DNA from: a virus
Strand: one strand, 5' to 3'
Length of the DNA: 41,679 nt
IMG/VR virus record: IMGVR_UViG_3300025137_006024
Location: 1-41,679 of that record
Positions 1-41,679 of this stretch are shown here, piece by piece. The translations under genes and the position numbers were made by a program. Each line of letters begins with the position of its first letter. The stretch's first letter is position 1. The notes beneath the pieces are model-generated. The model was not told where the DNA came from and ran no database searches. It saw nothing but the letters and a program-made list of their open reading frames with translations.

Positions 1-471
1 AACACACAGGTTATAACACAACACGATAATCTACGAGATTTGACGGGTAGAACTGGTTGGAAATTTCATCTACAAAAAGAGTGCAACGAAGAAATACTGC
101 CTGAATTGTTTAAACATCTGCATGATGGAATAAAAACAATGAACAAAACAACATACAATCATCATTTAGCATTGGAAGATTTTTGGGTTGCTTGGTATAA
201 TAAAAACAGTATCGCAACAAGACATCATCATTTTACAACTTGGGATTCATTATCTTTTGTATGGTATTTATCTGTTCAAGATGAGTATACTTCTATAGTT
301 TTTTGTAATGGTTTAGTAGAGTGGGAAGTTAGTGTAAAACCAAATGACTTAATAATATTTCCTGGAAGACTAGAACACTTTACTAGAGGAAATGAGGATA
401 ACAGAACTATAGCTTCAGGTAATTTATATATGTCTAATCCAGATAAGTTTGTTATAAAGGCAATGGCATAA
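1..471 (+). CDS. 2OG-Fe(II) oxygenase-like protein, 5'-truncated by window edge
   Basis: The reading frame is open to nucleotide 1, so the gene probably begins before the window; the first start-like codon inside is a TTG at 40. The protein looks like the phage 2OG-Fe(II) oxygenase family (TIGR02466/PF13759 type). A His cluster (HHH, nt 223-231) and Asp (nt 244-246) precede a hydrophobic strand, and a late IFPGRLEHFT segment puts a second His at nt 376-378, matching the HxD...H iron-binding layout. Members are presumed to hydroxylate an unknown substrate; none can be named here. The stop codon overlaps the primase start by one base (TAATG), so the two are probably cotranslated. The family call is by eye; a plain cupin is the alternative. 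Confidence 0.6.
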   Translation, partial: NTQVITQHDNLRDLTGRTGWKFHLQKECNEEILPELFKHLHDGIKTMNKTTYNHHLALEDFWVAWYNKNSIATRHHHFTTWDSLSFVWYLSVQDEYTSIVFCNGLVEWEVSVKPNDLIIFPGRLEHFTRGNEDNRTIASGNLYMSNPDKFVIKAMA

Positions 472-1328
472 TGGATCTAAAAGAAATATTAGATAAAAGA
501 GGTATAGAGTACAAAAATACTAATAACCCTAGTGAAATTCTTATATCTTGTACAAGCGGCTTACACGATGATAAATCTCCTTCACTTTCTTACTCACTTG
601 AAAAAGATGTTTTTCATTGTTGGAGTTGTGGTTTTGGTGGTGGAGTTTCAAAGTTTCTTGAAAGTATAGGAGAAATAACTAGAGTACCTACTGAGAGTAA
701 GCAACCTTTTAAGATAGAGAAACTTAAAAATAAAATAAAAGCAGTTCTTGAGTTTGATGAAGTAAAGTTACCTAAAACTAGACAAGTGTATATAGGTGAA
801 TTTAGAAAAATAAAAGCATCAGTGCTTAAAGAGTTTCAAGCTTTCACAACGGAAGAATTACAATTACATAATTATTTGTGTGTTCCAATATATCAATTTG
901 GTAAACTAAAATTTATTGAAGGTAGGTATATGGGCAACGTCACATCTCAGCCAAAGTATTTTAGAAGGCCACACAAAGGTAAAGTCAGTAACATCTTATT
1001 TCCTTTAGACAAAGTAAAAAATACAAACTATATAATCCTTGTTGAGGGTTTGTTTGATATGTTAAATATGTGGCAACTAGGGTATAAGAACACACTAGCT
1101 ATTTTTGGTGCATCTAACTTTGGTAGAAATAAACTTGACCTAGTAGATAAAATTGGTGTGAATCGTGTTGACATCATGATGGATCCAGATGCTCCTGGAC
1201 AGATGGCTGCTGAAAAGATACAATCATTATTAGATTCAAAAAATATTTATTCAAGAATTATAAAATTACCACTAGGGCGAGATCCTGGGGATATAACTAA
1301 AGATGTAGCGGAGGCAGCATTAAAATGA
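471..1328 (+). CDS. DnaG-like primase (CHC2 zinc finger plus TOPRIM)
   Basis: Expected to lay RNA primers at the phage fork. The N-terminus carries a zinc-binding set C27, H32, C50, C53 (FHCWSCG) followed by a Gly-rich turn, as in CHC2 domains. A TOPRIM core follows, with VEG at residues 191-193 (catalytic Glu192) and the DPD motif at 238-240. At 285 aa it is about half the length of bacterial DnaG and lacks the helicase-interacting C-terminus. No DnaB-like ATPase is fused to it or seen elsewhere in the window, so the partner helicase is either outside or is the SF2 protein at 6202. The stop overlaps the next ATG by 4 nt. Confidence 0.86.
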   Translation: MDLKEILDKRGIEYKNTNNPSEILISCTSGLHDDKSPSLSYSLEKDVFHCWSCGFGGGVSKFLESIGEITRVPTESKQPFKIEKLKNKIKAVLEFDEVKLPKTRQVYIGEFRKIKASVLKEFQAFTTEELQLHNYLCVPIYQFGKLKFIEGRYMGNVTSQPKYFRRPHKGKVSNILFPLDKVKNTNYIILVEGLFDMLNMWQLGYKNTLAIFGASNFGRNKLDLVDKIGVNRVDIMMDPDAPGQMAAEKIQSLLDSKNIYSRIIKLPLGRDPGDITKDVAEAALK

Positions 1329-2533
1329 AATTAGCAGTTATAGGGGCAGGAGTTACAGGCATAACAACTGCTTATTTTTTAAGACAGGCAGGGCATGAAG
1401 TAACAGTGATTGATGCAAATCCATATCCAGCGATGTTAGCATCACATGCTAATGGTGGTCAATTATCTGCATCAAATTCAGAAGTTTGGAACTCATGGGC
1501 AAATGTACAAAAGGGTATTGCTTGGTCACTTAAAAGAGATGCACCGTTAAAAATGAGATATGATTTAGATTTTGCAAAGTATAAATGGTTAGTACAGTTT
1601 ATGTCTAACATTAAACACGCTAAAGAGAATACGATGACTACTACAGAGATGGCTATGGAATCTATTCGTATTATGAGAACAGAATTTGAAGATATAGAGT
1701 ATGATAGAAGCGATTGTGGAATCATGCACATATATAAAAATGAAAAAGACTATAAGCATGCAAAAGAGATGAATAAGATATATAAAGCTGGGGGGTTGCA
1801 CCGTAGTGAGATAACTGAAAATATGATTAAAATAAAAGAGCCTAGATTAGAAGCAGATGACCTTGTTGGAGGTATGTGGACTAGCTATGACGGTGTAGGG
1901 GATATTCATAAATTCTGTGTTAATCTAGCTAAGAAATGCGAAGCTATGGGAGTTAAATTTAGGTACGATACTAGAATTGATTGGTATAACAAAGCATGCA
2001 CAGGACTAAGTTATAATAAAAAAAGATGGAGGATTACGGATAGAAATAAAAATGATCTTCATTATAGTGGCTTAGTTATTTGTGGGGGAGTATACTCAAA
2101 AAAGATAGGCAGAGAATTAGGAGATAAACTTCCCATATACCCTGTAAAAGGTTATTCAGTAAGTATAAATATTAAAGGACAAGAAGAAAACGCACCAAAA
2201 GTGTCATTACTAGATGACGAAGCTAAGATAGTTACATCTACATTAGGAGACAGACTCAGAGTAGCAGGAACAGCAGAGTTTCATGGACAAAATAGAGATA
2301 TAAGAATTGATAGGATAACCCCATTAATGAATTGGGTTAGAAAGTATTTTCCAAAGCTAGAACTCCGAGACTATAAGTCTTGGGCAGGATTAAGACCTAT
2401 GACTCCTAACATGATGCCAATAGTTAAAGTTGGCAAGTGCCCAAATGTTTGGTACAATACAGGACATGGACATTTAGGATGGACACTAAGTGCATATACA
2501 GCAAAAAAAATAACGGAGATAATAAATGAGTAA
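1325..2533 (+). CDS. DadA-like FAD-dependent D-amino-acid dehydrogenase
   Basis: A full-length (402 aa) member of the DAO superfamily that resembles bacterial DadA along its whole length. It has the Rossmann GAGVTG motif at residues 7-12 with Asp30 ending the second strand, an N/GGQ(L/I)S segment near residue 45, a lysine/arginine-rich middle, and the C-terminal FAD-binding NTGHGHLGWT segment near 377-386, nearly identical in pattern to DadA. DadA oxidatively deaminates D-amino acids (mainly D-Ala) to 2-oxo acids and feeds electrons to the respiratory chain at the inner membrane. Here it sits between primase and DNA polymerase with overlaps of 4 and 8 nt, so it is expressed with the replication genes. 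Its role as an auxiliary metabolic gene is inferred; the true substrate is unknown. Confidence 0.85.
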   Translation: MKLAVIGAGVTGITTAYFLRQAGHEVTVIDANPYPAMLASHANGGQLSASNSEVWNSWANVQKGIAWSLKRDAPLKMRYDLDFAKYKWLVQFMSNIKHAKENTMTTTEMAMESIRIMRTEFEDIEYDRSDCGIMHIYKNEKDYKHAKEMNKIYKAGGLHRSEITENMIKIKEPRLEADDLVGGMWTSYDGVGDIHKFCVNLAKKCEAMGVKFRYDTRIDWYNKACTGLSYNKKRWRITDRNKNDLHYSGLVICGGVYSKKIGRELGDKLPIYPVKGYSVSINIKGQEENAPKVSLLDDEAKIVTSTLGDRLRVAGTAEFHGQNRDIRIDRITPLMNWVRKYFPKLELRDYKSWAGLRPMTPNMMPIVKVGKCPNVWYNTGHGHLGWTLSAYTAKKITEIINE

Positions 2534-4781
2534 TTTATGTTTTGTGTTTGCTTCGGCAGCAGAAAAAAATGCAGATAAGATAGTATCTAGGTATTTAAAA
2601 AATACAGAATACGATATACAATTTCTAAGTTCTGGTTCTAAGGAAAAGATTCTTAAAAAAGATATTGATTTAGAAATGTCAGTATTAGATAAATATAAAT
2701 TAGTATGCCCTGTAGGCGCAGATGCACTAAAGTATGTAACTGGTATAACAGGAATTACTAAGTATAACGGTGTTCACTTAGAGAAAAAGTACATGCCTAT
2801 TGTTCACCCAAATATGGCAATAGTAAAACCGCAGATGGAAGATGAGATTAAAAAAGCATTTAGTAAGATAACCCCTATAATGAACGATGAGAGTACTGGT
2901 TTACAAGCTGAAAAAGATTACAAACATATCGAATCAGAAGCAGAATTCGAACCGTACAAAGAACAGATACTAGCTGCGGATACTTTGGTTGTTGATATAG
3001 AAACTACATCTGTATCTCCTTTCACAGGTACTATACTAGGTATTGCTATATCTACTAAACCTCATCAAGGTATATATGTTTCCATTGATGTTGTTAATAA
3101 ACTTCATGGCTGGTTTCAAGCTGTATTCAAAAAGAAAAAATGTATATTTCACAATGCAAAGTTTGATATGGGTTTCATGGAATATGAATTAAATTTTACT
3201 TTTCCTGATTGGGAAGATACTATGTTGCTACATTACTGCTTAGAAGAATCAGTAGGAACACACGGTCTTAAACCTTTGGCATTAAGATTTACAGACCTAG
3301 GCGATTATGAAAGAGAACTAGATGACTACAAAAAGTCTTGGGCTAGAAGAAATAAAGTTAAACTAGCAGATTTTAATTATGGAATGTTACCTGCAGATAT
3401 CTTAGCACCTTATGCTTGTAAAGATGGAGATGCTACATTTCAATTATATACTAAGTTTAAACCTCTTGTTGATAAGAGTGAAGAATTTACAAACCTATAT
3501 ACAAAAATTCTACAACCCGCTACTATTGCTCTTAAACGTTTAGAAAGAAATGGTGGTCCAGTAGACACTATTGCAGTAGATGAGTTACAAAGATCATACC
3601 AAATTGATGTAGAAGAGTGTATTGACGAAATAAGTACTAATGCTTCTGTTGCAAGATTTGAAAGAATACATAATAAAACTTTTAATCCTAATTCTACTAT
3701 GCAGTTACGTGAGTTATTTTTTAATATACTAAAAATCAAACCTAGTAAAAAAACAGAAACTGGTGCATACAGTGTGGACAAAGAAGTTTTACAAAGCATA
3801 GACCACCCATTAGCTGAAGCAATACTTGACTTAAGACAGAAATCCAAAATGGCAGGTACATATATATCAAATATACAGAACGGAGTAGATAGTGATGGCA
3901 GACTTAGGAGCGGCTTTAATATTCATGGGACCACCAGCGGTCGCCTTAGTAGTAGTGGGAATCTCAACTACCAAAACATACCAAGAGACAATAAAGACAT
4001 TAAAAAACTTTTCAAAGCAAGAGCTGGGTACAAGATTATACAATGCGATCTCGGTACTGCAGAAGTTTACTATGCCGCTATGCTCAGTAATGATTCGTTT
4101 CTACAAAAAGCTTTTATCGATAAGCTTGACTTTCACTCGTATGTTGCAAAACAAATGTTTAACCTTGAGTGCGCTGTTGAAGAAGTTAAACAAAAACACC
4201 CAGCACAAAGACAGTATGCAAAGGCAATCACATTCGGAATCATGTACCAAGCAGGACCCGCAAAGATTGCAGAAACTGTTAATAAAGATGCAGTCGTGGG
4301 AGAAGAAATAAGTATACCACAAGCAAAATTATTTATAAATAAGTATTTTAATGAGGCTAGAGCGCTTAAACGTTTTATCGCAGCTTCTAATCAGCAGATA
4401 GAAAACCATGCTTACATATACTCATTCTTCGGTAGAAAACGTAGACTTCCTGAGTCTAAGTCACCGAATCCAGGAGTATCTAAACATGCTATTCGTTCAG
4501 GAGTTAATTTCTTAGTTCAGAGTGTTGCTTCCGATATTAATATAATGGGTGTAATTGATTTAATTAAATGGATAGATGATAATAATTATCAGAATGATAT
4601 TTTACCTTTTACTGTTGTTCATGACTCTATTGTATCTGAAGTTAGAGAAGATTTAGTAGATACATATATAAAAAACACTAAAGAGTGTATACAAAGAGAT
4701 AGAGGACTAAGTATCCCAAACTGCCCAATAAAAGTAGATTTTGAGATAGGAGCAAGTTGGGGAGACCTGCATGAAATATAA
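2526..4781 (+). CDS. polA: Family A DNA polymerase with 3'-5' exonuclease
   Basis: Replicative polymerase, 751 aa. The DEDDy proofreading exonuclease shows D157/E159 (DIET), H209-N210 with D214, and Y296xxxD300. Polymerase motifs are TTSGRLSS (469-476), motif A CDLGTAE (catalytic D508, E513), motif B with K566, F570 and Y574, and motif C HDS (699-701). F570 is equivalent to Phe762 of E. coli Pol I. Two departures stand out: motif A reads DLGTAE rather than DYSQIE, and motif C has Ser where HDE is usual. Residues about 55-110 (CPVGADALKY..., GITKYNG..., VHPNMAIVKP) resemble a degenerate uracil-DNA glycosylase fold. The 5'-3' exonuclease is a separate gene at 17652. Confidence 0.97.
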   Translation: MSNLCFVFASAAEKNADKIVSRYLKNTEYDIQFLSSGSKEKILKKDIDLEMSVLDKYKLVCPVGADALKYVTGITGITKYNGVHLEKKYMPIVHPNMAIVKPQMEDEIKKAFSKITPIMNDESTGLQAEKDYKHIESEAEFEPYKEQILAADTLVVDIETTSVSPFTGTILGIAISTKPHQGIYVSIDVVNKLHGWFQAVFKKKKCIFHNAKFDMGFMEYELNFTFPDWEDTMLLHYCLEESVGTHGLKPLALRFTDLGDYERELDDYKKSWARRNKVKLADFNYGMLPADILAPYACKDGDATFQLYTKFKPLVDKSEEFTNLYTKILQPATIALKRLERNGGPVDTIAVDELQRSYQIDVEECIDEISTNASVARFERIHNKTFNPNSTMQLRELFFNILKIKPSKKTETGAYSVDKEVLQSIDHPLAEAILDLRQKSKMAGTYISNIQNGVDSDGRLRSGFNIHGTTSGRLSSSGNLNYQNIPRDNKDIKKLFKARAGYKIIQCDLGTAEVYYAAMLSNDSFLQKAFIDKLDFHSYVAKQMFNLECAVEEVKQKHPAQRQYAKAITFGIMYQAGPAKIAETVNKDAVVGEEISIPQAKLFINKYFNEARALKRFIAASNQQIENHAYIYSFFGRKRRLPESKSPNPGVSKHAIRSGVNFLVQSVASDINIMGVIDLIKWIDDNNYQNDILPFTVVHDSIVSEVREDLVDTYIKNTKECIQRDRGLSIPNCPIKVDFEIGASWGDLHEI

Positions 4782-5310
4782 ATTAGCAATAGCAGGAATT
4801 TTATTATCTGTATCGGCTAATGCAGATATATTTGAAGGCAGACCGCCTGAGAGTGCCGTATCTTGTATGGCAAAAAATATATACTTTGAATCAAAGTCTC
4901 AGCCATTGGTAGGACAACTTGCTGTAGGCTTAGTAGTATTAAATAGGGTTAAAAGTAAGAATTGGCCGAACGATATATGCAAAGTAATATACGAAGGTCC
5001 TGTAAGAGAATCATGGAAAACTAGAAAAGACCCTAAGTTACCGAAACATAAAAGAAAATACTATCCAATTAGGCATAGATGTCAGTTTAGTTGGTATTGT
5101 GATGGCTTTAAAGATACTATTAGAGAGCCTACAGTATATTCTAAAATACTAACTATAGCAAATGTGTTAGTTGGTAAAAAAGTTTATGATTTTACAGATG
5201 GAGCAACTCACTACCATGCTACTTATGTATCTCCAGAATGGACTAATTTAGAAGTTCTATTTACTATTGAAGATCATATTTTCTATAAACAAAAGAAGAA
5301 AAAGCAATGA
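4771..5310 (+). CDS. SleB-type cell-wall hydrolase with signal peptide (endolysin candidate)
   Basis: Resembles the Hydrolase_2/SleB family of peptidoglycan hydrolases. An AKNIYFES segment places a likely catalytic Glu at residue 40, followed by GQLAVGLVVLNRV, an ICKVIYEG segment, a QFSWYCDG segment and a late DGATHYH motif, in the family order. The N-terminus (MKYKLAIAGILLSVSANA) is a basic stretch, a hydrophobic core and an A-x-A site, so export by Sec with cleavage after residue 18 is likely. No transpeptidase or amidase motif is present. It begins 11 nt inside the polymerase gene and is followed by a small membrane protein, suggesting a lysis pair embedded in the replication operon. Whether it acts in lysis or in another periplasmic role is inferred. 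Confidence 0.86.
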   Translation: MKYKLAIAGILLSVSANADIFEGRPPESAVSCMAKNIYFESKSQPLVGQLAVGLVVLNRVKSKNWPNDICKVIYEGPVRESWKTRKDPKLPKHKRKYYPIRHRCQFSWYCDGFKDTIREPTVYSKILTIANVLVGKKVYDFTDGATHYHATYVSPEWTNLEVLFTIEDHIFYKQKKKKQ

Positions 5311-5588
5311 AAGTAGACACAACAAGAAAGTGGCAAATATTATACGAAGAAGTTGAAGAAAGCAAAGAAATGAAAAATAAAAGTGATTACAAGGTAGATC
5401 CTGGGTCTATTAATGTAGACCATCGTAAGCAAGATACAAGAAGAGATGCTTGGGATAGAGATTATATGGGTGATCATTATACAAAACCAGAACCAGAGAC
5501 TACAAAGAAGATTTCAAATGCGGCACCAGTTTTTGTATTTGCATTTTTCTATATTGCAATATTAGTAATGATTGGTAGTGTCGAATGA
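5307..5588 (+). CDS. Small protein with one C-terminal membrane segment
   Basis: Unrecognised, 93 aa. The first 65 residues are charged and hydrophilic. A single hydrophobic segment (APVFVFAFFYIAILVMIGS, about residues 72-90) lies at the extreme C-terminus, giving a tail-anchored layout. Its ATG overlaps the hydrolase stop (ATGA), so translation is coupled to that gene. The position next to a secreted cell-wall hydrolase makes a lysis accessory (holin or spanin-like) possible, but it lacks the multiple membrane spans of most holins and the lipobox or coiled coil of spanins. The coding call rests on operon packing. Confidence 0.7.
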   Translation: MKVDTTRKWQILYEEVEESKEMKNKSDYKVDPGSINVDHRKQDTRRDAWDRDYMGDHYTKPEPETTKKISNAAPVFVFAFFYIAILVMIGSVE

Positions 5589-5749
5589 AAATAGAGTATA
5601 AATTAGTAGTAAAAGCTCCAAATAGAAAAACATATATACATGAATATAGTGATAATAGAAAAGAGTTAGAAAAAAAGGCATCTATAATGTCTAATGAGCA
5701 CCCAGACTGGAATGTATTTGTTGTGAAAGAAACATATAATGTATCCTAA
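5585..5749 (+). CDS. Small hypothetical protein, 54 aa
   Basis: A short frame that begins MKIEYKLVVK and ends with TAA at 5747-5749. It fills what would otherwise be a 150-nt gap in a fully packed operon. The ATG overlaps the previous stop as ATGA, and its end overlaps the next gene by 11 nt. It has alternating hydrophobic/charged residues suggesting strand-helix-strand, with a conserved-looking HPDWNVFVVKE end. Function is unknown. Confidence comes from the tight overlaps on both sides and coding-like composition, not from a recognised family. Confidence 0.66.
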   Translation: MKIEYKLVVKAPNRKTYIHEYSDNRKELEKKASIMSNEHPDWNVFVVKETYNVS

Positions 5750-6215
5750 TACTCAAATAATAGAATACCCTATATTTACGTTACCTAAAAAACCTTTTGA
5801 TATAGCTTATACAACACACCAAATAAGAATAAAAAAGACAGAATCAAGTAGTTGGGAAACACTTGATGATAGATCTTACGGTGGTGATTACTTTACTAGA
5901 CTTCTTCAGTTAGAATATCGAGTAGCCTTTGATTACACTTGTGGAAATCTACAAGATCTTATATTAAGTAGTAGTAGGTGGGGAGTTGATTCAAATGCAA
6001 AAATACATGAAATTCCATCATTTAATACAAATAAAAATACAAGAAGAAAAATCGTAAGAACAAACAAAAATTTTATATGGGTAAAGTATATATCTTACCC
6101 ATTTCAAATCAAAACTACACAAGACCTAGACTTCAATACTGATAATTTATTTGCAGACTTAATAATGGTTGATAAGAAATGGTTTATAAAAGGATTTACA
6201 AATGAAGAAAACTAA
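5739..6215 (+). CDS. Hypothetical protein, 158 aa
   Basis: I do not recognise the family. The protein is soluble, rich in aromatic and basic residues (for example FIWVKYISYPF near residues 112-122), without a signal peptide, membrane segment or obvious catalytic motif. Its start lies 11 nt inside the upstream 54-aa gene and its end overlaps the helicase start by 14 nt, so it belongs to the replication operon. The repeated aromatic/basic character could fit nucleic-acid binding, but that is only a guess. Confidence 0.72.
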   Translation: MYPNTQIIEYPIFTLPKKPFDIAYTTHQIRIKKTESSSWETLDDRSYGGDYFTRLLQLEYRVAFDYTCGNLQDLILSSSRWGVDSNAKIHEIPSFNTNKNTRRKIVRTNKNFIWVKYISYPFQIKTTQDLDFNTDNLFADLIMVDKKWFIKGFTNEEN

Positions 6216-7488
6216 AGTAGGTAAGATTGTTATTTCTGATAAAATTTACATTAAGAAAGAAGAAGTCTTTAATGAAGATGAGTTAGTGTCTTTATTTACC
6301 TATGATACTGGCGATGCTATTCTACAGACCTATGATGAGACAGACACACACTTTATACTTCCATCAAATAGTTTTGGAAAACTATCATACGAGTCTGTAC
6401 TTGATAAACGAATATACACTCCTGCTAAAAAAGACTTATCTTTTGTAGGTAAGTTAAGATGGGAACAAAAAGAGCTTGTTGATAAATTTCACACAAAAGG
6501 TAGAGCTAGAAGTGGAATTATTCAGGCACCTTGTGGGTGGGGAAAAACTTTTACAGGTGTAGAAATTATATCAAGAAATAATGTTACAACCCTTGTAATG
6601 GTGCATACAAAGTTATTATTCAGACAATGGATAGAAGAATTAGAGAGACAAGTACCAGGAGTACCAATAGGTAAAATTGGTGATGGGTTGTTAGACATAC
6701 AAGATATAACTGTTGGTATTTACAAAAGTGTATACAATAATTTAAAGCAAATAAGGGATACGTTTTCTTTAATATTAGTAGATGAAGCACATCTATGTCC
6801 AGCAGAATTATTTAGTACAGCACTAAATAATTTGAATGCTAAGGTGAAAATAGGTATTAGTGCTACACCCAAAAGAAAAGATGGTAAACACGTATTTCTG
6901 GCTGATTACTTTACCAGTTTTATGGTAACTGCGAGAGACCCAAGGAAATTACAAGACCCTATGATTTTAGTTAAAAGAACAGATGTTAGGTTTCCTGTAA
7001 TTGATCCGAAAAGAGATTGGTCGCGCCAGCTGAACAAACTCTGTTCTAACAAAGATTACTTGAAAGCTATCGCAAAAATGGCAAATCATATGATAGCTAC
7101 AAAACGTTGTCCATTAATACTTGGCGAACGAGTACAGATGTTAAAAGACTTACAAGCAATGATTACTGATAGTGTGTGTTTAATAGGAGAAACAGATGAA
7201 TCAACTAGAAAAGACGTTCTTCAAAATGTTGGAGGAAAATACAAAGCCGTGTTATCAACAAAGCTATTCGATGAAGGGATTAGTTGTCATCGCTTGGATA
7301 CTCTTATTATTACTTGCCCTAACAATAATCCTATAAAACTAGAACAAAGAATAGGTAGAATAATTAGAGAGCATCCTGAAAAGCAGGTTCCTCTAGTCAT
7401 AGACTTTTGGTTAAGTGGACCGATAGTAGCTAGACAACAAACAAAAAGACTTCAGTGGTATCAACAACGTGGCTATTACATACTTTAA
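6202..7488 (+). CDS. SF2 DNA helicase, UvsW/XPB-like
   Basis: An ATP-dependent helicase of superfamily 2. Walker A GWGKT is at residues 112-116, the DEAH box at 194-197, SAT (motif III) at 220-222, and a C-terminal RecA domain with DEGIS and QRIGRIIRE (motif VI). The order and the 428-aa size match the compact phage T4 UvsW group and XPB-like helicases, which remodel recombination intermediates and stalled forks. Residues 1-100 form a divergent N-terminal domain, probably for DNA binding. It lies upstream of the SSB gene and in the same operon as the SbcCD-like pair, consistent with recombination-dependent replication. Confidence 0.93.
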   Translation: MKKTKVGKIVISDKIYIKKEEVFNEDELVSLFTYDTGDAILQTYDETDTHFILPSNSFGKLSYESVLDKRIYTPAKKDLSFVGKLRWEQKELVDKFHTKGRARSGIIQAPCGWGKTFTGVEIISRNNVTTLVMVHTKLLFRQWIEELERQVPGVPIGKIGDGLLDIQDITVGIYKSVYNNLKQIRDTFSLILVDEAHLCPAELFSTALNNLNAKVKIGISATPKRKDGKHVFLADYFTSFMVTARDPRKLQDPMILVKRTDVRFPVIDPKRDWSRQLNKLCSNKDYLKAIAKMANHMIATKRCPLILGERVQMLKDLQAMITDSVCLIGETDESTRKDVLQNVGGKYKAVLSTKLFDEGISCHRLDTLIITCPNNNPIKLEQRIGRIIREHPEKQVPLVIDFWLSGPIVARQQTKRLQWYQQRGYYIL

Positions 7489-7912
7489 TTGGGATGAACT
7501 ACGTGTAAAGGCACGTGGAGACCCTGCTGGAATAATTATCTTGACTTATGGTCTAAGTCCAGGTTATAATGTTTCAACATCTCAATATATGATAAAAAAA
7601 TTAAATATAAATCATATACCTCAGTTTTTATTTAGAAAAAACTATCTAATAGCAACTAAGGATAAAAAGGTTAAAATTAATGTTAAGACTAAAGAAATTC
7701 AAAGCTATTTTACTTACGATAAGTTCTTATTTGCAAGAGTATCAGCAAGACAAAAAGCGTTGTACTTGCGAGCATTGGCCATGCGACCACTCGACGATGT
7801 CAGAAATTTTGTGCCACGAGTATTATTTGGTAACGTAGCCTACAACCCATTTTTAGAAGTAACAAAAGATAAAATTAAATTTACATACGAGTCTCCGCAA
7901 GGAGAATCCTAA
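7469..7912 (+). CDS. Hypothetical protein, 147 aa
   Basis: Unrecognised. Translation from the GTG at 7469 gives an N-terminus of AITYFNWDELRVKARGDP, overlapping the helicase end by 20 nt; the next in-frame Met is about 35 residues in, so GTG is preferred. The protein is basic with several short amphipathic stretches and no membrane segment or cofactor motif. It sits between helicase and SSB, so a role in DNA metabolism is plausible by context only. Confidence 0.7.
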   Translation: MAITYFNWDELRVKARGDPAGIIILTYGLSPGYNVSTSQYMIKKLNINHIPQFLFRKNYLIATKDKKVKINVKTKEIQSYFTYDKFLFARVSARQKALYLRALAMRPLDDVRNFVPRVLFGNVAYNPFLEVTKDKIKFTYESPQGES

Positions 7913-7934
7913 ACAGAAGAACCAACGTTCATAC

Positions 7935-7941
7935 AAGGAGG
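7935..7941 (+). promoter_or_regulatory. Strong Shine-Dalgarno for the SSB gene
   Basis: AAGGAGG lies five nucleotides before the ATG at 7947. Most genes in this arm have weak or overlapping starts, so a near-consensus site here fits a protein needed in stoichiometric amounts, as single-strand binding proteins are. Confidence 0.8.
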
Positions 7942-7946
7942 ATACA

Positions 7947-8609
7947 ATGGTAGCTTGGGACAAAGCAAAAGGAAAACAAAACACAGGATCATCAAATAGA
8001 AAAGAGATCGAAAGATTAACACTTCCAATAGGTGATACAAAAATAAGACTAATTGGTGACGTCATGCCTAGATATTGTTATTGGGTAGTTACTACAGAAG
8101 GCAAAAAAATGCCTGTTGAATGTTTATCATTTTTGAGAGAGACAGAAGCATTTGATAATAATGCTCAAGACCCTTTTAAAGAAATAGATAGTTCTATCTA
8201 TTCTGATAAACCTCAATTTTCATACGTCTGTAATGTTATAGATAGAACAGACGGTAAGATCAAACTATTTGATCTTAGATCAACTATATACTCACAAGTC
8301 GTAGATTACGCATCAAATCCAGAGTACGGTAATCCTGCTGATAGTGAAATGGGTTATGATCTTACAGTTAAAAAAGAAAAGACTGGGCCTCTTCCACAAA
8401 ATGTTAAGTACACTGTAGTACCTGCTAGAAGTAATTCAGCAGTAACAGAAGAAGAAAAAGGGTTAGAACTTTTTGAGCTAGACAGAATATATAAACGTCA
8501 AACTTATGATGAGCAAAAAGAATGGTTATTACAAAATACTGCATTTTTTGCTAGTGATGTTAGTGATGAGTTTAAAGCAATTGATGAATCAGTTGAGGAC
8601 TTAGCATAA
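7947..8609 (+). CDS. Single-stranded DNA-binding protein, T4 gp32-like
   Basis: A 220-aa protein whose pattern fits the gp32-type SSBs of large and marine phages: a short basic N-terminus, a central region (GDTKIRLIGDV, then YWVV, then VECLSFLRET) consistent with an OB fold, a GYDLTVKKEKTGPLPQNVKY segment near residues 135-154, and an acidic C-terminal tail (DEFKAIDESVEDLA) of the kind that recruits replication partners. No clear zinc-knuckle cysteine set is present, unlike T4 gp32. It is preceded by the strongest ribosome binding site of the + arm. Assignment is by pattern and context, so an unrelated replication accessory cannot be excluded. Confidence 0.8.
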   Translation: MVAWDKAKGKQNTGSSNRKEIERLTLPIGDTKIRLIGDVMPRYCYWVVTTEGKKMPVECLSFLRETEAFDNNAQDPFKEIDSSIYSDKPQFSYVCNVIDRTDGKIKLFDLRSTIYSQVVDYASNPEYGNPADSEMGYDLTVKKEKTGPLPQNVKYTVVPARSNSAVTEEEKGLELFELDRIYKRQTYDEQKEWLLQNTAFFASDVSDEFKAIDESVEDLA

Positions 8610-9454
8610 TGAAGAAGTCAATCAGTGATCTAATAAAGACAGCTGACTCAAGCGAAAAAGCTCCAAAGGATTTTGGAGCTTTTAAAGATATAGGTAAAAA
8701 TAGTGCAAAGATAGATATTGATATGTTAAGAAAGCATAATATCTTTTTTGCAACTCCCTGCTATGGAGGAATGCTAACAGATCAGTATTTTTTAAGTATG
8801 TTTCGCACTACGCAAATGTTAATGAAACACGGTATTCAATTTAGAGTTACAACTCTCAGAAATGAATCACTAGTAACAAGAGCAAGAAACATACTATCAG
8901 CAATGTTTATGGAGAGTGATTGTACTCATTTATTTTTTATTGATTCTGATATCGAGTTTGATCCCGATTCTATACTAAGAGCCCTTGCATACGATAAAGA
9001 TATCGTAGCAGGAGCATACCCTAAAAAAGCTTTACCTGTGCAGTACGCTCTTAATTTTAAGTACATAAATAATAAAACAGGTCAAGTAAGATTAGAAAAC
9101 GGTGCAGTAGAGGTTCTTGATGCTTCAACAGGTTTTTTCTGTATTAAGAAGAAAGTTTTTGATAGGATGAGAAGTCACTATCCTGAGTTACACTATAAAA
9201 ATGACTCTAATATTGATCCTAAATTTAATCAGTACTGTTATTCATTTTTTGATACTATACATGACCCCGAGGACAACAGATATTTATCAGAAGATTATAC
9301 TTTTTGTCGTAGACTTCAAAAAATGGGTGGAGAGATTTGGGTAGATTTATCTACAAAACTAAATCATGTTGGGAGTTATACGTTTGAGGGTGACGTAAGT
9401 CAGCTTATATCACAGAAATCTCCTGGATCTAATGCAAACGTAGATGTGACGTAG
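8609..9454 (+). CDS. GT-A fold glycosyltransferase
   Basis: A 281-aa soluble glycosyltransferase-like protein. IFFATPCYGG (residues 45-54) begins the nucleotide-binding fold, and a FFIDSDIEFDPD segment (109-120) supplies the metal-binding DSD at 112-114. A CRRLQKMGGEIWVD segment near the C-terminus matches the end of GT-2-like domains. Donor and acceptor cannot be read from the sequence; DNA, virion or host surface glycans are all possible. The ATG overlaps the SSB stop by one base. It is the last gene before the 143-nt structured spacer, so it may end a transcription unit. Confidence 0.76.
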   Translation: MKKSISDLIKTADSSEKAPKDFGAFKDIGKNSAKIDIDMLRKHNIFFATPCYGGMLTDQYFLSMFRTTQMLMKHGIQFRVTTLRNESLVTRARNILSAMFMESDCTHLFFIDSDIEFDPDSILRALAYDKDIVAGAYPKKALPVQYALNFKYINNKTGQVRLENGAVEVLDASTGFFCIKKKVFDRMRSHYPELHYKNDSNIDPKFNQYCYSFFDTIHDPEDNRYLSEDYTFCRRLQKMGGEIWVDLSTKLNHVGSYTFEGDVSQLISQKSPGSNANVDVT

Positions 9455-9597
9455 GCTGGGAAACTCCGTTTCCGCACTGCGTTTCTACGAAACACGCTTT
9501 GAATGGTTGTTCGACTCTTGTTCAACAGCTTTTCAACTGCGTTGTTGTTTTTTCAATTGCTACTCAACATTTTTAACATATTTTACAGGCAAGGTCA
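9455..9597 (+). other. Structured, GC-richer intergenic spacer
   Basis: This is the longest non-coding gap of the + arm (143 nt). Its first 90 nt are visibly richer in G+C than the surroundings. Two small hairpins stand in a row: GGAAAC-tcc-GTTTCC (9459-9473) and GTTTC-tac-GAAAC (9481-9493), the second extended by a bulged GCG/CGC pair. Because both use the same GTTTC/GAAAC words, alternative pairings between them are possible. A further imperfect stem (CAACAGC at 9523-9529 against GTTGTTG at 9541-9547) is followed by six T (9548-9553), which could be a weak terminator for the upstream operon. I see no open frame of note and no convincing promoter. Confidence 0.55.
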
Positions 9598-10563
9598 ATG
9601 ACAAAAATTTTATGTAGTGCTGATTGGCACATAATACTACACAAGAAAAAGGTTCCATATGCTTGGCAAGAGCAACGATTCAAAAGCATGTTTCGTAAGC
9701 TAATTGCCCTTGAACAACGTTGTGATGTACATATTATAGCTGGTGACATCTTCGATAAGAAACCCGAACCAGATGAAATCTGTCTGTTTTTAAGCTATAT
9801 CAATTCAGTCACAATTCCTACATTTATTATTCCAGGCAATCACGAGGCTACACGCAAAGGAGAATCATTTTTTGAATACTTTACTCAGGAAAATGCTATC
9901 AAGAATGAGAACGTCACTGTATTTACTAGAAACGGACGTGCGAGTGTGGGTCAAGCTAGCTTTTGCTTCTTCCCTTATGGCGAGATGCAAAAAGATAATT
10001 TACCCTCATACGTTGAAGGTGACATCTTGGTTACACATATTCGTGGAGAAGTGCCGCCACATGTATCTCCTGAATATGACTTTTCCCGTCTCTCTCCTTG
10101 GCGCTTATGTTTACTTGGTGATTTACACTTTAATCATCGTTATGGTGACAGCGACTGTTACTATCCTGGTAGCCCGCTAAATACTACTTTTGATCGTGAT
10201 GAGAAACGACAGTATGGAGTAGACTTATACGACTTTACAAATCATAAAAACTATAAACGAACTTTTATCAATCTAGACTTACCTAAACTTGTTCGTAAGC
10301 GTATTATAGCTGGTGAAAAGATGACAGAAGATAAAACTAACCATGTTGTATACGAAGTAACAGGTTCGATAGATGAATTAAGTAAGATAGAGAACACAGA
10401 GCTACTAGACAAAAAGATTGCAGCTGCTCCTGATGAGCAAAGTAAGTTAGATTTAAAAAACAAAAACTTGCATGAAGAATTAGATATGTACCTAGAGTAT
10501 ATAAAAGTAAAAGATAAAGAGTCTGTAGTTGATGAATTTAAAACACTTAACATCGATGTTTGA
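9598..10563 (+). CDS. SbcD/T4 gp47-like recombination nuclease
   Basis: A calcineurin-like metallophosphoesterase, the nuclease half of an SbcCD/Mre11-Rad50 type complex. Metal ligands follow the family order: D9 and H11 (SADWH), D50 (GDIFD), N81-H82 (GNHE), H147 (THIRGE) and the GDLHFNH motif (174-180). The complex resects double-strand breaks for recombination-dependent replication, and the ATPase partner lies two genes downstream at 11364. The length (321 aa) is close to T4 gp47. Codon use is odd: most arginines in the first 240 codons are CGT/CGC/CGA, while neighbouring genes favour AGA, which suggests a different origin or recombination at the preceding spacer. Confidence 0.89.
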   Translation: MTKILCSADWHIILHKKKVPYAWQEQRFKSMFRKLIALEQRCDVHIIAGDIFDKKPEPDEICLFLSYINSVTIPTFIIPGNHEATRKGESFFEYFTQENAIKNENVTVFTRNGRASVGQASFCFFPYGEMQKDNLPSYVEGDILVTHIRGEVPPHVSPEYDFSRLSPWRLCLLGDLHFNHRYGDSDCYYPGSPLNTTFDRDEKRQYGVDLYDFTNHKNYKRTFINLDLPKLVRKRIIAGEKMTEDKTNHVVYEVTGSIDELSKIENTELLDKKIAAAPDEQSKLDLKNKNLHEELDMYLEYIKVKDKESVVDEFKTLNIDV

Positions 10564-11371
10564 AATAAACCACGTTTATTGGAAATATTCAAATGGTAGC
10601 TATATGCGCCCTGAGGGGCAGTGTAGTGTTGAAGCTACTTGTGTCAAGTATAAACATCATAGCTATAATATTAAAGCAGACTATAAACGATTAGTAAGAA
10701 GATTTGCTAGTACATTTCCAACACATAAACCTGTAATCAGTCTTAGTGGAGGGATTGATAGTGAGATTTGTGCAGAAACTTTTCACCTACTTGACATTCC
10801 TTTTTCTTGTATCACTCTCAATCTTTTTGGTAGTAAAAACTCTTTAGATCTACAAAGAGCTACAAGCTATTGCGATGATAGAAAGATTGAACACAGAATA
10901 GTTGATATAACGATGGAAGAGATGAAAGCACGAACTAAGAAAGCAGTTATGTTTGGACAGTTTAATGCAAGCCCCTCACAAGTGTGTTTGACAAAACTAC
11001 TAGATGAGCAGCAAGAGGGAGAGATACTTATTGGGTCAGGACACAATCCTGATGTACACCCAACTCTAGGATTAGGCTGGTGGGAAGACTCTCCTAACAT
11101 GATAAAGTATGCAATCAATCAAGATAAAAACTTTTTCAGTTTTACGTCGTTAGAACCAATCTTTTGTCACTATGCTTTGAATGTTGATACCACAAAACCT
11201 GGAGATAAGAGTGATAAGTTCTTATACGATGACTATCCACATCTAAAGAAAAGAATCAAAATGACAGGATGGGAAGCTTGTATCAATGAAGAACTAGCAA
11301 TTTTACACTATATTAAAAAACTAAACAACAATGCGGGCAGCATGTTTATCACTTGGAGAAATCATGAGTAA
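10556..11371 (+). CDS. PP-loop (N-type ATP pyrophosphatase) family protein
   Basis: A 271-aa AANH-superfamily protein. The PP-loop ISLSGGIDSE (residues 61-70) is the adenylating ATP-binding signature found in asparagine synthetase, NAD synthetase, QueC, TilS and relatives. A second SGHNPDVHP segment and a tryptophan-rich stretch follow. It lacks an N-terminal amidotransferase domain, so any nitrogen donor would be free ammonia or a partner protein. I chose the ATG at 10556, which overlaps the upstream stop by 8 nt; an ATG at 10532 would add eight residues. Its stop overlaps the SbcC-like start. Being coupled between the two subunits of a nuclease complex is unusual. The substrate is unknown; base or tRNA modification is conceivable. 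Confidence 0.82.
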   Translation: MFEINHVYWKYSNGSYMRPEGQCSVEATCVKYKHHSYNIKADYKRLVRRFASTFPTHKPVISLSGGIDSEICAETFHLLDIPFSCITLNLFGSKNSLDLQRATSYCDDRKIEHRIVDITMEEMKARTKKAVMFGQFNASPSQVCLTKLLDEQQEGEILIGSGHNPDVHPTLGLGWWEDSPNMIKYAINQDKNFFSFTSLEPIFCHYALNVDTTKPGDKSDKFLYDDYPHLKKRIKMTGWEACINEELAILHYIKKLNNNAGSMFITWRNHE

Positions 11372-13193
11372 TATCAAACTAAAGAAACTATCTTTTTCAA
11401 ACCTATTCTCTTATGGAGAAAATAATGTTATACACTTCGATAAAACACGTATGACACAACTGACAGCGCCTAACGGTAGTGGAAAGAGCAGTATTGCATT
11501 AATCTTACAAGAAACCTTATTTAATAAGAATATTAAAGGAATCAAAAAGAATGATCTACTTAATAGGTGGAGTAAATCTAAAACTTGGGAAAGTGAACTA
11601 GAGTTTAGCGTCAATGCAAGCGAGTATGTTATATCAGTTAAACGAACAGGAGCCACTACAAAAGTGCTATTACTAGAGAATGGCATAGACATCTCAGATC
11701 ACAAAGTATTAGACACTTATAAAAAAATTCAGAATATACTAGGAGTAGACTTTGAAATATTTTCTCAGCTAACCTATCAATCATCTATTGACTTATTAGA
11801 CTTTTTAAAAGCTACAGACACTAATCGTAAAAAGTTTTTAATTAATCTGTTTAACTTAGAAAAGTATGTAAATATAGGGGATACTATCAAGATTAAATTT
11901 AATAGTATAGATAGAGAGGCAGCAAAGACCTCTGGAGAGATGAAATCAATAAATGACTTTTTAAATAACGTAACAATTCCTATTAAACAAACAGAAGAAG
12001 AGCTACCTGTAATTAATGAGGCTTTACAACAACAAGTAGGTGTTTTAGATGAGCAAATTCGTAACCATGAACAGATTTGTAAAAAAATAGATAAAAACAA
12101 TATGCACATAAGCGAAAGACAGAATTTAAAATTTATGATGAAGATGCCTATCCCTGCTAAGTTTGAAAAAACAGAGAGGTATGAAGAATGTAAACAAGAT
12201 CTTTTATTACATAGAAATGAGTTTAAACAACTTAAAAAAGAATTAGACAGCATTGACGATCGTGATGTCTGTCCTACTTGTGGACAAGCTATTGATAATC
12301 TAAAAGCTAGACAAATGAAGGTTGATTTAAAAAACCGTATCTATATAACTGAAAGCAGTACAAGACTGTATGAAGATCATATAAAAATCTTAGAAGAGGA
12401 AATTAGAATAGTACAAAAGGAACAAAGAGCATATGCTATAAACCAAAGAGCTATCGAAGACTTTGAGCAGCTTACTCAGTTAATTGATCCTGAAATACAA
12501 AAAGACTATCCAAATATTGATGATATTAAAAATAAACGAAATGCTTTACTCCAAGAATATAAAAACGAAAAGTCAAAGTATGACCAACTTGTAAATTTTA
12601 ATAAACAAGTTGGAGTTACTAACTCTAAAATTTTAGCTCTAGAAGAGCAAAGAGAGGATTTTTTAAATAGACAAAATGTTGTTAAAAACGCTACAATTAA
12701 ACTCACAAAGTCGCTAAACAACTTAAACATTTTAAAAAAAGCGTTTAGCACTTCTGGTATAGTAGCTTTTAAGTTAGAAAATTTAACTAAAGAGTTACAA
12801 AACACAATTAACCATTATCTTTCTCTTTTAAGTGATGGTCAGTTTCAAATCCGCTTCGCTCTTAATAAAGAAAAGCTAAACATAGTGGTAATAAATAATG
12901 GCGAAGCCACTCCTATTGAAACTGTTTCAGGTGGAGAGTTTAGTAGAATCCAAACTGCTATCTTGTTAGCAATAAGAAGCTTATTGTCTAAACTCGGTGG
13001 TAGCAGTATAAATCTTCTATTCTTAGACGAAATAACAGGTGTGTTAGACGATGAAGGTAAAGACAAACTAATCGAAGTGCTAAGAACAGAAGATGAATTA
13101 AATGTATTTTTAATTTCTCATGATTTTACTCACCCATTAGTTGAAAAAGTGCATATAAATAAAGATAAAAATATTAGTCATGTGAGGTCGTAA
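11364..13193 (+). CDS. SbcC/Rad50/T4 gp46-like recombination ATPase
   Basis: An SMC-like ATPase of 609 aa that partners the SbcD-like nuclease. It has Walker A PNGSGKSS (36-43), a long coiled coil (about 180-300 and 315-460) broken by a zinc hook CPTC (303-306), the ABC signature VSGGE (521-525), Walker B LLFLDE (551-556) and a switch His586 (ISHD). I chose the ATG at 11364 because GGAG lies six nt upstream and the ATG overlaps the previous stop; the in-frame ATG at 11331 would add an unrelated 11 residues. NrdA starts directly after the stop. Confidence 0.93.
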   Translation: MSNIKLKKLSFSNLFSYGENNVIHFDKTRMTQLTAPNGSGKSSIALILQETLFNKNIKGIKKNDLLNRWSKSKTWESELEFSVNASEYVISVKRTGATTKVLLLENGIDISDHKVLDTYKKIQNILGVDFEIFSQLTYQSSIDLLDFLKATDTNRKKFLINLFNLEKYVNIGDTIKIKFNSIDREAAKTSGEMKSINDFLNNVTIPIKQTEEELPVINEALQQQVGVLDEQIRNHEQICKKIDKNNMHISERQNLKFMMKMPIPAKFEKTERYEECKQDLLLHRNEFKQLKKELDSIDDRDVCPTCGQAIDNLKARQMKVDLKNRIYITESSTRLYEDHIKILEEEIRIVQKEQRAYAINQRAIEDFEQLTQLIDPEIQKDYPNIDDIKNKRNALLQEYKNEKSKYDQLVNFNKQVGVTNSKILALEEQREDFLNRQNVVKNATIKLTKSLNNLNILKKAFSTSGIVAFKLENLTKELQNTINHYLSLLSDGQFQIRFALNKEKLNIVVINNGEATPIETVSGGEFSRIQTAILLAIRSLLSKLGGSSINLLFLDEITGVLDDEGKDKLIEVLRTEDELNVFLISHDFTHPLVEKVHINKDKNISHVRS

Positions 13194-14948
13194 ATGAAAG
13201 AATTAAACGTAAAAGTAGAATTAGACAGAGATAAAATTATTACAGAACAAGCAATGAAATTGTTAGTAGATTATTATTGTAGAGATGACGAAACATCCCC
13301 TCAAGAAGCTTTTGCTAGAGCTGCTAAATGCTATAGCCCTGATATAGACTTTGCTCAAAGAATTTATGACTACGTATCAAAAGGGTGGTTTATGTATGCT
13401 TCTCCTGTATTATCAAATTCAATTAAACCAGGAGAAAAAGCAAAAGCATTACCTATATCTTGTTTTTTAACGTATGTTCCTGATTCACTAGAAGGTCTCA
13501 TAGATCATACTGCTGAGCTTAGGTGGTTATCTGTAAAAGGTGGTGGAGTAGGAGGTCATTGGAGTGATGTCCGTGCTGTCTCAGATAAAGCACCAGGACC
13601 TATGCCTTTTTTAGCAACAGTAGATGCTGATATGGTTGCTTACAGACAGGGTAGAACTAGAAAAGGTAGTTATGCAGCATATATGGACATAGACCATCCT
13701 GACATATTAGAGTTTATTAATATGAGAGTCCCTACTGGAGATGTTAATCGTAAGTGCCTAAATTTACACAATGCAGTTAACATTACTGATAAATTTATGG
13801 AAGCAGTAGAAACAGGAGAAGACTGGTATCTTCTTGATCCTAATGATAGAAGTGTTAGAGATACTATATCTGCTAGAAAACTTTGGGAAACTCTACTAGA
13901 AACACGATTTAGAACAGGTGAACCATACTTAAACTTTATTGATACAGCTAATAGATTTTTACCTCAACCTATGAAAGATAAAGGTTTAGTAATTAAAGGT
14001 TCTAATCTGTGTAATGAAATTCATTTACCTACAAGCGAAGATAGAACTGCAGTATGCTGCTTATCGTCTGTAAATATAGAAAAGTTTGATGAGTGGAAAC
14101 ATACAGATATGATTAAAGACTTGACTAAGTTTTTAGACTATGTACTACAGTTTTTTATAGATAATGCGGGTGATGAGATAAGCCGTGCTAGGTATTCGGC
14201 ACAACAAGAAAGATCTCTTGGGTTAGGTGCTATGGGTCTTCATGCTTACTATCATAAACATAGAGTTCCTTTTGAATCAGCTGAAGCAGCAAAAATGAAT
14301 GAAAATATATTTAAACATATTAAAGAGCAAGCTTTAGAAGCAACCCTTGAACTAGGTAAAGAGCTAGGAGAATGCCCAGACATGGCAGGAACAGGTAGAC
14401 GAAACTCTCATATGTTAGCTATTGCTCCAAATGCTAATAGTTCTATTTTATGTGATACATCACCTTCTATTGAGCCTTCAAAAGCAAATGCTTACACACA
14501 CAGAACTAGAGCAGGATCACACCTTATTAAGAATAGGTATCTTGAAGAAGAATTAGAAAAACTAGGTAAGAACACAGATAAAGTTTGGACTAGTATTATT
14601 ACTAGTGGTGGTTCAGTACAACATTTAGACTTCTTGCCTGAAAAATTAAAACTAGTTTTTAAAACTGCTATTGAATTAGATCAAATAAAAATAGTTGAAC
14701 AAGCAGCTGCTAGACAGAAATATCTCTGCCAAGGGCAGTCTCTAAACATATTTTTTCCTGCAGGTGCAAAAAAGTCTTATATTCATAAGACTCATTACCT
14801 TGCTTGGAAACTAGGATGTAAGGGATTATACTACTTAAGAACAGAAACAACTCAGCGAGCAGAAAATGTCGCTGAAAAAATTAAGAGCGATAAGCTAAAA
14901 GATTTTATTGACCAAGAAGATGACTCTTGTGTCGCATGTGAAGGATAA
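13194..14948 (+). CDS. nrdA: Class I ribonucleotide reductase, large subunit
   Basis: Reduces ribonucleoside diphosphates to supply dNTPs for phage replication. The active-site set N271, C273, E275 (NLCNE) corresponds to E. coli N437/C439/E441. The redox pair is C90 (PISC) and C288 (AVCCLS), the radical-transfer tyrosines lie in GLYYLRT near the C-terminus, and a C-terminal CxxC (C579, C582) would be recharged by glutaredoxin or thioredoxin. At 584 aa it is shorter than E. coli NrdA (761 aa) and appears to lack the N-terminal ATP-cone that mediates dATP inhibition, a form seen in several phages. The small subunit with fused glutaredoxin follows immediately. Confidence 0.97.
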   Translation: MKELNVKVELDRDKIITEQAMKLLVDYYCRDDETSPQEAFARAAKCYSPDIDFAQRIYDYVSKGWFMYASPVLSNSIKPGEKAKALPISCFLTYVPDSLEGLIDHTAELRWLSVKGGGVGGHWSDVRAVSDKAPGPMPFLATVDADMVAYRQGRTRKGSYAAYMDIDHPDILEFINMRVPTGDVNRKCLNLHNAVNITDKFMEAVETGEDWYLLDPNDRSVRDTISARKLWETLLETRFRTGEPYLNFIDTANRFLPQPMKDKGLVIKGSNLCNEIHLPTSEDRTAVCCLSSVNIEKFDEWKHTDMIKDLTKFLDYVLQFFIDNAGDEISRARYSAQQERSLGLGAMGLHAYYHKHRVPFESAEAAKMNENIFKHIKEQALEATLELGKELGECPDMAGTGRRNSHMLAIAPNANSSILCDTSPSIEPSKANAYTHRTRAGSHLIKNRYLEEELEKLGKNTDKVWTSIITSGGSVQHLDFLPEKLKLVFKTAIELDQIKIVEQAAARQKYLCQGQSLNIFFPAGAKKSYIHKTHYLAWKLGCKGLYYLRTETTQRAENVAEKIKSDKLKDFIDQEDDSCVACEG

Positions 14949-14952
14949 AAAT

Positions 14953-16200
14953 ATGAATATTAGAATTGTAACAAAGACAGATTGCCCATTCTGCATAATG
15001 GCTAAAAACTGGTTTAAAGAACATGGGATTGAATACGAAGAGCAACTCATGGAGAGAGAAGAAGATAGATTAGCTTTCTATCAAACACTGAATGATATGG
15101 AAGAAACTATCGGTAAAAATGCTAGAACTAGACGAATAAATTCTGTACCCCAGATCTTTATAGATGAAGAGAGGATTGGCGGATATGATAACCTTATGAA
15201 GATGAGTGATTCTTTGATTAAGAAAACCTCTGGCGGGTTACTTAACTTTAGTGAAACTTATAAGCCATTTCACTACCCTTGGGCAGTAGAAATTACTACC
15301 AGACATGAGAAAGTACATTGGATTGAAGATGAGCTAGATTTATCAGAAGATGTAACAGATTGGAAAGGTGGCAAAGTCACTGATGTAGAAAAAGAGTATA
15401 TAACAAATATTCTTAGACTATTTACACAATCAGATGTTGCTGTGGGACAAAACTATTACGACCAGTTTATTCCTAAGTTTAAAAATAACGAAGTAAGAAA
15501 TATGCTTGGCTCGTTTGCCTCAAGAGAGGGTATACACCAAAGAGCCTATGCACTACTTAATGAGACCCTAGGCTTACCTGATTCTGAATATCATGCCTTT
15601 TTGGAATACTCTGAGATGGCAGATAAGATTGAGTTTATGATGGACTCAAATGTTAATACTCAAAGAGGTCTAGGATTAGCATTAGCTAAGTCTGTTTTTA
15701 ATGAGGGTGTTGCTTTATTTGCATCTTTCGTTATGCTTCTTAACTTCCAAAGGGCAGGTAAGATGAAAGGCATGGGTAAAGTTGTTGAGTGGTCTATTAG
15801 AGATGAATCAATACACGTTGAAGGTATAGCTAAAGTTTTTAGGCAATACTGCTTAGAGTACCCAAGAATAGTAGGAGACAAGTTTAAAGCTGATATCTAT
15901 AATATGTCTACTTTATCCGTCGAGTTAGAAGACAAGTTTGTAGATTTAGCTTATAGTATGGGAGATATTGAAGGTCTACCAGCAGAAGATGTAAAAACAT
16001 ATATAAGATATATAACTGATCGTAGACTACTACAATTAGGACTGAAACCAAACTTTAAGGTAAAAGAGAACCCATTACCTTGGCTTGAGTGGATACTTAA
16101 TGGCGCTGATCACACTAACTTTTTTGAGAATCGTGTGACAGAGTATGAAGTAGCTGGTCTTACTGGTACCTGGGAAGATGCGTATAAGGATGTAGCATGA
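14953..16200 (+). CDS. nrdB: Glutaredoxin-NrdB fusion, RNR small subunit
   Basis: A 415-aa fusion. Residues 1 to about 80 form a glutaredoxin with CPFC at 11-14 and the cis-Pro/GGYDN region (NSVPQIFIDEERIGGYDN). The rest is the class I radical subunit: QSD (first iron Asp), SREGIHQRAY carrying Glu, His and the radical Tyr in the spacing of E. coli E115/H118/Y122, FNEG, and RDESIH for the second Glu/His pair. The conserved Tyr argues for an ordinary tyrosyl-radical enzyme. I chose the ATG at 14953, with AAGGA at 14941-14945; an upstream in-frame start would only add residues encoded over the NrdA tail. The fused domain can deliver electrons to the NrdA C-terminal cysteines. Confidence 0.96.
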   Translation: MNIRIVTKTDCPFCIMAKNWFKEHGIEYEEQLMEREEDRLAFYQTLNDMEETIGKNARTRRINSVPQIFIDEERIGGYDNLMKMSDSLIKKTSGGLLNFSETYKPFHYPWAVEITTRHEKVHWIEDELDLSEDVTDWKGGKVTDVEKEYITNILRLFTQSDVAVGQNYYDQFIPKFKNNEVRNMLGSFASREGIHQRAYALLNETLGLPDSEYHAFLEYSEMADKIEFMMDSNVNTQRGLGLALAKSVFNEGVALFASFVMLLNFQRAGKMKGMGKVVEWSIRDESIHVEGIAKVFRQYCLEYPRIVGDKFKADIYNMSTLSVELEDKFVDLAYSMGDIEGLPAEDVKTYIRYITDRRLLQLGLKPNFKVKENPLPWLEWILNGADHTNFFENRVTEYEVAGLTGTWEDAYKDVA

Positions 16201-16577
16201 CAAATTTTAAAAAAGTAGCTGAGTTTATGAATAAGTTTGGGCAAGACGTAGAGACCACTCCTTCTTGGAGTGGGGTATCTGAGCTTAGGTATGATCTTAT
16301 TAAAGAAGAAGTTGATGAGTTAAGAGAAGCACTAGATGCTCGAGACTTAGTAGGAGTAGCAGATGCACTAACTGACATACTATATGTTACTTATGGTGCT
16401 GGTCATTCGTTTGGTATAGATTTAAATAAATGTTTTGAAGAAGTACAGTCCTCTAACATGAGTAAATTAGGCGAAGACGGAAAACCTATATACAGAGAAG
16501 ATGGAAAAGTTCTTAAAGGACCAAACTACTTCCCTCCTAATTTAACAAAAGTTATTTATAATGAGTTCAAAGAGTAA
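16197..16577 (+). CDS. MazG-like nucleotide pyrophosphohydrolase
   Basis: An all-alpha NTP pyrophosphatase-like protein of 126 aa. The metal-binding helices show E37-E38, E41 (KEEVDEL) and D56/D60 (VADALTDILY), the EExxE...D pattern of the MazG/HisE/dUTPase-2 superfamily. Members hydrolyse NTPs, dNTPs or alarmones; in marine phages they often sit with RNR genes, as here. The start overlaps the NrdB stop by 4 nt and the end overlaps the next gene by 17 nt. The C-terminal part (EDGKPIYREDGKVLKGPNY) is typical of phage MazG-like proteins. The exact substrate is not readable. Confidence 0.83.
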   Translation: MTNFKKVAEFMNKFGQDVETTPSWSGVSELRYDLIKEEVDELREALDARDLVGVADALTDILYVTYGAGHSFGIDLNKCFEEVQSSNMSKLGEDGKPIYREDGKVLKGPNYFPPNLTKVIYNEFKE

Positions 16578-17007
16578 AATTAAAGGCAGTGCATATGAGG
16601 CAAAAATTGCTAAACTGCTTACAAACGAATTTAAGGTAGAATTTAGAAGAGTTCCTTTATCAGGAGCAATAGACTATCTCAAAGGAGACATATGGACTCC
16701 AAAAGATACTGCTTGGTGGCCTTACTGTATTGAATGTAAACACTATAAAGATATACAATGGAATAATTTCTTAACGTCTAAAACCACAGATATGCTAACT
16801 TTTTGGAAACAAACACTTAGAGAAGCAGAAGTAATGGAAAAGAAACCTTTGCTTATATTTAGGTGGAATAGATCAAAAGATTTTATAGCTTTTGATGACG
16901 ATTTAAAAGTAGAGCATTATGTAGAAGTAAAGTCATTCGGTTACCACTTTAAAATTACCTTACTTGAGGAATGGATTAAGAAAACAAAACCTAAATTATG
17001 CAAGTAA
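16561..17007 (+). CDS. Holliday-junction-resolvase-like PD-(D/E)xK nuclease
   Basis: A 148-aa protein with the layout of small archaeal/phage Hjc-type resolvases: E13 in an early helix (GSAYEAKIAKLL), then RRVPLSGAIDYLKGDI with D43, then CIECKHY with E58 and K60, giving E...D...ExK. The SGA-LKGDI pattern is characteristic of RecB-like and Hjc-like nucleases. It would resolve branched recombination intermediates made with the SbcCD-like, UvsW-like and SSB proteins. Other nucleases of the same fold (VRR-NUC, RecB-like) are possible. Confidence 0.68.
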   Translation: MSSKSKIKGSAYEAKIAKLLTNEFKVEFRRVPLSGAIDYLKGDIWTPKDTAWWPYCIECKHYKDIQWNNFLTSKTTDMLTFWKQTLREAEVMEKKPLLIFRWNRSKDFIAFDDDLKVEHYVEVKSFGYHFKITLLEEWIKKTKPKLCK

Positions 17008-17606
17008 AAAGTTGGATGTACAAAGATAAGCTTATAAATTTACCATATGTAATTAATGTTGAAGAACCTAAAGAAACATGGGGTATCTTTGGTGATAGTT
17101 TTGCACAATTAAGAGAAAATCAGATAAATTGGCTTAAAAAGTTTAGAAAATTTCCATATGAACATTCTTGGATAAGTTTTTTAGCTAATGCCTTTACAGT
17201 TCAGTGTGAGTCTTATGGGGTATCAAACGCTTCTGTGCCTGATATTATGCATACAGTCTTAAATTGTGAAAAATCATACGACCGTTACATAATTTTTATG
17301 ACTAACCCAAAGAGGAGTAGCATATTTTCAAGCAAGGTAATGAGTCTTACTCTATGTAAAGAACTAAAAAGATTTCTTAAAGATAAAAAAGTTATTATAT
17401 GTTACTGGGATAAAACTCATAGAGTATTTAATTTTGGTCATCAATATATAATGTGTGATAAACACATAACAAATCGTTTAGAGAATGATTCTACTTACGT
17501 AGCGAACTCAAATCCTTTAGACCATCAATTTGGTTACCACCATATGTCTCTTAGGGGTAACTTTTTATTTTTTTTAGACCTATATCGTTTAATTAATTCT
17601 TGCTGA
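16998..17606 (+). CDS. SGNH/GDSL hydrolase-like protein
   Basis: A 202-aa protein with the four SGNH blocks in order: FGDSF (catalytic Ser34 in GDS 32-34), Gly74 (SYGVSNAS), Asn103 (MTNPKR), and Asp175/His181-182 (LDHQFGYHHMS). This family includes esterases and O-acetyl transferases or deacetylases acting on lipids and glycans. There is no signal peptide, so it acts in the cytoplasm or on a phage product. It starts 10 nt inside the nuclease gene and is followed by a 45-nt gap. Sequence divergence from typical lipases makes the substrate unpredictable. Confidence 0.68.
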   Translation: MQVKSWMYKDKLINLPYVINVEEPKETWGIFGDSFAQLRENQINWLKKFRKFPYEHSWISFLANAFTVQCESYGVSNASVPDIMHTVLNCEKSYDRYIIFMTNPKRSSIFSSKVMSLTLCKELKRFLKDKKVIICYWDKTHRVFNFGHQYIMCDKHITNRLENDSTYVANSNPLDHQFGYHHMSLRGNFLFFLDLYRLINSC

Positions 17607-17628
17607 ATATAATCAATTTTGATATTAT
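17600..17628 (+). promoter_or_regulatory. Possible sigma70-type promoter
   Basis: TTGCTG (17600-17605), a 17-nt spacer and TATTAT (17623-17628) lie in one of the few gaps of the + arm, ahead of the exonuclease gene. An AGGAG ribosome binding site follows at about 17641-17645. The -35 match is poor and the region is AT-rich, so chance is a serious alternative. Confidence 0.3.
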
Positions 17629-17651
17629 ATATTTAATAACAGGAGATAAAC

Positions 17652-18506
17652 ATGAATGATACAAAATCATGGAATGATTTGGATGCTCTACAAGCTCCAG
17701 ACTATTCTAATTACAAAAACTTATTACTTATAGATGGTAACAACCTTTCCTATAGATGGTTACAGAGACCTAATCACGGTAGCTTTGCTCAAGATTTCAT
17801 AAGGACTGTACAATCACTCTCAAAATCATATGAAGCATCAAAAACTATAGTCTGCTTTGACTTTGGCAAAAGCTATTTTAGAATGAACATGTCAGATGAC
17901 TACAAAGCAAACCGTAAAAAACCAAAAGAAGAAGAAGAAGTAAAGCGATATGACGCTTTTTTTGAGGTTTTAAATAACTTACCTGATATGTTAGATGAAG
18001 ATGTATTAAAGTTCAGAGGAGTAGAAGCTGACGACACTATTGCACACCTAGTTATGAAGTTTGAAGATAGTGAAAAGTATGATAAAATATGGATTGTTTC
18101 TTCAGATCGTGACTTACATCAATTAATCAGTGAAAAAACTAGTATATTTAATATATTCGGCAGACGAGAAGTTACTGTAGAGTCAATGTACGAGGACCTA
18201 GAAATTACTCCTGACCTATATCTTTTATCAAGAATAATAGAAGGTGATAAAAGTGATAATATAATTGGAGTTGAAGGTATAGGACCTAAACGTGCACAAG
18301 CGTTAGCTAAAGAGTATAAAACATTTGATGATTTACTACAAGCACTACCTATAAAAGGTAGAGCTAAATATATACAAAATTTAAATGCTTCTAAGGATCT
18401 TTTAATTAAAAACGAAAAAATGATAAGCCTAAAAGCTTACAACGAAGCAGCTCTAAACGCATCAAAGGAGCCAGAGTTAGTGCATGACAAACTTGAATCA
18501 ATGTAG
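17652..18506 (+). CDS. 5'-3' exonuclease / flap endonuclease (T4 RNase H-like)
   Basis: A 284-aa FEN/PIN-like nuclease that removes RNA primers and 5' flaps, the activity missing from the phage PolA. Metal ligands include D28 (LLIDGNN), the GVEADDT cluster, and SSDRD near residue 153. A helix-hairpin-helix DNA-binding segment (GVEGIGPKRAQ) follows IIEGDKSDN, exactly as in T4 rnh and the Pol I N-terminal domain. It is preceded by an AGGAG site, and its end overlaps the dUTPase-like gene by 23 nt. Confidence 0.93.
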   Translation: MNDTKSWNDLDALQAPDYSNYKNLLLIDGNNLSYRWLQRPNHGSFAQDFIRTVQSLSKSYEASKTIVCFDFGKSYFRMNMSDDYKANRKKPKEEEEVKRYDAFFEVLNNLPDMLDEDVLKFRGVEADDTIAHLVMKFEDSEKYDKIWIVSSDRDLHQLISEKTSIFNIFGRREVTVESMYEDLEITPDLYLLSRIIEGDKSDNIIGVEGIGPKRAQALAKEYKTFDDLLQALPIKGRAKYIQNLNASKDLLIKNEKMISLKAYNEAALNASKEPELVHDKLESM

Positions 18507-19068
18507 TATAAAATTTAAAAAAAGACCACTAGCTCAAACACTAGAAAAAACAACAGGAATGAGTTGGTCTTTTAGACAAGTAAACGATTTTGACGTACAC
18601 GTTTGCTTAAAATTATGTGTACCTAATAAAGCTATAATTCCGAAGTTAGCCTGTAAGCCTGTGCCTACAGGCATATCTCCAGAGTTACTTAATCCAAACT
18701 ACAAAATGGTGATGTCAACAAACTCATTACTTGCTTACGAAAAAGGCTGTATTGTTCTTGATTCTCCAGCAGTTTTGGATTTCTCTTTTAGAGGAGAGAT
18801 ATGGGTAATGCTATACAATACAACAAGAGAAAATGTAACATTAAGAACAGGGCATGAGATAGCTAACCTAACTTTAGAACCTGTGACAAAAATGGATATA
18901 AGCTATGTCGGAGATGTTAGTCAAGCTCCTGCGTCTATGGGTAAGGTTAAGTGGGTAAAAAAACATATAGAAAATTTAGTACCTAAAACAAATTTGGGAA
19001 ATCAACATTCTCAAAAAAAATTTACAAAAGAAGAAATTAAAAATTACTTGAAAAATGATGAGTTCTAA
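18484..19068 (+). CDS. dUTPase-fold protein with altered motif 2
   Basis: The central 120 residues follow the trimeric dUTPase/dCTP deaminase pattern: PVPTGISPELL (motif 1 region), STNSLLAYEKGCIVLD (motif 2 region), AVLDFSFRGEIWVMLYN (motif 3, with the catalytic Asp) and a GHEIANLTLEPV strand (motif 4). The usual P-R-S-G/S of motif 2 reads S-T-N-S, and the Tyr of motif 3 is Phe. A basic C-terminal extension of about 50 residues replaces the Gly-rich motif 5 arm. Activity may therefore be altered, or the fold reused for another role. It follows the exonuclease in the same unit as the nucleotide enzymes. Confidence 0.7.
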   Translation: MTNLNQCSIKFKKRPLAQTLEKTTGMSWSFRQVNDFDVHVCLKLCVPNKAIIPKLACKPVPTGISPELLNPNYKMVMSTNSLLAYEKGCIVLDSPAVLDFSFRGEIWVMLYNTTRENVTLRTGHEIANLTLEPVTKMDISYVGDVSQAPASMGKVKWVKKHIENLVPKTNLGNQHSQKKFTKEEIKNYLKNDEF

Positions 19069-19150
19069 TCAATTAGAAAAGCGTATGAAAGAGAATAGAA
19101 TTGTATTTTGAAATAAATAATTTTGATAAAGCTGTGATTGTAGTTATAAG

Positions 19151-20272
19151 ATGATTATTTTTTTAACTCAATATTATAAAGGCATAGGTCATGCTAATAG
19201 AGTTAGACTTATTGCTAAAGAAGTCGGAAAAACTCACGAAATAACAGTAGTAGATCAGTTATATAAGCCCCCAATTACTTTTGAAAATGCAGAACATATA
19301 GCTTTAATGCAGGATTTTAAGTTACCAGCCTCTGAAAATGTATTTAAATTTATTCAGCAAAAACAATTAGTTGCTTATAGAATACAAAAATGGATAGGAC
19401 TGTTAGACAAATTAAAACCAAAAGTTGTAGTTATTGAGGGATTTCCTTTTTGTAGACAACAATTTGCTTTTGAGTTTTTTCAATATATAAAGGCAGTAAA
19501 AGAACGAAATATAAAATTACTCTGTTCTATTAGAGATTTTCCGTATGATGAACCACATTCTCAATCTTTACAAGATTGGGTAGCTATTAGTCAAAACCTA
19601 GTCTTAAATAATTTTTTTGATGAAGTGCTAGTTCATGGTGATAAAAAAATATTAGCTTTATCTAGCGATACAATAAGGATAGCTAACTCACATGACCTAA
19701 TGAAAGAGATTAAAAAGAAGATTTACTACACTGGATACGTCTGTGATAAAGAGTTAAAAAAACATAAAACAAAAAATAACATTGTGTATGTAAGTTGTGG
19801 GATGAATAAAGAAGAAGTATTTTTAATATTTAGAGAAGTGATAAAAGCTGCAGAAAAGTTTCCTGATCTTCATTTTGTAATGCCTTTTGCAAATGACCAA
19901 CTAACTAGGTTAACTCCTAAAGCAAATAAGAATATAACTCTTACAAATTATATAGAAAATCTTGCAGAAAAAATTACAGAATGTAGATTATTTATTACGT
20001 ATGGAGGTTATAATTCTACAATGGAAGTATTACAAACGCAATGTCCTTCAGTGCTAATTCCTAGACAAAGCGGTAGAAAACTAGAGCAATTTATAAGATG
20101 TTATAAGTTTGAGCCTTTAAATGTGTTCAAAGTTTGTAATTCTAATGAATTAAATAAATTACATAGTATAATTGATGATGCATTGACTGAGGATAATTTT
20201 CCCGCAAAGTTTGAATATAATATGAAAGGGGCAGAAAATAGTGCAAACAGACTCATCAAGCATATCTCTTGA
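19151..20272 (+). CDS. GT-B glycosyltransferase, MurG/GT28-like
   Basis: A 373-aa protein with a two-Rossmann layout. The N-terminal half begins IIFLTQYYKGIGHANRV, with the GxGH turn of GT28-like enzymes. The C-terminal half has VYVSCGMNKEE and a late TYGGYNSTMEVLQTQCPSVLIPR segment, the donor-binding GGxxS...E...P pattern of MurG and related UDP-sugar transferases. It is soluble and lacks a signal peptide. No good ribosome binding site precedes the ATG, and an 82-nt gap separates it from the dUTPase-like gene. It is the second glycosyltransferase in the arm; the acceptor is unknown. Confidence 0.77.
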   Translation: MIIFLTQYYKGIGHANRVRLIAKEVGKTHEITVVDQLYKPPITFENAEHIALMQDFKLPASENVFKFIQQKQLVAYRIQKWIGLLDKLKPKVVVIEGFPFCRQQFAFEFFQYIKAVKERNIKLLCSIRDFPYDEPHSQSLQDWVAISQNLVLNNFFDEVLVHGDKKILALSSDTIRIANSHDLMKEIKKKIYYTGYVCDKELKKHKTKNNIVYVSCGMNKEEVFLIFREVIKAAEKFPDLHFVMPFANDQLTRLTPKANKNITLTNYIENLAEKITECRLFITYGGYNSTMEVLQTQCPSVLIPRQSGRKLEQFIRCYKFEPLNVFKVCNSNELNKLHSIIDDALTEDNFPAKFEYNMKGAENSANRLIKHIS

Positions 20273-20795
20273 ACAATTTAAAGAATTAAGAAATCGGTGG
20301 AGAGAGCAGATTGCGGCAGTTGAGATCGCCAAAATTAAAGAGTGGCAAAAAGCAAACGATTTAACTAAAGCGTATACAGATGCTAAAAGAAATCAATATA
20401 TAGTACAAACTTTAGTAGATAAAAAACTGAGATATAAGTTTTTATCTACTGAACATATTGTGCTAATAGGTTGTGGGATGTACCCTTACAGCTTATTTGA
20501 TTTACACAAACAATATCCCGACATAAAGTCTATAGGTATAGAAATAGACAATAATAGAGCATTAATAGCTAAAAAATTGATATCTTGCTCTCCTGCAAAA
20601 GATAAGATTAAAATAGTGAATGAAGATGGAATTAACTATGACTATAGTTGGTTGGGAATTGATGATTTAGTTTTTGTTAGCGTAGATGTAGAGATTGAAA
20701 AAGCAATACTAGAAAAAGTAATTATGACAAGCAAAGCATCACCGTTTCTTTGCGCGCCTTACCACTCTGCGTGGAGAAAGGCGTACCTTAGATAG
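20241..20795 (+). CDS. SAM-dependent methyltransferase-like protein
   Basis: A Rossmann SAM-binding core is visible: IVLIGCGMYPYS (motif I, residues 73-84), then SIGIEIDNN (97-105) with acidic residues to hold the ribose, then IVNEDGINYDYSW and LVFVSVDVEIEKAI. The GCGMYPYS loop recalls the nicotianamine-synthase-like group, but that is weak. I accept the GTG start at 20241, giving 184 aa and a 32-nt overlap with the glycosyltransferase. The gene ends at the converging terminator. No target-recognition domain is evident, so DNA, glycan or small-molecule methylation cannot be distinguished. Confidence 0.66.
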   Translation: MQTDSSSISLEQFKELRNRWREQIAAVEIAKIKEWQKANDLTKAYTDAKRNQYIVQTLVDKKLRYKFLSTEHIVLIGCGMYPYSLFDLHKQYPDIKSIGIEIDNNRALIAKKLISCSPAKDKIKIVNEDGINYDYSWLGIDDLVFVSVDVEIEKAILEKVIMTSKASPFLCAPYHSAWRKAYLR

Positions 20796-20821
20796 TTTTA
20801 ACTTTCTTTGTCTACGCCTTT
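20777..20821. terminator. Bidirectional terminator between convergent arms
   Basis: AAAGGCGTA (20777-20785) and TACGCCTTT (20813-20821) form a perfect 9-bp inverted repeat with a 27-nt loop. Read on + the stem ends in TTTT; read on - the mirror image also ends in T. It lies exactly where the + strand arm ends (the left arm overlaps the methyltransferase 3' end) and 40 nt before the last - strand gene. The long loop makes it less than ideal as an intrinsic terminator. Confidence 0.66.
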
Positions 20822-20860
20822 TCACACTTGTACTGCTTACAAAAGAATCAACATTTGTAA

Positions 20861-21067
20861 TCATTTTACTTTTACAGTTTTTATAGTTTGTAAATTTGGG
20901 TTTTTGACTTCTTTTATCATTCTAGTTTTTTCAGGTAAATTTTTATAATACTCTAATGTTTCAGTTTTCTTCGCTGAATCATATTCTTCAATTAATCCAT
21001 ATCTAGGATCACCGATCATTTCTAATTTACCTTCACCGATTCCAGAGCCAAACGAGCTACGCGCCAT
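20861..21067 (-). CDS. Small hypothetical protein, 68 aa
   Basis: The last gene of the virion arm. It is basic at the C-terminus (KTVKVK), with a Gly/Ser-rich start (ARSSFGSGIGEGK) and no recognised domain. Its ATG overlaps the upstream stop (TAATG), so the pair is translationally coupled. Position after the structural genes suggests a minor virion component, without direct evidence. Confidence 0.68.
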   Translation of the reverse strand: MARSSFGSGIGEGKLEMIGDPRYGLIEEYDSAKKTETLEYYKNLPEKTRMIKEVKNPNLQTIKTVKVK

Positions 21068-21423
21068 TATTTCATGTCCTTGTAGACTGTTCCGCCCATA
21101 CCGCCTGTTACTGATTCAGAAGCAGTTGAGAATTTTTTATTAATGCCGCTAGCAGTTGGACCGCCTGAGACATGACCTGAAGCCATTGAACCAGCAGCTG
21201 AATTCATATCAGCCATAATAGGTGCTTGGTCTGCATATCCAGGTGATGTTTTCATCCCACCCATAACTGCCGCATTTGGTGCGCCAGAAGATCTGCTATC
21301 GCTTGATCCTGTAAAAGAAGTTCTTTGTGTTCCGCCTTTAGCACTTTTTGGAGCATTTTTTATACTTTTAATATACTTCATGTCCTCAGCACTACCTGGT
21401 GCCATTTTTCTAATCATTGCCAT
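21067..21423 (-). CDS. Gly/Ser/Ala/Met-rich small protein, 118 aa
   Basis: Unrecognised. It has a basic N-terminal 35 residues, then a low-complexity region with repeated GG(M/T), SGG and MASG/MADM words and no predicted hydrophobic core. It has a good ribosome binding site (GGGAG on -, 21430-21434) six nt from the ATG and follows a strong hairpin, so it may be expressed independently of the beta-helix gene. The composition fits a flexible structural or scaffold-like protein rather than an enzyme. Confidence 0.7.
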   Translation of the reverse strand: MAMIRKMAPGSAEDMKYIKSIKNAPKSAKGGTQRTSFTGSSDSRSSGAPNAAVMGGMKTSPGYADQAPIMADMNSAAGSMASGHVSGGPTASGINKKFSTASESVTGGMGGTVYKDMK

Positions 21424-21443
21424 GATTTTCTCCCTTTTAAAAG

Positions 21444-21464
21444 AGCGGGGATATACTCCCCGCT
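21444..21464 (-). terminator. Intrinsic terminator after the beta-helix gene
   Basis: AGCGGGGA (21444-21451), loop TATAC, TCCCCGCT (21457-21464): a perfect, GC-rich 8-bp stem with a 5-nt loop in an otherwise AT-rich spacer. On the - strand it is followed by C and then TTTT (21442-21439). It sits 25 nt past the stop of the 384-aa gene. The short T run suggests partial termination, which would let some transcription reach the two last genes. Confidence 0.68.
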
Positions 21465-21488
21465 ATATTTTGTTTATTTAGTTAGTTA

Positions 21489-22643
21489 TTAACCAACTGA
21501 TGCGCTAAATGGTGTCGCTTCTGTACCAGATGCAGTTAAGTTTCCTCTTACTGCATATTGGTTAGCCGCAATATCCATTAACTCGATGTAGTCACCAATC
21601 GCAACACCACCTTGTGTACTGCCGTTGAGTGTGATTGTGTCATCTGTACCATCAGCTTCAAAACCGACAACAGTGTTTCCGCCGTCAGCTAAGAACATAA
21701 TTGTACCATCAATAGTATCTGTAGCATCAGCAACTTTAAATACATAGTTTGAAGTGTTAACAACACTTATGATAAACTTGTATATATCTCCAGAGCCTGT
21801 AGCTGCTGGTAATGTTAGTGTAACAGATGCGTTTCCGCCAACTTCACCTAATAGATTAATTCTATTTGCATGCTCAAGTCTTGTTATAGCATCAGTTCCT
21901 GTAATTGTTGTTACTCCAGTCGGCTGACCAAGAACAACAACTCCACCACCATTTTCAACTGCATCACCTGTGCCTGGGACACCTGTTGAGTTTCTAATAG
22001 TAATAGCGGCAGTTCCTCCGCCACCATGAACGTATGCATTAGCACCTTTAAATGATGTGCTATCAATAGTTGCAGCTGCGTTTGAGAACATACCAGAGTC
22101 AGTATTAAAAATACAACCCTCTAGCTCCATTGTAGATGAATTTGCGTGATTAACAATTCCAGTGCTGGTCGTTACGTTATCACCAAATGTACATCTTGTA
22201 AACTTTACCACTGACGCAGCATCTGTTGCTGCAACTGCGGCATTTGAGTCTAAAACACCTATTGTAACAGCTGCGTTTTGTTGAGCGGCTGTTGCGCTTC
22301 CGGCTACTCCATCAAAAATACAATCAATAAATGTTGTAGTTGATGCAGTATTTCCAATTATTGCTCCAGGTGTGTTTATTTTACAATTTTTTATTATTAC
22401 GTTTGCGCCCGCTGCCATTGCCGTTGGAATTGAAAAACCAGTGAAAATAACATCTTTTGCATTACCCATGCCGACAATTGTTACGTCAGCTACATTTGAT
22501 GTTCTAGGATCATCATATGTACCTGGTAGCATTTGAATGACATCACCTGCTTGTAGGTGATTGGTAGGTATTGCGTGAATTGATTTGAACTGAGCGTTTT
22601 GTGCTAGTTCTGGACTTACTAAATGTGTTTGATTATTAGCCAT
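21489..22643 (-). CDS. Right-handed beta-helix virion protein (spike or decoration)
   Basis: A 384-aa protein whose first 240 residues show short, regularly spaced beta-strands with C/N/S turns (VIIKNCKI, TTFIDCIF, VKFTRCTF, MELEGCIF, AITIRNS), the rung pattern of pectate-lyase-like beta helices. An early segment (LQAGDVIQMLPGTYDD) is the entry strand typical of these proteins. The last 130 residues are a Gly/Thr-rich beta domain. No signal peptide or catalytic carboxylates can be assigned, so receptor binding or decoration is more likely than enzymatic depolymerisation. It is followed by a terminator hairpin, fitting high expression. Confidence 0.78.
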   Translation of the reverse strand: MANNQTHLVSPELAQNAQFKSIHAIPTNHLQAGDVIQMLPGTYDDPRTSNVADVTIVGMGNAKDVIFTGFSIPTAMAAGANVIIKNCKINTPGAIIGNTASTTTFIDCIFDGVAGSATAAQQNAAVTIGVLDSNAAVAATDAASVVKFTRCTFGDNVTTSTGIVNHANSSTMELEGCIFNTDSGMFSNAAATIDSTSFKGANAYVHGGGGTAAITIRNSTGVPGTGDAVENGGGVVVLGQPTGVTTITGTDAITRLEHANRINLLGEVGGNASVTLTLPAATGSGDIYKFIISVVNTSNYVFKVADATDTIDGTIMFLADGGNTVVGFEADGTDDTITLNGSTQGGVAIGDYIELMDIAANQYAVRGNLTASGTEATPFSASVG

Positions 22644-22645
22644 TT

Positions 22646-22858
22646 TTATTTACCCTTCTTCTTTTTAAGAATTGCTTTTTGTAAAGCGAGAGGTAACTTT
22701 TTCTGCTGTGCAGTTAGTCCGTTCATAGATTTCCCATTACCGTTCATTCCATTCCCGTTCTTTTTCATGGCGTTACCGTTGCCATTTTTCTTTTTAGCCA
22801 AAAAAGCAGGCAAAGCCTTACCTGTTTTGGGATCTTTTTTCATAGGCATTTTTGCCAT
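22646..22858 (-). CDS. Lys/Asn/Gly-repeat small basic protein, 70 aa
   Basis: Very basic and repetitive. MPMKKDPKTGKALPAFLAKKK is followed by NGNG words separated by K and M (about residues 25-47), then a segment LTAQQKKLPLALQKAILKKKK. Small proteins of this style occur near virion genes of marine phages, from memory only. A GGAG site lies upstream (GGAGACATGATATG). Function is unknown; DNA condensation, or serving as a substrate of the neighbouring radical SAM enzyme, are speculations. The stop lies two nt before the beta-helix start. Confidence 0.72.
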   Translation of the reverse strand: MAKMPMKKDPKTGKALPAFLAKKKNGNGNAMKKNGNGMNGNGKSMNGLTAQQKKLPLALQKAILKKKKGK

Positions 22859-22869
22859 ATCATGTCTCC

Positions 22870-22898
22870 ATTCTCGTTAATAATAGCATAAAAGTCAA
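22870..22898 (-). promoter_or_regulatory. Weak promoter candidate ahead of the 70-aa and beta-helix genes
   Basis: On the - strand, TTGACT (22898-22893), a 17-nt spacer and GAGAAT (22875-22870) lie in a 44-nt gap. The -35 matches 5 of 6 positions, but the -10 lacks the first T and matches only 4 of 6. Gaps are rare in this arm, which is the main reason to list it. Confidence 0.25.
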
Positions 22899-22902
22899 AA
22901 TT

Positions 22903-23106
22903 TTATTTATTCTTTTTAGGAAGTGGTTTTCCTGTTGCTCGAAGAGCGATTGCAACTGCTTGTTTTCGTTGAGCTTCAGCTCTAGATATCCCTTGTCTCT
23001 TCGCTAGGGTAGATATCCCCTTCGATCGTGACTTCGAGGGTTTCTTCATTAATTCCTTGATGTTCTTCGATATTGTTTTCTGACTTTTGCCTTTTTTCAA
23101 TGGCAT
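22903..23106 (-). CDS. Small basic phage protein (MPLKKGxS-KTIS-KQAVAIAL type), 67 aa
   Basis: The ends, MPLKKGKSQKTISKNIKEL and KQAVAIALRATGKPLPKK, match a small protein commonly seen among marine phage structural genes (from memory; function unknown). I chose the ATG at 23106 because GGAG lies six nt upstream (GGAGAAGCTAATG) and the family begins MPLKKG; an ATG at 23118 would add four residues. Compared with the usual form, about 25 extra residues (KKPSKSRSKGISTLAKRQGI and following) separate the two conserved blocks. The first 41 codons overlap the 3' end of the 145-aa gene in another frame. Confidence 0.78.
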   Translation of the reverse strand: MPLKKGKSQKTISKNIKELMKKPSKSRSKGISTLAKRQGISRAEAQRKQAVAIALRATGKPLPKKNK

Positions 23107-23419
23107 TAGCTTCTCCATTCATTATCATTATAGCTGCTGAAGGCGGTATCATCTCTTCATTTGTAGGAGTTGAAGGAGTTGCAGACTCCATTTCTTCTTC
23201 TGAGCTTGGAGTTGGTGTTGATTCCATAGTATAAACTAAATAGTCTCTATCAGAGTTAATATAAGCAGCGGAAACAGCTAATTTATTTGTCCACCATGTA
23301 GGTAAAGATGCTTCTTCATCAGCAGGTAATGCTTTTAGTATGTCTTGACAATCTTCAATAATATTGGCACATTGTCTTTTAGCTGAAGCAACGTCTGTAT
23401 GTCCATCTTTAATCTTCAT
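22982..23419 (-). CDS. Phage protein with conserved N-terminal helical domain and acidic tail, 145 aa
   Basis: Residues 1-65 (KIKDGHTDVASAKRQC, a helix, then SLPTWWTNKLAVSAAYIN and DRDYLVY) resemble a small helical protein common in marine phage structural clusters; its function is not known to me. The rest is low complexity: a Ser/Thr/Pro/Glu-rich linker, then a Glu-rich tail ending SEETRDI. The last 125 nt are read in a different frame by the basic 67-aa gene. The ATG overlaps the upstream stop as ATGA, and AAGGA lies upstream. Confidence 0.78.
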   Translation of the reverse strand: MKIKDGHTDVASAKRQCANIIEDCQDILKALPADEEASLPTWWTNKLAVSAAYINSDRDYLVYTMESTPTPSSEEEMESATPSTPTNEEMIPPSAAIMIMNGEANAIEKRQKSENNIEEHQGINEETLEVTIEGDIYPSEETRDI

Positions 23420-23628
23420 CTTTTTTTCCTTCTCTTAAATCCGATAGGTTTTGAATACTTTATAGGGTATCCTAAATTTCTCTCAGAAATAATTAACTTT
23501 TCTAATGATCTTGATGTAAGTCTACCACTAACTGCACTTTTTCGCAAACCCTCATTTCTACGAATTTTGGGACTGGGAGGTCGCTTGAATTGGAACTTAC
23601 CTATTCTTTTATAAGTTTTAGGTTTCAT
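23416..23628 (-). CDS. Small very basic protein, 70 aa
   Basis: Unrecognised. Lys and Arg make up about a third of the sequence (starts MKPKTYKRIGKFQFKR, ends GFKRRKKR), with no acidic cluster, suggesting binding to nucleic acid or to an acidic partner. I chose the ATG at 23628, which overlaps the radical SAM stop (TAATG) and has GGGG upstream, over a GTG at 23640. It is coupled at both ends (TAATG and ATGA), so it belongs firmly to the operon of the SPASM enzyme. Confidence 0.7.
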   Translation of the reverse strand: MKPKTYKRIGKFQFKRPPSPKIRRNEGLRKSAVSGRLTSRSLEKLIISERNLGYPIKYSKPIGFKRRKKR

Positions 23629-24614
23629 TAATTTCCCCACTGGTTTGACGCGTCTACTTGCATCTTCTCACCTGTATATAAATTTTCTTCTGTTTTTTCT
23701 ATAGATGAAATAATTTTTCCACATTGACTTTTGCATAGTGAAAACGATCTTTCATAACCATTTAAGAATTTTGATAACTTATCCCAATAATTATAGCTTA
23801 TTATTTTTTCAATGGGAACTTTAAATCCATTAAATGTGTTTTCAAAATTATTTAAATAATAAAATCGTGTGTTGACTGTATCGTAATAATGCCCACCAGT
23901 CCAACAACATCTGAAAACATTACCATCAGGAGCAACATACCATTTACCCCAATCTTCCCAAACACAGTGAATTTTTCTCTCAGCCGAATCATACTTTTTT
24001 GTTTTTTTACTGTGTATATATTGACCAGTCTTAGGAGCAGCAAAATTTCTTGAAGTTTTGACTGTAGAAAAGGTTGTAAATCCTGCCTCAGTGGCAATTT
24101 TTCTTGCAGTATCTACTTGATGCTTGTTATATTCAAAAACAATATACTTCCAGTGAACCTGTGGTTTTTTAGTTGCTATAACAGCTTTAGCGTTTTCTAG
24201 CACTTTATCAAATTTAGTGTTGATTCGATAAATATGATGAGTATCTTGCAGACCATCTAAATCAAAATTAATTATATCAAATTTTGTTAACGAGTTACCT
24301 AAGTCGGTCCAATAATCTATACCGTGAATACCGCCATTAGTATGAATTAAAACCTTTGTGCCATGTAGCTTAACATATTTTAAGATAGCCCTAAAATCTT
24401 TATTCATTACAGAGTCGCCAAAATTACCATTAAAAACTAACCACTCTAGATTCTCTAATAACTTAGGATAAAAAAGTTTTTTAAAATCAGCTAACGTAAT
24501 AGTGAATTTTTTATCATTAAGATTTATCCTTAAAGGCTTAAGCCTATGGCAGGCAGGGCATTTAGCATTACATCTAAAAGTAATCTCTGTAGTAAGTTGT
24601 CTAATTTTTCTCAT
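23628..24614 (-). CDS. Radical SAM/SPASM-like enzyme
   Basis: A 328-aa radical SAM protein. The [4Fe-4S] motif CxxxCxxC is C15, C19, C22 (FRCNAKCPAC). Core strands include LEWLVFNGNFGD in place of the usual GGEP, IHTNGG, and FDLDG. The C-terminus has further cysteines C217, C236, C237, C294 and C298 in the arrangement of a SPASM/twitch auxiliary cluster domain (APDGNVFRCC is typical). SPASM enzymes modify peptides or proteins through radical chemistry. It lies between a fibre gene and a run of small basic genes and overlaps both neighbours by one base. The substrate is unknown; a virion protein or one of the small proteins is the contextual guess. Confidence 0.86.
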   Translation of the reverse strand: MRKIRQLTTEITFRCNAKCPACHRLKPLRINLNDKKFTITLADFKKLFYPKLLENLEWLVFNGNFGDSVMNKDFRAILKYVKLHGTKVLIHTNGGIHGIDYWTDLGNSLTKFDIINFDLDGLQDTHHIYRINTKFDKVLENAKAVIATKKPQVHWKYIVFEYNKHQVDTARKIATEAGFTTFSTVKTSRNFAAPKTGQYIHSKKTKKYDSAERKIHCVWEDWGKWYVAPDGNVFRCCWTGGHYYDTVNTRFYYLNNFENTFNGFKVPIEKIISYNYWDKLSKFLNGYERSFSLCKSQCGKIISSIEKTEENLYTGEKMQVDASNQWGN

Positions 24615-25912
24615 TAAGTACCAGCACTGGCAACTGTTATGTCGACGAATAGACCAGCGGGTAAAGTTTCGTCTGTAATTTGTATTGTGTCATTTGCATT
24701 GTGAAATACATAATCTGTAGTGGCTCTTTGAACAACTCCGTCAATTGCGACAGTTAGTACATTAGCTAAGGTGTGAACTTCTTTTCCTATAAAAAATACG
24801 TTAGAAGTACTAGTGGAAGTGTTTGTATTAGAAAAGAATATAAAAGCTTTTCTAGCAGCTAAAGTATTTAATTGAGTTTGTATTGCACTAGTTACACCAC
24901 TTACGTAACCAAGTTCTGTAGTTGTGACTGCAGAAGATTCTAAATTTTTACTTGCATCAGTCTGTGTAGCTCTTGAAGCTGTAAGTCCATTTACAGTTAC
25001 AGCATTTACGTCTATGCCTCCAGTAGTACCTGAAAACACTTCTGATGAATTAGTCGCATCTGGTATAAAAGTGAATTTACCTGAACTATCATCAAACCCA
25101 AAAAAACCTATTTTAGCAGCTGAACCTGTATGATACCTAAACTCAACACCTCTATCTTTGTTATCGTCTGAGCCAGGAGCTGTATCACCCCCTAAAGTAA
25201 TTATAGGGTCATCTACGGTAAGTGTCGTACTGTTTACGGTAGTAGTTGTACCATCAACTTGTAAAGCACCGCCAATGACAACATTTCCAGATACAGCCAC
25301 GTTACTATTAATATCAACAGTTGTTGTCGCAATCTGCACCTCTATATCTGCAGCAATATCGAGTTGTCCATCAGCAGACGAATTAATAAATATAGCTGAA
25401 TCTCTAAACAGTAGCTTTTTATTAGTTTCCATTGTTAGTGTGTCACTAACACTAGTAACATCAAGATTTGTGGTACCGTCTACATCCATATTGCCACTTA
25501 CATCAATACTACCTGCATCTAGCTCTCCTGTAATAGTAACGTTTCTAGCACCCGATAAATCTTTGTCTGAATCTACAACAAGGGCTTTTGATGCAGTCAC
25601 AGTTCCTGCAGTTATACCATCTAATAAAGTCAGCTCTGTAGAAGTAACATCACTAACAGCTACCTTACCTGATCCATCAGATACTAAAGCTCTACTAACA
25701 GTTAAGTTACCTGTGGTTATTGTACTTACAGCACCAGCAATATTAGCAACACGTCTGGTTTCAACCTTATCGGCTCTACCATCGTCTTCCATTTTTTCAA
25801 CAGATATTGCTCCTGCAGCTACATGTCTGTCTTGAACTGCAGCATTTGCTAGTGCGACACCTGTTATGGTATTAGCTTCAATTACACTACCTGTGATTTT
25901 GGTTAAAGCCAT
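24614..25912 (-). CDS. Tail fibre-like structural protein
   Basis: A 432-aa beta-rich, Thr/Ser/Val-rich protein with repeated fibre words: STELTLLDGITAGTV near residue 90 and TTELGYVSGVTSAIQTQ near 340, a repeat style widespread in marine phage fibres. It starts MALTKITGSVIEANTITG. The last 60 residues (AIDGVVQRATTDYVFHN... ITDETLPAGLFVDITV) form a small beta domain also seen in phage fibres. Low cysteine, no catalytic motif. It has a strong ribosome binding site. Probably trimeric and receptor-facing or decorative. Confidence 0.8.
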   Translation of the reverse strand: MALTKITGSVIEANTITGVALANAAVQDRHVAAGAISVEKMEDDGRADKVETRRVANIAGAVSTITTGNLTVSRALVSDGSGKVAVSDVTSTELTLLDGITAGTVTASKALVVDSDKDLSGARNVTITGELDAGSIDVSGNMDVDGTTNLDVTSVSDTLTMETNKKLLFRDSAIFINSSADGQLDIAADIEVQIATTTVDINSNVAVSGNVVIGGALQVDGTTTTVNSTTLTVDDPIITLGGDTAPGSDDNKDRGVEFRYHTGSAAKIGFFGFDDSSGKFTFIPDATNSSEVFSGTTGGIDVNAVTVNGLTASRATQTDASKNLESSAVTTTELGYVSGVTSAIQTQLNTLAARKAFIFFSNTNTSTSTSNVFFIGKEVHTLANVLTVAIDGVVQRATTDYVFHNANDTIQITDETLPAGLFVDITVASAGT

Positions 25913-25918
25913 TAACTA

Positions 25919-25926
25919 CTCCTTTT
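25919..25926 (-). promoter_or_regulatory. Strong Shine-Dalgarno for the 432-aa fibre gene
   Basis: Reads AAAAGGAG on the - strand, six nt before the ATG at 25912. It sits in a 22-nt gap, in contrast to the overlapping starts of most neighbours, and indicates high translation. Confidence 0.75.
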
Positions 25927-25934
25927 GAATTAGA

Positions 25935-26393
25935 CTATTTATTTTCTTCGTCTAATTCTTCAAAAAACTCTTCTAAGAAATCACGTTTCTCTAGTGGTTT
26001 TTCTTCTTCTTCATCAAAAAATTCTTTTATAAAAGACTCTACCTGCTCATCAACAGAAGGTGGAGCATTTAAATGGTCGTATTTACTATCAATACAAATA
26101 GCCTTGATCATTTCATCGCAAAATTTTATCTCTTCTTCAGTCAATTTCTCAACTTTTCCATCTAACCACTGCTTCTCAGTAATAGGTTGTGTTGCGACAC
26201 CTTTTTTCTCGTAATAGATTGAGATTATATCACCTTTAACAAGTTCAGCACACATAGGTTCTTCTTTGCTCATTTTAGCTAAATCAAATGATTTTGATAT
26301 CATAGGGCCTTTGCCCTCAGAAGTTATCTCTCTGTATGAAGCACTTACTATATCAGCTTGTAACTCATCTATATTAAATTTATAGTAACTCAT
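25935..26393 (-). CDS. Acidic protein between two fibre genes, 152 aa
   Basis: Unrecognised. The first 90 residues look folded (YYKFNIDELQADIVSASY; GDIISIYYEKKG), and the last 45 are strongly acidic, with repeated FFDEEEE/FFEELDEE words. Size, acidity and position between two fibre genes would fit a fibre assembly chaperone, but no family resemblance is certain. Translation begins after a perfect AGGAGG (26398-26403) that overlaps the stop of the upstream gene, suggesting abundant product. Confidence 0.72.
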   Translation of the reverse strand: MSYYKFNIDELQADIVSASYREITSEGKGPMISKSFDLAKMSKEEPMCAELVKGDIISIYYEKKGVATQPITEKQWLDGKVEKLTEEEIKFCDEMIKAICIDSKYDHLNAPPSVDEQVESFIKEFFDEEEEKPLEKRDFLEEFFEELDEENK

Positions 26394-26397
26394 AATT

Positions 26398-26403
26398 CCT
26401 CCT
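26398..26403 (-). promoter_or_regulatory. Consensus Shine-Dalgarno for the 152-aa gene
   Basis: CCTCCT on the + strand reads AGGAGG on -, four nt before the ATG at 26393 and overlapping the upstream TAG. It is the only full AGGAGG I noticed in the - arm. Confidence 0.75.
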
Positions 26404-27658
26404 AGGTTTTAATTATAAACTTTACACCTTGTGTTGGTACGGTTAACGCATGGGTATGTGATCCAACACTACCACCACCTATGACACTTATATTTCCAGT
26501 AGTATCTTTACCTCCAATAGAGGCTGTACCAGAACCTGAAACAGAAAATGAAGGTGTTGTAGCTGCAGTTGTTAAGCTACTACTACTTCCTATAGTACCA
26601 CCTGTTGGCGTATAACTTATTCCACTACTTTTACCTCCTGCAAGTCTGTCATCAAAATCAGGTAAGTTAAAAGTACTACTACCATCTCCTGCGCCAAAAC
26701 TAGTACTAGCAATTGCGAAAAGAGCTGTATAAGTAGACCTAGTTACGGCAGAACCATCACATAGTAGCCACCCATCAGGTGCTGCATCTTTACTCCACAT
26801 GATAATTGATCCTGGAGGTAATAGAGGTGCAACGTCAGTTGCAGTATTTTGAATGGTTGCTTGAGAAATAATCCTAGCTGCAACGTTTCCATAAGTTTTT
26901 CCGTCTTGTGCTAGTATATTTAAACCATCTTTACCGGCCGCAGATTTTGCAGTAGTAGTGCTACCATAGTGAACAATAGAAGTATTTGCTACGTTTATAC
27001 TACCTAAAGTAATGGCAGTAGGATTAGCAGCAATTGCTGATACCCTAATATGGGCATTTTGCCCAGCTAAACCTTTTGCAGCATCGAAAGCGAAGTTAAT
27101 TCTATCTCCAGTGATACCTGTAGTTTTTACCGTTGCAGCTCCAGCTGCAGTTATATGTTGTTGTATCATTGTATTAGATACTGACCCATTAGTAGGAGGT
27201 AGACCTACATCAATAAAGTCTGATACTGAATTTGTATTACCTGATCTTAAATATACACGAGCATTAGCAGCTAAACCGCCATCAGCACTAACAGTACTTG
27301 ATAACTCCCCTATTTCATAATGGTCAAGGTTAGCCATCATAGAAACTATCCCGTTTTCTGCTCTTAGTCCAATCCCTACTCTAGTAAAATTACCGCCTGG
27401 AGGGGCTTGCTTTTTATTCACGCTATCAGCAATATAAAGAGCTTTTACTAGTGTATTCGAAAGAAAAAATAAAGTTCCATCTTCAGGTGCTGTTGCCGCT
27501 CCAGATCTAGTTATATTACCAGATGCTTGAGAAGGAGCTACCTCACTTTTAAAATTAGTTAATAATGATCTTAAAGCATTATTAAACTGACTTCTCGAAC
27601 TACTTATCGAAGTCGCTGCGGTTGGTTCCACAAAGGTATTTGAGTCGCTTAATGCCAT
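26402..27658 (-). CDS. Tail fibre with phage tail collar domain
   Basis: A 418-aa fibre. Residues 1-270 are Ser/Thr/Ala-rich beta structure. The C-terminal part has the tail collar signature: PPGSIIMWSKDAAPDGWLLCDG, then TYTALFAIASTSFGAGDGSSTFNLPD, then the DDRLAGG segment. The end (GSHTHALTVP) contains the HxH metal-binding tip motif known from T4-type long fibres, where histidines coordinate iron; that role is inferred. It follows gpJ directly, so it is the first side or tip fibre of the cluster. Confidence 0.87.
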   Translation of the reverse strand: MALSDSNTFVEPTAATSISSSRSQFNNALRSLLTNFKSEVAPSQASGNITRSGAATAPEDGTLFFLSNTLVKALYIADSVNKKQAPPGGNFTRVGIGLRAENGIVSMMANLDHYEIGELSSTVSADGGLAANARVYLRSGNTNSVSDFIDVGLPPTNGSVSNTMIQQHITAAGAATVKTTGITGDRINFAFDAAKGLAGQNAHIRVSAIAANPTAITLGSINVANTSIVHYGSTTTAKSAAGKDGLNILAQDGKTYGNVAARIISQATIQNTATDVAPLLPPGSIIMWSKDAAPDGWLLCDGSAVTRSTYTALFAIASTSFGAGDGSSTFNLPDFDDRLAGGKSSGISYTPTGGTIGSSSSLTTAATTPSFSVSGSGTASIGGKDTTGNISVIGGGSVGSHTHALTVPTQGVKFIIKT

Positions 27659-27659
27659 A

Positions 27660-30600
27660 TTATATTCCCGTCGCTACCAAACTCACCTGAATTAAGGGCG
27701 AAGCATTAATTGGTGATAGAGTATCATTTTCTATATCAAATAGTTTATAAGCTACATGATCTGCTGTTGTTTCTACAGTAAAGGCAACTTGTGCAGTTGC
27801 TGTATTAAGTGGTTGAATACTAACGCTAGGTGTTTGTATAAACCCTGCATCAGCAAAACTTACAAATTTGATAGTATTATCAAATGTATGATTATTTGTT
27901 AATGTAGTTATATCTTTTTCTACACTAACACGAAACTTATCTAATGTAAAGTCAATTTCATTCGGTGTTTGATTTAGGACAACAAATTTTGTCTGAAAAA
28001 ATCTAAATCGTTTTGAACCAGCTTCGTACGGTATGAAACCGTCGTTGGTAGCGCTAAAGTCAAAAGCAGCCACGTTAACGTTAGCGTTGGTGTGTGCACC
28101 CTCTCCCGATACAATCTCATCTTCAGTTCTTACCTTAAATAATCCTTCTTCATCAGACGAACTAGTCCTAATAAATGTTTGCTGTGTTATGGAAGAAGTA
28201 GCTCCTGCAAAGGTAGTTCCTGTTTCATCTTGGAATTGTTTTAAGTTCACAAGTTGATAGTTGTTTACTCCATTATTCTCAGTAGCTACGTTAGCAAAAG
28301 TATTTCCTGCAGTAGATTCTCCGTTTGCATGAAAAGTAGCTCCTAAAGCTATATGATCAGCATTTATCACGCCTGCTATTAGAGCAAGAGCATTAGCATT
28401 TGAAAAGTCACCTTGATCTAATACCCCACCACTGACATAAGTAGTAAAACCACTAGAGTCAAGGGCTGATGAGCCTCCTGAATTTTGAAATATGTTTAAA
28501 GTAGTAGCATTTACACGTGTTGCAAATAACTCACGGTTATTTAGTTGTGTCATCCCTGCTACATCATGAAATATAACTCTTTTAGTTCCCTCAATTCCGT
28601 GTTCACTTCCTGAAGTTGTTACTACTGCTGGGCTAGCTTTTGTAATGGCTGAAATACTAATTACATTACCAGTAAACTGACCAGGGTTTACGATTGCGTA
28701 TACATTTTGTGTAGTGGTTGTGTCAACTAAAGTCTGATTATCTTTATTAAATGAAAAAGATAAAGCTGTATTACTAAAGCCTAAAACGGTACCAATGCCT
28801 CCAAAGTTAGTATCTTTTAAAACTTTATTATTAACAGTGGCAGCTTGTGCTTCAGTAGCTCCTGATAAGATAATTTCTTTAAAATCATTAAAAGTAGTTC
28901 TAGAAGCGCTAGTACCTTGAATATCTAGTTGAATAGAGCCTGTAATAACTTGACCCACATCTCGTATAGGACTTATATAAGTAGCATCACCCTCAGCTTG
29001 CAAGTCAGTTGCGGCTAGCCCTGCATTATAGCTCCAACCTGTTGCAGAAGCATTAGCTCTATCAGCAACAGTAGAAGAACCAGAAGCAACGTTAAGTCCA
29101 CCCGTAGTGGTGCCAGTAAGACTTACAAAGGCAGCTTCAGACGCATTTTCATTAGCTATTCCTGCAAAAACCACAGAAGGAGCATCCGTATTAAAAGCTT
29201 TAATAACGTTTTGGCCTCCAGGTCTAAAGGTGGTTAAGGTAGATAAAACAATACCGTCACTAAAGTTACCAGAAGTATCTCTAGTTCTAGCAAGATACGT
29301 AAATACACCAAAAGTATCAATTGGGCTTGATTTTCTAGATACACCCGCAGCTACAGTAACAAAAGCAGAACCTGCTGCAAAATTTTCCTCTGTAGCTGCT
29401 ACGTCTGCTCCAGGTATTCTTCTTATAATGATTTCTTTTAAATCTAAATCAAATAAACTTCCATCCTCTTGTCTCTCATAATCCCAAAACAAGGTTATCT
29501 GGTTATTAGTCTGACCTGCACCAAAGTTTAGAATATTTCTAGGTTTTGCAGTTTTACCTAAGATAGTAGCACTAGTCTGTGCTACAGATCCTTTTAAAGA
29601 CTTATTTAACGCTGTTATTCTGACTATCAAGTTAACAGAAGTAGTAGCACCTCTATCAATATTATTTATCACATGTGTTATATCACCATTTTCATCTATA
29701 TTATTAGCAGGAATTTTTACAGTAGAAAAAGTTGATAAATCTGTATTTTCTTGGTTATCTGTTCTATATGAAAGTTCGTAGTCTGTAACTTCTTGTCCAG
29801 TGACGTGCTTAAATTTTATAATCACCCTAACAGCAACACCTCCTAGTGCGTCTGTATATAGTCCTTCTGTAATTCTAATCCCTGTTACTTTTGAAATAGG
29901 CAAACTACCTATTTGAACCGATTTTGTTACAAAAGGACTTGATCTACCCGTTAAATTTTTATTTCTAGCTTTAACTGTTGTAGTGCCGATAGGAACATTT
30001 CGTAATATTCTATCTTTACCTAAAAATGTTTTTTCAAACTCACCACCTGTGGTAATAGTATATACATGACTATTCACTAATCTAAAATTACCTGGAAAAG
30101 CGCCTCTATCATAATCTATTGTAAAACTTGTATTAGAGGTAGTTACATTGTTTGTTCTACCTATTGGGTCTACTCCTATATTAACTAATGTCACCCCATT
30201 TAAATTTCTATTAGTGCCAGGAGTAGTTGCTAACTCTATTTGATAAACACTGTTTGATGTAAACTGGGCGTTAAATGTTGGACTCTCAGGATCATAACTG
30301 CTTGAAGCAACTACAAACGTATTTCCTGTACTGAATTGAACGTTATCTCCTACCTCAATTACAGGTACAGTATAATGGTCTACTTCTACTCTAATTTCGG
30401 AATCATCACTGTCTGTAGTAACGCTTAAAGTAGCAGGAGTAGAGGTGGTAGTTAAAGTAAAGTCACTCTTTTCAATATTATCAAGATATACTTTAACAAA
30501 CTTTTCGTGTCTTGGTTTAATCTGAAGAGGCTCTACATGAGCACTCCCTGGACTAGCTATCGCATTGCGTTGGGTAAAAGTAAACTCACTACCTCCAACA

Positions 30601-33600
30601 TAGAAGTTAGCTCTTGTATTAAATTGTTCACTATGAAGTTGTTGAAATATTTCTATATAAAAAGGTGCTGATGGAAGCTTGTTTAGTAGAGGCAAGGCTT
30701 CGGTAGTAGGATTTTCAATAAATATAAAGTTTCCTGTGTGATGTCTAATATTAGCAGAAATTTGGGTAGAAGTGGGTCCTGCAGCAACAAAGTTTCTATC
30801 TCCACCAGTCTGCGTTACAGCTATAGGCACACTAACAAAATCATCTCCTCTAACTGCTCTTGTGGTGTCATCATTGGTATCTAATACATGTTTAGGAACT
30901 CCACTGTTTAAGTAATTATAATCAGTTAATACACTCATTCCTTCAACTTGTAATCTTATGTTGTCAACAGCATCAGTTCCGCTTGAAGCAATACTCACTG
31001 CGTTGCACAATAGTCTAATCTTCCCGACTTGACTATCAAAACCATTTTTACCTATTAACGCTATAGGTGTTACATCATTTTCTAATTGATTAACATTTGA
31101 AGCTCGCAGTCTCAGAGGTTGTGTAGAAGAAGGACTAGATAGTATAGTGGCAGCGTGTTGAGACACATCAGGGAATGAAACAAAAAATTCAGTCTCAAAT
31201 TGAATACCGTAATCTAAGTTTTCTGTCGATATATCTAAAGCTAAATCTACTCGGATAGACCCATCTTGTTCTCTGCGAGGAGCAGGTCTAATATTAAAGG
31301 CAGGAGAAGGAGGCGCTACTAAAGGAGAACGAGTATCTAAATAAGCTGTAGGAGTGTAGTCTATGAAAGTATCAGCATCTACATATACGTTTGAAATGTA
31401 CTCTATAGCTGATATACCAACCTCTTCTTCTTTAGTGTCCCTCTCTAAGCTAGTAATTTTAAATAATTTGCCTGCTTTATTAGTGTAAATATCATCAGGG
31501 TTATCCCACTCGCCGAAACTCCATATATCCCCTTTTTGTGGTAAATTGTTAGCACCAAACTGAGTTACTGCTTGAAGGGCTTTTCTAATAGGGTCATATC
31601 TTTGATCTATTTTCACCTCAATTTGGTCTGCCCCCGTTGATGTAAGACCAGTACTTCCAACATTAAATAAATTATTACTTAGTATGTATAAATCTATTCT
31701 ATCAGAGTCTTGCTTAATAATTCTAAGTGCTAATGGGTTAGTATTTGCAGTAAAATCTAACGCAGTTATAGAAGGAGTTGTGAAGTGTTCCATAATAACA
31801 TTACTATGATTTGCTCCTGTATTACTACTAACGGCTACTTTACCTGCAAAACCAAAAGCAACCCCAATCTGTCTCTGAGCTATAGATATTACGTCGCCAG
31901 GCGCTAGTGCCATAGCATCTAATGAAGTAGTAAAATCAAGTTTTCTTCTTAAAAACTTAGAAGATGCTATTTGATATTGTGCATATCTAAGTGCTTGAGA
32001 TCTACGAGTAGTACCAAATAAATCTAAAGAAGCAATATTCTCAATAACACTTCTATCTGTTCCGTCATTTGCATCTGTTATGTCTATTCTTACGGTTTCT
32101 CGTTTATAATGATTAGTAGGATCAACATAAGATACATCTACTCCAGTAAACAGATCACTTTCTTTAGTACCTGAGATAGTTACGCTATTGTCTTTAATGT
32201 TTACCTCATTAAACATAGCCACAGGTAATTCATCTGGAACATCAACAGCCATAGTTATCTGTCCTGCTGAGTAAACTAATGCTCCTCTAATAGAGGCAGC
32301 TATTTGATTTATTACATCTAGCGCTTGCCCTTGATCTGCGATAATACCGTCAAAAGTAAATCTTCGTTGTTTTATTTTAGTGCCTTCTTCAACTCCTATT
32401 AAAGTATCTCTAACAGAGGTAAATTTTCCTTTAGGTTTATGCCTAAATGTACCATCAGCTAAACCATCTACTCCAAAGAATTTACCACTAGAATCATCGC
32501 AAGCATCGCAGTATTTTGCTACTTTAAAAAACTTAAATTTATCAATATTTTCTTCTGCTACACCTAAGCCATAAGTCTTATTTGTAAGTATATCGTATAT
32601 AATCCACACAGGATTCTGAGTCCAAGAATATACAAAACTACCATCCCAAGGACCGATATATAACACAGGATTAGCAGTTGTTAATACAGAGCCTGTTCCT
32701 GGATTTTGAAGTCTGTAACCATTGGAAACATAACCATCAGAAGTAGTTTGTGAAAGCTCAAGCTCTCTCCAATCTATTTCTCCGCTAGCTAGAATAGGTT
32801 GAATATAATTACTAGGTACTTTAACGACTAAACCTTTTACTAAAGAAGTAAAGGTAGGAACTCCAGCTTTATGCTCTCCAAAAGCTTTTAGGGCGTAACC
32901 AATATGAGCAGTCCTAGGGTATGCTTGAGGTTTATTCTCAATTTCAAACCAACCTATAGACTGAACAGTTTCTTGAATTTTAGAACTATCACTATCGTCA
33001 GACGTTTTTTCTATAGTAAATTTATATCCAGAACTACTTTGATCGCTAGCTGCAATAGGAACATCTATAGTAAATTTAAAAGCTGAGTTAGTTTTTCCTA
33101 TAATTTCTCTTTCAGTTTCAGAAATGACTGTTGTTCCAGTAGCGTCTAAAAGAGTAACTTTTACTGCTACTTTTCTTTGAAGTATATCACCATTATCTTT
33201 TGATTCTTGTAATCCGCTTATAAGAAAAGCAAACTTAATGCTATCCCAATCATTAGCAGAAGTGCTTTGTTGAAAGATTCTTGATCGCGCAACACCAGCT
33301 ACATTACCCTTTTTTAGTGTGACAGCACTACTAAAGTTTTGAGGACCAACAGTCTGCTCCCCAAATATAGGTAAAGGAGCCTGTACAGTTGTTCCAGTAT
33401 TAACTCTACTCTGAAAAACTTCACCTCTTTCTGTTCCATCTCCATCTATATTTATAAGATCATCTACGTTTCCATCATTAATTTCTATGTCTTGGGGGCC
33501 GTTAGGATTTATTCTATACATAGGCCCTTCACCAAGTGCTGCCGTAACAAATAAAATGTCAGTTGAGAATAAGTTGTTAGGATCTTCTTTACCGCTTCCT

Positions 33601-34079
33601 GATCCCCCTTTACCTCCACCTTTATTATGCACTCTTATACTATCAGCTATATAAGTTTGCGTACTTGGAACAGTAAAGTTGTAGACAGGAGCATCATCGA
33701 CTCGCTCAATTTTTAGAATATTACTTAGAGTACCACTTTCTAAAACTAGCTCGTCACCTACCTGAAATTCTTGTATTTCTTTAAATAAGTTATTACTACC
33801 AATTATCCAATGATTTGGAGTGACATATAAAATTCCGTATTGATGAGTAACTTTTAGTACAGCGTCAACTTCGTGGTAAAATACCTCAGTAACAGTTCCT
33901 GGACCAAGTTCTCCAAACTTTTTAAAGGTTAGTACAATATCAGATGGTGATATATTTTCTATAGGTTTTTTTGATCCATCTCCCATAGTAATAAGAACAC
34001 CTGCAGGAAAACAACCTTTTGAACCGTAGATGTGAGGAACTTGATATCCTTGATAGTTTACATAACGCCTATTAATCAT
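27660..34079 (-). CDS. gpJ-like tail tip/host-specificity protein with N-terminal Hint domain
   Basis: A 2139-aa central tail tip protein, about twice lambda gpJ (1132 aa). Residues 23-152 are an intein-like Hint domain. From residue 153 (KGGGKGGSGSG) the lambda J pattern begins: LFVTAALGEGPMY near 175, VKVPSNYIQP near 412, GPWDGSF...WIIYDILTN near 465-495, and APGDVISIAQR near 726. Fibronectin-like beta repeats follow (for example residues about 1510-1605), and then a long receptor-facing C-terminal region. In siphoviruses J binds the receptor and plugs the tail. It lies between the gpI-like gene (8-nt overlap) and the collar fibre. The C-terminal 500 residues are not recognised. Confidence 0.93.
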   Translation of the reverse strand: MINRRYVNYQGYQVPHIYGSKGCFPAGVLITMGDGSKKPIENISPSDIVLTFKKFGELGPGTVTEVFYHEVDAVLKVTHQYGILYVTPNHWIIGSNNLFKEIQEFQVGDELVLESGTLSNILKIERVDDAPVYNFTVPSTQTYIADSIRVHNKGGGKGGSGSGKEDPNNLFSTDILFVTAALGEGPMYRINPNGPQDIEINDGNVDDLINIDGDGTERGEVFQSRVNTGTTVQAPLPIFGEQTVGPQNFSSAVTLKKGNVAGVARSRIFQQSTSANDWDSIKFAFLISGLQESKDNGDILQRKVAVKVTLLDATGTTVISETEREIIGKTNSAFKFTIDVPIAASDQSSSGYKFTIEKTSDDSDSSKIQETVQSIGWFEIENKPQAYPRTAHIGYALKAFGEHKAGVPTFTSLVKGLVVKVPSNYIQPILASGEIDWRELELSQTTSDGYVSNGYRLQNPGTGSVLTTANPVLYIGPWDGSFVYSWTQNPVWIIYDILTNKTYGLGVAEENIDKFKFFKVAKYCDACDDSSGKFFGVDGLADGTFRHKPKGKFTSVRDTLIGVEEGTKIKQRRFTFDGIIADQGQALDVINQIAASIRGALVYSAGQITMAVDVPDELPVAMFNEVNIKDNSVTISGTKESDLFTGVDVSYVDPTNHYKRETVRIDITDANDGTDRSVIENIASLDLFGTTRRSQALRYAQYQIASSKFLRRKLDFTTSLDAMALAPGDVISIAQRQIGVAFGFAGKVAVSSNTGANHSNVIMEHFTTPSITALDFTANTNPLALRIIKQDSDRIDLYILSNNLFNVGSTGLTSTGADQIEVKIDQRYDPIRKALQAVTQFGANNLPQKGDIWSFGEWDNPDDIYTNKAGKLFKITSLERDTKEEEVGISAIEYISNVYVDADTFIDYTPTAYLDTRSPLVAPPSPAFNIRPAPRREQDGSIRVDLALDISTENLDYGIQFETEFFVSFPDVSQHAATILSSPSSTQPLRLRASNVNQLENDVTPIALIGKNGFDSQVGKIRLLCNAVSIASSGTDAVDNIRLQVEGMSVLTDYNYLNSGVPKHVLDTNDDTTRAVRGDDFVSVPIAVTQTGGDRNFVAAGPTSTQISANIRHHTGNFIFIENPTTEALPLLNKLPSAPFYIEIFQQLHSEQFNTRANFYVGGSEFTFTQRNAIASPGSAHVEPLQIKPRHEKFVKVYLDNIEKSDFTLTTTSTPATLSVTTDSDDSEIRVEVDHYTVPVIEVGDNVQFSTGNTFVVASSSYDPESPTFNAQFTSNSVYQIELATTPGTNRNLNGVTLVNIGVDPIGRTNNVTTSNTSFTIDYDRGAFPGNFRLVNSHVYTITTGGEFEKTFLGKDRILRNVPIGTTTVKARNKNLTGRSSPFVTKSVQIGSLPISKVTGIRITEGLYTDALGGVAVRVIIKFKHVTGQEVTDYELSYRTDNQENTDLSTFSTVKIPANNIDENGDITHVINNIDRGATTSVNLIVRITALNKSLKGSVAQTSATILGKTAKPRNILNFGAGQTNNQITLFWDYERQEDGSLFDLDLKEIIIRRIPGADVAATEENFAAGSAFVTVAAGVSRKSSPIDTFGVFTYLARTRDTSGNFSDGIVLSTLTTFRPGGQNVIKAFNTDAPSVVFAGIANENASEAAFVSLTGTTTGGLNVASGSSTVADRANASATGWSYNAGLAATDLQAEGDATYISPIRDVGQVITGSIQLDIQGTSASRTTFNDFKEIILSGATEAQAATVNNKVLKDTNFGGIGTVLGFSNTALSFSFNKDNQTLVDTTTTQNVYAIVNPGQFTGNVISISAITKASPAVVTTSGSEHGIEGTKRVIFHDVAGMTQLNNRELFATRVNATTLNIFQNSGGSSALDSSGFTTYVSGGVLDQGDFSNANALALIAGVINADHIALGATFHANGESTAGNTFANVATENNGVNNYQLVNLKQFQDETGTTFAGATSSITQQTFIRTSSSDEEGLFKVRTEDEIVSGEGAHTNANVNVAAFDFSATNDGFIPYEAGSKRFRFFQTKFVVLNQTPNEIDFTLDKFRVSVEKDITTLTNNHTFDNTIKFVSFADAGFIQTPSVSIQPLNTATAQVAFTVETTADHVAYKLFDIENDTLSPINASPLIQVSLVATGI
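33624..34013 (-). other. Hint (bacterial intein-like) domain inside gpJ
   Basis: Residues 23-152 of the gpJ-like protein. CFPAGVLI begins the domain with the nucleophile C23. GDGSKKPIENI and VTPNHW give block B with T87 and H90, and TYIADSIRVHN ends it with H151-N152. The residue after N152 is Lys rather than Cys, Ser or Thr, so canonical protein splicing is not expected; autocleavage at one or both ends, as in bacterial intein-like domains, is. No homing endonuclease insert is present (130 aa only). The domain breaks a Gly/Lys-rich linker (YGSKG / KGGGKGG). Confidence 0.88.
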
Positions 34080-34824
34080 TAAACTGCTCTTTTACATTAA
34101 TAATTGTATCCTGACCATGTTCAGTAGTATTTAAGTAACCAGATATAAACTGTCCACTGACTCTCATCTGTCCATAAACTAAAGGAATAGGAGTTCCACT
34201 CTGTGTCGAGTTCTGTAGACTACCAAACATATCACTACCTCTAGTAGAGCTATCAACCTGCTCTTGAGCTTTTGGTTTTTTTGTAAATATACTTCCAAGT
34301 AAACTAAGTGCTAAATTACCGATTATTGATTTTGCAAATGAAGGCATAGCAGCAAAACTTGAGGTAAGTGATGAAAAGAATCCACCACCAGCACTACCAA
34401 CTGCCATAGTGCTACCCTGACTTACAACGCCTCCCATAGGTCCTGTCATAGCGGGTGCAGCAAGACCACCTGTAAAAAGCATAACACCTACAAAAATAGC
34501 AAACATTAAGAATCCTCGTTTACCTCCGCCACCAGATATGCAAGGCACAACGTGCACAATACTGTCAGCTTTTAGCTTTTTGAGAGTCATAGTTTCTTGT
34601 GTAATAACATTTAAGTTCTCATCTAAATAAGAAAAGTTTTCGTCAATTTCTCCAGATTTTATCTTACTTGCATACTGTCTAAATCTTGGATGGATATTAT
34701 CTAAATAAGAAGCGATATGCTCATAGCAATGTATGTCCACGTCATACTCAGGTCTATCAACTAGATGTCTTAAAGTACTGTGAAACTTAATCTTAGCCAA
34801 GGTGTTTTCTCTCAAACTCTTCAA
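34072..34824 (-). CDS. Tail assembly protein, lambda gpI-like
   Basis: A 250-aa protein with the gpI layout: an N-terminal beta-grasp-like region (about 1-95) ending DSIVHVVPCISGG, a hydrophobic Gly/Ala-rich middle (FLMFAIFVGVMLFTGGLA; IIGNLALSLLGSIF), and the signature TPIPLVYGQMRVSGQFIS near residue 215, matching lambda VLPVLYGEMRVGS. gpI helps attach or position J at the tail tip. The ATG at 34824 overlaps the JAMM gene by 32 nt; a TTG at 34800, giving LAKIKFHSTL as in lambda gpI, is an alternative start. The gene ends 8 nt inside gpJ. Confidence 0.9.
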   Translation of the reverse strand: MKSLRENTLAKIKFHSTLRHLVDRPEYDVDIHCYEHIASYLDNIHPRFRQYASKIKSGEIDENFSYLDENLNVITQETMTLKKLKADSIVHVVPCISGGGGKRGFLMFAIFVGVMLFTGGLAAPAMTGPMGGVVSQGSTMAVGSAGGGFFSSLTSSFAAMPSFAKSIIGNLALSLLGSIFTKKPKAQEQVDSSTRGSDMFGSLQNSTQSGTPIPLVYGQMRVSGQFISGYLNTTEHGQDTIINVKEQFND

Positions 34825-35161
34825 ATTTTAATGCGTCAACATTTTTGTCATACCAGTAAATATAGTATTTTTTTGCAAATCCGACTATAAATTTATATTG
34901 TGAAAATGCTGCTGCGTGCTTATCTTCTCTACTTGGGATTGGAAATTCTTCTCCAGGGTGTGAATGAAATATACCCCATATTTCGTTATCATATTTTACT
35001 AGATTAGCTGGATCTAAAACAAAACTTATCTTTGGCTCTGTGCTTAGGTTAAGGGACTTTTTATAAGAAAAATCATTTAATATCACTCCACACGCTTCTC
35101 TAGGAAAATCATTTTGAGCATGCATTGCTATATCATTTATTAGCTGGTCAAACCTGTCCAT
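34793..35161 (-). CDS. JAMM/MPN metalloprotease (gpK N-terminal half)
   Basis: A 122-aa JAB/MPN domain protein with E22 (REACGV) and the complete JAMM motif H66-x-H68 (FHSHPG) then S77xxD80 (PSREDK). In lambda gpK this domain is fused in front of an NlpC/P60 peptidase; here it is a separate gene that follows the peptidase gene. Zinc-dependent isopeptidase or endopeptidase activity is expected, perhaps for tail tip maturation or cell-wall cleavage. It overlaps the upstream gene by 22 nt. Confidence 0.9.
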   Translation of the reverse strand: MDRFDQLINDIAMHAQNDFPREACGVILNDFSYKKSLNLSTEPKISFVLDPANLVKYDNEIWGIFHSHPGEEFPIPSREDKHAAAFSQYKFIVGFAKKYYIYWYDKNVDALKFEEFERKHLG

Positions 35162-35586
35162 CTGTATACTCCTGTAGTATATTGTTTATAATAATTGCCA
35201 TAAGGAGCAATCCAACTAGTATGTTTTATCATTGTTTGAAGTATTCTTGAATTGTCTACTAACATTGCACAATGATTTGTAACATTTGTAGAACCTATAC
35301 TCATGAGTATAATATCAAACAATTTAGGTTCATCATCGACTTTTTTAAAAATATGAGAAAAGTTAGCAAAACCTTTTTCATACATTCTGTCATGAGTTTT
35401 GTTATACCAATCTTCATCAACTATATTACAAAAATCCCAACTACGTTGTTTAATATCAATACCCCTATAATCTTTATAAACATACATACATAAATTCCAG
35501 CAATCAATACCCTTTTCAGGACAATCACCTAGATGTTTATATGGGAAGTTAGTGTATTTTTTATACCACGTATCTGTAGACTGCAT
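35140..35586 (-). CDS. NlpC/P60-like cysteine peptidase 2 (gpK C-terminal half)
   Basis: From the ATG at 35586 (AGAG upstream; a TTG at 35613 would add nine residues) the protein is 148 aa. The catalytic triad is C29 (KGIDCWNL), H105 (TNHCAMLVD) and probably H122 (MIKHTSW), the usual NlpC/P60 spacing. These enzymes cut peptidoglycan stem peptides during DNA entry. This copy is closer in layout to lambda gpK, with the HLGDCPEKGIDC start, than its upstream neighbour. The gene overlaps both neighbours. Confidence 0.83.
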   Translation of the reverse strand: MQSTDTWYKKYTNFPYKHLGDCPEKGIDCWNLCMYVYKDYRGIDIKQRSWDFCNIVDEDWYNKTHDRMYEKGFANFSHIFKKVDDEPKLFDIILMSIGSTNVTNHCAMLVDNSRILQTMIKHTSWIAPYGNYYKQYTTGVYRWTGLTS

Positions 35587-35983
35587 ATAATCTCTGGCTC
35601 CAATATTTATCAATACTTGTAATCATGGAGTGGGCGCCTTCTTCAAGATGAAACATGCGCATACAATCAATATATAGTCCAAAGTGAATTGGATTTTCTC
35701 CCCTCAATGATCTAAATACTATTACATCATAATTTTGAGCGTTTGTCAATGATACTTTTTTCGCACATGTCGCTGCCCAACTATCTATGTTTTCGAGCGT
35801 AATTTGTTTCATCCAGCGTCTTGTGGATATATCTTTATTATCTTTTTTAATCTTTTCAAATAAGTCTTTAAATACCTTAATCTTTAGCTCATTTTCGTAA
35901 AAAGCTGAAATAATAGTTATACAATTAATTCCTGCATAAGAATGTCTTTGGCCTAAGTAGTTAACTAAATTTTCTGATACCAT
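35561..35983 (-). CDS. NlpC/P60-like cysteine peptidase 1
   Basis: A 140-aa divergent member of the same fold as the next gene: nucleophile C21 (YAGINCITII), H100 (NPIHFGLYID) and a third polar residue at H112 (MFHLEEG). Two adjacent copies are unusual in a lambda-like tip module; they differ enough that duplication, if any, is old. GGAG lies eight nt upstream of the ATG, which overlaps the radical SAM gene end by 19 nt. It could be a structural paralogue rather than an active enzyme, but the Cys-His pair is intact. Confidence 0.76.
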   Translation of the reverse strand: MVSENLVNYLGQRHSYAGINCITIISAFYENELKIKVFKDLFEKIKKDNKDISTRRWMKQITLENIDSWAATCAKKVSLTNAQNYDVIVFRSLRGENPIHFGLYIDCMRMFHLEEGAHSMITSIDKYWSQRLYAVYRYVV

Positions 35984-37179
35984 GAGGAGAACTCCGTAAA
36001 GGTTGACTCAAAATTTTCATTTCGATATAAGTCTAAAGCTGTATTAAATTTTTTAAATTCAGGTAGTAAGTGAGTATTATCAACTCTATTCATGTGCCTT
36101 ACACTATCTAAAATATTTTTTAACTCATAGTCTGTAAAAAACGTATACTTTTCTTTTAAGTAGCTTTTATATTCCTCATTAATTGCTGCTTTAGCTTCTT
36201 TTGGTAGAATACTAGAATCTAAAAAAACTGGACTTGTAAGATTAGTTATATGAAAAGTTAATCCCTGAGACTTAATCCAACTGATTAGTTTAAGGTTTGT
36301 AGAAATGCTATAAGCACTACCACACACACTAAAAGTCTCTATTCTCTCTTTAAATAGCTTTACGTTTTCAGCAAAAACATCCCAATCTAGTCCTTTTCTA
36401 CTATATTCCGCTCTATCACCATAACCGTCTATACTAGGCCAAACCTTAACGTTCTTAAAGTGGCTCCACATGCTCTTAATGTTATACTTTTTATGTGTTC
36501 TATAGGAAAGATTTGTATTATATTGTAATTCAACGTCGGTTTTACCCTTTTCAATTAAAAAATCTAACATCTTATAATGACCGTCTTGTACAAAAGGCTC
36601 TCCACCAGCAAAATAAATAGTATCAATATTATGACAAATTTTTTCCATATCATCCCAAAATTCACTATTATATGTCCAATGGTCTTGACCTGGTTTTGCT
36701 GAATATGAGTGGTGGGCTGCTAAATGTTTCTCTTTAAACCAGGAAGTTGATGCATCTGGTCCACACATTCGACATTTAAAATTACACAAGTTTCCAAATC
36801 TAAAATCTAAGTAAACTGGAGGAGAGTTTAAACTTCCATCTAAGCTTGTTTTGTCCTGTAGCATCTGATAACGTTTATATTTATGATTTACTCTTTGCCT
36901 ATGACTAGTTTGTCCTTCTGTTTCTATATCATAACAAACACTACACTCAGGAGGGTATTGTCCTTTTAAAAACATTTTTCTAGTTTTTTTATATTTTTCA
37001 GAGTTCCATACATCGAGAGGTCTTTGTCCTGGCTCACCAAACGCAGTTGCAGCGCTTTCGTAGTTTTCAGAGTGACAACACACAGCGTAAGTGCCATCTA
37101 ACCTACCATAGACATGTATCCATGGAAGTATGCAACCTTTAATTTCTTGCTTTCCAAATAATGAATTAATCTTTTTCAT
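35965..37179 (-). CDS. Twitch-domain radical SAM enzyme in the tail tip operon
   Basis: A 404-aa radical SAM protein with an inverted arrangement: an N-terminal SPASM/twitch-like cysteine set (C16, C34, C35, C79, C82, with LDGTYAVCC and PPECSVCYDIE) precedes the core. The [4Fe-4S] motif is C132, C136, C139 (GNLCNFKCRMC), followed by YFAGGEPF and WPSIDGYG. This type is known in bacteria and marine phages, but the reaction is not established. It lies between the gpL-like protein and the peptidases, overlapping both, so it is produced with tail tip parts. Modification of a tail protein is inferred; a role in host metabolism is possible. Confidence 0.9.
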   Translation of the reverse strand: MKKINSLFGKQEIKGCILPWIHVYGRLDGTYAVCCHSENYESAATAFGEPGQRPLDVWNSEKYKKTRKMFLKGQYPPECSVCYDIETEGQTSHRQRVNHKYKRYQMLQDKTSLDGSLNSPPVYLDFRFGNLCNFKCRMCGPDASTSWFKEKHLAAHHSYSAKPGQDHWTYNSEFWDDMEKICHNIDTIYFAGGEPFVQDGHYKMLDFLIEKGKTDVELQYNTNLSYRTHKKYNIKSMWSHFKNVKVWPSIDGYGDRAEYSRKGLDWDVFAENVKLFKERIETFSVCGSAYSISTNLKLISWIKSQGLTFHITNLTSPVFLDSSILPKEAKAAINEEYKSYLKEKYTFFTDYELKNILDSVRHMNRVDNTHLLPEFKKFNTALDLYRNENFESTFTEFSSWYQKI

Positions 37180-38780
37180 TGTTTTGGAACGGTTCTACCT
37201 GTCGCTGGAAAAGCACCAAAGTGTATTTGATTGTTTCTAAGTTGGCAAGACTGTATTGATTTACCGCATACGTCTAAGTCAAAGTTCGGCTCGCCACCAC
37301 CTCCGGTAGCGTCTTCGTTAGCAGCTGTAATAGCTTTGGTATTTGCAGATAATACAGGATTAGAAGTACCTGGGATATTACCCCCATTTGGTCCTGGATA
37401 TTGACACTCAGCACCCTTATAAACCCATTGGCATGTATTTTTATAGTATTTTCTTTTTGGAATTTGTAGTTTAAAGTACTGTAACCAAGAAATTAAACCA
37501 AAAGTTGCAACATTAAGATCTAATTTTTCTAAATTATCAATTTTAAATACATCTTCAACATAAGCTTCCGCATCAGCTTCAGGATTTACTATAAAGATAT
37601 TGTCACCAATAGTGGTATTTGCGTCTAAAGTGTTTGATAAGAATAAAAATTTATTCTCTTCTATGGCTGTAATAGTGGCTTCAGTAGTACCAAACTGACT
37701 AATAACATTATCTCCTACTCTATAGGGTAATGCTGATAGCACTTCTACAACATTTGAAGATAAGTACCTAGCACTACTATACTCAGGCCAGTAGTCTAAA
37801 AAATTAGCGAAAGTGGTTTTAATTTCTACAACACCACCTAGTAGATCTCTTGTATCTTGTTTTTGTTCTTGCCAGACACCATCAACTGCAAGAGTCTGAG
37901 TGTAAGTAAAAGATGCGTTAGAGACTCCATATGCTGCTACTACGTCTGCACTATACGTTAGACCGTTTGCTCTTGCTCTAGTTAACGTATCAAAAGCTAC
38001 ACTACCCTCACTACCCACATCAGCAGGATTAAAATTTACAGTTCTAGGATCTATGCCGTGCACAAATTCGTCGTTTACTAAGGCAATAACAGAGTTAGAC
38101 GAATTATTGCCCGCTAAAAATGGATTTTCAACAAAAGTACTTATAATATTATCAAAGTTTGAAATACTAAGAGATACTTCATTAATTTTTCCATCACTAC
38201 TAGTCTCAATACCAGTAAGCTCAACAGGAAAAGGTATATATTCAAAGTTATCATATTTCACTCTGTATACTGAATCACTTTGTAAGTCTCCAACAACCTC
38301 AGCAAACCTAAAAGGAACGTCAACAGGCCAAGATTGCCCAGCTCCTTGTCCTGTAGGATTACCGTTTGGGTTAGACGGGTACCACTCACCTGGATAATAG
38401 ATAGAATATAGCCTGACTACAGGGTTCTGCGTAAAAGCATTTTTTTCTGCTATAAAAGGGGAATTTGCTATTGAACTTATAGTAGTAGTAGCAACGGTTG
38501 TATTACCTGAAAAAACGTTAGATTGGAAAGGAGTAGATGAACTATTAACAGCACCATTAGCACTAGTCGAAACGGTTATAACATCGTTTTTAATAGTTTC
38601 AGTGGTTCTAAACTCTCTCTGTACGTTATCAACTTTTACTTTAATTTGTTTTGCTACTAAATCCACATTTGCAATAGTAGCAGTTGTATCTGATGTTACT
38701 CCATATATAGTGTTACCAGTAACAAAACCTGCAGCACTTGCAACAGTTAGTATAAAATCATAGGTTCTTGCAGTAGGCAT
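37176..38780 (-). CDS. gpL-like minor tail protein with four-cysteine C-terminus
   Basis: A 534-aa protein. The C-terminal part matches lambda gpL closely: NTCQWVYKGAECQYPGP then DVCGKSIQSCQLRNN, followed by FGAFP. The cysteines C450, C459, C505 and C512 correspond to those reported to bind an iron-sulfur cluster in lambda gpL. The middle (YDNFEYIPFPVELTGIE; VSLSISNFDNIISTFV) fits the gpL fold, and about 130 extra N-terminal residues form a beta-rich domain. It lies between the gpM-like gene and the radical SAM enzyme, with overlaps of 1 and 4 nt. Confidence 0.9.
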   Translation of the reverse strand: MPTARTYDFILTVASAAGFVTGNTIYGVTSDTTATIANVDLVAKQIKVKVDNVQREFRTTETIKNDVITVSTSANGAVNSSSTPFQSNVFSGNTTVATTTISSIANSPFIAEKNAFTQNPVVRLYSIYYPGEWYPSNPNGNPTGQGAGQSWPVDVPFRFAEVVGDLQSDSVYRVKYDNFEYIPFPVELTGIETSSDGKINEVSLSISNFDNIISTFVENPFLAGNNSSNSVIALVNDEFVHGIDPRTVNFNPADVGSEGSVAFDTLTRARANGLTYSADVVAAYGVSNASFTYTQTLAVDGVWQEQKQDTRDLLGGVVEIKTTFANFLDYWPEYSSARYLSSNVVEVLSALPYRVGDNVISQFGTTEATITAIEENKFLFLSNTLDANTTIGDNIFIVNPEADAEAYVEDVFKIDNLEKLDLNVATFGLISWLQYFKLQIPKRKYYKNTCQWVYKGAECQYPGPNGGNIPGTSNPVLSANTKAITAANEDATGGGGEPNFDLDVCGKSIQSCQLRNNQIHFGAFPATGRTVPKQ

Positions 38781-40369
38781 TAGTCGAAAACCTCATCTAA
38801 AGTGAAACTAACAGTGAAAAAGTTGTCCCTTAAATTAGAACTTGCACTTAAAACTTGTTGTACCTTAAGGGGTCCGCCAAATCTTACAGTAGCAGTTCCT
38901 GACTCACTTAAATGAGCTAAATCAAAGGTAAAAGATTCAAAATCTCCAGACCTAGCCTTAAAGAAATCATCAATAGCACGCTTACCTATGCCATGTAAGT
39001 TACTATATTTTATTTGAAATTGTCTTTTTGATCTACGCGATTTCAGTCTTCTCTTTTCATAACCTGCTTGACTAGAAAAAGTAGATACATCAAAAGCCGT
39101 GTCTATACTAAAGCCTTTATCAGGCTTTCTGTCTTCCATGGAAGTAAAACGATCAATAGTTTCTGTAGTACCTTGAATTACTCTTAAACTTAAAACATCT
39201 GCAACAGCAGATGAGCCTAAAGCACCTCCACCTACTTTTGTAGGAGCACTAACGGGTAATTGGGCACCAGCACCTCTATAAAGTGCTTTTGCAGCGAATC
39301 TTATACCATCAAGCTTACCATTAAAAAACTCACTGTTATTAAAAGCTCCCACATTTGCATTTGCAGAAGGACTAGCGGCTCCATCTGCAACAGATGTTCC
39401 CACTCTTACACCGTTTACATATAAATTAATTTCATTACCTGCTTGAAATATACTTACAGCTACATGAGCGTAGGTATCTTGAGATATAGTGCCTCCATAA
39501 GCTTCTCTAATAACTCCACTATCTTTACTTACAAAACCCATACTATTATTAGAACCAACAAATCTTAGAACATAGTAGTTATCATTGTTTTGAAATCTTG
39601 AAAAAATAGTAGCATTTGCAGAAAGTGAGTCTAATCTTGCGTGCGCTTCAATAGTAGCATCTCTATCATGTATATTAAAATGATTAAAATTACCGTAATC
39701 TAATTGATGGCTAGAACCATTCAAATCAATGCTTTTTGATCCAAATTTCTCAGTATCTGAAAAGGTCTTACTAGTTGAATTTAAATCTGTCTGCCCATTA
39801 TCGGATTCATCAGTTGCATTACTACTTTCAAAGTTTAAAAGAAGTTTAGTAGCAGTGTTATCGCCAATATCGATTCCTTGAGTACCGTATACAACACTAG
39901 GAAAAGTAAAGTCACTGGAATCCTGTATAATACCACTTATTGCTACAAAAATACTATCAGCTGATACTACATTAGAAGTAACTGGTAAAGCAAAAGATAC
40001 AGTATTAGAATTTATTAAAAAAGTGTTACTATCATTTATTACAGGAGTTGTATTATTATAATTTACAGTTCCTGTTAGTTCAACTTTTCGAGATACTCTA
40101 AATCTTGCAGGTAAGCTAATTGTTTTTATCACTAGAGAGCTAGCATTAGGCGCTGCAACAAAATTTACAGTTCCTCCACTACTACTTAGACTATACTGAT
40201 CGGTAGGAATCGTAATACCATCATCTGTTATAAAAACTTCACCTGTATTTACAGCGGCAGCACTGATATTAAAAGCTGTTCTTGTAGCTCCTGTATTGCT
40301 AAAGGAGTCAGTGCTAATAATTGCGAATTCAGTAACATTTGCTTTTGCATCATTAGGATACGTAGCCAT
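38780..40369 (-). CDS. gpM-like distal tail protein with LamG/ConA insert
   Basis: A 529-aa protein. The C-terminal 115 residues (FTSMEDRKPDKGFSID; then GYEKRRLKSRRSKRQFQIKY; then GDFESFTFDLAHL and FTVSFTLDEVF) follow the lambda gpM/distal tail pattern. Residues about 175-370 form a laminin-G/concanavalin-like jelly roll: LLLNFESSNATDES, FGSKSIDLNGSSHQLDYG, ATIEAHARL, AHVAVSIF, INLYVNGVRVG and FFNGKLDGIRF. The first 160 residues carry beta repeats like those in phage fibres (FVAISGIIQDSSDFTF). The insert is likely to bind carbohydrate on the cell or to decorate the tail. It follows the tape measure with a one-base overlap. Confidence 0.87.
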   Translation of the reverse strand: MATYPNDAKANVTEFAIISTDSFSNTGATRTAFNISAAAVNTGEVFITDDGITIPTDQYSLSSSGGTVNFVAAPNASSLVIKTISLPARFRVSRKVELTGTVNYNNTTPVINDSNTFLINSNTVSFALPVTSNVVSADSIFVAISGIIQDSSDFTFPSVVYGTQGIDIGDNTATKLLLNFESSNATDESDNGQTDLNSTSKTFSDTEKFGSKSIDLNGSSHQLDYGNFNHFNIHDRDATIEAHARLDSLSANATIFSRFQNNDNYYVLRFVGSNNSMGFVSKDSGVIREAYGGTISQDTYAHVAVSIFQAGNEINLYVNGVRVGTSVADGAASPSANANVGAFNNSEFFNGKLDGIRFAAKALYRGAGAQLPVSAPTKVGGGALGSSAVADVLSLRVIQGTTETIDRFTSMEDRKPDKGFSIDTAFDVSTFSSQAGYEKRRLKSRRSKRQFQIKYSNLHGIGKRAIDDFFKARSGDFESFTFDLAHLSESGTATVRFGGPLKVQQVLSASSNLRDNFFTVSFTLDEVFD

Positions 40370-41679
40370 TAAGCTCCCCCTCTCAAGGATTTTCTAATCG
40401 GTCCATTGTTTCTCAAGTCTCTAGTTACTACATCAATTACAATTTTATCAACATCTATATTTGGTGTTGCACTAGTTGCTTCTTGAGGAGTTCCCTCATT
40501 GTTAATATTAACACTAATTGGGGGCATACCACCAGCATTCATTTGCTGCATTGCGGGTAGACCAGCTGCGTTTACAGCTTTACGTTGCATCACAAATTCA
40601 CCTGGTTCTAACAGGGCAGGTACTCTGTCACGAGGCGATGCACCAGCACTTCCTCCAGCTGCCATACCTCTAACTCCGGGAACTCGTCCTCCAGATGCTA
40701 TATATAGACCGCTACCCATTCCTCCAAAAAAACTACTCGCAGAAGCCGCACTACTCATAGTACTAGCTTGTGAGATCGTGCTACCCCCAAGTAATTTACC
40801 AGCAAAGTCAAACAGTCCTCCACCACCGCCAGATCCTGTTAGTCCTTTAAATATACTACTTACTGTATCACCTAGACCTCCAAAAACATTTGATGCCTTT
40901 TGTCCAAATGATTCTAATAAACCACTTAAGCTGAAACTTGAATTTTTTATTTCACCTTGTAGTCCAACAAATTCATTTGCTGCTTCATTAGGGTCTAATC
41001 CCAGTTCTTTAAATAAATCCTTAGTGCTTGATACAGTACTCATTGTTACAGGAACTTTACCTCCTTCAAGCACGACTTGATCTATTCCCTTTTGTTCTTG
41101 ACCAAAAAGTCCTCCAATGGCTTCGTCTATAAAATTATTCATAGGCTCAATTAGGGTGCGTTCTAACACTTTAACTCTAATGCCCTCCATAATTCCGCCA
41201 AGCATGTCTTTAAAACCTTGTTTAAAGTTTTCTGTTGTTAATGTTCCCTCTGATATTGCTTTAAATAAATCTTGTATACTTCCACCTATTTGATTTTTTA
41301 GCACTCCTGAAATATCATTAGCAAGATTTCTCATTAGATTTTGCTCTCGCTCTAGTGCCTCGTTTCGCTGATTAGCTATTTGAACTACTTTAGCCTTTTC
41401 ATCTTCAAGAGCAGCCATTTTTGACTTTAATATTTCTTCTATTTTATCTTCTTCAAGTCCTAAACCTTCTAACTTTTTCCTAATAATAGCTGATTGTGTT
41501 ATCAATTCAAACTGAGCTGCATCTTGTTTATCTTGCCTTAGTTCAGTTTCTTTTTTTATTAAGTCATCTAATAATTTTAGTGAATCTTTGTTTTGTGTAC
41601 CTCTTAACGCCAAATCACTTTGTTTAGCTTGGCTTGCACCTATATTGATCCCAGCTTGGTTCGTTACATTTGCTCTTCT
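40369..41679 (-). CDS. Tail tape measure protein, C-terminal part (5'-truncated)
   Basis: The frame is open to the right edge, 22 codons beyond the first start-like TTG at 41613, so this is the C-terminal part of a longer gene. A charged coiled-coil region (residues about 1-90 from the TTG) is followed by a Gly/Ser-rich hydrophobic part and the tape measure ending LLEPGEFVMQRKAVNAAG...MQQMN, then IVIDVVTRDLRNNGPIRKSL. This matches lambda gpH-family C-termini. The protein sets tail length and is ejected into the cell envelope. It precedes the gpM-like gene, as in lambda. Confidence 0.88.
   Translation of the reverse strand, partial: RRANVTNQAGINIGASQAKQSDLALRGTQNKDSLKLLDDLIKKETELRQDKQDAAQFELITQSAIIRKKLEGLGLEEDKIEEILKSKMAALEDEKAKVVQIANQRNEALEREQNLMRNLANDISGVLKNQIGGSIQDLFKAISEGTLTTENFKQGFKDMLGGIMEGIRVKVLERTLIEPMNNFIDEAIGGLFGQEQKGIDQVVLEGGKVPVTMSTVSSTKDLFKELGLDPNEAANEFVGLQGEIKNSSFSLSGLLESFGQKASNVFGGLGDTVSSIFKGLTGSGGGGGLFDFAGKLLGGSTISQASTMSSAASASSFFGGMGSGLYIASGGRVPGVRGMAAGGSAGASPRDRVPALLEPGEFVMQRKAVNAAGLPAMQQMNAGGMPPISVNINNEGTPQEATSATPNIDVDKIVIDVVTRDLRNNGPIRKSLRGGA

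Follow-up and report, generated by a model that had tools for sequence, protein, structure and literature searches.

What does a radical-SAM enzyme act on when its gene lies in a virion operon? In the window (the whole stretch of 41,679 nt analysed here, from IMG/VR virus record IMGVR_UViG_3300025137_006024), a radical-SAM ORF of 328 aa (rSAM1) is followed by ORFs of 70, 145, 67 and 70 aa. The initial annotation had taken this set for a SPASM-type maturase with its candidate substrates, linked by one- to four-base overlaps. The ORF coordinates confirmed all five at their places and sizes, and the small ORFs are real genes with same-order homologues in dozens of independent marine contigs. The tight overlaps held for rSAM1 and the 70-aa ORF (1 nt, TAATG) and for the 70-aa and 145-aa ORFs (4 nt), but not for the remaining junctions: the 145-aa and 67-aa ORFs share 125 nt, read in different frames, and the NGNG gene follows after a gap of 44 nt. 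In most relatives the former overlap is only about 7 nt, the closest relatives having a similar long one, indicating that the C-terminal part of the 145-aa ORF of the window is the other frame of the 67-aa gene (window 22982-23106).

The enzyme gene lies in the 3' half of a minus-strand late operon, whose tail genes follow the lambda-like order. The genes that the enzyme is really tied to, for a fibre and for a small companion (u25935), stand just upstream of it, outside the interval of the initial annotation. The features are as follows.

40369-41613, minus strand, tape-measure-like protein (lambda-like tail order)
37176-38780, minus strand, M-like minor tail protein (lambda-like tail order)
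35965..37179, minus strand, second radical-SAM enzyme, rSAM2 (NCBIfam N_Twi_rSAM NF033640, 373 bits, cut-off 170)
Between the M-like and J-like genes, minus strand, L-like genes, a JAB-domain K-like protein and an I-like gene (lambda-like tail order)
27660-34079, minus strand, J-like tail tip protein (lambda-like tail order)
26402..27658, minus strand, tail collar fibre gene, which bounds the cassette on the left (Pfam Collar 3.9e-21)
25935..26393, minus strand, u25935, 152-aa cassette protein
24614..25912, minus strand, fib24614, tail-fibre/virion structural protein (phrog_697 structural protein, 6.8e-47)
23628..24614, minus strand, rSAM1, 328-aa radical-SAM protein with a half-SPASM/twitch-like C-terminus (CxxxCxxC, phrog_21308, Foldseek)
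23416..23628, minus strand, KR23416, 70-aa K/R-rich protein (34% K+R), a backbone gene with C-terminal GYPIKYSKPIGFKR (60 viral-contig relatives)
22982..23419, minus strand, acid22982, 145-aa acidic protein (DGHTDVAS...LPTWWTNKLA; 348 viral-contig relatives, many in phages without rSAM1)
22903..23106, minus strand, KR22903, 67-aa basic protein (31% K+R; small phage family phrog_2423, 8e-10)
22646..22858, minus strand, NG22646, 70-aa K/N/G-rich protein (homologues in few rSAM1-positive clusters)
20241..20795, plus strand, SAM-dependent transferase/methyltransferase-like protein adjoining the glycosyltransferase (weak NCBIfam CntL match, 2.7e-6, and methyltransferase matches; a GTG-start ORF, searched with the residues from 20286)
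19151..20272, plus strand, GT28-type glycosyltransferase, convergent with the tail operon (Pfam Glyco_tran_28_C 2.8e-9)

Two further observations concern the operon itself. Near the N-terminus of the J-like protein (residues about 22-155) there is a HINT-like insertion (Pfam PT-HINT 8.8e-4, CFPAGVLITMGDG...VHNKG), which may be an intein or a domain for self-processing. Furthermore, an 8-bp GC-rich palindrome (AGCGGGGATATACTCCCCGCT; window 21444-21464) that is terminator-like lies between rh21489 and s21067.

A three-gene tail-fibre cassette

Scans with rSAM1, KR23416, acid22982 and u25935 gave at least 264 loci, which fell into 63 clusters by shared 150-mers. The interval from the collar gene to acid22982 was readable in 39 dereplicated clusters, on which our counts rest; the relatives compared were uncultured marine contigs only, with distant relatives partly covered. 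In a phage isolate database, the KR23416 and KR22903 consensus sequences and u25935 had no match and acid22982 only chance-level ones, so the whole comparison rests on metagenomic contigs. Of the 39 readable clusters, 34 had u25935, the fibre and rSAM1 together and 5 had none of the three, with 0 exceptions; this perfect correlation is phylogenetically thin, since the clusters without the enzyme represent two lineages only, and Fisher P values overstate it. All 33 rSAM1-positive clusters with enough upstream DNA had both u25935 and the fibre, and the three clusters with u25935 and no rSAM1 all ended inside the fibre. The stop of the fibre gene and the start of rSAM1 overlapped by 1 nt in 73 of the 86 distinct junctions. 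When the collected loci were searched by HMM for the C-terminal domain of the fibre, every occurrence lay either immediately ahead of rSAM1 or at the end of a contig. rSAM1 thus belongs to a three-gene tail-fibre cassette, placed between the collar-fibre gene and the small backbone virion genes.

The companion u25935 is a novel family with a strict link to the fibre and rSAM1. Its homologues (152-203 aa) have a beta-rich, drifting N-terminal domain and acidic C-terminal helices with a conserved repeated DF[IL]xEFF, present in three copies in 62 of 120 distinct proteins, in two copies in 53 and in one in 5. No Pfam match at 0.1 and no PHROG better than 0.0035 was obtained, and its AF2 model (pLDDT 87), in which the repeats are plain helices, had no fold match in PDB or BFVD at E<=0.001. 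A peptide-recognition (winged-helix) domain in u25935 was considered and rejected for want of fold support.

The cassette is accompanied by genes elsewhere in the window. The GT28-type and transferase genes were found in 22 of 23 rSAM1-positive records (the remaining one stops 148 nt past rSAM1) and in none of 19 rSAM1-less records; a control core gene was detected at 69% identity in four of the latter, indicating that the absence is not due to divergence. rSAM2 lies between the M-like and L-like minor tail genes, its start within a 4-nt overlap with the preceding gene; 28 records among the 50 searched had it, and each of these was rSAM1-positive. Most rSAM1-positive records without rSAM2 were too short upstream, and the group of L155/L162 seems truly to be without it. 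One locus, L136, was rejected as an rSAM1-less case, as its rSAM1 lies further upstream. In addition to this rSAM1, L136 has two more radical-SAM genes, along with an NAD-dependent epimerase, in the slot before acid22982 (L136:2803-5533), a cargo expansion of sugar or modification type.

The enzyme and its candidate targets

rSAM1 is a member of the radical SAM superfamily by its CxxxCxxC motif and TIM-barrel fold matches (BlsE, SuiB, MoaA). It matched phrog_21308 at 1.1e-27 and Pfam Radical_SAM at 8.4e-5, the latter under the gathering (curated) score, and the Foldseek matches of its model were BlsE (8.7e-7), SuiB (3e-5), SkfB (1.4e-4) and MoaA (2.1e-4). No cellular relatives were found in GTDB contigs, and neither rSAM1 nor u25935 had convincing sequence relatives in PDB. 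Across 30 aligned relatives, CxxxCxxC (C15-x3-C19-x2-C22) was invariant and the C-terminal cysteines were kept (C217-x13-G231-x4-C236, C237, C294-x3-C298). The full SPASM signature has seven cysteines (CX9-15GX4C-gap-CX2CX5CX3C-gap-C) for two clusters. rSAM1 has five C-terminal cysteines (C-x13-G-x4-C, one adjacent Cys and C-x3-C) and scored far under the cut-off of the curated SPASM families. The label 'SPASM-type' should therefore be narrowed to half of the signature with a twitch-like tail. A twitch domain is a shortened SPASM with about four cluster cysteines and one auxiliary cluster; the cysteine pattern of rSAM1 fits this type, and its C-terminal model is poor. These cysteines and fold matches neither prove nor exclude a protein substrate. 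The enzyme is probably active.

How would such an enzyme serve the fibre? We consider it somewhat short of an even chance that rSAM1 matures the host-binding tail fibre by a radical-based modification, with the GT28-type enzyme and the transferase in the same pathway. The fibre as substrate, and the chemistry, are what we infer. The fibre and rSAM1 would be made together by translational coupling; rSAM1 would form a 5'-deoxyadenosyl radical from SAM and may use its auxiliary Fe-S cluster on a fibre residue or an attached sugar, a modification that would be needed for the mature host-binding fibre. The GT28-type glycosyltransferase, the SAM-dependent transferase and often rSAM2 would act in the same pathway, and u25935 may be an adaptor, chaperone or co-substrate. 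We hold more tentatively that rSAM1 modifies the phage's own tail-fibre polypeptide (or the repeated DFLxEFF tail of u25935) during virion assembly, together with the glycosyltransferase and often the second radical-SAM enzyme. The conservation of rSAM1 (mean column identity of 79% in 30 sequences, active-site and auxiliary cysteines included) and the peptide maturases SuiB and SkfB among its fold neighbours argue for modification of the fibre. Against it, the fibre is very variable while the enzyme is very conserved, neither a peptide-recognition domain nor a leader peptide was found, and the AF2 model has a good barrel but a C-terminal third of low quality (pLDDT 29-55 at about residues 190-250). 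On the sequence, fibre protein, fibre glycan and u25935 are all candidate targets.

The first competitor is that rSAM1 acts on a sugar or small molecule (a nucleotide sugar or an attached glycan), whose product the GT28-type enzyme and the transferase place on the fibre or the host surface. The two genes always accompany rSAM1, the best Foldseek match, BlsE, acts on a nucleoside sugar, and the homologue in Pelagibacter phage Mosig is close to tail-fibre genes, with aminotransferase, carbamoyltransferase and methyltransferase genes around it; the extra radical-SAM and epimerase genes of L136 point the same way. However, the rSAM1 cassette has no sugar-nucleotide enzyme, whereas many known sugar-acting radical-SAM enzymes sit in sugar operons, and rSAM1 overlaps the fibre gene and not the GT28-type gene, which is on the other strand. 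We regard a sugar substrate as rather unlikely.

It is improbable, in our opinion, that u25935 itself is the substrate, with rSAM1 crosslinking or modifying its two or three DF[IL]xEFFxEL copies in the style of a multi-core precursor and the product serving in tail assembly or host entry. u25935 is never separated from rSAM1, its repeats are conserved while the N-terminal domain drifts, and the motif was present in 217 u25935 ORFs against 8 others (of 8084 ORFs). However, neither a recognition element nor a leader, protease or exporter was seen, and the plain helices of the model could equally be docking motifs. u25935 always accompanies the enzyme and yet is not a typical RiPP precursor.

A metabolic or DNA-hypermodification enzyme that came into the tail operon by chance is very improbable. 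A metabolic annotation is common among phage radical-SAM genes, and the window also has an FAD oxidoreductase gene:

1325-2533, plus strand, DAO-type FAD oxidoreductase (4.5e-62), between the primase and DNA polymerase A genes

Against this reading stand the fixed position and stop/start overlap of rSAM1 in the tail operon, and no hydroxymethylase or hypermodification kinase family was found among the scanned window genes. A link to DNA hypermodification via the FAD oxidoreductase was not supported either, this gene being limited to the two closest relatives (84% identity) among 20 records tested.

The small downstream genes

That the small basic and acidic proteins downstream are the substrates, as initially proposed, was the least probable reading of all, and we rejected it on their distribution and on a nested loss. 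They share the operon with rSAM1, KR23416 has its 1-nt overlap with rSAM1 in the window, and the C-terminal motif of KR23416 is strongly conserved. However, across marine contigs KR23416 and NG22646 varied among phages that keep the enzyme. KR23416 was found in 23 of 34 rSAM1-positive clusters (missing in 11) and in 5/5 without rSAM1, KR22903 in 26 of 27 and 5/5, and NG22646 homologues in 2 of 26 (missing in 24) and 4/5, respectively. KR22903 has its own PHROG family, and acid22982 often occurs in phages that have no rSAM1. A RiPP locus has a dedicated precursor that always accompanies its enzyme; these small proteins are present without rSAM1 and absent with it, and no recognition element, exporter or protease was found nearby among the Pfam, PHROG and NCBIfam matches of the scanned genes. 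In many relatives, the acid22982 family also shows a tandem duplication (two copies in L045) and an inserted TRHFDICPSAQ domain of roughly 100 aa (L003, L022).

In the relatives without rSAM1 (L102, L114/L160, L159/L166, L169 and L183/L184/L185), a collar-type fibre gene is followed by KR23416, acid22982 and KR22903 in unchanged order, with KR23416 directly after the fibre gene. The C-terminal motif of KR23416, PIKYSKPIGF, was unchanged in L102, L166, L169 and L114 and was SVKYSKPIGF in L183. Small genes in the same order, with the motif kept or nearly kept, in five clusters (two lineages) without the enzyme are the very observation that the initial annotation had named as speaking against its proposal. 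Profile searches found no rSAM1 in the complete records of this group, including those of 107, 71 and 174 kb.

A tree of the small genes, with its root on the other rSAM1-less phages, placed L102 inside the rSAM1-positive clade, and a downstream-gene tree put it beside L050 (0.96). It keeps KR23416-acid-KR22903-rh-s21067-s20861 and is without the cassette, the GT28-type gene and the transferase, indicating a loss of the cassette with the small genes retained. As the remaining rSAM1-less clusters make up the outgroup, the independent lineages without rSAM1 number two and not five. Apart from L102, the co-occurrence is confounded by common descent; the L102 contig is short (only 6.6 kb), and its early genes between s20861 and the exonuclease differ beyond the GT28-type and transferase genes (no dUTPase match, a ThyX-like ORF), so the loss may have been one recombination. 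The ThyX-like ORF (RHRSFSFQEFSQRY; L102:4071-4553, minus strand) lies where rSAM1-positive relatives have the dUTPase, glycosyltransferase and transferase genes.

rSAM1 was never apart from the fibre gene and its small companion, while the small basic genes persist without the enzyme, which makes finishing of the fibre likelier than modification of the small proteins. A phage protein-modification system in a virion operon, the broader idea of the initial annotation, is therefore still the leading one, without the small proteins as substrates of a maturase. This locus also cautions that a maturase followed by small ORFs in a phage operon should not be read as a RiPP locus.

Comparison with known systems

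Radical-SAM genes of marine phages have been reported repeatedly and filed as auxiliary metabolism. A fixed unit of fibre, u25935 and radical-SAM genes that is inherited along with genes for a glycosyltransferase and a SAM-dependent transferase suggests a testable role in the making of the host-recognition fibre and names candidate substrates. If rSAM1 does modify the fibre or u25935, radical chemistry would be used in building a receptor-binding protein. In the literature searched, we found no paper on phage radical-SAM action on virion proteins and no description of three genes forming a fixed unit in which those for the fibre and the enzyme overlap.

Among characterized enzymes, the best structural match was the cytosylglucuronate decarboxylase BlsE (8.7e-7, TM 0.44). 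However, rSAM1 has 22% identity to it in the core only, and the window has no blasticidin-type pathway. With the SPASM/twitch peptide maturases SuiB and SkfB, both Foldseek matches, it shares the radical-SAM core and extra conserved C-terminal cysteines, but it is without a precursor-peptide operon or recognition domain, has half the SPASM cysteine set and has no family score over cut-off. rSAM2 is a member of N_Twi_rSAM (NF033640), whereas in rSAM1 the auxiliary cysteines are C-terminal, and that model gave no match to it at E 0.01. Campylobacter phage CP220 likewise has several radical-SAM genes in one phage, described as an exchangeable, probably non-essential metabolic module (PMC2853527); the identity to its proteins is about 24%.

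The nearest parallels are the pelagimyophages and Pelagibacter phage Mosig, which likewise are marine phages with radical-SAM genes beside tail fibres in a host-recognition region; a Mosig protein was the best isolate match of rSAM1 (29.5% identity over 57% of the query). Radical SAM cassettes are reported to differ between pelagimyophage host-recognition clusters that hold tail fibres (PMC7029224), and the association is therefore not new in kind. However, in those phages the genes vary, as island cargo in the company of sugar and metabolic genes, whereas here there is a fixed, very conserved three-gene cassette in a lambda-like tail operon, in which the enzyme gene overlaps one fibre gene.
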